DNA of 64,000 bases. Source: Synechococcus sp. UW105 (GTDB lineage: Bacteria; Cyanobacteriota; Cyanobacteriia; PCC-6307; Cyanobiaceae). Shown here in pieces: positions 1 through 64,000 of this stretch. The DNA lies in NCBI RefSeq assembly GCF_900473935.1, contig NZ_UCNN01000007.1:62001-126000 (forward strand), written 5' to 3'. Position 1 is the first letter of the stretch. Every line of letters begins with the position of its first letter. The position numbers and the translations under genes are program-made. The notes below the pieces were generated by a model that did no database searches, had not been told where the DNA came from, and was given only the letters and a program-made list of their open reading frames with translations.

Positions 1-417
1 CAGGGCATCAGCTGGGCTAGCGGCACAGCACGGGGGCCCCTGATCGCAGCCAATCTCACCGTGGCCTCCCATTTACTAGGGAGCCCTCACATGCCAAGCC
101 TCAGCGGAGCAATCCTGATCCTTGAAGACGTGGGGGAGAGTCCTTACCGGATCGATCGCATGCTCACCCACTGGCGCCTGACCGGTGCACTGCACAAGCT
201 GTCTGGCCTGGGCTTCGGACGTTTCAGCGGCTGCGAGGACGACGAGGACAGCGATGGATTCGCTTGTGCGGAGGTGCTGCAGGAGCGCAGCCTCGATCTG
301 GGCATTCCCGTTGTGGCCGACCTGCCACTGGGGCATGGTCCGGGTGGCAACGCCGCCCTACCGATCGGGAGAGAGGCCTGTCTGGATGGTGACCGCGGAC
401 ACCTCAGGCTTCTCTAA
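1..417 (+). CDS. LD-carboxypeptidase (peptidase S66), C-terminal part
   Basis: The reading frame is open from the first base, so the gene begins before the window. The visible 138 residues match the C-terminal half of the S66 muramoyl-tetrapeptide carboxypeptidase family, which trims the terminal D-Ala from cytoplasmic murein tetrapeptides during cell-wall recycling. The segment [17 protein letters not shown] carries the expected catalytic Glu. [16 protein letters not shown] near the end carries the catalytic His. The nucleophilic Ser lies upstream of the window. The 3' end overlaps the convergent ispD by 14 bp. Confidence 0.85.
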
Positions 418-1135
418 ACGACAGCACCGCCTCGGCAACAATCAAATCAAAAGGAGTGGTCACCTTGATGTTGGCGGGGCCAGCATCCAAGACCTTCACA
501 TCCCAACCGAGTCGTTCATACAGCGAGGCATCATCGGTGACTTCCCAGCCAAGCCGAAGGGCCTCGGCATGCCCTTGGCGCAACTGATCCACAGCGAAGG
601 CCTGGGGTGTCTGGGCAGCCCAGAGTTCGGAGCGATCTGGTGTGGCAGTGATGCAGCCTTGATCATCCACCCGTTTGATCGTGTCGGTCACCGGCGTGGC
701 AGCGATGACTGCCTCACCTTCGAGCACGACCTGCGCACAACGGTCGAACAGGGCCGACTCCGCCAGACAACGGGCCCCATCGTGAATCAACACATGGGAG
801 GCCTCTTCAGGCAGCCCAGCCAGACCACGCAGCACTGATTGCTGCCGCGTGCTGCCTCCTTCGATCCAATGAATTGGTTTGGCGGGTGCCAGGGGCTGGG
901 CCTCAGTGATCAGGGCCTCAATCGCCGCACGATCGATCTCTTGCCCGACGATGCCGATCCAGCCGACCGTCTCCGCCTTTAAGGCAGCCTCAAGCGTCCA
1001 AGCCAGAACGGGACGTTCCCGCAGCGGCAACAACAACTTGTTGCGGTCGCCCCCCATGCGACGACCGCTTCCGGCGGCAGCGATCAACAGATGCACAAGC
1101 GACTCCTGCGGCCGGCAGGGGGAAACGGCCTCCAT
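404..1135 (-). CDS. ispD: 2-C-methyl-D-erythritol 4-phosphate cytidylyltransferase
   Basis: IspD makes CDP-methylerythritol from MEP and CTP in the non-mevalonate isoprenoid pathway, the route to carotenoid, phytol and quinone side chains in cyanobacteria. The N-terminal nucleotide-binding motif [15 protein letters not shown], the DGAR motif, [15 protein letters not shown] and TDDASLYE are all present in the usual order. The frame is open to 1150. I chose the ATG at 1135, but a start a few codons further in (just before [11 protein letters not shown]) would match the usual family length of about 225 residues better. The gene is convergent with the LD-carboxypeptidase. Confidence 0.93.
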
Positions 1136-1170
1136 ACAATCAGCTCGCACCCTCCTTGTGCTGCTGGTTC

Positions 1171-2007
1171 ATGCGTGTTCTTGTCCTAAGTCCGGGGACT
1201 CTTCAGCAGCAACTCGAGCGTCTGCCCGCTCTGGCCGCTGCTGCTGAACAGCTCAACGCCACGATTCAGGTGGCCTGTCCACTCGCCCACCGCCAGGGAT
1301 GGGAGCTGCTTCCGGCCGTTGAGAAGGTGATCCCCTTCGGATTCGACGACGACACCAATCTGTCGGACTGGGCCAATCTGCTTGGCACCGTGCGCGAACC
1401 CGACTTCCAGGTGTGTTTCAACTTCGCCTTCGGGCGACAGGTGAACCTGATGCTCGGCATGAGCCATATCCCCACACGGATCGCCCTCGACGGTTTCTCC
1501 ACCACCGACCAGATCCAGCCCGGCAGTGGCTGGAAGGCCCAGAAGACCAGCAGTTTTCTTCAGCCGATCGGCCTGAAGCTCGATGCCGACGCCTTCCGCC
1601 TATCCCTGCCTGCTGCAGCGCTCGACTCAGTGCGTGCCGACCAGCCCGCCGGTGACGGTCCCTTGCTGCTGCTTGCTCCTGGTCAGGACAACAACGACTG
1701 GCCCGCCGATCGCTGGCAGCGGCTGCCAGGCAGCATCCGCCAGCGCTTGGACTCTTTACGCAGCCAGCACTTACCGGCTGGCGGGAAGCTCAACATCCGT
1801 GCAGCCCAGGTGGCCTGCTCGGATGTGGTGCTCAGCAGCTGCCCCGTCACTCAGCTTCTGGCGGTGTATGCCGGTGTTCCACTGGTGGCCCTTGGCGCGG
1901 ATGAGGCCGATCTACCAACACGTCAAGGGGTGCGCTGCCTGGGGGGTGCGGGCTCTGATCTTCGCGACCTCAGCGAACAGGACGTGCTTTCCGCTCTCGG
2001 GTTCTGA
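1171..2007 (+). CDS. Glycosyltransferase family 9-like (heptosyltransferase-type) protein
   Basis: This 278-residue protein starts at the ATG of MRVLVLSPG, which gives a typical GT-B N-terminal strand. The middle segment LLLLAPGQDNNDWP and the late segment CSDVVLSSCPVTQLLAVYAGVP resemble the nucleotide-sugar side of ADP-heptose:LPS heptosyltransferases, where a conserved T/S-P-x-x-x-A helix sits. The donor and acceptor cannot be read from sequence. It overlaps the following K+ channel gene by one base (TGATG), suggesting translational coupling. Divergence from canonical WaaF/WaaC is considerable. Confidence 0.7.
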   Translation: MRVLVLSPGTLQQQLERLPALAAAAEQLNATIQVACPLAHRQGWELLPAVEKVIPFGFDDDTNLSDWANLLGTVREPDFQVCFNFAFGRQVNLMLGMSHIPTRIALDGFSTTDQIQPGSGWKAQKTSSFLQPIGLKLDADAFRLSLPAAALDSVRADQPAGDGPLLLLAPGQDNNDWPADRWQRLPGSIRQRLDSLRSQHLPAGGKLNIRAAQVACSDVVLSSCPVTQLLAVYAGVPLVALGADEADLPTRQGVRCLGGAGSDLRDLSEQDVLSALGF

Positions 2008-3116
2008 TGCCAAAGAAGCGACTGGGCCAGTCCAGCCGCAGACCATCCTTCTCACCGTGGCGCCTGGGGCCCAATCTGAGGCTGCTCGCTCAACCCTGGA
2101 TCGGCCCCTTACTGGCGCTGGTGGTGGTGGTCATCGGTGGGGCCGTCGGGTATCGGATCACCGAGGGTTGGGACTGGGGGGATTGCTTCTGGATGGTGCT
2201 GATCACAATCAGCACGATTGGTTATGGCGAAGTGGAGCCCCTCTCGCACGCCGGGCGGTTGGTGACGGTTTTGATCATCGCCGGGGGCATTGTGGTGGTC
2301 CAACTGACCATCCAGCGCATCCTTGGCCTGACCGAGGCCGGTTACTTCCGCCAGTTGCGAGCACTGCGCTTTCGACGCAAACTCCGGCGCATGCACGATC
2401 ACGTGATCATCTGCGGCTATGGCCGTATCGGTAGGGAGATCGGCGAACAACTCCTTCAGGAGAACATCGCTGTCTTGGTGGTGGAGCTGGACCCCCAGCG
2501 AAGCCAGGCCGCCCAGGAACGCGGCTTGCGGGTCCTGGAAGCGGATGCCACAGGAGATGAAACCCTCCTCGAGGCCGGTCTGAATCGCTGTCGCAGCCTG
2601 GTGGCAGCCCTCCCCAGTGATGCGGCCAACCTCTATGTGGTGCTCAGTGCCCGAGGCCTGCAGCCGAACTGTCGACTGATTGCACGCTCCGACAGCGAAG
2701 AGGCAGCAGCGAAGCTGAAACTTGCCGGCGCCAGTGTGGTGGTGAGCCCCTACGTCGCCGGGGGACGGGTCATGGCAGCGTCTGCTCTGCGCCCCCTCGC
2801 CGTCGACTTCATGGAGTTGCTGGTGGGCTCCGACTGCGAAATCGAGGAGTTCCAACTGAGCAACAACCCGCTGCTTCTCCACAACCTCCCGGGACAGACC
2901 CTGGCAGATCTCCAGCTGGGGCGACGGAGCGGAGCCTTTGTTCTGGCCATTCGGGACAAGGGCAGGCTGGTGGCCAATCCCGGTGGCGACATGCGCCTGG
3001 AAGCAGGACAGCTTCTGGTGGTGCTGGGCAGCAAAGAGCAACTGATGCGCTTCCGCGAGCTGCTTGGCCCTGCCGTGGACATGGTGGAAACCATGGGCGG
3101 TTCCGCCTCGGGATAA
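2007..3116 (+). CDS. Potassium channel protein with RCK/TrkA domains
   Basis: The 369-residue protein has two transmembrane helices (about residues 31-50 and 88-108) flanking a pore loop with the selectivity filter TIGYGE. A cytosolic Rossmann-type RCK/TrkA-N domain follows, beginning at HVIICGYGRIGREI (near residue 132), where GxGxxG binds nucleotide. A TrkA-C domain covers roughly residues 260-345. This is the architecture of ligand-gated prokaryotic K+ channels of the MthK/Kch type. The N terminus (about 30 residues) is basic and cytosolic. It is coupled to the upstream glycosyltransferase-like gene by a one-base overlap. Confidence 0.92.
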   Translation: MPKKRLGQSSRRPSFSPWRLGPNLRLLAQPWIGPLLALVVVVIGGAVGYRITEGWDWGDCFWMVLITISTIGYGEVEPLSHAGRLVTVLIIAGGIVVVQLTIQRILGLTEAGYFRQLRALRFRRKLRRMHDHVIICGYGRIGREIGEQLLQENIAVLVVELDPQRSQAAQERGLRVLEADATGDETLLEAGLNRCRSLVAALPSDAANLYVVLSARGLQPNCRLIARSDSEEAAAKLKLAGASVVVSPYVAGGRVMAASALRPLAVDFMELLVGSDCEIEEFQLSNNPLLLHNLPGQTLADLQLGRRSGAFVLAIRDKGRLVANPGGDMRLEAGQLLVVLGSKEQLMRFRELLGPAVDMVETMGGSASG

Positions 3117-3188
3117 GCGCTCCCCAACCCATCCCGGTTGAGCCCATACGGGGCGGATCCCTACGATCCATCCACTGTGGAGCCCTTT

Positions 3189-3941
3189 ATGACGTCCAAC
3201 GACTCCCTCAACGGCCAGACCGCTCTGGTAACCGGTGCCAGCCGCGGTATCGGCCGCGCCGTTGCTCTGGCTCTTGCTGCGGCGGGCGCTGAAGTGGTGG
3301 TGAATTATTCCAGCTCTCCGGATGCAGCAAACGCAGTGGTGGCAGAGATCACTTCTGCCGGCGGCAAGGCCTATGCCCTCCAGGCCAACGTGGCTGATGA
3401 GGAAGCAGTCGAAGGCCTGATCAAAACCGTGCTCGAGCGCAGTGGACGCATTGACGTGCTGGTGAACAATGCCGGCATCACCCGCGACGGACTGCTGATG
3501 CGGATGAAGACAGCCGACTGGCAGTCGGTCATCAACCTCAACCTCACCGGTGTCTTCCTTTGCACCCGTGCCGTCACCCGCACGATGCTCAAACAAAGGA
3601 GCGGGCGGATCATCAATATCACGTCCGTGGTTGGCCTGATGGGCAACGCCGGCCAGGCCAATTACGCCGCCGCCAAAGCCGGAGTCGTGGGACTGACCCG
3701 AAGTGCTGCCAAGGAAATGGCCAGCCGGGGCATCACCGTCAATGCTGTCGCTCCCGGATTCATCGCGACGGACATGACCAAGGATCTCGATGCCGAAGGG
3801 ATCCTGGCGGCCATTCCCCTGGGCAGCTTCGGTACACCTGATCACATCGCCGGCACCGTTCGTTTCCTGGCGGCCGACCCTGCAGCCACCTACATCACCG
3901 GCCAGGTCCTGCAGGTGGACGGCGGCATGGTGATGAGCTGA
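3189..3941 (+). CDS. fabG: 3-oxoacyl-[acyl-carrier-protein] reductase
   Basis: FabG performs the NADPH-dependent keto reduction of fatty acid elongation. All short-chain dehydrogenase landmarks are present: TGASRGIG cofactor loop, [11 protein letters not shown], the catalytic Ser in INITSVVG, and YAAAKAG carrying the Tyr and Lys. The C-terminal segment GFIATDMT and the ending [13 protein letters not shown] are FabG signatures. The frame is open to 3138, but the ATG at 3189 ([16 protein letters not shown]) gives the normal 250 residues. Confidence 0.95.
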
Positions 3942-3944
3942 GCA

Positions 3945-4121
3945 TCAGCGTTCTAGGGGTTGATTCAGTTCATCCCGCAGCCGGCGGATGCGCTGTAGCA
4001 GCCGCAGCCGCCGGCTGCGCTCCGTGGCGGTGAGGAAGAGCCTCAAGGGTGCATAGATCAAGGCCATGCCCCCCGCAAGGGCCGCGAACAGGGTGAAGGA
4101 CTGAAAGCCGGGTTCATCCAT
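3945..4121 (-). CDS. Small membrane-associated protein, unknown function
   Basis: A 58-codon frame begins with ATG at 4121 (MDEPGFQSFTLFAALAGG) and ends just past fabG. It has one hydrophobic helix (about residues 8-30: FTLFAALAGGMALIYAPLRL) followed by a strongly basic, helical tail (ERSRRLRLLQRIRRLRDEL). That makes it a plausible single-span protein with a charged cytosolic end. It fills most of the fabG-groEL gap, in which no other gene is seen. I do not recognise a named family. Its composition is protein-like rather than random. Confidence 0.7.
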   Translation of the reverse strand: MDEPGFQSFTLFAALAGGMALIYAPLRLFLTATERSRRLRLLQRIRRLRDELNQPLER

Positions 4122-4250
4122 GGCCGGACCATAACGAGCCGAGTTAGGCCAGACAGCTTCAGGATCGCTTCGATTCGGCTTTCCCCACCAAACGGGCGGT
4201 CCGAAGGGTCAGCTTCCTGTGGGACATTGACCAGCGGGTACCTGTAGAAC

Positions 4251-5930
4251 ATGGCCAAACTCCTCAGCTTTTCGGATGAGTCCCGCGGCGCGCTCGAGCG
4301 CGGCATGAACACCCTTGCCGATGCCGTGCGCGTCACGATCGGCCCCCGCGGACGCAACGTGGTTCTGGAGAAAAGCTTCGGCGCTCCTGACATCGTCAAT
4401 GACGGCGACACCATCGCCAAGGAGATCGAACTCGACAATCCCTTCGAAAACATCGGCGCCAAGCTGATTCAGCAGGTGGCGTCGAAAACCAAAGACAAGG
4501 CTGGCGACGGCACCACCACAGCCACCGTGCTGGCACAGGCCATGGTTGAGGAAGGTCTGCGCAACACCGCTGCAGGAGCCAGCCCGATCGAGCTGCGCCG
4601 AGGCATGGAGAAGGCCGTGGCCCATGTGGTGAGCGGCCTCTCCCAACGCAGCCAGGCGGTGAGCGGCCAAGCCATCGGCCAGGTTGCCACCGTTAGTGCC
4701 GGTGGCGACGAAGAAGTTGGCCAGATGGTCTCCGAAGCCATGGACAAGGTGAGCGTCGATGGTGTGATCACTGTTGAAGAGTCAAAGTCCCTGGCGACCG
4801 AGCTGGAGGTCACCGAGGGCATGGCCTTCGACCGGGGCTATAGCTCCCCCTATTTCGTCACCGATGGCGAACGCCAGCTGTGCGAATTCGAGAACGCGCT
4901 GCTGCTTCTGACCGACCGCAAGATCAGTGCCATTGCCGACCTGGTCCCCGTTCTGGAAACAGTCCAGAAGTCCGGCTCACCCCTCGTCGTACTGGCCGAG
5001 GAAGTGGAAGGCGAAGCCTTGGCCACTCTTGTGGTGAACAAGAACCGCGGTGTTCTTCAGGTTGCAGCCGTTCGCGCACCCTCCTTCGGCGAGCGACGCA
5101 AGGCCGCACTGGCTGATATCGCCATCCTCACCGGTGGCACCGTGATCAGCGAAGACCGTGCCATGACCCTCGACAAGGTCAGCCTGGACGACCTGGGCCG
5201 TGCCCGCCGCATCACCATTACGAAAGACAGCACCACGATCGTGGCCAGCGAGGAGCATCGTGCAGCGGTCACTGAACGTGTTGGAGCGATCAAGCGCGAG
5301 CTCGATAACACCGAATCGGACTATGACCGTGAAAAGCTGAGTGAGCGCATCGCCAAGCTTGCCGGCGGCGTGGCTGTGATCAAGGTGGGGGCGCCGACCG
5401 AAACCGAACTCAAGAATCGCAAGCTGCGTATTGAGGATGCTCTCAATGCAACCAGGGCCGCCGTAGAGGAAGGCATCGTTGCCGGCGGTGGATGCACCCT
5501 GATCGAGCTCGCCGAGGGACTCGACGAGCTCTCCGCGCAGCTGCAGGGCGACCAGCGCACGGGCGTCGAAATCGTGAAGCGTTCTCTAAGCGCACCCCTG
5601 CGCCAGATTGCCATCAATGCTGGAGCCAATGGTGACGTAGTGGTCGAAGAAGTACGACTCTCCGGGAAGGGATTCAACGCCCTCACAGGCAACTTTGAAG
5701 ACCTTCTCCAAGCAGGCATCGTCGATGCGGCCAAAGTGGTGCGCCTGGGGCTTCAGGATGCTGTTTCGATTGCCTCTTTGCTCATCACCACTGAAGTGGT
5801 GATTGCAGACAAGCCCGAGCCTGCTGTCGCTGCCGCGCCAGGAGGCGATCCCATGGGTGGCATGGGCGGCATGGGCGGCATGGGTGGAATGGGCGGCATG
5901 GGTGGCATGGGCATGCCCGGCATGATGTGA
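4251..5930 (+). CDS. groEL: Chaperonin GroEL (standalone copy)
   Basis: The 559-residue protein is a full-length 60-kDa chaperonin. Diagnostic segments include [11 protein letters not shown], the ATP-binding loop [14 protein letters not shown], and a C-terminal tail of seven near-perfect GGM units ending in GMPGMM. No groES lies upstream, so this is the solitary groEL (often called groEL2) that cyanobacteria carry besides the groESL operon. I saw no CIRCE-type inverted repeat in the 130 bp upstream. The gene probably depends on a co-chaperonin encoded elsewhere. Confidence 0.96.
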
Positions 5931-5960
5931 TCCACCGCTCAAGGCTGGTGCGATCGCACC

Positions 5961-6152
5961 TCAGAGGGAGCGCACCAGCCGAGCATGGATCCTGCAGACA
6001 GCAAGTGCTTCCCGAGGCGGGCGACTGCAAAGCCGTCCAAGCTCATGATTCAGGGCCTGCAGCTCCCCCATTGGCAGCCCTGCCAGGGGCATGGCGAACA
6101 CGAGACCACCGAGGGCAAGAGGCAATGGCAGGTACAACCGGAGTCTTTTCAT
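5961..6152 (-). CDS. Small secreted protein, unknown function
   Basis: This 63-residue protein starts at MKRLRLYLPLPLALGG. Its basic n-region followed by a leucine-rich hydrophobic stretch and AMPLAG look like a signal peptide. The mature part of about 35-40 residues contains two Cys residues (GRLCSRPP and AVCRIH) that could form a disulfide in the periplasm. The frame extends upstream to 6176, but the ATG at 6152 gives the cleanest signal sequence. It lies tail-to-tail with groEL. No family was recognised. Confidence 0.6.
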   Translation of the reverse strand: MKRLRLYLPLPLALGGLVFAMPLAGLPMGELQALNHELGRLCSRPPREALAVCRIHARLVRSL

Positions 6153-6246
6153 CGGTCTCACGCGTCTCAAGCACATTGTGTGTCCAGGCGGCCCCGTGGT
6201 GTCAATCCGTCAGATTCGCTTCAAAGCCCTAAAGCGGATGGCTTGA

Positions 6247-6939
6247 TCAACTCGCTATCTGGCGGCAATACGCAGCCACTTGCAGATCCACTCCAGTGAT
6301 CGCTGTGCCCACCACCACACAGTCGGCACCCTGTTCAAGCGCTTGTCTCGCCATCACGGCTGAGGCGATCCCTCCTTCACAGATCAAGGGGACTGCTTGC
6401 GGCAACTGAGTACGCAACGGCTGCAACAGCTCCAGCCCAGGCGGCGTTGCTTCAGCCGTCTCAGCGGTATAGCCGAACAGGGTTGTTCCCACCCAACGAC
6501 AGCCAAGCTGGGCTGCACGCAATCCGTTCGCAACGCTATCGACATCAGCCATCAAGGGGAGTTTCAGTTCCCGATCAGCGCGTTCAACCAGAGCTTGCAA
6601 AGACTCTCCATCCGGCCTTGGGCGTGATGTGGCATCGATCGCCACCACATCGGCCCCAGCACCCCAAACAGCCTGGATCTCCTGCCAACGCGGTGTGATG
6701 TAGACCTCACTATCAGGGAATGTCCGTTTCCACAGCCCAATAATGAGGGCCTCTGGACAGCGACGACGCACAGCGCCGATGTGCTCAGGACTCTCGAGAC
6801 GTACTCCGACTGCACCGTTGTTGAGACTCGCCTCTGCCATGGCGGCGATCACTTCAGGGTCCCGCATCGGCGAGCCCTCAGGCGCTTGAACAGACACGAT
6901 GAGCCCACCCCTGAGGGCTGCCAGATCCAGACGGCTCAT
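6247..6939 (-). CDS. nanE: Putative N-acetylmannosamine-6-phosphate 2-epimerase
   Basis: The 230-residue TIM-barrel protein matches the NanE family, which interconverts ManNAc-6-P and GlcNAc-6-P. Landmarks are GLIVSVQAP at the N terminus, LWKRTFPDSEVYITP (catalytic Lys), DVVAIDATSRPRPDG, ADVDSVANG, GCRWVGTTLFGYT and ICEGGIAS followed by CVVVGTAITG. The ATG at 6939 is preferred over the overlapping TTG at 6942. The gene starts three bases from the end of the upstream gene, so the two are probably co-transcribed. Its physiological role here (amino-sugar turnover) is inferred only from the family. Confidence 0.85.
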   Translation of the reverse strand: MSRLDLAALRGGLIVSVQAPEGSPMRDPEVIAAMAEASLNNGAVGVRLESPEHIGAVRRRCPEALIIGLWKRTFPDSEVYITPRWQEIQAVWGAGADVVAIDATSRPRPDGESLQALVERADRELKLPLMADVDSVANGLRAAQLGCRWVGTTLFGYTAETAEATPPGLELLQPLRTQLPQAVPLICEGGIASAVMARQALEQGADCVVVGTAITGVDLQVAAYCRQIAS

Positions 6940-6942
6940 CAA

Positions 6943-7467
6943 TCAGGAAGCCCGTGGCAGCTCGTCGGGGGATGCAGTCGGCAGCCATCGACGCAACCGA
7001 TGCAAACGGGGTGACGGAGGGGGAGGAACCGCCCCTGCAGGGGACAGGCGATCCAGCAGAGGCTTGTCGAAGCCCTCAGCATCGTTGGGAGCCTCAGGAG
7101 TGCTAACCACCTCATCGAGGCAGTCTGTCTCGATGCAATCCGCGCGTTCGCTTTTGAACCGAGCCACTGGAGAAGGCTGTGCAGCGATTCCGATAGGTGC
7201 GACTGCTGCCAACGGTGAAGGCGTCACCGGCACAAAATCAGCATCAGCATCAGCACCGAAATCCGCAGTGGGCTCCACAACAGTCAGGAGAGGCTGTGGT
7301 GCAGGGCTCTCGACCGGCTGAGGCAACGTGCCCACTCCGTAGCGATGCACCCACTGAAGTTCGGCACGATCGATCGCCAACTGATCACCCTGGGCACGGG
7401 CATCGTTGAGCTGCTGCAACTGAGCGTCCCGTCGACGCTTTGGGGAAAAGGCTCTAGAGGCAGTCAC
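6943..7467 (-). CDS. Proline-rich hypothetical protein
   Basis: This 174-residue protein has a basic, Gln/Arg-rich, probably helical N terminus (SPKRRRDAQLQQLNDARAQG). The segment after that, to about residue 50, contains YGVGTLPQP. A long low-complexity region rich in Pro, Ala, Asp and Glu makes up the remainder, ending in another basic patch. No catalytic motif or membrane segment is seen. It sits directly upstream of the nanE-like gene and 4 bp downstream of the ABC-2 permease, in one apparent operon. Function unknown. Confidence 0.75.
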   Translation of the reverse strand: MTASRAFSPKRRRDAQLQQLNDARAQGDQLAIDRAELQWVHRYGVGTLPQPVESPAPQPLLTVVEPTADFGADADADFVPVTPSPLAAVAPIGIAAQPSPVARFKSERADCIETDCLDEVVSTPEAPNDAEGFDKPLLDRLSPAGAVPPPPSPRLHRLRRWLPTASPDELPRAS

Positions 7468-7471
7468 AGGA

Positions 7472-8311
7472 TTAGGAAAGCTTGCGGTTGAGTAGGGGGC
7501 GGATCAGCAGGAACAGTCCCGCAGTGAGCAGCATCAAGACCAGGAGGCAGACATAACCACTCACCGGACCATAGGGTGCATCCAGAAGGACGACCGAGAG
7601 ATCCAGAGGACCGGCGTAGGCAGCACGGATCGGTTCTATGGCGAAGGTAAGTGGATTCAGTGCCGCAAGCCAGCCCAACCAGGGCGGCATGAATGACAAA
7701 GGCGCTAACGCCGTGCTTGCAAAGAGCAGAGGCAAGTTGAAAACGAAGATCACCGCGATCAGCTCAATGTGCCCTGGGAGAGCAAAGGCCAGACCGAGGC
7801 TGAGGGCCGTCACGGCAAACACCAAGAGCAACAGCGTGACCAACACCAGCCCGAGGCCTGCCATCCCAGGCCAGCCATAACCGAGCAGGGCAGCAGTGGC
7901 CATGATGGCCAAACTCTGAATCAAGCTCAAGGTGGTGATGTAGATCACGGATGCCAGCACGATCGAACTGCGGCTGCGCAGAGGCGCTACCAGCAGACGA
8001 TTTAGGAAGCCGAATTCCCGATCAAACATCACAGGCAATCCGGCATTGAGAGCCGCACTGAAGGCGGTGAAGACAATCACTCCGGCACCGAGGAAGCGGC
8101 CGTAACTGATCCCGCCTGGCAACAGGCCCTCAGGAGCCCTCGAGAACAAGGCCCCAAACAGCACCAGCCAGATCAGGGGTTGGAGGACCCCGGCCACCAA
8201 TGTGGAAGGACGGCGTTGCAGTTGCAGAAACAAACGTCGCGTGAGGGCCGTGGTTTCCTGCACCAGTTCAGCCATCGGAGCGCTGGTGGGAGTAGCAACA
8301 GGACTGGTCAT
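7472..8311 (-). CDS. ABC-2 type transporter permease
   Basis: The 279-residue protein has six predicted transmembrane segments and the ABC-2 family core (FDREFGFLNRLLVAPLRSRSS between TM2 and TM3). This is typical of DrrB/NodJ-like exporters of drugs, lipids or polysaccharides. Its ATPase partner is encoded immediately upstream (8386..9399). The substrate cannot be inferred. Its neighbours are heme A biosynthesis genes, but nothing in the protein shows a link to cytochrome assembly. Confidence 0.9.
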   Translation of the reverse strand: MTSPVATPTSAPMAELVQETTALTRRLFLQLQRRPSTLVAGVLQPLIWLVLFGALFSRAPEGLLPGGISYGRFLGAGVIVFTAFSAALNAGLPVMFDREFGFLNRLLVAPLRSRSSIVLASVIYITTLSLIQSLAIMATAALLGYGWPGMAGLGLVLVTLLLLVFAVTALSLGLAFALPGHIELIAVIFVFNLPLLFASTALAPLSFMPPWLGWLAALNPLTFAIEPIRAAYAGPLDLSVVLLDAPYGPVSGYVCLLVLMLLTAGLFLLIRPLLNRKLS

Positions 8312-8385
8312 CAGGAGATTGGATCAGACGAGAGAAGCTGAGAAGAAAGACGAAACAACATCAGCGAAAGCAACAATCCGGAACC

Positions 8386-9399
8386 TCAACGCATGGACTG
8401 TTTCCGCTCTTGCTTGGTGTCACGCTGACCGGCAACAGCCAGTTCCGCATCCATCAGAGTGCGACCGGTGGCTTGAAGGTAGACATCATCAAGGCTCGGC
8501 CGGCTCTGGGCCAGGGCAAACACCGGCAAACCCGCCTGATCAAGCTGCTGACGCAGACGTTGGAGCACATGATCTCCTTCCACAACCAGATTGAGGGAGT
8601 ACCCCTGAGCTCGGTTGACCACGATCTGAAGCACGCCCTCCACAGGCTGGAGCAGGCGCTGGAGTCGCTCTGCCTCGTGCTGATCGCTGAATTCACGCAC
8701 CCGCAGGGTCACCCGATCACCACCGAGCCGCTGCTTGAGCTCATCTGGCGTGCCTTCTGCAATCACACGCCCTGCATCGATGATCGCCATCCGGTCAGCA
8801 AGAGCCTCCACCTCTTCGAGGTAATGACTACTGAGCAACACCGAGGTGCCCTCCTGGACCAACTCACGAAGCACCTGCCAAATCGCGCCACGGCTTTCAA
8901 TGTCCAGACCGACAGTGGGTTCATCTAAGACCAGCAGTCGGGGTCGATGCAGCAGCCCTGACGCGAGATCCAACCTGCGACGCATTCCACCGGAGTAGGT
9001 CCCACAACGGCGATCGATCCAATCCTGCATTCCCAGCAGTGCGATCAGCTCCTGCATGCGCTTGTCGCGATTCGCAGGACGAAGGTGATAGAGATCACCC
9101 TGAAGCTGCAGCAACTCTCGACCGGTCAGAATTTTGTCAATGGCCACTTCCTGGGCCACATACCCCATCAGACAACGCACTGAGCGGGGATCTTGCAACG
9201 CATCGATGCCTGCGACCTGAACCGTCCCCTGATCAGGAGCCAAGAGAGTGGCGAGGATTCGCAACGTTGTGGTCTTCCCGGCACCATTGGGACCCAGCAG
9301 GCCATAAAGACAACCCTCAGGCACATCCAGGCTGAGGTCTTTGAGCGCCTTCACTGGCCCGTAGGACTTCTGGAGATGTGCCAGCTCCAACAAGGGCAT
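8386..9399 (-). CDS. ABC transporter ATP-binding protein (DrrA type)
   Basis: The 337-residue ATPase pairs with the ABC-2 permease downstream. It shows Walker A (GPNGAGKTT), the signature (YSGGMRRRLDLASGL), Walker B (LLVLDEPTVGLD) and the H-loop (LLSSHYLEEVEALADR). A C-terminal extension of about 90 residues is typical of the DrrA/CcmA group. The frame runs to 9456, but MPLLELAHLQKSYG at 9399 is the normal family start. A 74-bp gap separates it from the permease gene. Confidence 0.93.
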   Translation of the reverse strand: MPLLELAHLQKSYGPVKALKDLSLDVPEGCLYGLLGPNGAGKTTTLRILATLLAPDQGTVQVAGIDALQDPRSVRCLMGYVAQEVAIDKILTGRELLQLQGDLYHLRPANRDKRMQELIALLGMQDWIDRRCGTYSGGMRRRLDLASGLLHRPRLLVLDEPTVGLDIESRGAIWQVLRELVQEGTSVLLSSHYLEEVEALADRMAIIDAGRVIAEGTPDELKQRLGGDRVTLRVREFSDQHEAERLQRLLQPVEGVLQIVVNRAQGYSLNLVVEGDHVLQRLRQQLDQAGLPVFALAQSRPSLDDVYLQATGRTLMDAELAVAGQRDTKQERKQSMR

Positions 9400-9430
9400 T
9401 GAGCTGTAGCGGGAGGGTCGGGATGTGAAT

Positions 9431-10435
9431 CTAGGCAGCGATCTGTGGAAGTCCACGGATCAGCATGTCGAACACGGCATGAACCTGATCATCAAACACG
9501 ACAGAGACAGGCAGGCGACTGAGGATCAGAAGCAGGCAGATGCCAAATAAATAAAGGATGGACCAACGGAACAAGCCCTTCGCCCGTTCTGTGCTCTCCG
9601 GGGCTGCAGCCAAATTGTGCACCATCTGCAAGAGGCGGGCGTTGAAGGGGAGTAGTAACAGGCCATAGAGAAGACCACCCTCCGGCAGGGCCAGCACACC
9701 AAAGCCACTCAGCACAACCGTGGCCCAGCCGTAGCGACGAATGGCGCGAGCGGTCACAACCGGGCCCTTCACCACTGGAAGCATCGGGATGCCGACAGCT
9801 CGGTAGTCATCGCGGAGCAGTAGGGCTAGGGCCCAGAAATGGGCTGGGGTCCACACCATCACCAGGGCAAACAGCCACCAACCGCTAAGGCCCACATGCC
9901 CCGTGGCCGCAGCAGCGCCCACCAGAGGGGGGATCGCTCCAGCGACACCACCGATCACGATGTTCTGTGGTGTTCGCGGCTTGAGTATGGCCGTATAGAG
10001 CAGCACATAGCTGCACAGACCAAGCAACGACAATCCCGCCGCCAAGCAGTTCACGCCGCTCACCAAGAGGAGAGCGGCCGCCAGGGTGCAGGAGACGGCA
10101 CCAGCGAATGCAGTGCTAGGGGAGAGGCGACCGGAAGGAAGGGCACGGCCACTGGTGCGATGCATGCGGCCGTCCAGCTCCTGCTCCCAGAGGCAATTGA
10201 GCACTCCAGCAGCAGCAGCAGCCAAAGCGCCGCCGCCAAGAGTGCAGGCCAGTCGCGGTGACGACAAAGGCCACCCCTCGCTCAGGGCCATCCCACCGAG
10301 GGTCGTGGCCAGGAGAAGGGGGATCAAACGCGGCTTAGCCACCTCAAGCCAAGCCGGCAGCTTGACCCGTTTTCGAGAAGGCACCACCTGATCACGGGTG
10401 ATGACCTGAGGAGTTGTTGCAGTGGAGCTAGCCAT
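9431..10435 (-). CDS. ctaB: Protoheme IX farnesyltransferase (heme O synthase)
   Basis: CtaB attaches a farnesyl group to heme B to form heme O, the precursor of heme A for the aa3 oxidase encoded nearby. The 334-residue UbiA-type membrane protein has the allylic-diphosphate motif region [23 protein letters not shown] (given here with its key residues N, D, D, R and T) and about nine membrane helices. The start chosen is [11 protein letters not shown] at 10435; the open frame reaches 10528. It overlaps the end of ctaA by 8 bp, so ctaA-ctaB form an operon divergent from ctaCDE. Confidence 0.93.
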
Positions 10436-11366
10436 GACAAGGCTCCAGAGAGGAGGAATCGAGAAGTGCGGGATCGGTCTGCACCGATAGATGAGGACGC
10501 CTGCACGTGAGTGCTGCCAACAGCGCAACCAGGAGGCAAGCCACCAGTTGATGGGCCACGGTCAGCGATGGCTGAGCCAGTCCGAGTCGCAGAGTGAACA
10601 CACCGAGCGCGATTTGCAGGAACACCAGGGATGCCACGGCCAGCAGCAGGGGCCACTGCCGCCTGGCCCAGCCCCCGGCCACCAACGCAACGGCGACGAA
10701 CAGACAGACGCTGAGCGCTGCTGGTGTTGCCGCAGTGCGATGCCAGTGCAACCACTGACAAGAGTGGCCGGCATCAAGACATCGCTTGGCCGCCCAGGAG
10801 GTCGCCATCCGCCCTCCCAGCAGGCACTGAGCACTCACCGCAAGCAGGCTCAGCCCCCCAAGCAGTCGCCACCAAAGTGGAGAGGTCTGCGCTTGGGACG
10901 ACAGTTGCGGCGCCAGCAAGAGCTGACTGAGTCCGCTCATCAGCGCCACCAGCAGAAGGCCCAGCACCAAATGCGCAGTCACCACACCAGTAGGAAGGAG
11001 GTTCAGCACCGTGAGTGCACCGAGTCCACCCTGGACAAGCACCATCAGCACAAGAACGACACTGCAGGGCAGCAGCCACCTGGGCAGCTGACGCCGCCAC
11101 CACCAGGCCGCCCCCAGCTGAACCAAAAGGGCAATGCCGATCACAAAGGCGTCAAGCCGATGAAACCATTCCAGAAAAACCTGAACGTTCATCTGCCTGC
11201 CTGGCAACAAGGAGCCGTAGCAAAGAGGCCAGTCAGGACAGGCCAGACCAGCTTCCATCACTCTTGTGGCACCACCGATCACCACAAGGGCGACTAGGGC
11301 CACCACAAGATGACTGGCAAGGAGGGCAAGACGATGACGAATCGGCAACGAAGAGGAGCTAACCAA
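10428..11366 (-). CDS. ctaA: Heme A synthase (COX15/CtaA family)
   Basis: CtaA oxidises the methyl group of heme O to a formyl group, giving heme A. The protein has eight predicted membrane helices. It has the conserved [17 protein letters not shown] stretch in the first helix/loop, heme-ligand histidines in [25 protein letters not shown] and TVAHQLVA, and a Cys pair between helices. The frame is open to an ATG at 11468. I placed the start at TTG 11366, just before the first conserved segment and behind a G-rich Shine-Dalgarno-like run; this start is uncertain. Confidence 0.85.
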
Positions 11367-11650
11367 CGGAACGCCCCCCTCACAGGCAGCAACGGGAATA
11401 GACGGAACGTAGCGATCTGATCGACAACGGCACGGTCTATGGCCGTTCGCAACATCATTCGCCCACATTCACGCCACAAACGTCTCCTTCCGCTGACAGA
11501 TTCACGACAAAATGGCCACAATCGCAGCAACCAAAAGGATTTCGATGAGCAGCATCATCAAGATTCCAGGAATTTCCAAACGGCTTAACAATCAACGTGT
11601 GGTTGCCATCTGACGATGCCCATAGCCTGAAATGAACCACGGATCGTGCC
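11367..11650 (+). promoter_or_regulatory. Divergent promoter region between ctaAB and ctaCDE
   Basis: About 280 bp separate the two oppositely transcribed operons for heme A synthesis and for oxidase subunits. The region is more A/T-rich than the flanking genes. It must carry both promoters, and perhaps shared control sites, but I could not pick out a convincing -10/-35 pair. No convincing gene is present: one 22-codon frame starting near 11545 looks fortuitous. Confidence 0.5.
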
Positions 11651-12496
11651 GTGCCAATCCCCTCTTCAATTCTCACCCTTGTTCTGGGGATGATCCTGGT
11701 ACTGGGTGGACTCTGGATCGGTCAGAACGTCAACCTCCTGCCCGCCGATGCCAGTGCCAATGCACCCGTCTACGACGAACTCTTCCGAGTTCTCTTCAGC
11801 ATCGGCACCATCCTCTTCATTGGCATTGTTGGGCTGGTGATCTTCAGCCTGATTCGCTTCCGCCGCAGACCTAGCCAACGCGGCGATGGCCTTGCGATCG
11901 AAGGCAACCTACCGCTGGAAATCTTCTGGACAGCAGTTCCCGCAATCGTGGTGCTGTTCGTCGGGCTGTACAGCTACGACATCTATGACCGAATGGGCGG
12001 CATGACCCCGCTCAACCACGGCATGGATCACTCCGCTCCGATGCATGATCCGTCACCTCCCGACGAGAATGGAGAACGGGTTTGGGGAGGGATTGGCACC
12101 AGCTCCATCCAGGCGAAGGATGGTGGTGCCATTGCAGCCGTGCCCATTGAAGTCACCGCCATGCAATTCGCCTTTCTGTTCCGCTATCCACAGGGCGATT
12201 TCATCTCCGGAGAGCTGCATGTGCCAGCAGGAAAGCCCGTCAGCTTGCGCATGGAAGCGAAAGACGTGATCCATGCCTTCTGGGTGCCTGAATTCCGACT
12301 CAAACAAGACGTGATTCCTGGACAGCCGACCGTACTGAACTTCACCCCCACAAGGCCCGGCACCTATCCGATCGTCTGCGCAGAACTCTGTGGTCCTTAT
12401 CACGGTGGTATGCGCTCATCTGTCGTCGTTGATGACCCCGAAAGCTACGAAGCCTGGTTCAACGCCAACAACACTTTGGAGGTCGCCGACGCATGA
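11651..12496 (+). CDS. ctaC: Cytochrome c oxidase subunit II
   Basis: This subunit carries the CuA centre that accepts electrons from cytochrome c or c6. The 281-residue protein starts with GTG and has an N-terminal hydrophobic helix, a second membrane helix (about residues 50-72), and a periplasmic cupredoxin domain. The CuA ligands are visible in VIHAFWVPEF (His) and CAELCGPYHGGM (two Cys, His and Met). A His/Met/Asp-rich linker at about residues 115-135 is a lineage-type insertion. It overlaps ctaD by 4 bp (ATGA). Confidence 0.96.
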   Translation: MPIPSSILTLVLGMILVLGGLWIGQNVNLLPADASANAPVYDELFRVLFSIGTILFIGIVGLVIFSLIRFRRRPSQRGDGLAIEGNLPLEIFWTAVPAIVVLFVGLYSYDIYDRMGGMTPLNHGMDHSAPMHDPSPPDENGERVWGGIGTSSIQAKDGGAIAAVPIEVTAMQFAFLFRYPQGDFISGELHVPAGKPVSLRMEAKDVIHAFWVPEFRLKQDVIPGQPTVLNFTPTRPGTYPIVCAELCGPYHGGMRSSVVVDDPESYEAWFNANNTLEVADA

Positions 12497-14163
12497 CTGT
12501 CTCTCTCACACCGCAGGGTGAACAACACAGACCTTCACTGCAACCGACTGGGTGGCTGCGCTACTTCAGCTTCAGCGTCGACCATAAGGTGATCGGTCTG
12601 CAGTATCTCGTTTGCGGATTTCTCTTCTATCTGATCGGAGGTGCTCTCGCAGGAGCCATCCGCACCGAACTGGTCAGTCCGATGTCGGACTTCATGCCGA
12701 GAGATGTTTATAACCAAGTGCTCACCCTGCACGGAACGGTGATGATCTTTCTCTGGATCGTCCCCGTAGTGAATGGGGCCTTCGGCAATTACCTGATCCC
12801 GTTCTACGTAGGGGCCCGCGACATGGCCTTCCCGCGGTTGAATGCAGTTGCATTCTGGTTAATTCCGCCAGCGGGGCTGTTATTGATCAGCAGCTACTTC
12901 ATCACCGGTGCAGCCCAGTCTGGATGGACCGCCTATCCACCGCTCAGCACCACTACCGCAGCCAGCGGACAAGTGATCTGGATCTTGAGCGTGCTTCTTC
13001 TAGGCGGAAGTTCAATCTTCGGCGGCATCAATTTCATCGCAACGGTGCTCAAGCTGCGACGACCTGGATTGAAGCTGATGCAATTACCGATGTATTGCTG
13101 GGCCATGCTGGGCACAAGCATTCTCGTCGTGCTCTCGACCCCCGTCCTCGCAGGCACACTCATTCTTCTCAGCTTCGATATTGTTGCCCATACCGGATTC
13201 TTCAATCCAGGGCTTGGCGGAAATGTGGTGGTGTATCAACACCTTTTCTGGTTCTATTCACATCCAGCGGTTTACATCATGGTGCTACCAGCCTTCGGAC
13301 TGGTGAGTGAAATCCTGCCTGTTCATTGCCGTAAACCACTTTTCGGCTACGCAACAATGGTGTACTCAATCATGGCAATCGTTGTGTTGGGCCTAGTGGT
13401 GTGGGCCCATCACATGTTCACGAGCGGTACACCTCCATGGATGCGCCTGTTCTTCACCATCGCCACCGCCTTCATCGCCGTTCCCACAGGAATCAAGTTC
13501 TTCAACTGGCTAGCCACCCTGTGGGGAGGACGAATTGCCTTAAACAGCGCTGTTCTCTTTTCATGCGGGTTCATCATCAATTTTGTGCTCGGAGGCATCA
13601 CAGGAGTGGCCTTGGCTCAGGTGCCTTTCGATGTTCATGTGCATGACACCTACTTTGTCGTCGCCCATTTCCACTACATCGTCTATGGAGGCACGGTGTT
13701 TGTGATCTTCGCGTCGATCTATCACTGGTATCCGAAGGTCACCGGTCGCATGCTCAACGAAACGCTGGGTCGCCTTCACTTCCTGCTCACCTTCATCGGC
13801 TTCAACCTCTGTTTTGCCCCCCAGCACTGGCTGGGCCTCAACGGCATGCCAAGACGGGTGGCGGAATACGACCCACAGTTCGCTTTCATTAATCAGCTCA
13901 GCAGCGCTGGGGCACTGCTGATGGCCATCAGCACGCTTCCCTTCCTCTGGAACGTGGTCGACAGCGCTTTCCGAGGTGAAATCGCCGGCGACAATCCCTG
14001 GAACGCTCTGACGCCTGAATGGCTCACCAGTTCACCGCCACCGGTTGAGAACTGGGAAGGGGAAGCACCTCTTGTTCATGAGCCTTACGGCTACGGCGTG
14101 CCCATCGACCAAATCGACCTAGCGGCTGCCAGCGGCAGTGACCTCTGGAGCAGCGGCAAATGA
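12493..14163 (+). CDS. ctaD: Cytochrome c oxidase subunit I
   Basis: This is the catalytic subunit of the aa3-type terminal oxidase. The 556-residue, roughly 12-helix protein includes the low-spin heme A ligand in TLHGTVMIF, the CuB-Tyr motif in WFYSHPAVYIMVLPAFG, the paired His in WAHHMFTSG and the final heme ligands in VVAHFHYIVYGG. It is flanked by 4-bp overlaps with ctaC and ctaE, so the three subunits are translated from one transcript. In cyanobacteria this oxidase sits in thylakoid and/or cytoplasmic membranes. Confidence 0.98.
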   Translation: MTVSLTPQGEQHRPSLQPTGWLRYFSFSVDHKVIGLQYLVCGFLFYLIGGALAGAIRTELVSPMSDFMPRDVYNQVLTLHGTVMIFLWIVPVVNGAFGNYLIPFYVGARDMAFPRLNAVAFWLIPPAGLLLISSYFITGAAQSGWTAYPPLSTTTAASGQVIWILSVLLLGGSSIFGGINFIATVLKLRRPGLKLMQLPMYCWAMLGTSILVVLSTPVLAGTLILLSFDIVAHTGFFNPGLGGNVVVYQHLFWFYSHPAVYIMVLPAFGLVSEILPVHCRKPLFGYATMVYSIMAIVVLGLVVWAHHMFTSGTPPWMRLFFTIATAFIAVPTGIKFFNWLATLWGGRIALNSAVLFSCGFIINFVLGGITGVALAQVPFDVHVHDTYFVVAHFHYIVYGGTVFVIFASIYHWYPKVTGRMLNETLGRLHFLLTFIGFNLCFAPQHWLGLNGMPRRVAEYDPQFAFINQLSSAGALLMAISTLPFLWNVVDSAFRGEIAGDNPWNALTPEWLTSSPPPVENWEGEAPLVHEPYGYGVPIDQIDLAAASGSDLWSSGK

Positions 14164-14759
14164 CCAGCCTCAAGCCATCAAGTACCGACGTCGCCAGCAG
14201 CGCGACTGACCACGCCCATCAGGACCACCGCATGTTTGGTGTCGCGACCTTCTTGGTCGCTGACGCGATGACCTTTGCCGGTTTCTTTGCCGCTTACCTC
14301 ACCTTTCATGCTGTCAATCCGCTTCAGCCCGATGCCATCTATGAGCTTGAGCTGCCCCTACCGATCCTGAACACGGTGTTACTGCTGGTGAGCAGCGCCA
14401 CCTTCCACAAAGCCGGCCAAAACCTGCGCAAGGGTGCCAACCAGGTGTGCCGCCAGTGGCTGATGCTGACCGCAGTCCTCGGCCTGGCATTTCTAGTCAG
14501 CCAAATGGTCGAATACTTCACCCTGCCCTTCGGACTGACCGACAACCTCTTCGCCAGCACCTTCTATGCCCTAACTGGCTTCCACGGCCTCCACGTCACG
14601 CTTGGGGCCTTGATGATCCTGATCGTTTGGTGGCAATGCCGCACTCCAGCCGGCCGGGTGACCTCTGAAAATCAGTTCCCGCTCGAAGCCGTTGAGCTCT
14701 ACTGGCACTTCGTTGATGGGATCTGGGTTGTGCTCTTTCTGATTCTCTATCTGATCTGA
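14160..14759 (+). CDS. ctaE: Cytochrome c oxidase subunit III
   Basis: The 199-residue protein has about five membrane helices and the subunit III signatures FVSQMVEYF-like (seen as FLVSQMVEYFTLPFG), TGFHGLHVTLG and the C-terminal AVELYWHFVDGIWVVLFLILYL. It starts in a 4-bp overlap with ctaD. The length corresponds to the short, bacterial form lacking the first two helices of the mitochondrial protein. It is the last gene of the oxidase operon. Confidence 0.97.
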   Translation: MTSLKPSSTDVASSATDHAHQDHRMFGVATFLVADAMTFAGFFAAYLTFHAVNPLQPDAIYELELPLPILNTVLLLVSSATFHKAGQNLRKGANQVCRQWLMLTAVLGLAFLVSQMVEYFTLPFGLTDNLFASTFYALTGFHGLHVTLGALMILIVWWQCRTPAGRVTSENQFPLEAVELYWHFVDGIWVVLFLILYLI

Positions 14760-14889
14760 GCACAGCCCTGAGCAAGGCCCCTACAAGAAGCATCAAGCCT
14801 GCTGGGAGAAAGAGAAGGCCAAAAAGCGAGCATGATCCTTGCGGCAATTGCTCAGAATCGCCAGAATTCAATTAACTCTTCCTGATCAG

Positions 14890-15300
14890 ATGCTGGTCGG
14901 CCAGGAACTCCTCGACAAAGCTCGCGCCCTCAGCAATCGGCGTGAAGATGAAATCGCACGTGGATGCGGCTATGTGGGCCCCAGCGGACGGGTACTGAAG
15001 AAAAGCTTCTACAAGGCGCTGGTGGAAGCGAAGGGATACACGCTTCCATCCGCCAGTGGCAATGCTGGTGGTGGCACCAGAGGTCGGCAGGCAGAATTCC
15101 GCACCAGGGTGCATGGGAATGGCAATCTCTTAATCGGCCATGCCTACACAAGACGGCTTGGTCTTGAGCCCGGGCAGGAATTCCGAATCGAACTTCACAA
15201 GGACTCCGGCTCAATCTGGTTGCTTCCACTTGAGGAAGACGCAGCCATGAGCGGTGATGAGGCCCTATCTGCTCAGACAGGATCAGACGAAGCCACCTGA
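14890..15300 (+). CDS. cyAbrB-type transcriptional regulator
   Basis: The 136-residue protein has the cyanobacteria-specific AbrB arrangement: an N-terminal segment with LLDKARALSNRREDEIARGCGYVG and SFYKALVEAKGY (read here by its key residues), a Gly-rich basic linker, and a C-terminal swapped-hairpin-like part (RLGLEPGQEFRIELHKDSG). cyAbrB proteins bind DNA broadly and tune carbon/nitrogen metabolism genes. The start is taken at ATG 14890; the frame reaches 14839. It lies 130 bp behind ctaE on the same strand and is probably a separate transcription unit. Confidence 0.85.
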   Translation: MLVGQELLDKARALSNRREDEIARGCGYVGPSGRVLKKSFYKALVEAKGYTLPSASGNAGGGTRGRQAEFRTRVHGNGNLLIGHAYTRRLGLEPGQEFRIELHKDSGSIWLLPLEEDAAMSGDEALSAQTGSDEAT

Positions 15301-15335
15301 ATCACCCCCCCTTGACCTGCAGGATTGATTCAGCT

Positions 15336-15920
15336 TCAAGCCGTTGCCGGCGGATCCTGACCATCGTGAAGACTGGAACTGAAGGCGATCAAGTCGATCC
15401 CGCTGAACAGGAAGCTGATGCCCACAAGGGTCCCCAGCACCCAGAGAAGACCCCAGAACTTAAGGGTGACGATCAGCAGGCCAAGGATGAACGTGATCAC
15501 TCCATTCGCAATCGCCCAGCGAGCACCAGGTCGACTGCTGTTGATGAGGCCGCTGAAGAAAGCCACCACCCCCTCAACCAGAAAGACGATACCGATCGCC
15601 AAGGCGAAGACAGCGACCTGCTCGAGGCTGTCTTGACGCAGATCCTTGAGAATCGAACCACCGGCCACGATGAACAGGGTCGAAACAACCAGTCGCCAGA
15701 AGCAAACCCAGCGGCCCATCCGTCCAGCACGGACCAAGTTGCTGATCCAGCCCACCAAGCCGCCGATCAAGAACAAAACACCGACAACAGCCACTGTCCA
15801 GACAGAGGCCAAGACGGGAAACACAAGGGCAAGAATGCCAAGCACAATCAGCAAGACGCCTTCGGCGATGGCAAAGGCCTTGAAGCTGCCCAGAGAGTCA
15901 GGGCGCTCATCCACGGTCAT
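15336..15920 (-). CDS. HdeD family (DUF308) membrane protein
   Basis: The 194-residue protein has six predicted transmembrane helices arranged as three repeats of a two-helix unit, each ending in a motif like GLLIVLGILAL or GLVEGVVAFF. This is the DUF308/HdeD pattern. The family founder is linked to acid resistance in enterobacteria; the role in cyanobacteria is not established. The start is at MTVDERPDS (15920), in preference to the longer open frame. It is convergent with the cyAbrB gene. Confidence 0.85.
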   Translation of the reverse strand: MTVDERPDSLGSFKAFAIAEGVLLIVLGILALVFPVLASVWTVAVVGVLFLIGGLVGWISNLVRAGRMGRWVCFWRLVVSTLFIVAGGSILKDLRQDSLEQVAVFALAIGIVFLVEGVVAFFSGLINSSRPGARWAIANGVITFILGLLIVTLKFWGLLWVLGTLVGISFLFSGIDLIAFSSSLHDGQDPPATA

Positions 15921-16007
15921 TTTTGGTTCACAGTGAACAACTCCCGCAAGGTATTGACGACCTCCGGGCGCGGCCACTTTTCATCACCGTTTCGCCGGCG
16001 GCACCGC

Positions 16008-16673
16008 TCAGCTCCAGCCGTGGTCCGTCAGCCATGCAGGAGTGATCGTGGCGTCATTTGGGTTTTGATCCATGTCGCCACCTGAGACGGGCTGGGCCAG
16101 CAGCCTTTCGGTGTAGCGAGCGATCAGATCCGCCTCAAGATTCACCACAGCGCCAACGGCAAGGTGCTGCAGGGCCGTGGATGCCCAGGTGTGCGGAATC
16201 ACCGCGACCCAGAAACGACGTCCCGCCTCAGAGCAGCCCGCCACCGTGAGGCTGACCCCATCCACAGCGATGCTCCCTTTCTCACAGACATAACGGCCAT
16301 AAGTGGGCTCTCGCCACTGCAGCTCCAAGCGCCAGGACTGCGGCAACGCCTCCACCGCCATCACCTCTCCGGCCCCGTCGATATGACCGCTCACTAGATG
16401 GCCACCAAGTCGATCCGCCAGCCGCAAAGCGGGCTCGAGATTCACCGCGCCACGTTTCAGAGCCTTGCTTCCGAGTGTGGTGCGATGCAGTGTCTCCTCA
16501 CTCACATCAGCCAGGAAGCCATCACCGACGCATTCAGCCACGGTGAGGCAGACCCCGTCGACCGCGACGCTATCGCCAAGTTGAAGCGGCAGGAATGGGC
16601 CACATCCAGCCACCATCAGACGTTGACCACGTCGCTGCACGGATCCAACAGCCTGCACCAGCCCAGTGAACAT
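16008..16673 (-). CDS. ribE: Riboflavin synthase, alpha chain
   Basis: The enzyme dismutates two molecules of 6,7-dimethyl-8-ribityllumazine to riboflavin. The 221-residue protein begins with the family-defining MFTGLVQAVG and contains two lumazine-binding repeats. Each has a VDGVCLTV or VDGVSLTV strand, and the GHLVSGHIDG segment lies between them. The start at 16673 is firm because of the conserved N terminus, although the frame is open to 16784. The C-terminal tail beyond the second repeat is short. It is divergent from the DUF151 gene, with 56 bp between them. Confidence 0.96.
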   Translation of the reverse strand: MFTGLVQAVGSVQRRGQRLMVAGCGPFLPLQLGDSVAVDGVCLTVAECVGDGFLADVSEETLHRTTLGSKALKRGAVNLEPALRLADRLGGHLVSGHIDGAGEVMAVEALPQSWRLELQWREPTYGRYVCEKGSIAVDGVSLTVAGCSEAGRRFWVAVIPHTWASTALQHLAVGAVVNLEADLIARYTERLLAQPVSGGDMDQNPNDATITPAWLTDHGWS

Positions 16674-16729
16674 CGCTTCCCTCCCATGGCCGTTCCTCTC
16701 GCCATAATCGGATAAAGGGCAGAGAGGCC

Positions 16730-17377
16730 GTGGTTGAAATGCACGTTGCCGGGATTGCTCTCGATGCCGGCAGTCGAAGTCCAATTGTGCTCCTGCGCGA
16801 CCCTTCCGGGCGCCGTCAGGTGCCGATCTGGATCGATCAGCCCCAGGCCCACAACATCATGGCCGGCCTTCAGGGAGAAGAACCACCTCGACCCCTCAGC
16901 CACGATCTGATGGTGGCCCTGCTGGAGGCGGGCGAGTTGGAGCTGGAGCGTGTCATCATCCACGCCATTGAAGACAGCACGTTTCGGGCACTGCTCAAGC
17001 TCCAGCGCTGCGGCCATAACGGCGTGGACGCTGATCAACTGAAGGGTGACGACCAGAGCGAGGAGAAGGGGCAGGAGCAACCTCCAGAGACGCAGATGGC
17101 ACCGCCTGAGGCCGTCGCCGACAGCAGCGAAGACATCGAGATCGATGCACGCCCCAGTGATGCCATTGCCCTAGCGGTGCGGACTGGCACAGGCATCTGG
17201 ATGCTGGAGGAAGTCGTGGCTGAAGCCTCAATCCCCGTCGATGCCGAGGCCGACTCCGAAGAGCAGGACGAATTCCGACGTTTTCTGGATCAGGTCAGTC
17301 CTGCAGCCCTCGTCCGTCACCTCCAGTCTCGACAGCCTGATGATCCGAACGACGCGAGCGGCGAGAACGCGCCATGA
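16730..17377 (+). CDS. Bifunctional nuclease (DUF151) family protein
   Basis: The 215-residue protein has the DUF151 fold signature: EMHVAGIALDAGSRSPIVLL at the N terminus, VPIWIDQPQAHNI, and later IDARPSDAIALAVRTG. Plant and bacterial members degrade RNA and DNA. It is longer than the usual 150-170 residues because an acidic, Gln/Glu/Pro-rich insert (about residues 101-140) interrupts the domain, and a Glu-rich tail follows. The start is either the GTG at 16730 or the ATG three codons later. Confidence 0.83.
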   Translation: MVEMHVAGIALDAGSRSPIVLLRDPSGRRQVPIWIDQPQAHNIMAGLQGEEPPRPLSHDLMVALLEAGELELERVIIHAIEDSTFRALLKLQRCGHNGVDADQLKGDDQSEEKGQEQPPETQMAPPEAVADSSEDIEIDARPSDAIALAVRTGTGIWMLEEVVAEASIPVDAEADSEEQDEFRRFLDQVSPAALVRHLQSRQPDDPNDASGENAP

Positions 17378-17395
17378 GCGCAACATGACCACAGC

Positions 17396-18553
17396 ATGAA
17401 TGCAGCTCCCGCCGTCCGCACCCCAGCCCGTCGCCGCTTCGGTGATGGACCGGCTGTGAGTCTCTTCACCCTCGGCACGATGCGGGCACTCACCTCTCCT
17501 GCCCAGATGCAGGAGGTGCTGGAAGCGGCGGTCACAGCAGGGATCAACCATCTTGAAACCGCGCCCGCCTACGGCCCTGCAGAGGCGTTTCTGGGCCAGG
17601 CACTGCGGGACCTCAGCGATCGGGGCATCGCACCAAGTGGCGGCTGGGTGATCACCAGCAAGGTGCTTCCAGGAGTGACGTTGCAGGAGGGGCAGGCCCA
17701 GCTCCGGAACTGCCTCCAGCGTCTTGGAGTGCCGAGGCTCGACAACTGGGCCATCCACGGTCTGAATCTGAATGACCATCTCCACTGGGCCCTGAAAGGG
17801 GATGGACTGGCGCTGATGCGCTGGGCCCGCGAGGAAGGCCTAGTCGGTCAGGTGGGCTTCAGCAGTCATGGCACGACCGAAGTGATCGCTGACGCCATCG
17901 CCAGTGGCAGGTTCAAGTTCTGCAGCCTCCACCTCCACCTGCTGGATCCTGTTCATCTGCCCCTAGCCGCCTCCGCCCTCCAGGCGGACATGGGGGTCAT
18001 GGCAATCTCCCCCGCCGACAAGGGCGGGCGCCTCCAGGACCCCAGCCCGACCCTTGAGGCCGATTGCAGTCCCCATCACCCTCTCGAACTCGCCTACCGC
18101 TATCTGCTCAGCCGCGGTATCAGCACCCTCACCCTCGGCGCCAGCCGAGCCGAGGACCTGCATCTGGCCCACCAACTCGCCGAAGCGGAGCAACCCTTGA
18201 GCAACAGCGAACACCAGGCGCTCGATCAACTGCAGGCACGCCGCAGCGAGCGGCTGGGGCGCGATCAATGCGGGCAGTGCAGGGCCTGCCTGCCCTGCCC
18301 AAACCAAGTGCCGATTCCGGAATTGCTGCGCCTGCGAAACATGCGTCTTGGCCACGATCTGCGTGGTTACTGCGAAGAGCGCTACAACCTCATCGGACGC
18401 GCCGGCCACTGGTGGGAATCGCGCAACGCCAGTGCTTGTGAACGCTGCGGAGACTGCTTGCCTCGATGCCCGCACGACCTGCCCATTCCCGATCTCTTGG
18501 CAGAGACCCATGCCCTGCTGGCTGCAGCACCACGGCGGCGGCTATGGGGTTGA
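17396..18553 (+). CDS. Aldo/keto reductase with C-terminal 4Fe-4S domain
   Basis: Residues 10-280 form an aldo/keto reductase barrel (SLFTLGTMRALTS, HLETAPAYGPAE, DNWAIHGLN). After it comes a ferredoxin-like tail with two Cys clusters, CGQCRACLPCPN and CERCGDCLPRCPHDLPIP, which should hold one or two Fe-S clusters. This fusion is a known cyanobacterial and archaeal type whose physiological substrate is unclear. It follows the DUF151 gene by 18 bp and its end overlaps the convergent lipoprotein gene by 12 bp. Confidence 0.9.
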   Translation: MNAAPAVRTPARRRFGDGPAVSLFTLGTMRALTSPAQMQEVLEAAVTAGINHLETAPAYGPAEAFLGQALRDLSDRGIAPSGGWVITSKVLPGVTLQEGQAQLRNCLQRLGVPRLDNWAIHGLNLNDHLHWALKGDGLALMRWAREEGLVGQVGFSSHGTTEVIADAIASGRFKFCSLHLHLLDPVHLPLAASALQADMGVMAISPADKGGRLQDPSPTLEADCSPHHPLELAYRYLLSRGISTLTLGASRAEDLHLAHQLAEAEQPLSNSEHQALDQLQARRSERLGRDQCGQCRACLPCPNQVPIPELLRLRNMRLGHDLRGYCEERYNLIGRAGHWWESRNASACERCGDCLPRCPHDLPIPDLLAETHALLAAAPRRRLWG

Positions 18554-19576
18554 ATCGTCCCAGCGCTCCGCCAGCTGTTGCGCCTCAGGGGGCGATAGAG
18601 GGCTGAGACTCCAGCAACGGTCCCAGATGGATTGAGGCGGCAGCACGACAGGACGCAGACGCGACGGCACAGACGCACGCAGCCCCCTAAACACCTGCTG
18701 GGGCAAAGGTGGCACCCAGCCCTCAGCCAGCAGCCCAGCCAGAAGCGGCTCGCTCCAGGCCTCCTCAACCCAGGCCTGGGGCAGTGGTTCCTTGGTTGTG
18801 GCAGGCCGCATCAACAGCGTCCAATTCAGAGGCGCACCCTGCTCAGGCAACACCGCCTTCACCCGCGGATCACTCCTGAGCATCTTCATGCATCGCACTA
18901 AAGGCAGAACCGCCACCCGAGCCTTGCCCTGCAGCAGCCAGTTGAGAGCATGACGATCGTCAAACACTCGAGCCGCTCCCCGCAGACGACGCAACGCATC
19001 AGGCGCATCGATGTGATCGGCAAGACTGAGCACAAGCCTGGGGCTAGCGGGGAGCACCACCTGCCCAGCCAGGCCAGGCTCGAGCAACGTTCTCCACCCC
19101 TGCTTGGCAACATTCGGCCCGTCGTCATCGCCCCGGAACACCATCACCCAGGGACTGACCGACACAGGCAACAGAGCCGCAGCCAAATCGGGAGGGAAGC
19201 TCCCCAGCAGGCTGACAGCCTGCTGACTGAGGCGCTCACGCAGCGAGGGCGCTCCTAAGGACTGCAAGGCATCCGGGGGGAGCTGGGGAACCCAGCCGTC
19301 CGGAAGGGCTAGGAGGTCCGCCGGCAGCGGAAGCTGGCCCTCCAGCTGCCGGATCGATTCCAAGGGTTTGTACTGCCAAGGCTTAGCGATCCGGCGGCGC
19401 CAGAGCATCGGCAGAGTCTCAGGGGCCGCCATCAACGTGGGGGCAGCGGCCCTGGCACATCCCGAAAGGCCACTCATACCAAGCAGCAAACCCATCTGCA
19501 GCACCTGGCGCCGCCGGATCCCCGCCGGGGGCAGAGCAGGTGAACGCAGGGATGGAACGTTGGAGTCGGCCGTCAT
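18542..19576 (-). CDS. Putative Tat-exported lipoprotein, periplasmic substrate-binding type
   Basis: The 344-residue protein starts at MTADSNVPS. It has a twin-arginine-like signal (IRRRQVLQMGLLLG) ending in a lipobox (GLSGC), so it is likely Tat-exported and lipid-anchored. The rest resembles polyamine/iron-type ABC solute-binding proteins: a two-lobed pattern with VVLPASPRLVLSLADHI and a late TRP-rich region. No cognate permease or ATPase is adjacent. It overlaps the start of the CobT-like gene's end by 4 bp, indicating co-expression. Confidence 0.7.
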   Translation of the reverse strand: MTADSNVPSLRSPALPPAGIRRRQVLQMGLLLGMSGLSGCARAAAPTLMAAPETLPMLWRRRIAKPWQYKPLESIRQLEGQLPLPADLLALPDGWVPQLPPDALQSLGAPSLRERLSQQAVSLLGSFPPDLAAALLPVSVSPWVMVFRGDDDGPNVAKQGWRTLLEPGLAGQVVLPASPRLVLSLADHIDAPDALRRLRGAARVFDDRHALNWLLQGKARVAVLPLVRCMKMLRSDPRVKAVLPEQGAPLNWTLLMRPATTKEPLPQAWVEEAWSEPLLAGLLAEGWVPPLPQQVFRGLRASVPSRLRPVVLPPQSIWDRCWSLSPLSPPEAQQLAERWDDSTP

Positions 19577-20784
19577 GGCTCCGACCCTAAAGACCCGCCA
19601 CCAGTGCACCCACCGGGCTGTTGCAACAGAGCATCCATCGCCCGATCGCAATCCGCCAGCAACTGATCCGTACCAATACCGCGCAGCTGGGCGAGTAGAG
19701 CCAGCCCCCCTGCACCGACCCCCTCCTTCACATGACCGAGTTCGTAATCGCGAAGCTGCTGATGGCGACTCAACTGCAAACGAAGACCACTGGCGATCGC
19801 CAAAACAGGGAGCTCCAAAAAACGGGAAACGCGCTGCAACAGCTCCGGGAAGGCTGGAGGGCTAGGCCTCTGATCCACCATCTCCGCAAGCTGCTCAACC
19901 GCCAGCCAGGCGGTGGTGCCCAGAAGTAACTGACTTGCCAGCACTGGGCGCTCGTGAGGGGCACAGCCGGTCAGAGCAAGGGCCAGCACAGCCAGCATCT
20001 GACTGCCCCCCGCCAGCATTAACGGCTGGCCGGACTCCATGGCCCCCTCGATGAGCCCAGCGGCTAGGGCCTGAAACGGGTCCCCCACGGCAGCAACCAA
20101 GGGCTTCGGCTGAATAGGCGGGCGCAGAGCAGCCGCTTTCAGCCCGTCAGCGACCAGGCTTTGTTTCAGGACAAGAGGTGGCTGCCGAGCACTACCGCTC
20201 ACCAGGTCATCCACGGGCACCCCAAGGCCACTCAGTACAGCCTGCGCTGTGGTGGTGCCTCCCGGGACGCATTCCGCCAGCACGAGCGGCCCCCGCAGCA
20301 CAGACCCCAGTCGCCGCCCGCGCTCCCAAAGCCGCTCGACCCTGTCAAGCGACATCGCCTGACCACTGCTGAGACAGTCCGCAGCCCCGAGGGAGGGTGC
20401 TTCAAAACGCAGATGCGGGAACGGGGGCTGTTGATGCAGACCGATGGCCGCCACCTCAGGCGCCAGGGCGAGTCGTTGGGCTGCAGCCCAGCTGATCAGT
20501 GCCGGTGAGACCCCTGCCGGCAAAGGGGGGAGGGGCCAGTGCGGCTGATGAGCAGGCCCATGCAGCAACAGCTCGGCATCAGCGATAGCCGTGTAGCGAC
20601 GGGATGCCGTTGTGGCCCCTGCCGCCGAGATCCCTGGGACCTCGGCGGTGCGGGTGGCCGCCAACACCACCAGCAACGAGGGTTGAAATGCCTGATCACA
20701 CCAAGGGCGCAAGCGGGCGGTGAGATCGGCATGCGACCAACCTGCACCGATCAACTCACATCCAGGCGGAAGGATTGAGGCCAT
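19573..20784 (-). CDS. CobT-like nicotinate-nucleotide phosphoribosyltransferase family protein
   Basis: The protein (about 403 residues from ATG 20784, 407 from ATG 20796) belongs to the cyanobacterial/archaeal CobT-related group. It has ECVPGGTTTAQAVL, a Gly-rich MLAGGSQMLAVLALAL stretch, and the near-C-terminal VKEGVGAGG with the Glu expected to act as base. Canonical CobT forms alpha-ribazole phosphate for the lower ligand of cobamides. Marine picocyanobacteria make pseudocobalamin, so the exact substrate here is uncertain. It is in the same operon as the lipoprotein gene downstream. Confidence 0.82.
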   Translation of the reverse strand: MASILPPGCELIGAGWSHADLTARLRPWCDQAFQPSLLVVLAATRTAEVPGISAAGATTASRRYTAIADAELLLHGPAHQPHWPLPPLPAGVSPALISWAAAQRLALAPEVAAIGLHQQPPFPHLRFEAPSLGAADCLSSGQAMSLDRVERLWERGRRLGSVLRGPLVLAECVPGGTTTAQAVLSGLGVPVDDLVSGSARQPPLVLKQSLVADGLKAAALRPPIQPKPLVAAVGDPFQALAAGLIEGAMESGQPLMLAGGSQMLAVLALALTGCAPHERPVLASQLLLGTTAWLAVEQLAEMVDQRPSPPAFPELLQRVSRFLELPVLAIASGLRLQLSRHQQLRDYELGHVKEGVGAGGLALLAQLRGIGTDQLLADCDRAMDALLQQPGGCTGGGSLGSEP

Positions 20785-20817
20785 GGTGGGAGACATCGCA
20801 GAGGAAGGAGGTCTGCT

Positions 20818-21483
20818 TCAGAGAGGGTCAAGGGCAACCAGGCCCTCTAGCGCCTTCGGAGGCGATGGAACAGGAGCCTTCAGACGCGGAAAGATCCAAT
20901 ACGACAGAGCGTGCAGGGCAAGCACATAGATGAGCTGCTGCAGCATCACCAGGCCCAGCGCCATCAACTGCACCTGCTCGAGATCGGGGGAAAGGGTGAC
21001 GCGCAGAGGTAAATGCAACAGCACCAGGACATTGTTGAGGGTGCTGATCAGGCCATTGAGCATGTTGTCACCAGCCCGGGTAATCACCACCCAGAGGTTC
21101 TCTCCCACCAGCAGCGACAACACCACGACCCTCACCAGAAAACCGGCTGCACCGAGCAGGGTTCCCAGGCCCCAGCTCAGCCACCAGCTCAGACCCCGAA
21201 GCCAGCACCAACCCAGCCAAAGCGAGAGCAATCCGTAGGGGAAGAGGATCAAAGGCCCGCGCACGGGACCCATCAGAGCCACCAGAAGCAGCACCGCCAA
21301 AACCACGCCCTCCAGGCCGGCCTTCCAGCCTCGTCGCAGCAGCAAAAGCGCCAGCGGCAGGGGCAGCGCCAGCCTGAACAGCGCCCCACCAACGGGCAAG
21401 TAATAGAGCGCCAGCCAAATCAGGCCTGCGGTAGCGGCCAGATAGGAGGTCTCCATCACCCGCAAAGCCTGGCGACGGCTCAT
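20818..21483 (-). CDS. DUF2232 membrane protein
   Basis: The 221-residue protein begins MSRRQALRVMETSYLAA and has about six hydrophobic helices (for example LIWLALYYLPVGG, WKAGLEGVVLAVLLLVALM, MLQQLIYVLALHALSYWIF). This matches the cyanobacterial DUF2232 family of unknown function. The ATG at 21483 is chosen over the TTG at 21507, which would overlap the upstream gene. A positive-rich, Pro-rich cytosolic tail ends the protein. It probably belongs to one transcript with the lipoprotein and topA genes. Confidence 0.82.
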   Translation of the reverse strand: MSRRQALRVMETSYLAATAGLIWLALYYLPVGGALFRLALPLPLALLLLRRGWKAGLEGVVLAVLLLVALMGPVRGPLILFPYGLLSLWLGWCWLRGLSWWLSWGLGTLLGAAGFLVRVVVLSLLVGENLWVVITRAGDNMLNGLISTLNNVLVLLHLPLRVTLSPDLEQVQLMALGLVMLQQLIYVLALHALSYWIFPRLKAPVPSPPKALEGLVALDPL

Positions 21484-21503
21484 GCCATGACCGACAGGCC
21501 GGC

Positions 21504-21983
21504 TCAAGGTTTCGCTCCTCGGCGATCCGGGGTCACCTGCAGGGTGGCAGGGGGCTGAATGCGCTCGATCCTCTCCACTTCAAATTCAATGCCGGCCTCC
21601 CGCAGGGACCTGGTCACCACTTCAGCCGGAGCGGAAGGATCCGCCGCCGACAGTCGAATCGTGATCCTGTAAGGCTGAGGAGTCGCTGGCTTGGGGCGCG
21701 CCTGGCTCACCACCGCTCGGGACGGCACCGCAGTGGCTGGCTTGTCATCCTTGCTATCCGCAGAAGCCCCCTCCGCTGGCGTTGACTTCAACGGCTGGGG
21801 ACGGGGCTTCTGCGGTGATGGCTCGCCGCTAGATGCAGAGGTTGAAGGCACCGACGCGGTGCCGGCAGCGGGTGTGGACGGTGCATCAAAACTGTCTGCA
21901 AGCTTCTGGCCAACAGGGTTATTCCCGCAGGCCTGCAGGAGCATGAGCGCCACCATCAAGAGGCCAGAACGGGCCTGGACCAT
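21504..21983 (-). CDS. Putative lipoprotein with low-complexity linker
   Basis: The 159-residue protein has a lipoprotein signal peptide ([20 protein letters not shown], with C as the lipidated residue). A Pro/Ser/Ala/Lys-rich spacer of about 75 residues follows, then a small C-terminal domain (YRITIRLSAADPSAPAEVV followed by LREAGIEFEVERIERI), which looks like an alpha/beta fold. It overlaps topA by 3 bp at its start. The function is unknown; the design suggests a periplasmic domain held off the membrane by a flexible linker. Confidence 0.72.
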   Translation of the reverse strand: MVQARSGLLMVALMLLQACGNNPVGQKLADSFDAPSTPAAGTASVPSTSASSGEPSPQKPRPQPLKSTPAEGASADSKDDKPATAVPSRAVVSQARPKPATPQPYRITIRLSAADPSAPAEVVTRSLREAGIEFEVERIERIQPPATLQVTPDRRGAKP

Positions 21984-24673
21984 CAGGCATCTCCAGGCTT
22001 GATCACGCGCACGGCACTGGCGCGGAGCCGACCCGTTTTGGTGGTCGCCGGTGGCTTCTTGGCCGCCGGCTTCTTAGCAGCAGCCTTTTTGGTGGTCGTC
22101 GTTTTGCGTCGGGAGGTCTTTTTGGCCGCGGCCTTGGCCTCCAGCAGTTCAACGGCATCCTCCAGGGTGATGTCGTCAGCCCCCTTCCCCTCCGGCAAGG
22201 AGGCATTCACTTTGCCCTGTTTCACATAAAGGCCATAGGGACCGTCGTACACCTGGATGGATTCATCACTGCCCTTGGGCTTGCCGAGATCTTTGAGAGC
22301 GGTGCGACCTCCACGCCCACGCTTGGGCATGGCCAGCAGTTCGAGAGCCCGACTCAGGCCCACGCTCAGCACATCGTCCTCCCCCTTGAGCGAGCGGTAA
22401 TCCTTCTCGCCCTTGCCCTTGTCCCACACCACATAGGGTCCGAAACGCCCGAGGCCAGCTTGCACCTTGCCACCATCCGAATGCTCGCCAAGCAGGCGGG
22501 GGAGGCGCAGCAACCCAAGGGCATCGTCTAAGGAGAGGTCCTCGGGCTTCACACCCTTGGGAAGCGAAGCCCTCTTGGGTTTGGGATTCTCATCGCTCAC
22601 CTGGCCGCGCTGGACATAGGGGCCGTACTGACCAAACAGCAAATAAACCAAATCGCCGGTCTCAGGATCCTCACCCAGGGCTTCAGGCCCATCGGCCTTC
22701 TGCTTGAGGATGAGTTCAGCCTTCTCGGCATCGAGGTCAGCAGGAGTGATTTCCAGCGGCAGCGTTGCTTTGAGCAACTCCTCCTCGCCATCCTCCCCAA
22801 CACGCTTGGCCTCGAGATAGGCCCCAAAACGTCCGATGCGCACCACACAGGGCAGACCCTCGAGATCCACCGTGCGTGAGGTCCCGGAATCGATGTCTCC
22901 TTCCCGTTGCTGGACGAGGTTCTCAAGGCCCTTTTCGCCCTTGTAGAACCCATCGAGATAAGGCAACCACTGCACCTTGCCGTGGGAAATCTCATCCAGA
23001 GTGTTTTCCATCCGAGCCGTGAAGCCAGGGTCCACCAAATCGGGGAAATGCTCCTCAAGAAGAGCCGTCACAGCAAAGGCAGTGAAGCTGGGGGTGAGGG
23101 CATTGCTCTGCAGGCTGGCGTAACCGCGGTCAACAATCGTGCCGATGATGCTGGCGTAGGTGGACGGACGGCCAATCCCTTCTTTCTCAAGCATCTTCAC
23201 GAGGGATGCCTCGCTGAATCGAGCCGGCGGCTGGGTCTGGTGACCGAGTGCCTCCACCTCCTGAGGACTTGGGGCATCACCACTTTTCAGTGCAGGCAGC
23301 AGCACTTCCTGCCCCTCAAGGGCCGCATCCGGGTCATCGCTGCCTTCGACGTAAGCGCGGAAGAAGCCTGGGAAATCAATCCGTTTGCCGTTCGCCCGGA
23401 AGCGGGCTTCGCCAACCGCAAGCTCAACAGCCATCATCGTGAGCCGCGCTTCAGCCATCTGACTGGCAACGGTGCGCTTCCAGATCAGTTCGTAGAGCGA
23501 AAGATCCCGCCCCTCAAGTCCCGTTTCAGACGGAGAGCGAAAGCTTTCGCCGGCCGGGCGGATCGCTTCGTGAGCCTCCTGGGCATTCCGAGCCTTGGTA
23601 CTGAACTGACGTGCTGCCTTGCTGAGGTATTCCGTGCCGTAGCGGGATTCAACACAGCTGCGAGCAGCCGTAATTGCCTGTTCGGATAGGTGCACCGAGT
23701 CGGTGCGCATGTAGGTGATGAACCCTCGTTCGTAGAGCCCCTGCGCGCAGCGCATGGTCTCCCGTGCGGAAAGCCGCAGTTTGCGGTTCGCCTCTTGCTG
23801 CAGGGTGCTGGTGGTAAAGGGCGGAACAGGGCGCCGCACCGTCGGCTTCTCCTCCACCGCCTCGACACACCAGTCACCACTGCGCACTTGGTCGGCCAGG
23901 AGACGGGCCTCGTCTTCACTGAGCAGACGAACGGCACTCCCCTTTTTCAGGGCTCCTGTGCTCTCATCAAAATCGTTACCGGTGGCAATCTTCTGACCAC
24001 CGAGATGGCTGAGTTTGGCATCAAAACTGCTGCCGGAATGGCTGAGCCTTGCTTTGAGGTCCCAATAACTGCCACTGCGGAACGCTCTTCTAGCCCGTTC
24101 ACGCTGCACGAGAAGGCGAACAGCCACCGACTGCACCCTGCCGGCGGAAAGCCCCCAAGCCACTTTCTTCCAAAGGAGGGGGGAAAGGGTATAGCCGACA
24201 AGGCGATCGAGGATCCGGCGAGTTTCCTGGGCATGCACAAGCTCCATATCGAGCTCTCGTGTGTCATCCAGAGCCCGGGAGATGGCCTCTTTGGTGATCT
24301 CGTGGAACACCATGCGCTTGACAGGCACCTTGGGCGACAGAAGTTCGAGCAGGTGCCAGCTAATGCTTTCCCCTTCCCGGTCTTCATCAGTCGCCAAGAG
24401 GAGCTGATCCGCCCCCTTCAGCGCGTCCTTCAACTCGCGCACCACCTTCTTCTTGTCCTTCGGAACCACATAGAGGGGTTCGAAGTCGGATTCAGTGTTG
24501 ACACCGAGGTTGGCCCATTTCTGCCCTTTTTGGGCCGCTGGGATCTCGCTTGCGTTGTTGGGGAGGTCGCGCACATGACCCATCGAGGCCTCAACCCGGT
24601 AGCCCTTGGGGAGGAAACCACGGATGGTTCGGGCCTTGGTGGGGCTCTCGACGATGACCAGGGTGTTCGCCAC
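21983..24673 (-). CDS. topA: DNA topoisomerase I
   Basis: TopA relaxes negative supercoils. The 896-residue protein starts at GTG 24673 ([16 protein letters not shown]), the conserved TOPRIM opening; the open frame goes further up without support. The acidic cluster DEDREGES and the active Tyr in [10 protein letters not shown] (about residue 320) are intact. Instead of C-terminal zinc fingers it has several repeated small modules ([19 protein letters not shown] and similar) and a Lys/Ala-rich tail, as in other cyanobacteria. The downstream lipoprotein and DUF2232 genes are tightly linked. Confidence 0.96.
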
Positions 24674-24810
24674 AGGCGGGAGGTAACCGTTCCCTTCTTT
24701 ATCGCACCGTCGAACCAACTGCAGCGAATGGACAGGTTTTCATGGCCTCAAGCAGGTCGATCCGGCAGCGCGGCTACAGTCATCCGAACAGGTCTGATCC
24801 CGCGAGCGCC

Positions 24811-26382
24811 ATGCCCGAGTTGGGTGCACTGCTTCTCTCCACCCAGGCCATGCCCGCGCCGGGCGAATTGCTGAATCTGGCGCTAAATGCCGGAGCCATT
24901 GCCCCGGAGGGGGCAGTGCTGCTGGCCATGCTGGCCACCCTTCTGGTGGACCTGGCTGGTGAACGCGTCGCCATCCGTTGGGTCCCTCCCATCTGCTACC
25001 TAGGCCTTGGTGCTGCCCTTGTGCTGCTGGCCCTGCAGTGGAATGCACCTCTGGAGCCCTCTTTCCTCGGGGCCTTTCTCTCCGACCGACTGGCCATCGC
25101 CTTCAGGGCGGTGGTGGCGATGTCCACCTTGCTGTCATTGCTGATCAGTTGGAGATACGCAGAAAAGAGCGGTACGCCCGTTGGTGAATACGCCGCCATC
25201 CTCCTAGCGGCAACCTTGGGAGGCATGCTCCTCTGCGGTGCCACCGATCTAGTGAGCGTATTCGTCTCGCTGGAAACCCTCTCAGTCGCTAGTTATTTGC
25301 TCTCGGGCTACATGAAGCGGGACGCCCGCAGCTCGGAAGCGGCGTTGAAATATTTGCTGGTCGGTTCAGCCGCTGCGGCCGTGTTCCTTTACGGCGCGTC
25401 CCTGCTGTATGGCCTGAGCGGCTCCACCAGCCTCGAAACCATCGGTCTTGCTCTGATCGATAGTCCATCGCCTTTGGCAGCCCTTGCCCTGGTGTTCGTG
25501 CTGGCAACAGTGGCGTTCAAAATTGCTGCTGTGCCTTTCCACCAGTGGACGCCTGATGTGTACGAAGGCTCACCAACTCCGGTGGTGGCCTTCCTCTCGG
25601 TGGGGTCCAAGGCAGCAGGTTTTGCCCTTGCACTGCGCATCCTCGTGGGCTGTTTCGGCTCCTTCGATACCCAGTGGAAGCTGCTGTTCACAGTCTTAGC
25701 CCTGCTGAGCATGACCCTCGGCAACGTGGTGGCGCTGGCCCAGACCTCGATGAAGCGCATGCTGGCCTACAGCTCGATCGGCCAGGCGGGCTTCGTGATG
25801 ATCGGCCTGGTGTGTGGCACCGAAGAAGGCTTTGCCGCCATGGTCCTTTACATGGCTGCCTACCTGTTCATGAATCTGGGCGCCTTTGCCTGCATCATCC
25901 TTTTCTCCATCCGTACCGGTAGTGATCGAATCTCCGACTACGCCGGTCTTTACCAAAAGGATCCCCTGATCACGCTCGGACTGAGCCTCTGCCTGCTCTC
26001 TCTGGGAGGGATCCCGCCGATGCTTGGCTTCTTCGGCAAGATTTACCTCTTCTTCGCCGGCTGGGCCGATCACCAGTATCTCCTGGTGGTGGTTGGCCTG
26101 ATCACCTCCGTGGTGTCGATTTACTACTACATCGGGGTGATCAAGATGATGGTGGTCAAGGAGCCCCAAGAGGCCTCTGACGTGGTCAAGGATTATCCAG
26201 AGGTGACTTGGAACACCATCGGCCTACCCCCACTCCGCTTCGCCCTGGTGACTTGCGTGATTGTCACTGCAGTGGGAGGCATTCTTTCCGATCCGATCTT
26301 CCGCTGGGCCAATAGTGCCGTTGACGGCACTCCGCTGCTGCAGCAGGCAATCGCCATCGCTAGTCAGAAAGCGATTGGCTGA
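24811..26382 (+). CDS. ndhB: NAD(P)H-quinone oxidoreductase subunit 2 (NDH-1 NdhB)
   Basis: NdhB is one of the antiporter-like membrane subunits of the cyanobacterial NDH-1 complex, which drives respiration and cyclic electron flow. The 523-residue protein has about 14 membrane helices and the conserved segments [56 protein letters not shown] and [16 protein letters not shown]. The start at [10 protein letters not shown] is typical for marine Synechococcus. The gene is divergent from topA and its end overlaps the next gene by 8 bp. Confidence 0.98.
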
Positions 26383-27091
26383 GCCCTCCACCGCTGACCC
26401 CGGCCATCCAGTCGCCCGTCTGACGGGCGTGAAAAAGATCTACGGCCAGGGTGCAACTGAAGTGAGGGCCCTTGATGGCCTTGATCTCACCGTTCAACAA
26501 GGCGATTACCTGGCTGTGATGGGCGCCAGCGGATCCGGCAAGAGCACGGCGATGAACATTCTCGGCTGTCTCGATCGCCCCAGCACAGGTGAATATCTGC
26601 TGAACGGCGTGGCAGTGGAACAGCTTGATGATGACCATCTCGCCGATCTGCGCAATCAGCAACTGGGGTTCGTGTTTCAGCAGTTCCATCTGCTCCCGCA
26701 CGCCACGGCCATGGAAAACGTCATGCTTCCCATGGTGTATGCCGGGGTGCCAGCAGCAGAACGGCGCCGTCGAGCTGCCGAGGCCCTTGACCGTGTCGGG
26801 CTAGCGGAACGACTGGAGAACCGTCCCAACCAGCTTTCTGGTGGCCAGCAGCAGAGGGTTGCCATCGCCAGGTCGATCATCAACCAACCGGCCTTACTGC
26901 TTGCGGATGAACCCACAGGAGCTCTCGACTCCCGCACCACCGAGGACGTGCTTGATCTCTTCGATGACCTGCACAGCCAGGGCATCACCCTTGTGCTTGT
27001 CACGCATGAGGATGAGGTTGCTGCCCGCGCCGAAACCGTGGCCTTCTTCCGAGATGGCCGTGTGGACAACATCTCCAGGAATCAGCAATAA
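26375..27091 (+). CDS. ABC transporter ATP-binding protein (MacB/LolD/DevA type)
   Basis: The 238-residue ATPase has Walker A (GASGSGKST), Q-loop, signature ([14 protein letters not shown]), Walker B ([12 protein letters not shown]) and an H-loop ([11 protein letters not shown]). It is most like MacB/LolD/DevA ATPases that energise mechanotransmission-type exporters. No permease or membrane-fusion partner is adjacent. Start: a TTG at 26375 within the end of ndhB is the only in-frame candidate before the conserved [12 protein letters not shown]. The frame is open further up inside ndhB. Confidence 0.88.
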
Positions 27092-27152
27092 CTGAGAATT
27101 CGGTCAGGGCTTCTCAGCCTGTTTAACTTGGGGAGAGGCGCCTGCAGCCTGC

Positions 27153-27887
27153 ATGCCAGACCCGTCAACACCACGTCTGCGCGTCCTCGTGGTGGACGAC
27201 GAAGCCAAGCTCACCGAACTGCTTCAGCTTGAACTGGATGTCGAGGGCTATGACGTCGATATCGCCTGCGATGGAGCGTCCGGCCTGGTGAAGGCACGGT
27301 CTGAACCGGCCCCTGATTTGATTGTTCTCGACTGGAACCTGCCCGACTTCTCCGGTGTGGACATCTGTCAGCGCATCCGGCGAAGTGGCGTCACCATCCC
27401 GATCCTGATGCTGACGGGCCACGACGACATCGCCGATCGCGTCACAGCTCTGGATGCCGGGGTTGATGACTACCTGATCAAACCCTTCTCGATCGAGGAA
27501 CTGATGGCTCGCCTGAGGGCGATGCAACGCCGGGCCCAGACCTTCTCTGGAGGGGGGCAAGGGCGAGAGCCGGTGGTCCTCACAATGAGTGATCTAAGGA
27601 TCGACACCAGCACCCGCGATGTCAGCCGCGGCGACCGGCAAATTCAATTGTCCGTCAAGGAATACGATCTGCTTCTGTTCCTGATGCGTGCCGACGGCAA
27701 GGTTCTGGAACGTGCGGAGATTATGCGCGGCGTCTGGGGCGACAACTTCTACGGCGACGACAATTTGCTCGACGTCTATATCCGCTATCTACGCCAAAAG
27801 ATTGAAGCGCCTGAATTACCGGCACTGATCCACACCGTGCGAGGTGTGGGATTCATCCTTCGTGACGCCTCGAGTCAGGAGACCTGA
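27153..27887 (+). CDS. OmpR-family response regulator
   Basis: The 244-residue protein has a receiver domain (VLVVDDEAKL acidic pocket, phospho-acceptor Asp in LIVLDWNLPD, Thr in MLTGHDD, Lys in LIKPFS). It is followed by a winged-helix DNA-binding domain (SVKEYDLLLFLMR ... VYIRYLRQKIE ... IHTVRGVGFIL). It is similar to the RppA/NblR group of cyanobacterial regulators that respond to light or redox stress. No histidine kinase gene is adjacent. The 3' end overlaps the convergent M23 peptidase gene by 35 bp. Confidence 0.93.
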   Translation: MPDPSTPRLRVLVVDDEAKLTELLQLELDVEGYDVDIACDGASGLVKARSEPAPDLIVLDWNLPDFSGVDICQRIRRSGVTIPILMLTGHDDIADRVTALDAGVDDYLIKPFSIEELMARLRAMQRRAQTFSGGGQGREPVVLTMSDLRIDTSTRDVSRGDRQIQLSVKEYDLLLFLMRADGKVLERAEIMRGVWGDNFYGDDNLLDVYIRYLRQKIEAPELPALIHTVRGVGFILRDASSQET

Positions 27888-28848
27888 GGCTGTCCAGCAG
27901 CTGGCCCACCAGCATTGCTACGGCATCGCCACCCTCACCGGTGAGGGGATTGAGGTCCATATCGCCAGGATCGGTGGCCACCCATCCAGAGCCATGGGGC
28001 TTGCGCAACTCGAAATGCAGATGGGGTCCGGTGCTGATGCCCGTGCTTCCCACCCGGCCGATCACCTCACCCTGCCGCACCCGGTCCCCGCTCTTGACAT
28101 AGAGCTCAGACAGATGGCCATAAAGGGTGCGCCGTTTCGGATTGGCATGCTCCAGCTCCACCGCGATGCCATAGCCACCAGCCAGGCCGCTACTGGCGAC
28201 GCTGCCAGACAGGGCTGCCACCACAGGCGTGCCCTCAGGGGCTGCTAGATCCCTGCCAGCGTGCATCAACCACTCACCAAAAACTGGATGCAGGCGCCAA
28301 CCGAACTCGCTGGTGGTGATCGCGGAACCGATGATCGGGAAGAGCAAGCGACGATCACCGTTCCCCACAAGCGGCAAGGGTCTCGGGGTGACAGAAAACA
28401 CCGATTCGAGTCGAAAACCGCTGCCCCCGAGCAGGGCAGACACTGGCACGGTGATCGGAGGCAGGGGACGGCCATCCCTGCCCCGCCGCAGCGTGGTGGG
28501 CAAGCCAGCGCCACCTCTCTCGCGCCAAGCAATTCGCGCCGCCAGTCGGCGACCGGCCCCGCCCCGGATCGCGACCCCTGAAGCACACTCCTGACGGGAC
28601 AGGGCCCCACTGCGACAGGCTTGCTGAAAACGCGGAACATCAATCGGCAGTCCCGGGGCATCACCCTCGAGCTCACGGCGTTCAGCAGGTGTAATCACCT
28701 GATTGCGCTCGAGATTTTCGAGCGAATGATCAAAGCGCAGAGGGGATTGCGGCGCGGGCAGATTCGCCGGAGGCCGCACTGGGCCAGAAGGATGAAGGGG
28801 CACCCCAGCGGGAACAGTCAGCAGCCAGGCAGCCGCGAGCCAACGCAC
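27853..28848 (-). CDS. Secreted M23 family (LytM) metallopeptidase
   Basis: The 331-residue protein starts at GTG (MRWLAAAWLLTVPAGVPL), a signal peptide. The C-terminal third is an M23 peptidase domain with the zinc ligands HAGRD (HxxxD) and HLHFE (HxH) plus the usual LYGHLSELYVKSGDRVRQGE stretch. Such enzymes cut peptidoglycan cross-bridges or activate amidases in the periplasm. The N-terminal half is a Pro/Arg-rich region with two Cys, specific to the group. It lies 30 bp downstream of birA on the same strand. Confidence 0.9.
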   Translation of the reverse strand: MRWLAAAWLLTVPAGVPLHPSGPVRPPANLPAPQSPLRFDHSLENLERNQVITPAERRELEGDAPGLPIDVPRFQQACRSGALSRQECASGVAIRGGAGRRLAARIAWRERGGAGLPTTLRRGRDGRPLPPITVPVSALLGGSGFRLESVFSVTPRPLPLVGNGDRRLLFPIIGSAITTSEFGWRLHPVFGEWLMHAGRDLAAPEGTPVVAALSGSVASSGLAGGYGIAVELEHANPKRRTLYGHLSELYVKSGDRVRQGEVIGRVGSTGISTGPHLHFELRKPHGSGWVATDPGDMDLNPLTGEGGDAVAMLVGQLLDSLRSPDSRRHEG

Positions 28849-28878
28849 AGCCCGACTCCAATTGTGTTCAGCAAGACT

Positions 28879-29640
28879 TTAGAGATCCGCAACAGGGGCA
28901 TCGTTCCAACGAGTCCAGGTGTTCGTCCGGGTTCCCTGACGCAAACGCAGAGCACCATCCTCCGCTAGCCCCTCAATGCTCCAGCTTTCCCCACTGCGGG
29001 GATCCTGCACCTGTCGCGTCCACAACCGCATCTCAGTCGCATGGCAGACCCGCTCGGGGTCTGCCACCAGGGAGACAGCATGGTCTAGAGCCGCCAGCAC
29101 CTCCGCCGTCCAGTGGAGCTGCTGAAGTCTTTGAACAGAAGGAATCTCCGTTAATGCAATGCCGCCAGGCGGCACCGCATTGACGACATTGAGACCCACA
29201 CCGACTCGAGCCAAACGAACCTTGCTGCCGCGGACGACCATGCGTGGCAAGACACCTGCGAGTTTGCGGCCCTGCACCAAGAGATCATTGGGCCATTTGA
29301 TCAGCACAGCCACACCGGAGGCCTCCAAGCGCTCCGCCAGCGCCACCGCCACCGCAAGCCCCAAGATCCCTGGCGCCGAGCAAGGCGCTGACCAGGGCAA
29401 TACGGCGCTGAGCCAGACACCTCCAGGAGGCGACTGCCAGCGACGCCCCCACTGACCCTGGCCCAAGGTTTGACGACGGGCAATGACGGCCCGGGGGAGC
29501 ACTCCGTCCCAAGGATGCAAACGCAACCAGTCGCTCAAAACCTGCTCTGTGCTCGCACACACAGGCAAACAACGCAACTGCCAAGGCGGAGCCCCGCTTT
29601 GTCTGCGCAGCCGAGCCAGGGAAGCACCCCCAGTTGGCAT
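28879..29640 (-). CDS. birA: Biotin--[acetyl-CoA-carboxylase] ligase
   Basis: BirA biotinylates the AccB subunit of acetyl-CoA carboxylase. The 253-residue protein has the biotinyl-AMP loop region (GQWGRRWQSPPGGVWLSAVL) and IKWPNDLLVQGRKLAGVL with the catalytic Lys. A short C-terminal SH3-like domain (IEGLAEDGALRLRQG) follows. It lacks the N-terminal DNA-binding domain, so it is a class I, non-repressor enzyme. The start at ATG 29640 overlaps the aminotransferase stop by one base (TGATG). Confidence 0.93.
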   Translation of the reverse strand: MPTGGASLARLRRQSGAPPWQLRCLPVCASTEQVLSDWLRLHPWDGVLPRAVIARRQTLGQGQWGRRWQSPPGGVWLSAVLPWSAPCSAPGILGLAVAVALAERLEASGVAVLIKWPNDLLVQGRKLAGVLPRMVVRGSKVRLARVGVGLNVVNAVPPGGIALTEIPSVQRLQQLHWTAEVLAALDHAVSLVADPERVCHATEMRLWTRQVQDPRSGESWSIEGLAEDGALRLRQGTRTNTWTRWNDAPVADL

Positions 29641-30833
29641 CAACACTGCTGGCGCCACCAGGGTTCTAAGCGAGCAACCGCGGCTTCCAGCTCTTCCACC
29701 GGCCTGACCAACGCAAGTCGCAGCCAATTCAAACCGGCATCGCCAAACCCCGACCCAGGCGTGAGTGCCAGTCCGGTGTGCTCCAGCAAGGCCGCGGCCA
29801 GTTGCTCGTCATCCCAATCGGAGGCAGAGGCCCAATCGGGTAGCGGCAGCCATAGGTAGAGAGCCATCGACGGGCAAGGGGCCTGCCAGCCAAGGCGAGT
29901 GAGGGCAGCCAGTGTTCGATCCCGACGTTCGCGGTACACAGGCAAAATCTGCTGAGGCCAGTCAGGGGCTTGAGACAGGGCTGCGATCGCGCCCTGCTGC
30001 AAGGCGAGCGACTGATTGAAATCGACCACACCCTTGAGCTGGCGCAATGCCGTGATCAACGGCTCAGCACCAACGGCGAAGGCCAGCCGGAAACCTCCCA
30101 TGCACCAACCCTTCGAAAGGGAGAAGAACTCAATACCTCGCTCACGCCATCCATGCGTGCGCAGCAGAGCTGGAGCCTCACCGTCCAGAGCCAGATCCAC
30201 GTAGGGATTGTCATGGGCGAAGACCAAATCATGACGTTTGGCGCGGTCCATCCCCTCGTCCAACCAGGCCTGCTCACCCACTTGAGCGGTGGGATTGTGG
30301 GGAAAGCCCATCACCATCAGCCGCAACTGGTCCCAACTACTGGCGTTGAGACTGTCGAAACAGGGGCGCCACTGCTGTTCAACGCGCAGAGGGAGAGAGC
30401 GAATCACCGCATCGGCGAGCAACAGGCCACCGCGATGGGAGGGATAACAGGGATCAAGGATCAGTCCGGCATCTCCAGGATTGAGAACAGCCAAAGGGAG
30501 GTGGGCTGTTCCCTCCTGGGAGCCGACCAAGAGAAGCACTTCCCGGTCGGGATCCACCGTCACATCAAAACGGTGGGCACACCAATCGACCACCGCTTCT
30601 CGCAGTGGACGCGTGCCCGCATGCAGGCAATACGTGGCACTTCCAGGGAGTTCCAGGGCCGAAGCCATGGCGTTGATCGCTACCGCTGGTGGATCCAAAT
30701 CCGTGGAGCCCAGCGAGAGATCCACGAGAGGTTGGTGACCTTCGGCTGCACTCGTGCGATAACGCTGCTTGCGCTGATCGTTGCGATCGAAAACGCCGCT
30801 TCCGAGGCGTTTCAGTCGTTTAGAGGTGAGCAT
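29640..30833 (-). CDS. Class I/II PLP-dependent aminotransferase
   Basis: The 397-residue protein is a fold-type I aminotransferase. It has YCLHAGTRPLREAVVDW, the Asn-Pro of FPHNPTAQ, DNPYVDL and the PLP Lys in FSLSKGWCMGGFR. Its closest known types are LL-diaminopimelate or N-succinyl-DAP aminotransferases; the substrate is not determined by sequence. The ATG at 30833 (MLTSKRLKRLGSGVF) is used. The frame continues to 30899 but that would overlap trxA. Its first codons overlap the trxA end by 14 bp. Confidence 0.88.
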   Translation of the reverse strand: MLTSKRLKRLGSGVFDRNDQRKQRYRTSAAEGHQPLVDLSLGSTDLDPPAVAINAMASALELPGSATYCLHAGTRPLREAVVDWCAHRFDVTVDPDREVLLLVGSQEGTAHLPLAVLNPGDAGLILDPCYPSHRGGLLLADAVIRSLPLRVEQQWRPCFDSLNASSWDQLRLMVMGFPHNPTAQVGEQAWLDEGMDRAKRHDLVFAHDNPYVDLALDGEAPALLRTHGWRERGIEFFSLSKGWCMGGFRLAFAVGAEPLITALRQLKGVVDFNQSLALQQGAIAALSQAPDWPQQILPVYRERRDRTLAALTRLGWQAPCPSMALYLWLPLPDWASASDWDDEQLAAALLEHTGLALTPGSGFGDAGLNWLRLALVRPVEELEAAVARLEPWWRQQC

Positions 30834-31146
30834 CCAGGAAGGCCTGCAGTTGGGGCTTGGCAATCGCTCCCTCCTGACGGGCAACTTCCTTGCCATCACG
30901 GAAAAGGATCAGACTGGGAATGCCCTGCACCTGATAAGCGTCTCGGGTGACGGGATTGCTATCCACCTCCATCTTGCCGACTAGCAACCTGTCGGCATAG
31001 GTCTCAGCAGCCCAGTCCATCAGGGGAGCCATCAGGCGGCATGGGCCGCACCAGGGAGCCCAAAAATCCACCAACACAGTGGATGTTGCCTGCAACACCT
31101 CTGAAGCGAACGTTGCATCGGTGTAGTCAGACACGGCTTGGCCCAC
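30820..31146 (-). CDS. trxA: Thioredoxin
   Basis: The 108-residue thioredoxin has the active site FWAPWCGPC at about residues 28-36, the cis-Pro in GIPSLILF and the final Gly-rich turn. It reduces protein disulfides in the cytoplasm, including Calvin-cycle targets in cyanobacteria. The start could be the GTG at 31146 or a second GTG at 31134; neither has a clear Shine-Dalgarno. It heads a run trxA-aminotransferase-birA-M23 peptidase. Confidence 0.95.
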   Translation of the reverse strand: MGQAVSDYTDATFASEVLQATSTVLVDFWAPWCGPCRLMAPLMDWAAETYADRLLVGKMEVDSNPVTRDAYQVQGIPSLILFRDGKEVARQEGAIAKPQLQAFLDAHL

Positions 31147-31156
31147 TGCAGCTTGT

Positions 31157-31192
31157 AAAACGCCCCCCGATCCTATGAATCAAGGCGGGGGG
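31157..31192 (-). terminator. Rho-independent terminator of vipp1
   Basis: On the minus strand a 7-bp G/C stem (CCCCCCG and CGGGGGG) closes a 16-base loop and is followed by GTTTTAC. It lies between the end of vipp1 and the start of trxA, so it separates the two transcripts. Confidence 0.6.
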
Positions 31193-31216
31193 TTGGGCAG
31201 AGATCAAGGCTGAGGT

Positions 31217-31987
31217 TCAGAGTTTGTCGATCGATTTCTTCAGTTCTTCAAGGTCGGCATCCACCTCAGACACCTTCACTGGCTTGACCTCTGGCGCCTC
31301 TCCGGCGGGCAAAGCCACGGCCTCAGGACCGCCGGCAAGCTGCTGGCGCAGGCTGGCCAATTCGTCGTCCACATCGTTACCGCCTTCCAGGGCCATGAAC
31401 TGACTTTCGAGGTCAGCACCAGCCAGTTCTGCAGCCGCCTGGCTGCTGGCCTCCATCGCCTCCACCTTGTCTTCCATGCGCTCGAAAGCCGCCATGGCGG
31501 AGTTGGTGCCGAGGGTGCCGACGGCGTTCTGGAGCTGCTGCTGGGCCTGCGCCGCCTGGGCACGAGCCTTGAGCATGTCTTTCTTGGTTCGGGCCTCGGC
31601 GATCTTGCCTTCAAGTGCGACCAGGCTCTTCTTGAGGGTCTCCACCTGAGCGTCCTGGCCCTTCACCTGAGATGACAAAGAGGTCGCTGTCTCCTGGAAC
31701 GTCTTGCGACGGGTCAGTGCTTCCCGTGCCAGGTCATCCTCACCCTTCTTCAGCGCCAATTCAGCACGCTCGTACCAGGTGCGGGCCTGAGCCTCAGACT
31801 GTTCAGCCTGATTGCGGAGTCGCTTCTGGCTGGCGATCGCCATTGCCACGGCCTGGCGCAACTTGACCAGATCCGCCTGCATGTCAACGACGGACTGGTC
31901 GAGGATCTTGACCGGGTCTTCCATGCTGCTCACCGCAGCATTGGCATTGGAACGGACCAAGCGGCTCAGCCGATCGAAGAAACCCAT
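31217..31987 (-). CDS. vipp1: Vipp1/IM30 (PspA family) membrane-maintenance protein
   Basis: The 256-residue protein starts MGFFDRLSRLVRSNAN, an amphipathic membrane-binding helix. It then has the long coiled-coil rods of the PspA/ESCRT-III family (EDPVKILDQSVVDMQADLVKL, LKKGEDDLAREAL). A C-terminal extension beyond about residue 215 (VSEVDADLEELKKSID) is the feature that separates Vipp1 from PspA. It is needed for thylakoid biogenesis and membrane repair in cyanobacteria. A GC-rich terminator-like hairpin lies just downstream. Confidence 0.93.
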   Translation of the reverse strand: MGFFDRLSRLVRSNANAAVSSMEDPVKILDQSVVDMQADLVKLRQAVAMAIASQKRLRNQAEQSEAQARTWYERAELALKKGEDDLAREALTRRKTFQETATSLSSQVKGQDAQVETLKKSLVALEGKIAEARTKKDMLKARAQAAQAQQQLQNAVGTLGTNSAMAAFERMEDKVEAMEASSQAAAELAGADLESQFMALEGGNDVDDELASLRQQLAGGPEAVALPAGEAPEVKPVKVSEVDADLEELKKSIDKL

Positions 31988-32092
31988 GGGTGGAGGTCAG
32001 CACAGAAGGGCAGCAGCTGGAGGCTAGCGAGACAGCCACGTCATCCCACCTACGATCCACAAACCACAGCACGGACCAGGACGGCAACGGCG

Positions 32093-32632
32093 ATGGCACG
32101 GGCCCCAAAATCCCAGCGTCGCCCTTTCGGCAAAGGGGAACTGCTGCAACCACCGCCGCCCGCCCCGGCCCAGTCCCTCAGCGCCTGCCTGGAGAGATTG
32201 CGAAGCCAGTGGCGACGTGACGGCTCACTGGCGGCCATCTGGCAAGACTGGTCCAAATTGGCTGGCGCACAACTGGCGCCCCATTGCCGGCCGCTCAATC
32301 TTCAGGGCGACGTTCTGATCGTGGGAGCCAGCCACCCGCAATGGCGCCAAGCCCTGCTCTATAGCCGACCCCAGCTGCTGGCCTCCCTGCGGGCTGCAGG
32401 CCATGCCATTAAGGATCTCCGCATCCAACAGCACCACAGCCAGCCAAGACCATACCTGGAAAGCGAAGCAGCAGTCTGGGCCCGTCATCCCAGCCGCATT
32501 GATGTCCACGGCATGGAGACCTGTCCCCGCTGCGGGCGCCCCTCGCCAGCAGGTGAGATGGCCCTCTGGGGCCATTGCGGCTTCTGCAGACGAAGCGAAC
32601 TGGCAGCCATCACCCCGACGGACTCTCAGTAG
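32093..32632 (+). CDS. DUF721 (DciA-like) protein with C-terminal zinc ribbon
   Basis: The 179-residue protein has a basic N terminus and a DUF721 domain (about residues 30-110: LAAIWQDWSKLAGAQLAPHC, LIVGASHPQWRQALLYSRP). DUF721 includes DciA, the ancestral replicative-helicase operator. The C terminus adds a four-Cys zinc-ribbon motif (CPRCGRP then CGFCRR). The gene is divergent from vipp1 and its end overlaps the convergent glycosyltransferase gene by 7 bp. A role in DnaB loading is inferred from the family only. Confidence 0.82.
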   Translation: MARAPKSQRRPFGKGELLQPPPPAPAQSLSACLERLRSQWRRDGSLAAIWQDWSKLAGAQLAPHCRPLNLQGDVLIVGASHPQWRQALLYSRPQLLASLRAAGHAIKDLRIQQHHSQPRPYLESEAAVWARHPSRIDVHGMETCPRCGRPSPAGEMALWGHCGFCRRSELAAITPTDSQ

Positions 32633-34476
32633 CGCTCAGGTCTGGGCTCCCGCCAGTCAGGGGTCACGCCTTGCTGACGCAACTGCCTGGCTCGGGCCTC
32701 CAGACGGCGGCGATCCACTCGCCAGAGCCGATAAATGCCATGGCTCGCCAGCTTCTGCGGTTGCAGTGCCTGCCAATGCTCCGACTCACTCGTCCGACCA
32801 TCGATCACCACAAGGGCTGTGGGCTGCTCTTCCACACTCGAGCCGCGAAAACCGCGACGGGACATCTCGGAGCGGAATCGATCAACGACATTGACCAAGG
32901 CCGCCTCAGAAATCCCCTCATAAATCACCACCTGATCGGTATAAAAGTGCAGCGATGGCTTCATGGCTCCAACCATCGCCAGTGGTTCCACACCGACGGA
33001 TTGACGTTCGCGCACGATCGCTTCGGCCACCTGGCGAACGGGGACCTGTCGCACCCTGTCTCCCAACAGCATCATTGGGACCAAAGCCACAAGCTGAAAT
33101 ACCACCAGGGGCCCCTGCATGGCCAACAGCCTTCCAGGCTGGGGGCGCCACCACAGCCAGGCACCAAGCACCACAGCGACACTGAGGCACACCGCAGCCC
33201 TCAGAACGAAGCCGCTGGCCAGCAGCTCAGCGGGGAGGGTAGGCATCTCCGGATCATCGATGAGGGGCACCCAGAGACCTGCACCCCAAAGCCCCGCCGC
33301 CAACACCAAGGCCAGGAGCACCGATCCCAGCCAGCACCAGCTCTGGGCACGACGCGATCGACTGGGATCCGGGAGCAGAGCCAGGGCGATCAACAAGCCT
33401 GCAGCAGGAGTGGCCGGCAGCCAATAACTCGGCAGCTTGGTGGCGGCAGTGGTGAACAACAGGAACACCGCCAGCAACCAGCAGGCCGCGAACATCTGGA
33501 GGCTCTGATCAGGTGTCGAAGGTGGGCGTCGACGCACCAGCCCCTGCACCACCTGAGTGAGGCCAAGCAGCACGAGGGGGGTGAACGGCAATGCGGCGAT
33601 CAGCAGCACCGGAACAAAAAACCACCAGGGCTGCAGATGACTGTTCACCACAGAGGTGAACCGCTGAAAATTGTGGTATCCAAAAAAGCTGTCCCAGAAC
33701 GGCTGGCCCTCCACAAGCAACTCCAGGGCATACCAAGGGAGGCTGATCAGGGCAGTGATTGCGAGACCCGGTAATGGACGGAGCTCACACCAAAGTGCTC
33801 CGAGATTGCGGCGGGCCAGCCCAAACAACACCAGTGAGATACCGCTGAGCACCACGGCCACAGGGCCCTTCGTCAGCACGGCTAGGCCGAGCACAATCCA
33901 GGCGAGCCACCACCGACGCCCTCCCGAGGCATGACAGCGCCATTGACAGAGAAGGCTGATGGCAAGAGTGCCCGATAGCAACCCATCACTGACGGCGGTG
34001 CGGCTCCAAAGCAACACCAGAGGTGAAAGAACGAAGGCAAGGGCGGCCGCAAGGGCTGTGCGACGTGGGGTGAAATCGTTGCTCTGCGGAAAGCGCAGCA
34101 ACGTGTCAGCCAGCATCAGCAACGTGCCCAGCGTGCCGAGAGCGGACGGCAAACGACCGGCCCAAGTCCCTAAGGGATCCCACTCCGACTGGCCTGGGAG
34201 GGAGTACCCCAATCCCATCAACCAATACACGAGGGGAGGCTTGTCATAGCGAGGCAGTCCATTGACACGGGGAGTGAGCCAATCACCGGTGCGAGCCATC
34301 GCCCGTCCAGCCGCCGCAAATAATGGTGGAGTTTCATCCACCAAGCCATTGCCTCCGAGCTGCCAGAAGCAGATCAACAGACCAACAACAAGCACCAACA
34401 GCAGCCCGCGACGTCGCTGACGCGGCGTCAGATGGGGGGAAGCGACGGTGGCCACGGCCTCAGGGGAGCTGGTCAT
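32626..34476 (-). CDS. ArnT/PMT-like membrane glycosyltransferase
   Basis: The 616-residue protein has about 11-12 transmembrane helices. Its first periplasmic loop carries the family signature DETPPLFAAAGRAMARTGDW followed by GLPRYDKPPLVYWLMGLGY; the acidic residue after helix 1 is the expected catalytic base. Such GT-C enzymes transfer a sugar from a polyprenyl phosphate to lipid or protein acceptors. A soluble C-terminal domain of about 130 residues follows the last helix. It is one base from the downstream end of the GT4 gene upstream, indicating an operon. Confidence 0.88.
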   Translation of the reverse strand: MTSSPEAVATVASPHLTPRQRRRGLLLVLVVGLLICFWQLGGNGLVDETPPLFAAAGRAMARTGDWLTPRVNGLPRYDKPPLVYWLMGLGYSLPGQSEWDPLGTWAGRLPSALGTLGTLLMLADTLLRFPQSNDFTPRRTALAAALAFVLSPLVLLWSRTAVSDGLLSGTLAISLLCQWRCHASGGRRWWLAWIVLGLAVLTKGPVAVVLSGISLVLFGLARRNLGALWCELRPLPGLAITALISLPWYALELLVEGQPFWDSFFGYHNFQRFTSVVNSHLQPWWFFVPVLLIAALPFTPLVLLGLTQVVQGLVRRRPPSTPDQSLQMFAACWLLAVFLLFTTAATKLPSYWLPATPAAGLLIALALLPDPSRSRRAQSWCWLGSVLLALVLAAGLWGAGLWVPLIDDPEMPTLPAELLASGFVLRAAVCLSVAVVLGAWLWWRPQPGRLLAMQGPLVVFQLVALVPMMLLGDRVRQVPVRQVAEAIVRERQSVGVEPLAMVGAMKPSLHFYTDQVVIYEGISEAALVNVVDRFRSEMSRRGFRGSSVEEQPTALVVIDGRTSESEHWQALQPQKLASHGIYRLWRVDRRRLEARARQLRQQGVTPDWREPRPERY

Positions 34477-35564
34477 CAGGAGATGCTGCCATCCTCGGTC
34501 TCTAGACCTGCCCTGATCCAGGCCTCCACACGCTCAGCGAAGACGTCCTGACTGGCATGGGTCTCGACCCAGCGTCGGCAGGCAAGACGCTCAAGGCTGG
34601 CTGCACGCACGGTTGCCTGCCGAAGCGCATCCACGTCATCGGGCGGAACCAGTAGGCCGGTCAGACCATGCTGAACGAGTTCACCAGGTCCACCGCGGTT
34701 GTAGGCCACCACAGGCACACCGCAGGCCATGGCTTCCACCACCACATTGCCGTAGGCCTCATTCCATTTCGGTGTATTGATCAAAGCCCTGCAGCACCCA
34801 AGCTCTTTCTGCAAGGCGTCGGTGGGAAGGAAGCCACGCCAATGAATGGTGCCTGGTGGGACCCCGGCCTCAACGCGCTTGGCGTAGGCCTCGTCTTCAC
34901 GCATCCCCCAGACCCACAGCGGCTCACCCAACGCTGCGGCTACGGCAGCCGCATCCTCAAGACCTTTTTCGGGAGCAACCCGACCAGCCCAACCGAGTGG
35001 GCCATCGGCACCGGATTGGAATTGATAAGCGCTGAGATCGAAACCATTGCCGACCACTCTGGGGGGGGCGGGCAATGAAAAATCTGATGCTTGGGCCTGG
35101 GTATGAAAGGCGAGACGACGCTGATCCCAGCAGGCGAGAGCAGCAATCTGCTCGTCCATCACTGTGGACACTGATCCCATGCTCACCAAGTGAAAGAGAG
35201 CCTGAGGCACCTGCGGAGTGAGCCAGAGCGGCAGCCAGTCGTAGCCGAAATTCAGCACTGCATCCGCCTCATGCCCCAGGGCTAAGGCCCTCTGCCACAG
35301 TCGCGGCAGCAGACCATCAGGGGGAATCACCACAGCTGCTTGGCGCTCAAGGTGCTGCCAGCTCGGCTGATCTACGCCAACCACGGACTCAAGGCGAAGG
35401 TCCTGATCGACAACGGGGGGGGCGGAACCCTGCCCTGCCACCAAAGTCAAGCGGTGCCCCCGCTCCAGAAGGCCACGCACCAAAGACGCCAAAGTGAGCT
35501 CCACGCCACCACCTCGACCACTGCCGAGGTAACCGATCGGTGTACTGACTAAGACCAGATCCAT
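34476..35564 (-). CDS. Glycosyltransferase family 4
   Basis: The 362-residue GT-B enzyme starts at MDLVLVSTPIGYLGSGRGGG, with the Gly-rich acceptor loop. The C-terminal half holds the GT4 signature WNEAYGNVVVEAMACGVPVV (E-x7-E) and RGGPGELVQHGLTG, which binds the nucleotide-sugar. The frame is open to 35705 but the ATG at 35564 precedes the conserved fold. It overlaps the ArnT-like gene start by one base. The two probably act on the same cell-surface glycan or glycolipid; this link is inference. Confidence 0.9.
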   Translation of the reverse strand: MDLVLVSTPIGYLGSGRGGGVELTLASLVRGLLERGHRLTLVAGQGSAPPVVDQDLRLESVVGVDQPSWQHLERQAAVVIPPDGLLPRLWQRALALGHEADAVLNFGYDWLPLWLTPQVPQALFHLVSMGSVSTVMDEQIAALACWDQRRLAFHTQAQASDFSLPAPPRVVGNGFDLSAYQFQSGADGPLGWAGRVAPEKGLEDAAAVAAALGEPLWVWGMREDEAYAKRVEAGVPPGTIHWRGFLPTDALQKELGCCRALINTPKWNEAYGNVVVEAMACGVPVVAYNRGGPGELVQHGLTGLLVPPDDVDALRQATVRAASLERLACRRWVETHASQDVFAERVEAWIRAGLETEDGSIS

Positions 35565-35590
35565 CGGGCGGCACGATCTCTCCTTGCTGG

Positions 35591-36553
35591 TCATCCTCCA
35601 GACCCTCCGGCTGCTCCAATCACCGCCGAGGGCCCGTGCTCCCACCAGCGCCGACGCATGCTCACGAGCACCACAGAGAGCAGGACCAACACAACACCGA
35701 CCCATTGCAGCGGCGCCAACCTTTCAGCCAGCCACACACCCCCGGAGGCAAGCGCAAACAGCGGGGTGAGGAATCCGAGGCTGGAGAAAGCGGTGAGTTC
35801 ACGATGGGTGGCAAACCAGAAGAACAATCCGTAGGCCACAGCACTGCCCAGCAGGCTGGCGTAGGCCATCAAGAACCACTGGCCTGAGCCCCATTCAGGG
35901 ACAAGGGGATAGGCCGGATCCGCAAGATGCCAAACCAGCAAGGGCAGTCCACCCAACACCATGTGCCACCCGGTCACACTGACGGGATGACTGGCGCTAC
36001 AGGCATAGCGACTGATGACCGTCCCCAAAGCCATGGCCACTGCCGCGGCCAGCATCCAGGCAGTACCGCCCTCCCAAAGACCAGAGAAGGGAACGGCGTC
36101 TCCCAGCAGCCACCAGTGACGCAGCAGATCGGTGGGAACCCCAAGGCAAACAATCCCCGCCAGGCCCAGCATCAAACCGAACCAACCCACCGGATTGATC
36201 GCTTCGGCGAACAGGCTTCGGGCCAGAAGCGCCACCATCAGGGGCTGGGAGTCGATCAGAACAGAGCCAAGGCCGGCGCCTGTTTCCCGCAACCCTCGGG
36301 CCAAACAGAACTGGAACAGAGTGGCATCAATCAGCGTGAACACAACGAACCAGATCCGGTCCTGAGGTGCAATCCTCCATGACGCACCCAACGCTGGCAG
36401 CGCCAGAAGCAGGGCAATACCCGCCGGCACCAGGCGCAAAGCCGCCACCAACTCCGGGCCACCGGATTCGAGCAATGGAGCCATCGCCGCCATGGCTGTT
36501 CCCCAGAGCGCGAAGGGCAACACCATCAGCAGCCCGAGGCGAATCGACACCAT
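35591..36553 (-). CDS. EamA/DMT superfamily transporter
   Basis: The 320-residue protein has ten predicted membrane helices in two EamA repeats (PFALWGTAMAAMAPLLESGG and LGTVISRYACSASHPVSV are the repeat starts). Such drug/metabolite transporters export amino acids or other small metabolites; the substrate is unknown. Conserved GxxxD-type segments such as VLIDSQPLMVALLARSLFAE are present. It is in line with the GT4 gene, 26 bp apart, and is divergent from sppA. Confidence 0.88.
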   Translation of the reverse strand: MVSIRLGLLMVLPFALWGTAMAAMAPLLESGGPELVAALRLVPAGIALLLALPALGASWRIAPQDRIWFVVFTLIDATLFQFCLARGLRETGAGLGSVLIDSQPLMVALLARSLFAEAINPVGWFGLMLGLAGIVCLGVPTDLLRHWWLLGDAVPFSGLWEGGTAWMLAAAVAMALGTVISRYACSASHPVSVTGWHMVLGGLPLLVWHLADPAYPLVPEWGSGQWFLMAYASLLGSAVAYGLFFWFATHRELTAFSSLGFLTPLFALASGGVWLAERLAPLQWVGVVLVLLSVVLVSMRRRWWEHGPSAVIGAAGGSGG

Positions 36554-36606
36554 GGCGGCAGATCACAGGCTCCTTTTTAAGATCTGATCGATAACGACTG
36601 ACGAAT

Positions 36607-37416
36607 ATGGTCTGGCCCTGGCGCCGCAAATCCCGGCGACGGATGGCACGCATCACCATCGAAGGGGCGATTGCGTCACCCACCCGCAAACGGGTTCTCA
36701 AGGCACTACGGGAGGTGGAGCAACGGGAATTCCCGGCTCTGCTACTCCGCATCGACAGTCCCGGCGGCACCGTCGGTGACAGTCAGGAGATCCATGCGGC
36801 CTTATTGCGACTGCGCGACAAGGGCTGCCATGTGGTGGCCAGTTTTGGCAACATCTCCGCTTCGGGCGGGGTGTATGTCGGCGTCGCAGCCGAGAAAATC
36901 GTTTCCAACCCGGGCACGATCACCGGATCCATCGGCGTGATTCTGCGGGGTAACAACCTCTCCAAACTGCTCGAGCGGATCGGGGTCCGGTTTGAAACGG
37001 TCAAGAGTGGTACCTACAAGGACATCCTCTCCCCTGACCGAGCCTTGACGGCGGAGGAAAGGGAGTTGCTGCAGGCCTTAATCGACAGCAGCTATGACCA
37101 ATTCGTGGAGGCGGTTGCGACAGGCCGGGGGCTCAGTACCGAAGCAGTGCGTCAGTTCGCTGATGGCAGAGTTTTCAGTGGAGCCCAGGCAAAAGAGCTT
37201 GGCCTTGTGGATGAACTGGGCGATGAGGAACGCGCTCGTGCTCTCGCCGTGGAATTGGCCGATCTGGACGAGAACTGCAAGCCTGTCACCCTTGGCAAAC
37301 CAAAGAAACAGCTGCTGGCCCGACTGCCAGGTAGCAGCCTGGTCAACAGGCTGAGCGACATGCTTGAGACAGAGCTGTCCCATTGCGGCCAGGCCCTCTG
37401 GCTCTATCGCCCATGA
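36607..37416 (+). CDS. sppA: Signal peptide peptidase SppA (protease IV family)
   Basis: The 269-residue protein is the short S49 type. The nucleophilic Ser lies in GNISASGGVYVG and the Lys base in FETVKSGTYKDILSP. The oxyanion-side motif IDSPGGTVGDS is also present. It degrades cleaved signal peptides in the membrane; in cyanobacteria a homologue is also linked to light acclimation. The N terminus is basic (WRRKSRRRMAR) without a clear membrane helix. Its stop overlaps the aroH start by 4 bp (ATGA). Confidence 0.92.
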   Translation: MVWPWRRKSRRRMARITIEGAIASPTRKRVLKALREVEQREFPALLLRIDSPGGTVGDSQEIHAALLRLRDKGCHVVASFGNISASGGVYVGVAAEKIVSNPGTITGSIGVILRGNNLSKLLERIGVRFETVKSGTYKDILSPDRALTAEERELLQALIDSSYDQFVEAVATGRGLSTEAVRQFADGRVFSGAQAKELGLVDELGDEERARALAVELADLDENCKPVTLGKPKKQLLARLPGSSLVNRLSDMLETELSHCGQALWLYRP

Positions 37417-37808
37417 CCCGCCCTTCGATCGCCAACGGACTGGCCCTACGGGGATTGCGGGGGGCCACAACCTGTGGTGACAACAGCGTCGAGGCCATCG
37501 AAGTGGCCGTGCATGAGTTGGTCACCTGCCTCGTCGAGCGGAACGCCCTGGAAGCGGACCGAATTGTGTCGGTGACGTTTTCGGTCACCACCGATCTCGA
37601 TGCCTGTTTTCCAGCAGCGATTGCCCGACGCCAGCAGGGATGGGACGAGGTGGCACTGCTCGATTGCCAACAAATGGCTGTTCAAGGCGACCTCAAACGC
37701 TGCATCCGGCTCCTCGCCCACGTTTGGCTGCCAGCCGAGCAAAGCCCTTGTCATGCCTACCTTGGCGAGGCCTCTCGGCTGCGGCCAGACAGATCTGGTT
37801 ACAACTGA
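37413..37808 (+). CDS. aroH: Chorismate mutase (AroH type)
   Basis: The 131-residue protein is a trimeric AroH-fold chorismate mutase, converting chorismate to prephenate for Phe/Tyr synthesis. Signature pieces are ALRGLRGATTCGDNSVEAI at the N terminus, VTFSVTTDLDACFPA and VALLDCQQMAVQGDL. It starts within the sppA stop (ATGA overlap), so translation is coupled. The length is normal for the family. Confidence 0.93.
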   Translation: MTRPSIANGLALRGLRGATTCGDNSVEAIEVAVHELVTCLVERNALEADRIVSVTFSVTTDLDACFPAAIARRQQGWDEVALLDCQQMAVQGDLKRCIRLLAHVWLPAEQSPCHAYLGEASRLRPDRSGYN

Positions 37809-37906
37809 CAGCTCGAACGCCGGCCCAGGCTCTTCCGATCTTCCTCACTCTCCAAGACAATCAGGACACAAGTCATGCCGATGGCCGATGCCATCGTCTT
37901 CACGAG

Positions 37907-38542
37907 ATGTCTGATCCCACCCCTAACTCCTGTGTCCAGAGACTGCGTCGGTTCGGTCTCACCGGCGGCATGGTCGGAAGGGTCACCCTGACCGGATTAC
38001 TGGGGGCAGCATCCCTCATCCCAACCCTGCCTCCCAGCGAAGTGCAGGCCCAGGCCACCCCTGCACTGCTGGAGTTTCGCTGGGAGGACAACAAGGACTA
38101 CAAGAAGCTCTATTACTGGCAAAGCTCCACCCGCCCACTCGACAGGGCCAGGTACTACCTGATGCTCCGCCCCAAGGACCGCAAAAATGCAATTCTGAAA
38201 CTGACCATCACGGTGCCGGATTATTTCGACGCCAAGATCAAGCCTTCAGGGCTCAAACTCTGCAAGATGAAGCTGGGGGGAATGCTCTCCAGGAGCCAAT
38301 GCGAGGAGACTCTGCCCGCGGTGTTTGAAGTGAACGAAAAGCAAACGGCCATCGAGGTCTTCCCAGACGTGCCGGTTCCCACCGGGGGCACCTATGCCGT
38401 GGTCATGAAAATCTTCAACCCAAGCAGCGGCGGCATGTTCCAATTCAATGCCTTGGCACAAGCTCCTGGCGACGTGCCGGTATCTGGTTACCTCGGAAGC
38501 TGGAGCATCGACATCGACAACAGCGGAGCCAACGGCTTCTGA
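37907..38542 (+). CDS. Secreted DUF2808 family protein
   Basis: The 211-residue protein starts at ATG 37907 and has a signal peptide whose hydrophobic core (TGLLGAASLIPTLPP) ends near QAQA. The mature part matches the DUF2808 pattern, with WEDNKDYKKLYYWQSST, ARYYLMLRPKDRKNAIL, VPDYFDAKI and the late GTYAVVMKIFNP. These are periplasmic beta-rich proteins of unknown role found across cyanobacteria. The open frame extends far upstream through aroH in another frame and is not used. Confidence 0.85.
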   Translation: MSDPTPNSCVQRLRRFGLTGGMVGRVTLTGLLGAASLIPTLPPSEVQAQATPALLEFRWEDNKDYKKLYYWQSSTRPLDRARYYLMLRPKDRKNAILKLTITVPDYFDAKIKPSGLKLCKMKLGGMLSRSQCEETLPAVFEVNEKQTAIEVFPDVPVPTGGTYAVVMKIFNPSSGGMFQFNALAQAPGDVPVSGYLGSWSIDIDNSGANGF

Positions 38543-38602
38543 GCGGTCATCCCAACTGATAAATTATCGAATTGACGACAGGCCGGGCGCCGAAATTCCA
38601 TC

Positions 38603-38740
38603 ATGACGAAACGAACTCTCGGTGGCACCAGCCGCAAACGCAAGCGCGTTTCCGGGTTCCGCGTGCGCATGCGCACCCACACTGGTCGTCGTGTGATCCG
38701 CACCCGCCGCAAACGCGGGCGCTCTCGTCTGGCTGTCTGA
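38603..38740 (+). CDS. rpmH: 50S ribosomal protein L34
   Basis: The 45-residue, very basic protein reads [20 protein letters not shown] and continues with [20 protein letters not shown], the standard L34 sequence. It belongs to the large ribosomal subunit. It is followed after 31 bp by rnpA, the conserved bacterial order rpmH-rnpA-(yidD)-yidC. Confidence 0.97.
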
Positions 38741-38771
38741 TTCAACGGCTCACCTCGCTCAGCATTTACCG

Positions 38772-39170
38772 ATGGTCCTGCCGACACCGATGCGTCTGCG
38801 GGGCCATCGCTGTTTTGATCGCTTGCATCGCGACGGCCGACGTCTGAACAGCACACACATGCTTTTACGGATTGTCGATGCCAGGCCGAACTTGCTGAGG
38901 CCCTTCATCGCCTCTGCCGAGAAAGCCTCCCCCCAATCCCGTCGATGCCGATGCGGTGTGGTGATCAGCAGCAAGGTGAGTAAACGCTCCGTTGTGCGGA
39001 ACCGTCTACGCCGCCAACTTCACAGCCACCTGCGCAAGCGGCTGGAGACCAAACCAGAGCTAGGACGCCACTGGCTTCTCCTCAGCATCAAGCCCGGAGC
39101 GGTCGAATCGGGGGCTCCGTTGCTGGAAGAATGCGACAGATTGCTCACAGACGCGGGACTGCTTCCATGA
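38772..39170 (+). CDS. rnpA: Ribonuclease P protein component
   Basis: RnpA binds the RNase P RNA and helps it process tRNA 5' ends. The 132-residue protein has the basic RNR-like signature SKRSVVRNRLRRQLHSHLR and the N-terminal MRLRGHRCFDRLHRDGRR. The ATG at 38772 fits the family start. Its stop overlaps the next gene by 4 bp (ATGA). Confidence 0.95.
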   Translation: MVLPTPMRLRGHRCFDRLHRDGRRLNSTHMLLRIVDARPNLLRPFIASAEKASPQSRRCRCGVVISSKVSKRSVVRNRLRRQLHSHLRKRLETKPELGRHWLLLSIKPGAVESGAPLLEECDRLLTDAGLLP

Positions 39171-39577
39171 CAACCACCATTCAGGAAGACACCTTCTATG
39201 AAGGTGGGCCTGCTATTGGCGATCTGATCTTCAACCTGCTGCTTGGGCTAACCCTGATCGGCATTCCATTCGCAGTCGGAGCCATTGTCCGCGCACTGTG
39301 GTTGCGCTTCCAGATCACCAGCCGTCGTGTTTCCGTGAGCGGTGGCTGGAAGGGAAAAGACCGCAGTCAAGTGGTCTATAGCCAGATCCGTGAATTGCGT
39401 TGCGTTCCCCGCGGCTTCGGAGCATGGGGCGACATGGTTCTGGTGCTCTCTGACGGTTCCCGCCTGGAAATGCGCTCGGTGCCCAACTTCCGCGCCACTG
39501 AGGCCTACATCCTCGAGCGAATCGACCAGCGTTCAGCCAGCAAAGACGAGAGTGAGTCCAAAGGCTTCGCTGCCTGA
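39167..39577 (+). CDS. PH domain-containing membrane protein
   Basis: The 136-residue protein occupies the place between rnpA and yidC. It has one or two hydrophobic helices (DLIFNLLLGLTLIGIPFAVG and following) and then a bacterial PH-like domain (FQITSRRVSVSGG, QVVYSQIRELRCV, MVLVLSDGSRLEM). This family member is regularly found in the cyanobacterial yidC cluster. It starts in a 4-bp overlap with rnpA. A role in membrane protein insertion is suggested only by position. Confidence 0.85.
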   Translation: MTTTIQEDTFYEGGPAIGDLIFNLLLGLTLIGIPFAVGAIVRALWLRFQITSRRVSVSGGWKGKDRSQVVYSQIRELRCVPRGFGAWGDMVLVLSDGSRLEMRSVPNFRATEAYILERIDQRSASKDESESKGFAA

Positions 39578-39645
39578 TCCCCCACCCTCCTCCTGCCTGT
39601 TGCACACTGGCAGTGCTTCTCTGACCCCTCTTCAGGACCTTCATC

Positions 39646-40794
39646 GTGATCGGATACATCTCCGACAACCTGCTGATTCCAATCCTCGATTTCTTCTATG
39701 GATTGGTGCCCAGCTACGGCCTGGCGATCGTGGCGCTCACTGTTGTGATCCGCCTGGCGCTGTTTCCCCTCAGTGCCGGCTCCATCCGCAGTGCTCGACG
39801 CATGCGCATCGCCCAGCCAGTGATGCAGAAACGGCAAGCCGATATCAAATCCCGCTTCGCCAACAATCCCCAGAAACAGCAGGAAGAGCTCCAGAAGCTG
39901 ATGAAGGAGTTCGGCAGTCCCCTGGCGGGATGCCTCCCCCTGCTCGTGCAGATGCCGATCCTGTTCGCACTGTTCGCCACCCTGCGGGGGTCACCGTTTG
40001 CAGATGTGCCTTACACCTTCAATCTGAAGGTGCTTCCCGCAGATCAAATTGCTGCGGTTGAACCCAAACCGTTCAACACCGCAAGCCACTCGATCTTCAT
40101 TACCGAAACCGATCATGTTCCCGTGATCGGAAGCCTTCCTGGCGGGACCAAACTCGGAGCTGGCGACAGCGCCAAGATTCAGCTGCAGACCAAGACGGGC
40201 GAAAGCTTCAGCCAGGTCTTGAGCGGAGTGAGTGATGGCCAGAAATTCCAACCTGATTGGTCCGTCACCAAAGGGGATGGGGTGGTATCTGTCGCCGCTG
40301 ACGGCACGATCAAAGCCATCACGCCTGGTGATGCCACTGTCGAGGGCAAGATCCCAGGCATCGCCGCTCGCAGCGGCTTCCTGTTTATTAAGGCTCTTGG
40401 CCAGGTTGGCTTCTACACCGATGGAGCCGTCAACTGGGATATCGCCATTCTGGTCGGTGGCTTTGGCTTGAGCCTGTTTGCCTCCCAGCTGCTGTCTGGC
40501 ATGGGGATGCCTGCCAATCCACAACAGAGCACCGCGAACAAAATCACTCCTGTGATGATCACCGGCATGTTCTTGTTCTTCCCTCTGCCAGCGGGGGTGC
40601 TGCTCTACATGGTGATCGCCAATATTTTCCAAGCAGGTCAGACCTTCCTGCTCACCCGAGAGGCTCTTCCTGACAACCTTCAGACGATCCTTGATGACCA
40701 GATGAAGCAGAAGAAAACAGCTGGCGCAACCGCCGGTGCGGGTGGCCAGGGGGGATCAAGGCTTCCCTTCGAACCTCGTGGTGGAAGCAAATGA
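39646..40794 (+). CDS. yidC: Membrane protein insertase YidC/Oxa1
   Basis: The 382-residue protein starts at GTG. Its conserved core has the first insertase helix ([20 protein letters not shown], with the functional Arg), a coiled cytosolic hairpin ([15 protein letters not shown]) and [16 protein letters not shown]. The last helices are [18 protein letters not shown] and [17 protein letters not shown]. Between helix 2 and the next one (about residues 125-260) there is a long periplasmic insertion that includes an Ig-like BIG2 repeat pattern. It inserts thylakoid and plasma-membrane proteins. Confidence 0.95.
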
Positions 40795-41324
40795 TTCCAG
40801 GGCTTGAGCCCGTTCCGCTTCGAGACCTCCAAACCCTGGCGACCGCCAGGGTTTGGCCTGTGGAAGGTCAACTCGACGATCTCCCCTCCCTCACCCCAGT
40901 GCGTGGCGAGGTGAAGGCCGAGCATCGGGGCAACCTGCTGGAGGTCAGCGGGTCTCTGAGCACGATCATCAGCCTGTGCTGCGATCGCTGCCTAGGCCAG
41001 TTCAACCAACAACTCACTGTTCAAACGGAAGAACTGATCTGGCTCGGAGATGGGCAGTCGGTCGAAGCACTCAGCGGAGCAGAACTGGATGCCGACGGCC
41101 CGGACGGTCTGATCGAGAGTCTCGACCCCCGTGGCAGCTTCGAACCCGAACGCTGGGTGTTTGAACAGCTCAGCCTTCAGCTTTCTGTCGTCAATCGCTG
41201 CGGCGACGCTTGCCCAGGTCCTCCAAAACCGGCGAAGTCCACCGCAACGGCCACGGCCTCAGACCCAGTTGATCCTCGCTGGAAGTCCTTGCAACAGCTT
41301 CGGGAGAACAACAGCAATGCTTGA
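40791..41324 (+). CDS. YceD (DUF177) family protein
   Basis: The 177-residue protein starts in a 4-bp overlap with yidC. It has the DUF177 pattern: a beta-rich N-terminal half ([20 protein letters not shown]), a CCDRC cluster in the middle, and CGDACPGPP near the C terminus. The four or five Cys may bind a metal. In plants and bacteria the family is tied to 23S rRNA accumulation and is usually beside rpmF. The C-terminal tail of about 30 residues is low-complexity. Confidence 0.85.
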
Positions 41325-42831
41325 GCTTTGGAGTGATCAGCTCGACCTGCTGATCCGTGCTGGCACCCCACTGATCTGGATCCGAAGTCCCGAAGAAGAG
41401 CGCGTCGAGACCCTGCTCAACAAGGCCGTGACCCGCCTTGGCAATCGTCGACTCGCCACCTGGAACTTCATCGATGGTCTCGGAGGAGTGCTCAACAATG
41501 ATGGGCTGGGGGCTCGTCAGCCGATGGCCATCCTCCAGTGGTTGCAGGAGCTAGAAAGCAGCAACCCTACGCTGCTCCTGCTTAAAGACTTCCATCGCTT
41601 CTGTGAGGACCCTGGGGTCGCGCGGATGCTGCGCAACCTCACCACCCGTCTGCGCGAACAACCCCACACCCTGGTGCTCTGCTCCGGTGCTTGGTCTCCA
41701 CCAGAAGAACTGGAGGAATCAATCACCCTGCTGGACCTTCCCCTACCGCGTGAGCAAGAGATCCGCCCACTGCTCCAGTCGATTGCCCAGGCGAGTGGCA
41801 CCCCGTTGGATGGAGAGGTGCTGGAAGAACTCACCCATGCCTGCAGCGGCCTCAGCGAGGCGAGGGTGCGCCACGTCGCAGCCAGAGCCCTGGCGCAACG
41901 CGGCGCCCTCAGCCGCCATGACCTGGCCGATGTGCTGGAGGAAAAACGGCGTGCTCTCGCCCGCAGTGAAGTGCTCGAGTATTGCCATACCAACGCGGAC
42001 CCAGCCGACATTGGAGGGCTCGATGCGCTTAAACATTGGCTAAACCAGCGCCATCAGGCGTTCTCCGATGAAGCACGCAGCTTCGGCCTACCCCTACCCC
42101 GGGGCGTGCTGTTGGTGGGGCCCCAGGGCACTGGAAAATCGCTGACCGCCAGGGCTGTCGCCCATAGCTGGTCGATGCCGCTGCTGCGTCTGGATGTGGG
42201 GCGTCTGTTCGCAGGTCTGGTGGGAGCCAGTGAGGCGCGCACCCGGGAAACGATCCAACGAGCCGAGGCGATGGCCCCGTGCGTGCTTTGGATTGATGAG
42301 ATCGACAAAGGATTTGGAGGGGATGCCCGCAGCGACGGCGGCACCAGTCAGCGCGTGCTGGCCACCGTGCTCACCTGGATGGCAGAAAAACGCTCCGCAG
42401 TGTTTGTAGTAGCGACGGCCAATGCCGTCGATCGCCTACCGGCAGAACTACTGCGCAAGGGGCGGTTCGATGAGATCTTCCTGCTCGATCTGCCTGCCCC
42501 AGCGGAACGGGAGAGCATCCTTTCGCTGCACGTGACAAGGCGGCGACCGGGCATTTCCCTTCCCCTAGGAACCGTCGTGGGGCGAACCGAGGGCTATTCA
42601 GGGGCCGAATTGGAACAAACAGTGATCGAAGCGATGCACCTGGCCTTCGCCGAGCGCCGAGAACTGAACGAAAGCGATCTGATCAAGGCAGCCACACAGT
42701 TGGTCCCCCTCTCCCGCACGGCCCGAGAGCAGCTAGAAGCTCTCAAGCGCTGGGCAAGCAGCGGCAGGGCCAGAGCCGCCAGCAGCAGCCACTCGCCCTC
42801 CACCCGTATTACGCCAAATGAAGAACTCTGA
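41317..42831 (+). CDS. AAA+ ATPase (Ycf46-like)
   Basis: The 504-residue protein begins [22 protein letters not shown]. The N-terminal half resembles a degenerate RecA/AAA module (LLLLKDFHRFCEDPGVARML). The C-terminal half is a full AAA+ domain with Walker A (GPQGTGKSLTARAVA), Walker B (CVLWIDEIDKGF) and an arginine-finger region (LRKGRFDEIFLLDLP). This is the chloroplast/cyanobacterial Ycf46 layout; in cyanobacteria Ycf46 is reported to matter for CO2 uptake regulation. It overlaps the DUF177 gene by 8 bp. Confidence 0.88.
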   Translation: MLELWSDQLDLLIRAGTPLIWIRSPEEERVETLLNKAVTRLGNRRLATWNFIDGLGGVLNNDGLGARQPMAILQWLQELESSNPTLLLLKDFHRFCEDPGVARMLRNLTTRLREQPHTLVLCSGAWSPPEELEESITLLDLPLPREQEIRPLLQSIAQASGTPLDGEVLEELTHACSGLSEARVRHVAARALAQRGALSRHDLADVLEEKRRALARSEVLEYCHTNADPADIGGLDALKHWLNQRHQAFSDEARSFGLPLPRGVLLVGPQGTGKSLTARAVAHSWSMPLLRLDVGRLFAGLVGASEARTRETIQRAEAMAPCVLWIDEIDKGFGGDARSDGGTSQRVLATVLTWMAEKRSAVFVVATANAVDRLPAELLRKGRFDEIFLLDLPAPAERESILSLHVTRRRPGISLPLGTVVGRTEGYSGAELEQTVIEAMHLAFAERRELNESDLIKAATQLVPLSRTAREQLEALKRWASSGRARAASSSHSPSTRITPNEEL

Positions 42832-42912
42832 CGCGGCGTAAAGAGCCCTGGCTGGGACCTGGGCAAGCCGTTGCACCCTCCTTAGCGTCGCTTCAATACA
42901 AAGGGAGCGGGC

Positions 42913-43074
42913 GTGAACCGATTCAGCGATCTCACCACCCAATTGGCTGTCGCATGTCTCGGTGCCGGTGTGATTACCACCGTCGCAGTCGCTCAGGGCC
43001 AGAACCCCCTCACAGCCCTAGGAATCACGCTGTTCTCCGCCGTCGCAGCCGTGATGATTGGCCAGGTGCTCTAA
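42913..43074 (+). CDS. Small membrane protein, unknown function
   Basis: A 53-residue gene starts at GTG 42913 behind AAAGGGAGCGGG, a fair Shine-Dalgarno. The product begins MNRFSDLTTQLAVACLGAGV. It has two short hydrophobic helices joined by a QGQNPLTALG turn, so it may be a small hairpin membrane protein. It lies between the Ycf46-like gene and serS, with about 80 bp upstream and 41 bp downstream. I do not know its function. Its composition and ribosome binding site support a real gene. Confidence 0.75.
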   Translation: MNRFSDLTTQLAVACLGAGVITTVAVAQGQNPLTALGITLFSAVAAVMIGQVL

Positions 43075-43115
43075 GCACCAGCGCCTAGGCTGCCGGCGCC
43101 GCGATCCAAACCGCC

Positions 43116-44393
43116 GTGCTTGATCAGCGCCTGGTGCGTGACAACCCCGATTTCATTGCCCAACAACTTGGGCGCAGAGGGTTGGATGTCGACCTCACCG
43201 GCCTGCAGTTGATCGCCAACCAGCAACGTGATCTCGAGGAACGACGAAGCTCCCTTCAAGCAGAAGGCAACACTGTTGGCAAACAGGTTGGCTTGAAGAT
43301 CAAAGGTGGTGCTGACCCGAAGGGCAGTGAAGTCGCCGAGTTGCGCCACAGGGGCAACACCATCAAGCAGCAGGTTGCCGTACTCGAGGAGGAGGAGAAA
43401 CAGCTGTCCTCAAAGCTGCGCGAGCAACTCCTGAGCTTCCCGAACCTGCCGTCTGTTGACTGTCCAGAGGGACGGAGCGAAGCCGATAACAAGGAAGTGC
43501 GTCGCTGGGGTGAGCCCCGCAAAGCCGAGGGCCTTGAGGAGCATTGGCAGATCGCCGATCGACTTGGCCTGCTCGAGACAGAGCGCTCTGTGCGGATCGC
43601 CCAGAGTCGCTTCGTCACCCTGATGGGCCAGGGCGCAAGGCTCGAGCGGGCACTGATCAATTTCATGCTCGACCTGCACTGCAGCAAGGGGTACAAGGAA
43701 GTGCTGCCGCCGGTGCTCGTGAATAGCGCCAGCCTGCAGGGATCGGGTCAGCTACCCAAATTCGCCGAAGAAAGTTTCCGCTGCGCCGACGACGACCTCT
43801 GGCTGACACCCACCGCCGAAGTTCCGGTGACCTCGCTCCATCGCGACGAAATCATTCCGGCTGATCTACTCCCTGTCCGCTACGTGGCCTACAGCCCCTG
43901 TTTCCGCCGAGAGGCCGGTAGCTACGGCCGGGACACGCGTGGGCTGATCCGCCTGCACCAGTTCAACAAAGTGGAGTTGTATTGGTTCAGCCATCCCGAT
44001 CAATCAGACCAGGCCCACGCGCAGATCACCGCCGATGCCGAAGCGGTGCTCCAGGCCCTGGATTTGCCCTATCGGGTGCTTGACCTCTGCACCGGCGATA
44101 TCGGCTTCTCCGCTGCGCGCACCTACGACCTGGAGGTCTGGCTTGCCGGGGCAGGGGCCTACCGCGAGATCTCAAGCTGCAGTGTTTGCGGCGACTTCCA
44201 GGCTCGCCGCTCCTCGATCCGCACCAAAGAGGGCAAGGCCACACGCCTTGTGCACACCCTCAATGGCAGTGGCCTGGCCATCGGCCGCACAATGGCGGCC
44301 GTACTGGAAAACGGCCAACAAGCCGATGGCAGCGTGCTTCTTCCAGAAGCTTTGGCGCCCTACTTCGGTGCCGACCGTCTCCAGCCAGAATGA
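43116..44393 (+). CDS. serS: Seryl-tRNA synthetase
   Basis: SerS charges tRNA-Ser. The 425-residue protein starts at GTG (MLDQRLVRDNPDFIAQQLG). It has the N-terminal antiparallel coiled-coil arm (residues 30-105), class II motif 2 (SPCFRREAGSYGRDTRGLIR) and motif 3 (GSGLAIGRTMAAVLENGQ). The TAEVPVTSLH serine/ATP pocket is present. Full length and intact. Confidence 0.97.
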   Translation: MLDQRLVRDNPDFIAQQLGRRGLDVDLTGLQLIANQQRDLEERRSSLQAEGNTVGKQVGLKIKGGADPKGSEVAELRHRGNTIKQQVAVLEEEEKQLSSKLREQLLSFPNLPSVDCPEGRSEADNKEVRRWGEPRKAEGLEEHWQIADRLGLLETERSVRIAQSRFVTLMGQGARLERALINFMLDLHCSKGYKEVLPPVLVNSASLQGSGQLPKFAEESFRCADDDLWLTPTAEVPVTSLHRDEIIPADLLPVRYVAYSPCFRREAGSYGRDTRGLIRLHQFNKVELYWFSHPDQSDQAHAQITADAEAVLQALDLPYRVLDLCTGDIGFSAARTYDLEVWLAGAGAYREISSCSVCGDFQARRSSIRTKEGKATRLVHTLNGSGLAIGRTMAAVLENGQQADGSVLLPEALAPYFGADRLQPE

Positions 44394-44412
44394 CGATCCT
44401 GATAACGACAGC

Positions 44413-45504
44413 GTGAACGTTCTTGCTGCACTACTAGCCCTGGGGCTGCTGGTGGTGATCCACGAAGCGGGCCATTTCCTGGCCGCCGTCGGGCAGGGCA
44501 TCCGCGTCAACGGTTTCTCCGTGGGGTTCGGACCAGCCTTGATCAAGCACGAACGCAAGGGGGTCACCTATGCACTGCGCCTTTTGCCACTCGGTGGGTT
44601 CGTGTCATTCCCCGACGATGATGAAAACAGCACGATTCCGGACGATGATCCTGATCTGCTGCGCAACCGACCGATTCGCCAGCAGGTGCTGGTGATCAGC
44701 GCCGGCGTGCTGGCCAATCTGCTGCTGGCCTGGGTGATCCTGGTGGGCCAATCAACCTTCGCCGGCATTCCCTCTGCTCCGGAGCCGGGGGTGATGGTGG
44801 TGGCTGTGCAGCCAGGTGAAGCCGCAGCCCAAGCAGGCCTTCAGGCAGGCGATCGAATTCTCAGCCTCAACGGAGCACCGCTCGGCGTCGGCCAAAAGGC
44901 AGTGCGGAGCCTGGTGGAGCACATCCAGGCGCAACCCGGCCAAAGCCTCGAGCTCGTGAGCAGCAGCCATCGTGATGGCAGCAGCGAACGCCAACTCACA
45001 CTCACTCCCGCCGATCGGGATGGCCAGGGCCGGATCGGCGCACAACTCCAAGCCAACCTCACTGGGGCCCTTCATCCAGCGTCGAACCCCTTCGAGGCGG
45101 TGGGATATGGAACCACCCAGTTCGCAGGATTGATCAAGAACACCGTTGTGGGCTACAGCGGCCTGATCACCAACTTCGGCCAGACCGCGCAGCAAGTCAG
45201 CGGCCCGGTGAAGATCGTGGAAATGGGTGCCCAGCTCAGCAGCCAGGGCGGAGGAGGCCTGGTGCTCTTCACGGCTCTGATCTCGATCAATCTGGCGGTG
45301 CTCAACGCCTTGCCCCTGCCTCTGCTGGATGGCGGTCAGCTCGTTCTGTTGCTGCTCGAGGGTGTGCGCGGCCGGCCGCTGCCGGATCGTTTTCAGATGG
45401 CCGTGATGCAGTCTGGACTGCTGCTCCTGCTAGGCCTGAGCGTGGTGTTGATCGTGCGGGACACCAGTCAGCTTCCGTTGATTCAGCGGCTGATGGGCCA
45501 GTAA
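44413..45504 (+). CDS. rseP: Site-2 intramembrane metalloprotease RseP
   Basis: RseP-family proteases cut transmembrane segments of anti-sigma factors or remnant signal peptides. From GTG 44413 the protein has 363 residues. HEAGH (residues about 16-20) in the first helix supplies the zinc ligands, followed by [10 protein letters not shown] single PDZ domain covers roughly residues 120-200 ([21 protein letters not shown]), and the third ligand region is [13 protein letters not shown]. The open frame extends upstream through serS in another frame and is ignored. Confidence 0.92.
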
Positions 45505-45565
45505 GAGGGGGAGGGCGAGTGAACAGGTATCGTGGTTGATCCGTCCGCATAGAACGCCAGCCGGT

Positions 45566-45868
45566 ATGGCCAAGAAGTCGATGATTGCCCGCGATGCCAA
45601 GCGGAAAAAAATGGTTGAGCGCTATGCGGCCAAGCGCGGAGCCCTGATGGATGCATTCAACGCATCCAAGGACCCGATGGAGCGCCTGGAAATCCACCGC
45701 AAGATTCAAGCCCTACCCCGCAACAGTGCGCCTACCCGCATGCGGAATCGCTGCTGGGCCACGGGTAAGCCTCGGGGTGTGTATCGCGACTTCGGCCTCT
45801 GCCGCAACCAGCTACGCGAACGTGCTCACAAGGGAGAACTTCCAGGCGTGGTCAAGTCCAGCTGGTGA
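45566..45868 (+). CDS. rpsN: 30S ribosomal protein S14
   Basis: The 100-residue protein starts [20 protein letters not shown] and ends with [20 protein letters not shown]. It is the long, zinc-independent S14 type (no CxxC pairs). It is not within a large ribosomal protein operon, as is usual for cyanobacteria. A strong terminator follows. Confidence 0.97.
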
Positions 45869-45933
45869 GTCATCCAGCTTCGCCTTGTCATGGAATGACG
45901 GATTGGCAAGGTCTTTGCTCTAACAAATGATCG

Positions 45934-45963
45934 AGGAGGTGCTGTTCAACCTCCTTTTTTTTT
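45934..45963 (+). terminator. Rho-independent terminator after rpsN
   Basis: A perfect 7-bp stem (AGGAGGT pairing with ACCTCCT) with an 8-base loop is followed by an uninterrupted run of eight T. It lies 66 bp downstream of rpsN and ahead of pnp, so pnp should have its own promoter in the about 65 bp that remain. Confidence 0.85.
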
Positions 45964-46030
45964 GCCAAACCATCGCCAATCGTTCCTATCAAGTGCGAGA
46001 CTGTTGGTTGACAGAAAGACATAAACACAC

Positions 46031-48196
46031 GTGAAAGGTCAGACACAGTCGATCTCCTTCGATGGTCGGGAGATCCGGCTGACCACTGGGCGATATGCCC
46101 CCCAGGCCGGTGGTTCGGTCATGATTGAATGCGGTGATACTTCCGTTCTGGTCACCGCCACCCGTTCTTCAGGCCGCGAAGGAATCGATTTCCTTCCCCT
46201 CATCTGTGACTACGAAGAGCGCCTCTACGCCGCCGGACGCATTCCCGGCAGTTTCATGCGGAGGGAGGGCAGGCCTCCTGAGCGAGCCACGCTGATCTCC
46301 CGCCTGATCGACCGCCCAATGCGGCCACTGTTCCCCAGTTGGCTGCGTGATGACCTCCAGGTCGTCGCCACCTGCATGTCTCTGGATGAACGGGTTCCTG
46401 CCGATGTGCTTGCAGTCACCGGGGCCTCTCTCGCCACACTGATGGCTGGCATTCCCTTCAATGGCCCGATGGCGGCTGTGCGCGTGGGGTTGCTGGGCGA
46501 CGACTTTGTGCTCAATCCCAGTTACCGCGAGATCGAGCGCGGTGATCTCGATCTGATTGTTGCCGGCACACCGGACGGCGTCGTGATGGTGGAAGCCGGC
46601 GCCAACCAGCTTCCTGAACAGGACGTGATCGAAGCGATCGACTTCGGCTATGAAGCCGTCTGCGAATTGATCAAAGCGCAGCAGTCGATCCTCAAGGATG
46701 CAGGAATCGAACAGGTCATTCCGTCCACCCCGGAGCAAGATTCCACCCTGCCCACCTACCTGGAAAAGAACTGCACCAAGGCCATCGGCGAGGTGCTTAA
46801 GCAGTTCGAACAGACCAAGGGCGAGCGCGACGACAAACTCGACGCCATCCGCACATCCACCGCTGAGACCATCCAAGGGCTCAAAGAGAATGATCCGGTG
46901 CGCACCGCAGTGAATGCCAACGGCAAAGCCTTGGCCAATCACTTCAAGGCCCTCACCAAGAAGCTGATGCGTCAGCAGATCGTGAAGGATGGCAAGCGCG
47001 TTGACGGCCGTGCCCTGGATGAGGTGCGTCCGATTAGCGCAGCCGCTGGGGTCCTGCCCAAACGTGTGCATGGCTCCGGTCTTTTCCAACGGGGTCTCAC
47101 CCAGGTGCTGTCAACAGCAACGCTTGGCACACCAAGCGATGCCCAGGAGATGGATGACCTCAACCCCAATACAGAGAAGACCTACCTCCACCACTACAAC
47201 TTCCCTCCTTACTCAGTCGGCGAAACCCGGCCAATGCGCTCACCCGGTCGCCGCGAGATTGGTCACGGAGTCCTGGCGGAGCGAGCCATCATCCCCGTGC
47301 TCCCGGCCAAAGACACCTTCCCCTATGTGGTGAGAGTGGTGAGCGAAGTGCTGAGCTCGAATGGATCCACCTCAATGGGCTCCGTATGCGGCAGCACCCT
47401 GGCACTGATGGATGCCGGTGTCCCTCTGAAGTCACCTGTCAGCGGTGCTGCCATGGGACTGATCAAGGAAGGTGATGAGGTGCGGATTCTCACCGACATC
47501 CAGGGCATTGAGGACTTCCTGGGCGATATGGACTTCAAGGTGGCCGGGACCGACAAGGGCATCACGGCCCTCCAGATGGATATGAAGATGACCGGTCTGG
47601 CGGTGAACACGGTGGCCGATGCCGTCAACCAGGCCCGTCCTGCCCGCCTACACATCCTTGAAAAGATGATGGAGGCGATCGACACACCCCGTCAGGGCCT
47701 CTCCCCTCATGCCCCGCGCCTGCTCAGCTTCCGGATTGACCCTGAACTGATCGGAACGGTGATCGGACCCGGTGGCCGCACGATCAAAGGCATCACTGAG
47801 CGCACCAACACCAAGATCGACATCGAAGACAGCGGGATCGTCACCATCGCCTCCCACGATGGTGCAGCCGCTGAGGAAGCCCAGAAGATCATTGAAGGGC
47901 TTACCCGCAAGGTGAACGAAGGCGAGGTGTTCACCGGCTCGATCACCCGCATCATCCCGATCGGTGCCTTCGTGGAAATCCTTCCAGGCAAGGAAGGGAT
48001 GATCCACATTTCCCAACTTTCCGAAGCCCGAGTGGAGAAGGTGGAAGACGTCGTCAAGGTTGGCGATGAAGTCACCGTGCGCGTTCGCGAAATCGACAAC
48101 CGCGGCCGCATCAACCTCACCCTGCGTGGTGTGCCTCAGAACGGTGAAGAGGCAGCACCTGAGCCTGCCCCTACCCCGGTAGCACCACTCACCTGA
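46031..48196 (+). CDS. pnp: Polyribonucleotide nucleotidyltransferase (PNPase)
   Basis: PNPase is a phosphorolytic 3'-5' exoribonuclease and also adds heteropolymeric tails in cyanobacteria. The 721-residue protein starts at GTG. It contains two RNase PH domains, the catalytic [13 protein letters not shown] and [20 protein letters not shown] stretches in the second, a KH domain ([18 protein letters not shown], about residue 575) and an S1 domain ([20 protein letters not shown], about residue 635). Full length. Confidence 0.97.
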
Positions 48197-48217
48197 TCCA
48201 CTGAGATCTCTTTGATC

Positions 48218-48256
48218 CCGGGCCTCCAACTCTTGGTTGTGAGGTCCGGCATTTTT
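48218..48256 (+). terminator. Probable terminator after pnp
   Basis: A hairpin with arms CCGG-GCCTC and GAGG-TCCGG plus an inner CAAC/GTTG stem is followed by CATTTTTGATG. It starts 22 bp after the pnp stop codon and lies between pnp and the convergent cysQ-like gene. Confidence 0.65.
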
Positions 48257-48286
48257 GATGGGCTGATGGCGCGATCACAACGCTCA

Positions 48287-49204
48287 TCAAACCGGAAAGC
48301 CTGGATCAATCAGAGCCATCGCCTCGGCCGATTGCTCGCACAAACTGGTGTGAGCTTTGCCATGGCTGGCGATCAGACAGCCGGCCTGCCTCACATCGCC
48401 GGTGTTGTAGAGCAATGCACGACCATCGGCGTGCGTGAACGCACCTCCGGCAGCGAGTAACACGGCTTCTGGAGCCGCCATATCCCAGTCCTTGGGGGCA
48501 CTTTTTCCAGAGAGAGACACATAGAAGTCGGTTTCACCGCGCAGGATCGTGGCCACCTTGCAGCCAACACTTCCCACCGCCTTCGAGCCACCGAGTTGGA
48601 GTGCCTCAATCAGCTGTTCCAGGCGCTGATCCCTGTGGCTACGGCTAGCCACCAGGGTGAGATCAGAGAGCGCGAGGCGATCACTAAATCGCACCTCGGA
48701 GCGCACCGCCTCCCGGTTTTCGCACCAAGTGCCGTCACCCACCACGCCAAACCAGAGCTCCTCGGCTTCTGGAAGCAACACCACACCCACCACAGGTCGC
48801 TGTTGATGCACCAGGGCCAGATGCACCGCATATTCGCCGGTGCCCTGAAGAAAATCCTTGGTGCCATCGAGGGGGTCGAGGATCCATAGCCATTCCGCAG
48901 CCAACGGCACCCCTTCGGTGAGCTGCTCCTTCGCCGTCTCCTCGCTGAGGAGGGTCCAACCGGCAGACGGGAACGCGCTTTGAAGTCCATCCAAGAGCCA
49001 CTGGTTCACGGCCAGATCAGCGGCAGAGACCGGTCCTTCGCCGCCGTGGTCCACACTCAGGGCCTTGGAAAATCCATGGGGAGGTTGCTCACCTCTGGCA
49101 TAGGCACGAAGGATGTCAGCTGCACCCCAGCACAGGGGTCGGAGTGCCTGCAAGAGGGATTCCTGACTGACGCCGGCAGGGAGGGTGGGCGCGCTCGGCA
49201 TCAT
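48287..49204 (-). CDS. cysQ: 3'(2'),5'-bisphosphate nucleotidase (inositol monophosphatase family)
   Basis: The approximately 305-residue protein has the metal-binding motifs of the Li+-sensitive phosphatase family: EE in LLSEETAKEQ, WILDPLDGTKDF and KDWDMAAPEAVLLAAGG. CysQ-type members hydrolyse 3'-phosphoadenosine 5'-phosphate from sulfate assimilation. Inositol monophosphatase activity cannot be excluded. The start is one of two adjacent ATGs (49204 or 49201); a TTG at 49210 is less likely. It is divergent from rsmI, 23 bp away. Confidence 0.88.
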   Translation of the reverse strand: MMPSAPTLPAGVSQESLLQALRPLCWGAADILRAYARGEQPPHGFSKALSVDHGGEGPVSAADLAVNQWLLDGLQSAFPSAGWTLLSEETAKEQLTEGVPLAAEWLWILDPLDGTKDFLQGTGEYAVHLALVHQQRPVVGVVLLPEAEELWFGVVGDGTWCENREAVRSEVRFSDRLALSDLTLVASRSHRDQRLEQLIEALQLGGSKAVGSVGCKVATILRGETDFYVSLSGKSAPKDWDMAAPEAVLLAAGGAFTHADGRALLYNTGDVRQAGCLIASHGKAHTSLCEQSAEAMALIDPGFPV

Positions 49205-49227
49205 GGACAAGTCTGGGCTGAGTCATT

Positions 49228-50109
49228 GTGAAGCAAGGAGCGGAGCCCGCACCAGGGGTGCTCTATCTGGTGGGCACACCAATCGGCCATCTAGCAGACC
49301 TGTCCGAGCGCGCCCGATCTGTGCTGGCCGGAGCCGATGTGATCGCCTGCGAAGACACCCGCCACAGCGGCCAACTGCTCAGCAGTCTCGGAGCCGTTGG
49401 CAAGCGGCTGAGCTTTCACCAGCACAACACCCGTGGTCGGATCCCCCAACTGCTCGAGCTGCTCTCCCAGCACCAGAGCGTGGCCGTGATCAGTGACGCC
49501 GGCCTCCCGGGCATCAGCGATCCTGGAGAAGAGTTGGTGGCCGCAGCCCGCGAAGCAGGACGGCAGGTGATCTGCATCCCCGGCCCCTGCGCCGCGACCA
49601 CCGCATTGGTGAGCAGTGGACTACCGAGTGGTCGTTTCTGTTTCGAAGGGTTCCTACCCGCCAAGGGGAAAGACCGTCGTGAACGCCTAAAGGCGATTGC
49701 GGCTGATCCACGCACCACCGTGCTCTACGAAGCACCTCACCGTTTGCTCAAGCTGATCGAAGAACTGAGCGATCACTGCGGCGGCGAGCGTCCCCTCCAG
49801 GTGGCTCGCGAACTGACGAAACGGCACGAAGAGCAGGTGGGACCAACGATTGCGGCTGCCCTCACTCACTTCAGCAGCCACAAACCCCAGGGAGAATTCA
49901 CCCTCGTTCTGGGTGGGGCTCAGGAGCCAGCAGCCATTGAGCACGATGATCAGCATTGGCTGGAGGAGCTGAACAAGTTGATCCACCAGGGGCTCAGTGC
50001 CAATGCAGCAGCAAAACAACTGGCCCAAAGCAGTGGTCGAGCGAAGCGGGAGCTTTACGCCCTCCTGCACACCGAGGGAAGCACGACAGACGGGCAGGGC
50101 TCAGACTGA
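49228..50109 (+). CDS. rsmI: 16S rRNA (cytidine-1402 2'-O)-methyltransferase
   Basis: RsmI methylates the ribose of C1402 in 16S rRNA using SAM. The 293-residue protein starts at GTG. It carries the full tetrapyrrole-methylase-type signatures: VGTPIGHLADLSERA, ACEDTRHSGQLL, SDAGLPGISDPGEELV, PGPCAATTALVSSGLPSG and VLYEAPHRLLKL. Normal length. A small membrane-protein gene follows after 19 bp. Confidence 0.95.
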   Translation: MKQGAEPAPGVLYLVGTPIGHLADLSERARSVLAGADVIACEDTRHSGQLLSSLGAVGKRLSFHQHNTRGRIPQLLELLSQHQSVAVISDAGLPGISDPGEELVAAAREAGRQVICIPGPCAATTALVSSGLPSGRFCFEGFLPAKGKDRRERLKAIAADPRTTVLYEAPHRLLKLIEELSDHCGGERPLQVARELTKRHEEQVGPTIAAALTHFSSHKPQGEFTLVLGGAQEPAAIEHDDQHWLEELNKLIHQGLSANAAAKQLAQSSGRAKRELYALLHTEGSTTDGQGSD

Positions 50110-50128
50110 ATGCAGACCTAGTGGTTCC

Positions 50129-50356
50129 ATGCTGCAGCGCCTGCGCCTGTTTCTGCTCAGCTGCGGCGGGGCCGGCTTATTGCTGCTGGTGCTTTGCCTC
50201 GGAGCTCAGAACCTGAACGAGCGCCGCGCGATTGCGCTAGGAATCGGTCGCACAGCACCCTTGCCCACAGGATTCATTGTGGGCGTCAGCGCCGTACTGG
50301 GTGTACTAAGTGGCGGGAGTCTGGCTGCAATCCTGCTTCCTGAGCAGCAACAGTGA
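50129..50356 (+). CDS. Small two-helix membrane protein, unknown function
   Basis: The 75-residue protein from ATG 50129 (MLQRLRLFLLSCGGAGLLLL) has two hydrophobic helices, about residues 7-27 and 47-68, separated by a loop with ERRAIALGIGRTAPLPTG. The end of the second helix, GVLSGGSLAAILLP, is Gly-rich. The layout resembles LapA-like small membrane proteins. It follows rsmI closely and may be in the same transcript. No function can be assigned. Confidence 0.68.
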   Translation: MLQRLRLFLLSCGGAGLLLLVLCLGAQNLNERRAIALGIGRTAPLPTGFIVGVSAVLGVLSGGSLAAILLPEQQQ

Positions 50357-50401
50357 TCGCATCTGATCGGCTTGCGAAGGCGATGCCAAGCAGGGGCAGG
50401 T

Positions 50402-51196
50402 TCAGCTGTCGAGAGCGATCAAGGATCCTTCCATCACGAGACGGGTGATTCCACGAGCCAACAGATAACGGCTGGTGCGCGTGAACACACTGGTGTCCGG
50501 CACACGGATCACGCGTTGATTGCGTCCGCACTGACGCTTAGCCATGCGTGGGCTGGAGTAAAGGCAGAGGGCCTGACGATCCTGCTCAGCCGAGCCGAGA
50601 GTCCCCAATTCAGGGAAGTCAGCGAGGGGGCGAGGATCCAGCTCCACCACTTTGTCCACGAGCATATAAACACTGTCAGGCAGAACCCCTGGGCCGATCG
50701 GCTGACAAGCAACGGGTTCGTGGCTGTCATGGTGCGTCACACCAGTGAGGATGGCCACTTCATGAAACTGATTGGCGGGATCATCCTCCTCGCCAAGGCT
50801 GTCCTCCTCGTCATCCACGCTGAAATCATCAGCATCATCGAGCGCGAGGGATTGAACTGCGTCCTCAGCAGCATCAGTCTGATCAGGTCGAGAACCCTCT
50901 TCAGGCTCACTAACACTGGACACCGCAGGGGACTCAGCGGACGCATCCTTCTCCGTAGCCGCCACCACGACTTGGGTGGATGGCTCAGCAGCCGCTGCAG
51001 GGGCAGCCACCATCCCTTTGGCTCGGGCCGTCTTGAGGGCGTCGTATTGCTCTGGAGGCAGCAAATTACGAACCGTGCGACTGACGGTGTTGACGCTGCA
51101 AGCGAAAGCCGTAGCCAATGCAGAACTGGCTTCTCCGGCGCAATAACGCTCGACAAGCTCTTGCTTCTGGCTGTCGTTAAGCCGGCTCGGGGCCAT
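50402..51196 (-). CDS. Helix-turn-helix protein with acidic middle region
   Basis: From ATG 51196 the protein has 264 residues. Residues 5-50 (LNDSQKQELVERYCAGEASS then LATAFACSVNTVSRTVRNLL) form a homeodomain-like helix-turn-helix typical of resolvase/transposase-related or sigma-like DNA binders. A disordered Ala/Ser/Asp/Glu region spans about 80-165. The C-terminal 100 residues (ELDPRPLADFPELGTLGSAE, RMAKRQCGRNQRVIRVPDTS) look like a conserved domain. It is divergent from the tRNA-Arg gene and marks the core side of the island border. The target is unknown. Confidence 0.78.
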   Translation of the reverse strand: MAPSRLNDSQKQELVERYCAGEASSALATAFACSVNTVSRTVRNLLPPEQYDALKTARAKGMVAAPAAAAEPSTQVVVAATEKDASAESPAVSSVSEPEEGSRPDQTDAAEDAVQSLALDDADDFSVDDEEDSLGEEDDPANQFHEVAILTGVTHHDSHEPVACQPIGPGVLPDSVYMLVDKVVELDPRPLADFPELGTLGSAEQDRQALCLYSSPRMAKRQCGRNQRVIRVPDTSVFTRTSRYLLARGITRLVMEGSLIALDS

Positions 51197-51264
51197 TCCA
51201 TGGTCTACGCAGAGACCAATCCTAGGCGGCGCCACCCCTCTCCCTACTGTCAATATGGCGCCAT

Positions 51265-51338
51265 GCTCCCTTAGCTCAGCTGGATAGAGCAACTGCCTTC
51301 TAAGCAGTCGGTCGATGGTTCGAATCCATCAGGGGGCG
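51265..51338 (+). tRNA. tRNA-Arg (anticodon TCT)
   Basis: The 74-nt sequence folds into a complete cloverleaf. The acceptor is GCTCCCT with AGGGGGC (one G-U pair), the D stem GCTC/GAGC, and the anticodon stem ACTGC/GCAGT around loop CTTCTAA (anticodon TCT). The T arm is GATGG-TTCGAAT-CCATC, with discriminator G and no encoded CCA. Its 3' end directly precedes a phage-type integrase gene, so it is the likely attachment site of the island that follows. Confidence 0.95.
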
Positions 51339-51411
51339 TCTTAAAAAACCAGTTAGGCAAAGCGCTACGGAGATTCAGCCCGTGACGCTTGAATCGACTT
51401 GAAACACCATT

Positions 51412-52755
51412 TTGTTTGCATTTTGCAAACGCATATGCAAACGTGGGTTCATCGATTTAAGGCAGCCGGTCAGGCCCAACCCAGTAGTAGCAACGACTCC
51501 CAGAAAAAAGAAGACTCCGGCATGGGTTGCCTCCATACGCCAGGGCCTCAAGGGCCAGAACGGCAACGGATGGCGGGTACATGAGGTGCGCGGCAGGGTG
51601 TTCCTGACCGTCCACTTCGAAGACGGCCAGCGCGCCACCCTCCAGCTGGAACTGCCATGGTCCGGCGAGAGCCCGGCCGAACTGCTGAAGGTGTGCGCCG
51701 AGCTGAAGCGCCGGATGAGCGAACAGCACCTGGGCCTGAAGGAGGCCTATGCCCTGGCCGGCGAAGCAAGCAACACCGCCAGCGGGAACGGCACCGATTG
51801 GGCCGTGGCGATCGAGCGGTTCAAAGTCCACAAGATCGGAAGCGGTGACCTGGGCACCGACACCGCCGAGCGGACCTGGCACCGGAACTACCGGAACCCG
51901 ATGGAGCATGCCCTGAATGCACTGACCACCAGTCCCAGGCCGTCATCGGCGCGGATGGCGTTTGAGCGACTGCGGGACGATTGCACCCTGTCCCCCGGCA
52001 GCGCCGGCCGCCGGCTGCGGATGCAGTATTCCGCCGCGATGCTGCGGTACGCGGTCGAGAGCCTGGGCGCCGATCCGCGGTGGACGCCCCCAACGGATCT
52101 GAAGCCGTTCGTCGGGGTGAAGCAGAAGGGCAAGCAGCAGACGACCTTCATCCAGGACGACCAGATCGTCCGCCTGCTGACCGGCATCACCGATCCGAAG
52201 TGGCGCACCGCTGTGGCGATCGTGGCCTGCTTCGGCCTGCGGCCTGTCGAGCTCCACACCATCCGGGCCGACGGCGACACCCTCTATGTCGGCTGGCAGA
52301 AGCGGACGGCGCGGAAGCCCGAGGGCACCAAGCCCAGGAATGTGGTGGGTCTGGATCCCATCGACCTGGAGGGCGCCAGCGAGAACCTGCTGGCTGTGCT
52401 GGCCGAGCGCGGCATGGATGCCCTGCCGGCGGCCTGCCACCACGAGCGGTGCGGTGAACGGCTGGAGAAAACACTGACTCGGAACAAGGTGTGGCAGCAG
52501 CTGGTGGCCGAGGTGGCCGCCACCCCCGCAGTGGGCAGCACCGGGAATGAGCTGGTGCCGTATTCACTGCGCCACGCCTACGCCGACCGGGCCGACCGGA
52601 TCGGCATGACTGATAAGGAGGCGGCGTTGCAGATGGGCCACAGCGTTCAGACCCACAACTCTCACTACACGGGCACCGGTGCCGACACCGCAGCCAGAGC
52701 ACTGGCCAAGGCCAAGGCAGCAGCCAGAAACCGCACTTTGTTGGAGGTGCAGTGA
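51412..52755 (+). CDS. Tyrosine recombinase / site-specific integrase
   Basis: The protein is up to 447 residues long. The C-terminal catalytic domain shows the tyrosine recombinase residues: Arg I in CFGLRPVELHTI, Arg II in PYSLRHAYADR (Tyr replaces the usual His before it), His/Trp box LQMGHSVQTHN, and the nucleophilic Tyr in SHYTGTG. The start is uncertain: TTG at 51412 is the first possible codon and no ATG precedes the conserved part. It is transcribed away from the tRNA-Arg 73 bp upstream, as in tRNA-integrated islands. Its codons are GC-rich like the core genome. Confidence 0.9.
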   Translation: MFAFCKRICKRGFIDLRQPVRPNPVVATTPRKKKTPAWVASIRQGLKGQNGNGWRVHEVRGRVFLTVHFEDGQRATLQLELPWSGESPAELLKVCAELKRRMSEQHLGLKEAYALAGEASNTASGNGTDWAVAIERFKVHKIGSGDLGTDTAERTWHRNYRNPMEHALNALTTSPRPSSARMAFERLRDDCTLSPGSAGRRLRMQYSAAMLRYAVESLGADPRWTPPTDLKPFVGVKQKGKQQTTFIQDDQIVRLLTGITDPKWRTAVAIVACFGLRPVELHTIRADGDTLYVGWQKRTARKPEGTKPRNVVGLDPIDLEGASENLLAVLAERGMDALPAACHHERCGERLEKTLTRNKVWQQLVAEVAATPAVGSTGNELVPYSLRHAYADRADRIGMTDKEAALQMGHSVQTHNSHYTGTGADTAARALAKAKAAARNRTLLEVQ

Positions 52756-52995
52756 GATCTGCCGGAAAACGAGAGCGAGGTTTTTCGGGGAGTTATCAAT
52801 CAGTGCCGGCAATTTCCCGAGCTCGGCAGCACTACCGATAGCGGTCTGAAATCACTTGTTGCACCATCCGTTGCGTTTGTGGTTATTATTGGGGTATCGC
52901 AAAAGCCGCGCGGCAAACAACCGATCACCCCTGTGGGTTGATCAATGCCACCGGGCCGCTGATGCGACGCCAACAGAAACCATTCGTTTGCGTCG

Positions 52996-53229
52996 ATGTC
53001 AGCCGAGCTGAAGAAACGCCCGCGGCCGCCGATCAACTACAAACGGCAAGTTCATCCGATCTTGGATGTTCCGCTTTGGGCTTTTGAAGACTGGGCCTGG
53101 AATGCAATGGACCTGGGAATTGAAGTGACCCCTATTGCCGGTAAAGACGGCATGAGCAGGGCTCGCAGGACAATCGCAGCAATCCAAAAGCAGATCATCG
53201 AGCAATACGGATGGCCTGAGCGGGGATAA
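52996..53229 (+). CDS. Small hypothetical protein
   Basis: The 77-residue protein starts at ATG 52996 (MSAELKKRPRPPINYKRQVH). It has aromatic-rich LWAFEDWAWNAMDLG and a basic C-terminal half (SRARRTIAAIQKQIIEQYGW), suggesting a compact helical DNA- or protein-binding fold. It lies 240 bp behind the integrase and 15 bp before an HTH gene remnant, an arrangement typical for island control genes (excisionase-like). No family recognised. Confidence 0.6.
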   Translation: MSAELKKRPRPPINYKRQVHPILDVPLWAFEDWAWNAMDLGIEVTPIAGKDGMSRARRTIAAIQKQIIEQYGWPERG

Positions 53230-53240
53230 CGACCCGCTGT

Positions 53241-54407
53241 TCAAATGCCAATGCCAGATGGAGTCCTGAAGACTCCAGATGCGGTGCGGGCGCTTGGTCG
53301 ATCGAAGTCGCAACTGTTGCGATTGATCGATTCCGGGCACCTGACACCTGGGGTCCATTTCTTCCGCGGACCCTTCCGAAACAGTCCGATTACTTGGGCC
53401 GCCTCGGCCTTAGCCCTGGCAAGAAGTTCCGCGAATTTTTCTGCCTCTCTTTCGGCCGCCTCTTGTGCAGCCTCTGCCTCCTGGCGAGCCCTTGCTTCTT
53501 CTCGCTCCTGCCTCCTTAATTCAGTCTGCTCTTCACGTTCAGCTTGCTTAGCCAAAGCATTTTCATGAACCAGATAAGCCTCGTCAACCTTCAGGTCAAG
53601 CAGGGAAGACGACCAAGGCATAGAGACCCGATCTTTCGCCTGTTTTGCATAAAACTGAAACGCACGATCAATCTTTCCAAGAACTGTCGAATCATTGGAA
53701 TGCTTGAGGGTTGAGATCGCAGCGTCACATTCACCGTTAAAGCCTCTGAGCAATGCTTTCAATGTCTGCCGCACGAAAGCCCTACCTTTCGCAGCCGAGC
53801 CTTCAAGCGTCACCTGACTATTTTTACACTTAGCAAGAAGATTTTTGCCGACCTTTTTCTGCTGCTCTCTATTCTGCTTAAGCTTGTCGGAAAGACGCCT
53901 AGAATCAAGCCCGATATAACGCCTAGCAGCAAAACCAGAATCACTCAGGTCATACTCATCCTCAATATCTCTCTTGATCCGCGAAAGATCGCCATTAATC
54001 CTTAGCAAATCTTTCTCCTTAGCAAGAACATCTTTATCCAAACGTCGAAGTCTCTGCTCAGCAGATTCCAACTTGGAAGCTTTAGACGCAATCTGGCCAG
54101 TAACAGCACGAAGGTCCGCCTCGGCACCGGCCTGCCTTAGCTGTATTTCCTTCTCTGCGGCCTTGACCTTCTCAGCAGCCTCTTTGCGCCTCTTAGCAAC
54201 AAAAGCCTCAACATCTGAAATCGGCTTGTACTTGCCTCGCGTCTTCGAGTCGGCTGCAAAGGAAATCAGAGCAGACGTTGCCCCTAACCCTCCAGATGCA
54301 CCAAGTAATCCACGTTGGTCAGCATCAGGTGCAGCGACTGCTGCAACAGCGCAACCCAGAGAAGCCAGAAAAGTTGTAACTGCTAAGGGGCGGAGCATCG
54401 TGAGCAT
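53241..54407 (-). CDS. DUF4041-type coiled-coil protein, lacking its C-terminal nuclease domain
   Basis: The 388-residue protein starts MLTMLRPLAVTTFLASLGC, a hydrophobic N terminus. A long Lys/Glu/Arg coiled coil follows (from KYKPISDVEAFVAKRRKEAA), then a DUF4041 core with YDLSDSGFAARRYIGLDSRR, LLRGFNGECDAAISTLKHSN and EREEQTELRRQEREEARARQ. Family members usually end in a GIY-YIG (T5orf172/MUG113) nuclease domain. Here it is replaced, after AEAAQ near 53,395, by about 50 residues that are antisense to the HTH gene fragment. The gene is thus 3'-truncated. DUF4041 proteins are common in phages and mobile elements. Confidence 0.7.
   Translation of the reverse strand: MLTMLRPLAVTTFLASLGCAVAAVAAPDADQRGLLGASGGLGATSALISFAADSKTRGKYKPISDVEAFVAKRRKEAAEKVKAAEKEIQLRQAGAEADLRAVTGQIASKASKLESAEQRLRRLDKDVLAKEKDLLRINGDLSRIKRDIEDEYDLSDSGFAARRYIGLDSRRLSDKLKQNREQQKKVGKNLLAKCKNSQVTLEGSAAKGRAFVRQTLKALLRGFNGECDAAISTLKHSNDSTVLGKIDRAFQFYAKQAKDRVSMPWSSSLLDLKVDEAYLVHENALAKQAEREEQTELRRQEREEARARQEAEAAQEAAEREAEKFAELLARAKAEAAQVIGLFRKGPRKKWTPGVRCPESINRNSCDFDRPSARTASGVFRTPSGIGI
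53245..53397 (+). pseudogene. 5' fragment of an HTH (excisionase-like) gene
   Basis: The first about 51 codons from ATG 53245 look like a MerR/excisionase-type DNA-binding protein: LKTPDAVRALGRSKSQLLRL, then HLTPGVHFFRGP and NSPITW. After NSPITW the frame runs on to 53568 but only as an Ala/Ser-rich antisense of the opposite gene's coiled coil. So the real gene appears cut off near 53,397 and fused to the end of the convergent DUF4041 gene. It may still make a short peptide. Confidence 0.5.
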
Positions 54408-54699
54408 TACTACTTCTTAGAGGGTGACCTTGGAGACCATCAAGAGGCATCCCCCAATCGAGGGATATTCACACCAGCTCGGTGCCAAGAACACTCAAAG
54501 ACATCGAACCATCGGCCCGAACACAAAGACATTCCCAGTACATCTACACCATCAATGGAGAGTCGGGGAGGAATGAGCCTTTGTGGACGACCTGGAGCTG
54601 CAGGGCTCTCAGCATTCTCTCAGCCAAATATCCCCCATTTGGGGGATGTGGAACTGCATTGTTTTGCAGACAGTGATCAGGTAGTCGCCAACATCACTT
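54408..54699 (+). other. Intergenic region with two copies of an 18-bp near-palindrome
   Basis: No convincing gene is present. The notable content is ATCCCCCATTTGGGGGAT at 54630..54647 and a weaker relative, ATCCCCCAATCGAGGGAT, at 54448..54465 (15 of 18 bases shared). The first copy is the reverse complement of an element at 61535. The spacer precedes the divergent genes at 54407 and 54700, so an operator role is possible. Confidence 0.5.
54630..54647 (+). repeat. 18-bp near-palindrome ATCCCCC-ATTT-GGGGGAT
   Basis: It has seven-base arms around a 4-base centre. It is identical as reverse complement to 61535..61552, seven kilobases away in the same island. It sits 53 bp upstream of the gene starting at 54700. 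Confidence 0.75.
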
Positions 54700-55155
54700 A
54701 TGACTGACAGCCCGTGTATTGATGTCGAGAACCTTCAGGGTGGTGCTCGTATCCGATCTACCGGTGACTTCCCAGTTGAGCCAGGGGGGCTTGAGAGGAA
54801 AGCTCTCAACGATCAATTCCGACTCATGAGGATGTCCCATGAATCACTGCAGCGATCTAGAGGCCAACTCAAGCGTCGTACCAGGGAGTTGAAGGATGCC
54901 CAGGACGTCTTCCTGGTAAGGATGCGGGACTATGAAGACAGGCTCAGGGTGCTCGCTGAGGAGAAGGTTGAAGCGATGGAGATGGCAAAAGAACTGCATG
55001 AGGAAATCATGTCTCATGAGCGCCGTCAAAAAGCACTTAACGACCTACTTCGGGAAATGGATGACGGCGAAGATGGAAGCGTCGGTTTTCTGAGCATTTA
55101 TCGACTTCGAAGTCTATTTGGCAAATTTAAGGTGCTTATGCGTGGAGGTCTCTGA
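54700..55155 (+). CDS. Coiled-coil hypothetical protein
   Basis: The 151-residue protein starts at ATG 54700 (MTDSPCIDVENLQGG). Residues 35-115 form a long charged helix (FRLMRMSHESLQRSRGQLKR, VEAMEMAKELHEEIMSHERR) with a clear heptad character. The C-terminal 30 residues (VGFLSIYRLRSLFGKFKVL) are amphipathic and could touch membrane. It overlaps the next gene by one base (TGATG), so the pair is translated together. No family recognised. Confidence 0.7.
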   Translation: MTDSPCIDVENLQGGARIRSTGDFPVEPGGLERKALNDQFRLMRMSHESLQRSRGQLKRRTRELKDAQDVFLVRMRDYEDRLRVLAEEKVEAMEMAKELHEEIMSHERRQKALNDLLREMDDGEDGSVGFLSIYRLRSLFGKFKVLMRGGL

Positions 55156-55616
55156 TGACGGATCTCAGTCAGAAGTTTGGGAGCCTTATGGCACGGATGG
55201 CGAAGACCGACGCTGAGTTGTTCCGAACCATCAGTGACCACAACAAGGCTGTGACCGACCAGGTCATGGACCTAACAACGCACGAGGAGAATGGATCTGG
55301 TTCCTTAGCGCTAGTCTCACCTCCTCTACTTCCGTTGGGAGAGAGAAGCGAGACAGCGCTCAAGAAGCGATTCGGTAACTGCAAAGCTGCCTTTGCCTGG
55401 TTGGAGGAAAAGTTGGGACCTCCAACTTCAAAGCGATTATCCTGGGCAACCGTAGTTTCTACGGTCACTTCAGGGCAATGGCCGAGCACAACAATCACCA
55501 CAAAGTCTGCAGGGATTTCGAATAGGCATCTTGCAGATTCTCTGGATCAGATCAACAAGCGACTTGATGGAATTGAAGGAGTACTAGCACTGATCCTCTC
55601 GGCTCTTGAGAAGTGA
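55155..55616 (+). CDS. Hypothetical protein, coupled to 54700 gene
   Basis: The 153-residue protein starts in the stop codon of the upstream gene. Its N-terminal 45 residues (SQKFGSLMARMAKTDAELFR) and C-terminal 30 residues (LADSLDQINKRLDGIEGVLA) are helical and amphipathic. The middle is Ser/Thr/Pro-rich. The C-terminal helix looks like a phage-type coiled coil. Probable partner of the upstream coiled-coil protein; function unknown. Confidence 0.65.
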   Translation: MTDLSQKFGSLMARMAKTDAELFRTISDHNKAVTDQVMDLTTHEENGSGSLALVSPPLLPLGERSETALKKRFGNCKAAFAWLEEKLGPPTSKRLSWATVVSTVTSGQWPSTTITTKSAGISNRHLADSLDQINKRLDGIEGVLALILSALEK

Positions 55617-55748
55617 TGGCAACCCCACAAAAGGACCAAGCGAGCCTTAGACACAGGCGGCACAGAGGCTATGTCATCCCAGCTCTGCTACTGAGCTCAC
55701 ATCTGTACATGCCGCCTGCAGCCAAGGCTGTTTCGCCATCCTGTGCTG

Positions 55749-56006
55749 ATGCCAGGCAAGGATCGCCCTCTTGTTGATCGCCACGCCCCGAAAGACGGGG
55801 AAGGGTGGCTACTAAGCACAGAGCAACAGAAGGTCTGCCGGTTCAGGAATGACATGCCTACAGCCCATGCGAAGTGGGTGGTGGTGGAGACCAGACCGCT
55901 ACGGGGTGGAGGTGAGCCAGTCATCAGACGGATGCTCAGGCACAACGCCATCGAAGCCTGGGAGACCATGCAGAAAGCAGGTTGGCAGCGTTGTCAGCCA
56001 AGGTGA
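55749..56006 (+). CDS. DUF1651 family protein
   Basis: The 85-residue protein from ATG 55749 matches the picocyanobacterial DUF1651 pattern: EGWLLSTEQQKVCRFRND at the start, a central WVVVETRPLR, a basic MLRHNAIEAWETMQKAGWQR and a final CQPR. Members are short, multi-copy, often island-borne and of unknown function. A GTG two codons upstream is an alternative start. It stands alone on the plus strand. Confidence 0.75.
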   Translation: MPGKDRPLVDRHAPKDGEGWLLSTEQQKVCRFRNDMPTAHAKWVVVETRPLRGGGEPVIRRMLRHNAIEAWETMQKAGWQRCQPR

Positions 56007-56155
56007 TGACTAGGTTTTGCGCCCATCACCAGGCTTTCACCAGAAGCTGCCTATACAACCACCACAACCATGCACTGGGGTTCACCAATAGAGCTGTGAT
56101 CTTGAAGGAGTCGAGGGGGCAACACCCCCGGCGCAGTTATTCACTCCATAACACC

Positions 56156-56335
56156 ATGGACCGCTTTCAAAACCTTGCCGCCCTCGAAGCCATTGTCGAA
56201 GCCATGCACACGCAGAGCCCTGACTCCATGGGAATGGAACATCTGCGGAGAGCTGCCTACCTGCACACGATCATCGAAGCCATGCTCAGTGACCAAGTGG
56301 CCTGCCTTCCAGACACCGGAAGAGTCTGCTCCTGA
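56156..56335 (+). CDS. Small hypothetical protein
   Basis: A 59-residue gene from ATG 56156 (MDRFQNLAALEAIVEAMHTQ) encodes a mainly helical peptide (MEHLRRAAYLHTIIEAMLSD) with two Cys near the C terminus. It is preceded by a C-rich spacer and the open frame extends upstream without start support. The composition is protein-like, but there is no recognised family. Confidence 0.5.
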   Translation: MDRFQNLAALEAIVEAMHTQSPDSMGMEHLRRAAYLHTIIEAMLSDQVACLPDTGRVCS

Positions 56336-56356
56336 GTAGCGAGACCACCATCAACT

Positions 56357-56605
56357 ATGGCGAATGCAATCGGCCAATGGGAGCAGGAGCAAGCGCGGAA
56401 GAAGGGGATTGAGAGTGCGGATGCTGCTGGGTTAAAAGATCGGCAAATCTCCGCATTTATGAGCAACAACTGCGTCACCTTCGCCAAGAACTACGGCAGC
56501 AACGCACGGGAGACAGAAGTACTCGCAGCCGGTACGAATAGCAATAAGGAAGCAGCTAATGACGTGAGAATTTTCACCAAGTGTCCAGACAGTGGTAGGC
56601 ATTGA
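56357..56605 (+). CDS. Small hypothetical protein (weak)
   Basis: The 82-residue frame from ATG 56357 begins MANAIGQWEQEQARKKGIES, helical and charged, then becomes Asn/Ala-rich (NCVTFAKNYGSNARETEVLA). It follows the 59-residue gene by 21 bp. A GC-rich hairpin about 95 bp downstream could be its terminator. Real coding is possible but not certain. Confidence 0.4.
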   Translation: MANAIGQWEQEQARKKGIESADAAGLKDRQISAFMSNNCVTFAKNYGSNARETEVLAAGTNSNKEAANDVRIFTKCPDSGRH

Positions 56606-56699
56606 GCCTCAGACCATCTTGCTTGACAGCTCGTTTCTTTGCAATTCCAAAGCACCAACTCATGAGAAAACCAGTGACGCCAGAGCTTCAGGGCAAAAA

Positions 56700-56718
56700 G
56701 CCCCGCGCTTGGCGGGGC
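56700..56718 (+). terminator. GCCCCGC hairpin, copy 1
   Basis: A 7-bp perfect stem GCCCCGC/GCGGGGC with loop GCTTG, preceded by AAAAA. It is downstream of the 56357 frame and faces the Nif11-peptide gene end. About 55 further bases are similar to the sequence after the hairpin at 61996. Confidence 0.55.
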
Positions 56719-56844
56719 GTTATTGGTGTGAGGTGTTTTGTCGGGAGATTGATAGCGCCAGCGAGAGCGAGAGCGAGTCGCATGATTATCGCCTAAGAGC
56801 AAAGCTTAAAGACTAATGCGAGGTTCAAACAATATGGCTTATTG

Positions 56845-57144
56845 CTACTTTTTGCATTCCGGCGCACATGTATTGGTGGCTTGACCACAACCCGTTTTGT
56901 AGCACGTTGCACTACGAGTTGGCCTCCCCCCTGACATGCTCTCCAAATCCAAATCGCTTAGAGCTTTAATATCGGAAGAGAGGGCGCCAATTGATTCAGC
57001 CAGCTCGTCAAGAGTTAATTGCAGATTATTTTCACTGGCGATTTCAACAAGCTCTTCTAGACTAGAGGCCTTACTTATGCGATCTGACACAGAAGCATCG
57101 GCCTTGATTAACTCGAGGAACTTCCCAAGATCTTCCTTTGACAT
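56845..57144 (-). CDS. Nif11-leader RiPP precursor (prochlorosin-like)
   Basis: The 99-residue peptide starts at ATG 57144 (MSKEDLGKFLELIKADASVS). Residues 1-70 form a Nif11-type leader that ends in LESMSGG, a double-glycine cleavage site at 72/73. The 26-residue core begins RPTRSATCYKTGCGQATNTC and ends APECKK: four Cys, five Thr and one Ser, well suited to lanthionine bridges as in prochlorosins. No LanM-type synthetase or peptidase-transporter is in the window, so it would rely on enzymes elsewhere. The longer frame up to 57186 is not needed. Confidence 0.88.
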   Translation of the reverse strand: MSKEDLGKFLELIKADASVSDRISKASSLEELVEIASENNLQLTLDELAESIGALSSDIKALSDLDLESMSGGRPTRSATCYKTGCGQATNTCAPECKK

Positions 57145-57620
57145 GATTGGAATGATTTTTCTAAATTTTAACCAATGAAGTCTCACCTGTCCATCGCATA
57201 CACATAACGCAAAATGCGCAGGCTAGGCCGCACGGGGGATCATCTACAAATTCAGGACTTTATGGTCTTAGCATTAAGCCTATAACGCCCATTAACGCGA
57301 TAGCAATAAACACTCGCATAGGGAATTGCGCAAAATAGGAATCATTTTAACCTGCCTTACCTAAAAAGACTGATCCTATAAGTAATTAGCTCCAGAAACG
57401 AAGGCAATGATCAACAGATGCCGACGCAAGTCAGTTTTGTCGCTGTGCAAGATTGGTGACCTTTCGCGATTGTGCCACAGCAATGTGCCTTAGGAGGAAG
57501 TCTTCTCAGCCGCACCGATACACCAGAAATTATCAGCAACCACGAGCTGGGCCACGAATCTGCGCAGGTCGATCGAGGATCGCCATTGGGTGGGTTTAGC
57601 ACCCAACCCGGGACGGGAAA
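57145..57620 (-). other. A/T-richer gap upstream of the Nif11-peptide gene
   Basis: No gene could be supported over these 476 bp. The half next to 57144 must hold the promoter of the precursor gene. Toward 57,500 several short overlapping frames stay open, including a 44-codon minus frame ending at 57490 that contains LRRFVAQLVVADNFWCIGAA. It starts with TTG inside the stop of the next gene and may be a gene remnant. Confidence 0.4.
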
Positions 57621-58076
57621 TCAATTACAATCAGGGGAGTAAAACCCAGGTATCTTGTAATTATTTTGGACGTAAAAGCGTATTGCTTCTGACAATGCCT
57701 GCTCTTTGGTTAAGCCCTCATTGATCTGATGGCAGTAATACTCGCTAAACCACTGATCGCTGCGTGGACTGCCCATCTCTTCCCTCGGCCTGCTGCCAGG
57801 GCCACTTTCTCCATCCTGGAGGCTCTCGGCGAAGAAACTGATAAGCATAGGCACAATTCCGACAATACTTACCAACAGTGGCGGCAAGAGGTCAATCAGA
57901 ATAAATCTCGCCATCCATTTTGCCCTTCTTCTGGGAGATTGTGAAAGAACCGTGGACCAGAGAGGGTTATAAGTGGGGCGCGGAGGAGGGATAAATGCAA
58001 TTCCATTCAACAACTCTTCTGCGTGTAAATCACTATCCTTTTCTCCCCAACTTCCAGAATCGACATCTACCCTCAT
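57621..58076 (-). CDS. Hypothetical protein with one membrane helix
   Basis: The 151-residue protein starts MRVDVDSGSWGEKDSDLHAE. A hydrophobic helix lies at about residues 58-84 (FILIDLLPPLLVSIVGIVPM), after a basic stretch (SPRRRAKWMAR), which predicts an N-in topology. The C-terminal part (SEYYCHQINEGLTKEQALSE) is soluble and helical. The 58101 gene is 24 bp upstream on the same strand. Unknown function. Confidence 0.55.
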   Translation of the reverse strand: MRVDVDSGSWGEKDSDLHAEELLNGIAFIPPPRPTYNPLWSTVLSQSPRRRAKWMARFILIDLLPPLLVSIVGIVPMLISFFAESLQDGESGPGSRPREEMGSPRSDQWFSEYYCHQINEGLTKEQALSEAIRFYVQNNYKIPGFYSPDCN

Positions 58077-58100
58077 GGCCCCATCCCCCTCTCTTGGAGG

Positions 58101-58364
58101 CTAGATTTTTGCCGCATTCATTGAAGAAAGGGTAGATACTTGCTTTCCTTTAAAGTCTTGGCGACTAGATATCTCCTGCTGCGAAAGAACGTCCTTGCGA
58201 GCAGAGGCTATGCCCTCCAGGAGCCTCTCACCTTCACGAATCAGTTCTTCCTTGAGCCCAAGCTCATACCTGAATTTATGCTTTAATTCTGACTTGTAGT
58301 AATCAACTAGTTTTGACGACTCTGCCCTTATAAGCCGATAATGAGTGTCTTCCCATTCACTCAA
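58101..58364 (-). CDS. Helical hypothetical protein, start uncertain
   Basis: The 87-residue frame from TTG 58364 (LSEWEDTHYRLIRAESSKLV) is strongly helical and charged (YYKSELKHKFRYELGLKEEL). The frame stays open upstream to 58430 with protein-like sequence (FSASLEVEGRSYFWQKACDV) but no ATG or GTG. The gene may therefore use a rare start or be 5'-truncated. It precedes the single-helix membrane protein gene on the same strand. Confidence 0.5.
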   Translation of the reverse strand: MSEWEDTHYRLIRAESSKLVDYYKSELKHKFRYELGLKEELIREGERLLEGIASARKDVLSQQEISSRQDFKGKQVSTLSSMNAAKI

Positions 58365-58743
58365 TACGTCGCATGCTTTCTGCCAAAAATACGAACGACC
58401 TTCAACCTCTAGGCTGGCCGAAAAAATTGATCACCTACTAGCCCGGCGGCAACTACGCTTAGGTAAAAGCTCTTTTCACTGTTCACGTTTATGCTTCTAT
58501 TGACTATCGAGTAATTTTACAGTCCTAAAAGCTCAAAGAGGCCCCGCCACCTTGGGTGATACTGCGCCACCGCCACTGACGAAGAGATTCTACCGGCTTG
58601 CATTGATGCTCCCTAAACTGCATGGAAAGATGCAGAGCCAGAAGCAGCATAGGCACCGCGTGACTATCCACGAAAACGCGTGCTGAAGTGGCATTCATCA
58701 GATCGTCCTCTGCATCGAACGCACCAAAACCGATGCCTCATCA
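58365..58743 (-). other. Gap without identified gene
   Basis: The first about 65 bases continue the open frame of the 58101 gene. The rest shows no frame with convincing composition and no clear repeat or RNA. It separates the small island genes from the hydrolase gene. Confidence 0.4.
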
Positions 58744-59859
58744 TCAACGCAGTTCGGTGATCGATTGTTGTTGCGTCAAAGGCATCACCTTGATCTCGCC
58801 TCCTGAGAGTGGTAGATCGGCGAAACGCATTTGGCGTAGATCGGGATTCTCAAATGTTTTGATCGAGTAGGTGCCGTTCTTCTGATCAGCGACCACGGTC
58901 CATTCGGTGATCTCATAGCTGGGTTTGGAGCTCCCACCACCAAACGCTCCACCAGGAGGAAGGACGATGCTTCCAAGCGGCAAATCAAACTGGCCAAGCA
59001 GATGAAATGCCGTGCCCACTTGCTGGGCTGAGCTCAAATCGGTCGGCGCATTGTGACTGAAGATCAGTGCTCGAATGAAACGCGATGTCGACAAAAAATC
59101 ACCAGGCAAGCCCTGCAAGCCAACACCTGAACTTGCAGGCGGCAACGTCAGGCCATTGATGCGCATCACAGCAGGAGGATTGGCACTGAGGTTGGCGTAG
59201 TTACCAGCAGCAGCCAGGTGATACGGCAAGGGAGGGTTGTTGGTGTAAACCCCCGTTGGGTTATCGAGCATATTGAGTTCACCGTTGATGTATTCCACCG
59301 ACAGGCTCTGGCCTGAGCTGTCGTGCAGAGTCATGTGAATCGGCACCGGGCCGCCGAAGGCTTTGAGAACCGATCCGTTCACCAGGATGCTGGGAAGCGC
59401 CTGCTTCACCTCGGCGATCGACTCGAAGTTGCTCAACACATACGTGAGTAACTGCCAACTAGCGATGGATCGATCCTGTTGGCCATCAGGAACTTCTTGA
59501 AACTGGGCATAACCGGCGAAATACAGCAGTCCGCCAGCCAGACCGCGTTCGTTCATGCCATCAACGACGATGTCATCAACGCCAACAGCATTCAGGCCGA
59601 CCACGGCATAGCGACTGGTCCAAGCCAAACCGGTGCCTGTCTCCCCCGATGGCCCCGCTCCTACTAACGATGTGCCGCGTTGAATCAGCAACGCCTCACT
59701 GTTGAGCGGTTGCCCCCACTCCATGGTGCGGCCATACACCCTGCCGCCGTCATTACCTTGCAGGATGAAACTGGTGCAGGCACTGGCAGGGCTGATGGCA
59801 CACACCAACAGACCCATGCCGAGTAGACATGCGAGGTGACGTGTTTTGCGAGCGAGCAT
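58744..59859 (-). CDS. Secreted choloylglycine hydrolase / penicillin V acylase-like (Ntn) hydrolase
   Basis: The 371-residue protein starts MLARKTRHLACLLGMGLLVC and has a signal peptide ending ASA, directly before CTSFILQG. The Cys exposed by cleavage is the Ntn nucleophile. Other family features are GRVYGRTMEWG, ERGLAGGLLYF, VYTNNPPLPYHLA (conserved Asn) and SRFIRALIFS with the late Arg. These enzymes cleave amide bonds of bile salts, penicillin V or N-acyl-homoserine lactones; the natural substrate is unknown here. It acts outside the cytoplasm. Confidence 0.88.
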   Translation of the reverse strand: MLARKTRHLACLLGMGLLVCAISPASACTSFILQGNDGGRVYGRTMEWGQPLNSEALLIQRGTSLVGAGPSGETGTGLAWTSRYAVVGLNAVGVDDIVVDGMNERGLAGGLLYFAGYAQFQEVPDGQQDRSIASWQLLTYVLSNFESIAEVKQALPSILVNGSVLKAFGGPVPIHMTLHDSSGQSLSVEYINGELNMLDNPTGVYTNNPPLPYHLAAAGNYANLSANPPAVMRINGLTLPPASSGVGLQGLPGDFLSTSRFIRALIFSHNAPTDLSSAQQVGTAFHLLGQFDLPLGSIVLPPGGAFGGGSSKPSYEITEWTVVADQKNGTYSIKTFENPDLRQMRFADLPLSGGEIKVMPLTQQQSITELR

Positions 59860-60224
59860 GGCGCAATAGCTGAACCTCGGTTTCAAGTCTTTGCAAGACC
59901 GATCGATGGGCTCATCAGTTCACGGAATGTTTTCAACCGACACTGCCCAGGCACACAACAACGGCACATCGCTCGCATGCCGCCAAGAACGGACGGAGCT
60001 CCATCGAACCCGCTGCATCCGTTCGAAATCACCAACAAGTCCGCTTCGGGACCAGAGCGAGCAGCGGCAGCTGATCTGCGTGTTCCACGCTGTGTGCACG
60101 CAATGCCCCGCTCATGGCGGGGCTGGTGAATCTGCTCCCAAGAGATGGATCACGACACTGAACGCCCACAACAACGCGGAAGCAGGCGCAGCAGATGATG
60201 CGCTGAAAGCAGGTGATTCATGAA
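59860..60224 (+). other. Gap containing a GCCCCGC hairpin
   Basis: No gene is supported. The gap contains the upstream region of the Ntn hydrolase gene and the hairpin at 60106. Several overlapping open frames on the plus strand have no protein-like composition. Confidence 0.45.
60106..60124 (+). terminator. GCCCCGC hairpin, copy 2
   Basis: A 7-bp perfect stem GCCCCGC/GCGGGGC with loop TCATG. It could terminate the acyltransferase transcript, 101 bp past the end of that gene on the minus strand. No T-run follows in either direction. Confidence 0.45.
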
Positions 60225-61367
60225 CTAGATGATCCGAGCAACAGGTTGAATCCGCCTGAGCTGATGACTGATTCCGAACGAGATCGTGATTCCAAGAGCT
60301 GACGCAGCTAGTGCAATCAGCCAATGATTGAGTCCGATAAAACCAATGGCTTCTAGCACCACAACAAGCACCAGTGGATGGATGATGTAGGCCCCGAAGC
60401 TGTCGACTCCAGCGGTAGCCAACCACTGCCCGCAGCGATTTTCATTGCGCTGGAACCACAGCAACAGATAAGCGATCACTCCCCAACCGATGAAGGGGAA
60501 CAGGAAAGCCTCAAAAAGTGAGAGCTTGCCAAAATCGGATGACAGAGTGCCGTTGAAGGTCAGCACTAGCAAGATTGCAAGAACGCCAAGAGCCAATGCG
60601 CAGGAGAAGCGGAACCAGCGCACAACCAAATGGGTGTTAAGTCGTTCCAGCCAGCGATGAAATGATGCCTTGCACCCCAGAAAAAACAAAAAGGCATAGG
60701 TGAAAATATGCATGCCTTGGAAACCAAGGCCATCGAACTGTGAACGTCTCAAAGCAGCCCAGAGGTCGGACCGTGTCGCCATCAGGACCTCAAGGATCGC
60801 GAGGACGACGGCACTGATGAGCCAAGAGCGCAGCTGGGGTGTGGGAACAGAGGTGTCGACAAAGAATCGATCTCCTCGCAGCGCAACCCAGGCGCAATAG
60901 AGCAAATCGAACACGAACAGAACGACCAGAAACCACAGCACCCCTACACGGTTAAAAGGCATGTCATTCCACGGCAATTCAGCTAAAGGACTGGCCGGGG
61001 AGAGCCTTCCTAAGAGCAGCGAGGCGTTGTTGATCAACAGCACACCAACCAAGAAGGGAATACCAATTCGGAAGAGGCGATCTTTCAGGTAATGCGCGAT
61101 ACCTTTTTTATGTAACGAACGCGGAACGAAGTAGCCCGAGAGCAGAAACAACATATACATGAAGAATGTTTGGCAGAAAAATATGCACCAACCGACTGCA
61201 ACTTCAAATAACGGATCAGCAGATCCTCCGCTGGGAATGTGCACTCCGCTCCAGCTGAACGAACCTGCCAGTAAAACATGGACGAAAATGACTAGCGCGA
61301 TCATTAACGCCTTGATCTGATCAAAATAGAGCAGACGCTGGTTGGCGCTGGTTTGCTGGGAAGTCAT
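60225..61367 (-). CDS. Acyltransferase family 3 (OatA-like) membrane protein
   Basis: The 380-residue protein starts MTSQQTSANQRLLYFDQIKA. It has about ten transmembrane helices and the family's active His in ALMIALVIFVHVLLAG, FMLFLLSGYFVPRSL and a late FGAYIIHPLVLVVVLEAIGF. Members O-acylate sugars of peptidoglycan, O-antigen, exopolysaccharide or other small compounds. The frame is open to 61466 but the ATG at 61367 directly precedes the conserved start. No partner gene is obvious. Confidence 0.88.
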   Translation of the reverse strand: MTSQQTSANQRLLYFDQIKALMIALVIFVHVLLAGSFSWSGVHIPSGGSADPLFEVAVGWCIFFCQTFFMYMLFLLSGYFVPRSLHKKGIAHYLKDRLFRIGIPFLVGVLLINNASLLLGRLSPASPLAELPWNDMPFNRVGVLWFLVVLFVFDLLYCAWVALRGDRFFVDTSVPTPQLRSWLISAVVLAILEVLMATRSDLWAALRRSQFDGLGFQGMHIFTYAFLFFLGCKASFHRWLERLNTHLVVRWFRFSCALALGVLAILLVLTFNGTLSSDFGKLSLFEAFLFPFIGWGVIAYLLLWFQRNENRCGQWLATAGVDSFGAYIIHPLVLVVVLEAIGFIGLNHWLIALAASALGITISFGISHQLRRIQPVARII

Positions 61368-61534
61368 AGAACCAGCATCACCAAGGGCCCGAAAGCCTTG
61401 CAACCCAAAATTTGTGATTCTCCTCATTCTCTTTTGGAGAGATGCGTTAGATGCGTGTGGATTCATGGCTTAGCCGTGAGTTGTGAGCCTCTCGCTCCGT
61501 CAACACACCATCTCCCAGCCACCCCTGCTTACAC

Positions 61535-61552
61535 ATCCCCCAAATGGGGGAT
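61535..61552 (+). repeat. 18-bp near-palindrome ATCCCCC-AAAT-GGGGGAT
   Basis: It is identical as reverse complement to 54630..54647. It lies 179 bp upstream of the peptide start and 168 bp upstream of the acyltransferase start. It could be an operator or an extra-stable hairpin. Confidence 0.75.
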
Positions 61553-61657
61553 CTTTTCAGACTGGACGCATTGCCTGCGCAAGGGGTGAAAGCCCTGTGA
61601 GCAAGATCACAGCCACAGTTGAGCTCGATCAATGAGGTGGTTGTTGATCACGGCGAT

Positions 61658-61703
61658 GTTGTGTGAGTCGGAGGGACACACCTCCGCGTCTAACTCACAC
61701 AAC
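61658..61703 (+). promoter_or_regulatory. Nested 5'-UTR stem-loop before the ICGG peptide gene
   Basis: An 11-bp outer stem (GTTGTGTGAGT with ACTCACACAAC) encloses a 6-bp inner stem (CGGAGG with CCTCCG) around loop GACACA. The structure ends 10 bases before ATG 61714. GGAGGG, the best Shine-Dalgarno-like sequence, is buried inside the stem, which hints at translational control. Confidence 0.7.
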
Positions 61704-61713
61704 ACACAAAATC

Positions 61714-61977
61714 ATGGCTCAATCCACTGCACTCATCAACGAGATCACAGATCAAGAACTCGACCTAGTCACACTTACCGCGATTTGCGGTGGCGGCAAA
61801 AAAGCCGAAAAAAAGATCGGAAAATGGATCGAAAAAACCTTTGGCAACGGCGACGGAGTGCACACCTTTGGCGACTATGCCGATGAAGCCGTCAAAATCT
61901 TTAAGTTCATTGCAAAGAACACTGGCGTTCACCAAGAGCCTGGCACTGAAGATCCTGGCCCAGGTGTTTTGCACTAA
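61714..61977 (+). CDS. Double-glycine leader peptide, cationic bacteriocin-like
   Basis: The 87-residue peptide starts at ATG 61714. The leader MAQSTALINEITDQELDLVT continues to LTAICGG, with ELxxV-like spacing before the double Gly as in secreted class II microcins and CCRG-type cyanobacterial peptides. The predicted mature part begins GKKAEKKIGKWIEKTFGNGD, cationic and amphipathic, then FGDYADEAVKIFKFIAKNTG and an acidic Pro/Gly tail. No Cys is left in the mature peptide. A hairpin follows after the stop. No dedicated transporter is seen nearby. Confidence 0.82.
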   Translation: MAQSTALINEITDQELDLVTLTAICGGGKKAEKKIGKWIEKTFGNGDGVHTFGDYADEAVKIFKFIAKNTGVHQEPGTEDPGPGVLH

Positions 61978-62466
61978 AGCAATCGTGCCAGGCAAAGCCC
62001 CGCCACGAGCGGGGCTCATTGGCGTGATTTGTTGCGTTGAGCGATCGATAGAGAGACCTGAACCATCTCCGCCGACTTTGTGAGGGTCTGGTAAAGCCCT
62101 GATCAGAAACTGGAACAGTTCGGGGAATAAGCAGGTGAGAGCATCAGCAGATGGATGCTGGAGCCATCAACAACAAACTTGGCCACAGTTTCGCTATGTC
62201 TATTGGTGTTAATGCACGTGAAGACGACTGTGCCACAAACCACCCTTGCACTGACGGAATCACACTCAGTAGAGACAAGACAGCGAGGGAACCATGAGGC
62301 AGCACATGAACAGCAGCCACCAGAGACGCTTCCCATGCCCTTCTCAACATTGTGACCAAGCTCAAAATCAACGCTGAGTCAAGTCATCGAGTCGTCAACT
62401 GATTGAGGGCATCGTGAGCATGTTGGGGGGAAAACCCTTCAGCACTCATTTCAACATTTCAAACCA
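61978..62466 (+). other. Long gap between two peptide genes
   Basis: It includes the GCCCCGC hairpin at 61996 and about 400 bp without a confident gene. On the minus strand a Cys-rich frame (62103..62336, MGSVSGGCCSCAASWFPRC) and an overlapping hydrophobic frame (62144..62371) stay open. Neither has a convincing start signal. A degraded mobile element is also possible. Confidence 0.4.
61996..62016 (+). terminator. GCCCCGC hairpin, copy 3
   Basis: An 8-bp perfect stem AGCCCCGC/GCGGGGCT with loop CACGA, 18 bp after the peptide stop codon, placed as its terminator. The following bases (ATTGGCGTGATTTGTTGCGT and on to GATCGATAG) resemble those after copy 1. Confidence 0.6.
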
Positions 62467-62478
62467 ATGATCAACAAC
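62433..62478 (+). repeat. Peptide-gene 5' region, copy 1
   Basis: The 46 bases just upstream of and including the start of the ACGG peptide gene recur at 62835..62880 with about 80 percent identity, including ATTTCAACA and GAAACCAATGA or CAAACCAATGA around the ATG. Confidence 0.7.
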
Positions 62479-62697
62479 GAACTGAGCCTTCATCAACTCT
62501 CCACTGCCTGTGGAGGCAAAAAAACAAATCTTGCAGGCTTCATCAGCGAGCCTGATGTTGGAGCAAGCCGCTTTCCCAGCAAGGGAATCAAACGTGCAGC
62601 AACAGCCAAGAAAACAGCACTATTGAAGGATTCTCGCCCAAGCAACTGCTCTTCCAGACTAATTGCAACCAACGTATTCCCGATGAGTGAATGGTAA
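62467..62697 (+). CDS. Double-glycine leader peptide (ACGG type)
   Basis: The 76-residue peptide starts at ATG 62467. Its very short leader MINNELSLHQLSTACGG has the ELSxxQL...GG pattern of picocyanobacterial double-glycine peptides and ends in CGG like the neighbouring peptide at 61714. The predicted mature part begins KKTNLAGFISEPDVGASRFP and is basic, Lys/Ala/Ser-rich, with one Cys and a Trp at the end. A perfect 12-bp stem-loop follows the stop codon. No relatives recognised beyond the leader pattern. Confidence 0.72.
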   Translation: MINNELSLHQLSTACGGKKTNLAGFISEPDVGASRFPSKGIKRAATAKKTALLKDSRPSNCSSRLIATNVFPMSEW

Positions 62698-62704
62698 AAG
62701 GCTT

Positions 62705-62741
62705 GAGCATGAAACCTCGCAATAGGCTGGGTTTCATGCTC
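62705..62741 (+). terminator. 12-bp perfect stem-loop after the ACGG peptide gene
   Basis: GAGCATGAAACC (62705..62716) pairs perfectly with GGTTTCATGCTC (62730..62741) around a 13-base loop. It starts 7 bp after the stop codon. There is only TTCC after the stem, so it may be a terminator or an mRNA 3' stabiliser. Confidence 0.65.
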
Positions 62742-62834
62742 TTCCTAGCACTACGAGAAAACGTAAAACAACGCGGAGCCAGGACCTTCGAATCACCAGC
62801 CAATGAGAGGGATTGCATGCACAACGAAGGAGCA

Positions 62835-62880
62835 AGCCCTTCAATACTTATTTCAACACTTGAAACCAATGACAAACAAC
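62835..62880 (+). repeat. Peptide-gene 5' region, copy 2 with collapsed frame
   Basis: This is the second copy of the sequence before the ACGG peptide. The ATG is kept, but the frame reads M-T-N-N-N-M-N-P-I and stops. It looks like the remnant of a duplicated precursor gene. Confidence 0.6.
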
Positions 62881-62894
62881 AATATGAATCCTAT

Positions 62895-63320
62895 TTAGCC
62901 TCTTCGATGATGCGTCATCGGCACACAACTCCCCTGTGACTCCGCAATCGTCAACCAGGGCACACGGCCCACTTGATGGCTCTGAACAAGACTGCTCGTA
63001 AATGAAAAGCGCTCAGTGTCGAGAGTGATCAAAAGACTGGTCCCAGAGGGATTCAGATCTCCCCTCATCAGAGTGAACAGATGGGGAAGCACCTGTAAAA
63101 CAACCATCCCTTCACCATCATGTGACCCTGCCAGTGATCGGGTGTCGATTGTGATTTGGCGTTTGGTTGCCTCGAATCTTGGCCTGGGACTCTCAACCAA
63201 GGCCCCATGCCTAAAAGACGCCGTGAAGGCAACACGATCCGAGCACTGCAACTCGAGAACAGCTGCATTGAGAGGAGTGGCACCACCAACCAGAAAAAGC
63301 GCAGCGAACCATCTGAACAT
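62895..63320 (-). CDS. Secreted hypothetical protein
   Basis: From ATG 63320 the protein has 141 residues. MFRWFAALFLVGGATPLNAA is a good signal peptide. The mature part (VLELQCSDRVAFTASFRHGA, then GMVVLQVLPHLFTLMRGDLN) alternates hydrophobic and polar residues, as in a beta-rich periplasmic domain. It has two Cys, one near each end (LQCSDR and GSCVPM), that could pair. No family recognised. The open frame reaches 63371 without better start. Confidence 0.65.
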   Translation of the reverse strand: MFRWFAALFLVGGATPLNAAVLELQCSDRVAFTASFRHGALVESPRPRFEATKRQITIDTRSLAGSHDGEGMVVLQVLPHLFTLMRGDLNPSGTSLLITLDTERFSFTSSLVQSHQVGRVPWLTIAESQGSCVPMTHHRRG

Positions 63321-63614
63321 TCGTCTTCTCACGTTTGAGTTGCATGCGATCGACTGCAATAGCCACATCACCCTTCAAGCCAAGAACAACGATCCACCAG
63401 GCAATGAGGACTTCTGGCTGAGGAGTGAGAAGTGAAGTTACACCTATTTCTCACGTCCAGTCCATCGATGAGGCGCTGTTCAGTCGCCAAACAAGGCTAA
63501 GAAAGCCAGCAAGCTGAGATGGCAGGTGATGAGGCTGGTAGCAAGCTGGAGACAGCACAGACGCGGCACCTCCCTGTGATCGATGCAATACAACAGCAAG
63601 GCCTGAGAACGTCA
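63321..63614 (+). other. Gap without gene
   Basis: No gene is supported. A short inverted repeat GTGAGAA-N16-TTCTCAC is present at 63425..63454. The promoter for the 63615 gene presumably lies in the last 100 bases. Confidence 0.4.
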
Positions 63615-64000
63615 TGAGCATTGATCTCCCCCTGATCGCATTCGGACTTGGCTTAGGGGCCATCTGCGGATTTTTCAATGCGGTCGCCTCCGGTGGATCT
63701 GCAGTGATGCTTCCCGCATTACTCGCGATGGGCCTGCCGGCTGATGTCGCCAATGCGACCGCACGCCTACCAATTCTTCTCGGCAGCACGACAGCATTGT
63801 GGTCATTTGAGCGAGCCAAGCTGATCCCCTGGCAATCAGTCTTGCAACTGTCGATCGTTTTTCTTCCCTTTAGTCTACTGGGCGCAGAAATCGCAACAAC
63901 GATGAATACGTCGATCAGCCTTCTGCTGATTCGTATTTCCGTCTTAGGCGCCCTAGCCTTTCTACTAATACGTCCGCAACAGCTACTGAAAGGAAGACCA
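63615..64000 (+). CDS. TauE/SafE family anion permease, N-terminal part
   Basis: The frame starts at ATG 63615 (MSIDLPLIAFGLGLGAICGF) and is open to the last base, so the gene continues beyond the window. The first 128 residues have the TauE/SafE opening: GAICGFFNAVASGGSAVMLP in the first helix pair, then LPADVANATARLPILLGSTT, and further membrane helices. The family exports or imports sulfite, sulfonates or related organic anions. Whether it still belongs to the island is unclear. Confidence 0.85.

Follow-up and report, generated by a model that had tools for sequence, protein, structure and literature searches.

Can a RiPP precursor gene that lies on a different contig from the only LanM gene of its genome still encode a working lanthipeptide substrate, and how did it come to be where it is? 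This question is raised by a Nif11-leader RiPP precursor gene in the 64,000-nucleotide stretch of Synechococcus DNA analysed here (the window). With a probability of roughly three in four, we consider its product to be a divergent prochlorosin (ProcA/SyncA) substrate, borne by a genomic island, modified in trans by the single LanM that the genome encodes and exported by a C39 transporter.

The gene occupies positions 56845 to 57144 of the window on the minus strand, stop codon included, and encodes 99 amino acids; in the window sequence the ATG stands at 57144 and the stop codon at 56845-56847. Residues 1-73 (56926..57144, minus strand) form the leader, which matches TIGR03798 and terminates in a predicted Gly-Gly cleavage site, the translation reading ...LESMSGG. 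The remaining 26 residues, RPTRSATCYKTGCGQATNTCAPECKK (56848..56925, minus strand), form the core, as judged from sequence and composition. The Pfam Nif11 model matches the protein with an E value of 2.4e-9 and 37.8 bits (cut-off 23.8), and NCBIfam TIGR03798 (leader_Nif11) with 36.0 bits (cut-off 32.3) over profile positions 1-68 of 68; since both scores exceed the curated cut-offs, a chance open reading frame is excluded. The first-pass annotation, made from the letters alone, had proposed a Nif11 leader, to be checked against Nif11 profiles, an SGG cleavage site and a 26-residue core with four Cys, five Thr and one Ser: the leader does fit the profiles, and all the counts are correct. It had also expected the core to allow several ring patterns, which is formally right, as enumeration gives 54 four-ring pairings in which a Ser or Thr precedes its Cys. 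A single one of these is non-crossing (Ser5-Cys8, Thr11-Cys13, Thr17-Cys20 and Thr3-Cys24), and because ProcM products are not known to be bound by a non-crossing rule, no pattern is favoured. The calculated monoisotopic mass of the unmodified core is 2774.27 Da, which four dehydrations would lower to 2702.23 Da and six to 2666.21 Da.

The leader, which was aligned with 14 other leaders, measures 73 residues, compared with 62-71 in the 16 other precursors of the GG type in the genome, and its linker is 7 residues longer than the commonest form. Its TIGR03798 score is the lowest of these 17 (36 bits, the next being 46). The N-terminus reads MSKEDL as against the published ProcA motif MS/TEEQL, and the stretch before the cleavage site reads LDLESMSGG as against D/EELExxxGG; the Gly-Gly itself is kept. 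As far as sequence can tell, the leader is clearly divergent.

Relatives of the precursor are distant. A search of 5.8 billion proteins returned the precursor's own cluster as sole match (1 protein of 7 candidates), and no other sequence in the 31 genomes of the genus passed an E value of 1e-8. At 1e-3, 30 of 400 genomes of the family contained a match; the best of them shares 42% identity over residues 1-91, with a core that differs by eye, and the highest identity among the matches listed is 47%, over residues 1-73. Within its own genome the nearest relative is the precursor L017, at 35%. As the protein, genus and family searches gave no close relative, the precursor is a singleton by present data. 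Pattern-based searches, which reach close relatives only, similarly yielded no close relative among IMG/VR contigs and no named relative among GTDB genomes. A profile built from the three longest-leader precursors of the genome retrieved 51 proteins, all with a Nif11 domain, and the core was absent from all 12 that were read out. Similarity between the core and those of other precursors mostly lay within that of shuffles. The motif RP.R at the core start is common to L017 and L019, the two other longest-leader precursors, and to these two alone of 61 cores; a core subfamily with them is not claimed, because neither ranks among the ten best against shuffles. A phage origin of the region was considered and set aside, 50,697 phage records having given no DNA match.

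Candidate enzymes for such a peptide are found elsewhere in the genome, which comprises 2.66 Mb in 31 contigs and is rated 99.9% complete. It contains one LanM match, on contig C2, and the precursor lies on C11, so that the absence of local modification enzymes noted at first pass is borne out; the LanM or ProcM and the C39-type ABC transporter that were to be looked for genome-wide are both present on C2. The LanM open frame spans 1077 codons (C2:87691-90921) and scores 763 bits against TIGR03897 (cut-off 304), with a dehydratase domain (PF13575, 342 bits) and a LANC domain (PF05147, 110 bits). In the sequence its first ATG is internal; translation from a TTG at C2:87745 would yield a protein of about 1059 residues. 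A WCHG motif lies at 929 and a CCG motif at 978, the latter a mark of ProcM-like enzymes according to an extract of a published account (PMC10783134); judged by these motifs, the LanM is of the ProcM type with a CCG zinc motif. Among solved structures it matches LicM2 and CylM. The closest two of five LanM loci compared from the genus are 57% identical to it over about 850 residues, and a Roseovarius lutimaris LanM (L197) 55.8% over 1045 residues, a similarity that, taken from sequence, would fit transfer between distant bacteria.

Exporter genes adjoin the LanM gene on the opposite strand. One encodes an ABC transporter that includes a peptidase domain of the C39 type (Pfam Peptidase_C39, 99.9 bits) and scores 692.8 bits against the NHLM ABC1 model, below the equivalog cut-off of 853.3; the best NCBIfam matches of the other neighbours are NHLM ABC2, NHLM HlyD and the TolC family, all below the family cut-offs. 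YcaO was ruled out as an alternative modifying enzyme, as the genome contains no match. From a reading of the Nif11 hits, the genome holds 17 precursors of the GG type including that of the window, a count that excludes L013 (full-length, with GS for GG) and weaker hits without a GG tail. Two of the 16 others lie about 1.2 and 1.7 kb upstream of LanM; the distance between LanM and the long-leader precursor L019 is about 1.7 kb.

In the prochlorosins, a LanM enzyme uses the leader, dehydrates Ser and Thr residues and adds Cys thiols to them, and a C39 domain cuts after Gly-Gly. The same course of maturation is given in the part of PMC10783134 drawn on here. Following this scheme, the LanM on C2 would accept the leader of the precursor and dehydrate Ser and Thr residues of its core, to which Cys thiols would add to form Ser/Thr-Cys thioether rings. 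The C39 domain would then remove the leader after Gly-Gly, and the product would be exported through the transporter adjacent to LanM.

The position of the gene points to an island. A tRNA-Arg gene with anticodon TCT (51264..51340, plus strand) appears to be the integration target, the island having its left border at the 3' end of this gene. Identity with the sister genome G029 is 98.3% over 1571 bp up to that end, the homology spanning 76 of the 77 tRNA positions, one base short of the 3' end drawn by ARAGORN, and past the tRNA the two genomes share just short scattered pieces; the comparison thus places a junction at the tRNA 3' end. An integrase gene (51412..52755, plus strand; PHROG_1 integrase, 48.9 bits) begins 71 bp further on. 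Pfam gave no integrase match for it, and its motifs LRPVEL, LRH, MGH and HY, read by eye, are presumably those of a tyrosine recombinase; relatives of 24-31% identity occur in seven other tRNA-Arg regions. The GC content amounts to 0.604 for positions 46000-51340, to 0.656 for the integrase, to 0.517 for positions 53000-64000 and to 0.467 for the precursor gene, and the step does not fall at the tRNA because GC stays high over the integrase. From the island start to the contig end 13.3 kb on, no second copy of the tRNA was found. A decayed copy downstream in the window was also sought and not retained, blastn giving none and no exact match of at least 14 bases being present. A site-specific integrative element, with a far end that would lie beyond the end of the contig, would have brought the precursor gene in as cargo. 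That the gene was delivered by an island, as proposed at first pass, is supported by the tRNA-Arg junction, the adjacent integrase and the precursors of relatives at the same site.

The surroundings of the gene are linked to the same pool of island DNA, since a terminator-bearing repeat and a DUF1651 gene recur at tRNA-Arg elsewhere. Copies with 84-95% identity to the repeat (56693..56757, minus strand) occur in five related genomes (G008, G013, G025, G028 and G029), in each case in the tRNA-Arg region; G025 has three copies, two of which sit 8 nt after the tRNA-Arg or after its partial copy. Of 27 other genomes, 11 also carry the DUF1651 gene (55743..56006, plus strand) in their tRNA-Arg region. 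The repeat contains a predicted intrinsic terminator behind the precursor (56700..56718, minus strand), formed by 7 G-C pairs followed by TTTTT, with the hairpin about 126 nt past the stop codon; three terminator-like sites were found in the searched stretch, as against 1.4 +/- 1.3 expected. An RNA structure behind the precursor was rejected, and the terminator hairpin alone is listed there, because the folding energy equals that of shuffles. A sigma-70-like promoter match, TGGACA-17-TAAAAT (57165..57193, minus strand), stands 20 nt upstream of the ATG and is weak evidence, as two promoter-like sites in the searched stretch against 1.6 +/- 1.4 expected are no better than chance.

Further elements share the stretch. 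One is a dispersed repeat (55999-56129), at most about 130 bp long, of which eight other genomes hold copies at 72-87% identity in their tRNA-Arg regions, G005 alone having eight. Two genes for double-glycine peptides without a Nif11 match lie at 61663-61977 and 62467-62697, both on the plus strand. The second belongs to the CCRG-2 RiPP family by NCBIfam (24.5 bits, cut-off 24), and a segment made up of the leader part of the first and the DNA upstream of it (61593-61716) is found again, with 76-84% identity, at tRNA-Arg in G005. Between the precursor and these genes, a protein of the choloylglycine-hydrolase family (58747-59886) and an acyltransferase-3 protein (60228-61466) are encoded on the minus strand.

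The same tRNA harbours precursors in other genomes of the genus. A LanM match is present in 12 of the 31, and Nif11 hits occur in all 31, ranging from 8 to at least 135 in the LanM-bearing genomes (the upper figure being that of G008, with at least 135) and from 2 to 11 in the 19 others, among which G002, G010 and G029 carry full-scoring precursors. In an extract of PMC10783134, LanM is given for 9 of 12 precursor-bearing published strains. The DNA downstream of tRNA-Arg(UCU) was compared in 28 genomes (G014, G026 and G030 gave no usable site), over 7 to 20 kb apiece, and G005, G012 and G028 contributed a further stretch of 20 kb. Seven of the 12 LanM-bearing genomes (this one, G000, and G005, G008, G012, G022, G025 and G028) have precursor genes no more than 20 kb away from this tRNA; in the other 5 the site has none. 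None of the 16 LanM-lacking genomes compared, three of which are 70-85% complete (G013, G017 and G020), has an intact precursor there, and a broken (split) gene occurs in G002 alone. Partial copies of the tRNA on the same strand follow it in 11 of the 28 genomes, most of them representing its 3' 41-61 nt, and in five of the seven precursor-bearing genomes (G005, G012, G022, G025 and G028) some or all of the precursors are flanked by the tRNA and a partial copy. At the six precursor-bearing sites other than ours, the stretches compared hold no recognisable relative of the integrases at this tRNA, which, like the lack of precursors there in five LanM-bearing genomes, counts against the island reading. 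In G008, five partial copies lie about 216-241 kb from the tRNA-Arg gene (G008:C1:2703577-2728149, minus strand), and two precursor genes are situated between two of them.

Enrichment at the site was estimated in the six of the 11 other LanM-bearing genomes that are single contigs with a complete hit list, keeping hits with a profile end of at least 66 and at least 45 bits. Precursors occur at tRNA-Arg in four of the six, as against 0.43 expected from random 20-kb windows (P = 3e-4), a value that is indicative only, because the overlap had been noticed beforehand, the genomes are related and the null consists of random windows, not other tRNA genes. Left out of the calculation were G008 (single contig, hit list incomplete) and G028 (draft, 108 hits), which have precursors at the site, and the drafts G006, G015 and G016, which have none, the contig of G016 ending about 14.5 kb after the tRNA.

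Alternatively, the precursor may be a decaying passenger of the island whose leader has drifted too far for good LanM binding. This is an unlikely reading, although it would agree with the lowest TIGR03798 score of the genome and with the broken precursors of these islands, such as the split gene of G002, and several relatives contain in-frame stops; the precursor has an open frame and retains its Gly-Gly, and with four Cys and six Ser/Thr its core ranks among the richest in these residues, 5 of the 45 cores found in other tRNA-Arg regions being equally rich.

The even number of Cys could instead mean that the double-glycine peptide escapes LanM and leaves through the C39 transporter with disulfide bonds; other double-glycine peptides, without a Nif11 match, are encoded further along the stretch at 61663 and 62467. 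That the leader is of the Nif11 type and the genome encodes a ProcM-type LanM, and that the long-leader precursor L019 lies so near that enzyme, makes this distinctly improbable. Nor is the precursor readily taken for a Nif11-domain protein unrelated to RiPPs, of the kind carried by genomes of the genus: Nif11 matches do occur in all 31, including the 19 without a LanM match, but those read in this genome (L018, L020-L022 and L024-L031) lack the Gly-Gly and Cys-rich tail, both of which the precursor has, and no ortholog of it was found among the sequences searched. We regard this last explanation as very improbable, and a LanM substrate modified in trans remains the preferred reading.

The location of the enzyme itself might point to a second mobile component. 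The LanM cassette starts after the 3' end of the 6S RNA gene (RF00013, 98 bits; L032:3602-3785 on G000:C2). Identity with G029 ends at the same point (97.6% over 3785 bp) and resumes 15.3-17.7 kb past the 6S RNA, with 77.7% over 931 bp and then 95.8% over 18.7 kb. Where the cassette lies here, G029 has an insert of about 15.6 kb, bounded on either side by an exact copy of the 3'-terminal 41 nt of 6S RNA (L160:3760-3800 and L160:19335-19375, contig G029:C14). An integrase (PHROG_1, 111 bits) is encoded next to the distal copy; the insert also holds a gene for a phage-type RNA polymerase (482.8 bits) and a match to a head-assembly protein, and from these genes it appears to be a phage-like element. 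As it is flanked by the 41-nt repeats and carries an integrase, the 6S RNA 3' end looks like an attachment site in G029. What speaks against a like role for it here is that, with the LanM cassette of our genome, we found neither a second 6S copy nor a relative of the integrases at tRNA-Arg or in the G029 insert. LanM at 6S RNA as a rule for the genus was rejected, since none of the 11 other LanM-bearing genomes has this arrangement; in G023, precursors lie 1-3 kb from 6S RNA. Among the titles and abstract openings listed by a literature search, none mentions 6S RNA as an integration site.

Prochlorosin biosynthesis in the genus might then be a split mobile system, with precursors on tRNA-Arg(UCU) elements and a LanM-exporter cassette inserted at the 6S RNA 3' end, an idea that we hold tentatively and with more doubt than confidence. 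If true, precursors would be carried by elements inserting one after another at tRNA-Arg(UCU), and strains would gain and lose enzyme and substrates independently. The contrast between an enzyme cassette at the 6S RNA junction here and a different, phage-like insertion in the sister strain, together with the tRNA-Arg comparison, provides a concrete and testable account of how one enzyme could serve many scattered precursors. The precursor, for its part, brings a distinct four-Cys core into the prochlorosin repertoire and would serve to test how much leader drift a promiscuous LanM tolerates.

Tycheposons integrate at tRNA genes and carry an integrase and variable cargo. The island resembles them in its tRNA junction, in the integrase at its end and in its variable cargo; it differs in that no far attachment copy was seen before the contig end, the likeness consisting of tRNA, integrase and cargo. 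The name is used for elements of Prochlorococcus in PMC10654061. Earlier reports place lanthipeptide genes in LLIV genomic islands (2020; PMC7522525) and integrases near syncA genes (2023; PMC10783134), and tRNA-Arg as a precursor site may have been noticed earlier. In Prochlorococcus MIT9313, nif11 paralogs were described in 2009 from a hypervariable tRNA-Met island with repeated partial tRNA copies (PMC2784084). Nif11 genes in a variable island that starts at a tRNA, and repeated partial tRNA copies, are common to both cases, whereas the MIT9313 island has tRNA-Met beside ansA and nif11 genes next to degraded transposases, and ours has tRNA-Arg(UCU) and an adjacent integrase. The ProcA/SyncA and ProcM/SyncM systems, as outlined in an excerpt of PMC10783134, combine a Nif11 leader, a Gly-Gly site and a variable core with a CCG-type LanM near exporter genes. 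The precursor shares with ProcA/SyncA the Nif11 leader, the Gly-Gly site and a core of Cys, Ser and Thr, and its genome shares with the ProcM/SyncM systems the scattered precursors and the one CCG-type LanM near TolC, HlyD, ABC and C39 genes. It departs from ProcA/SyncA in its N-terminal and pre-Gly-Gly motifs (MS/TEEQL and D/EELExxxGG in the same excerpt of PMC10783134), in the 73-residue leader and in a core seen in no relative. The precursor is new and divergent, but of a known family in a known kind of place.
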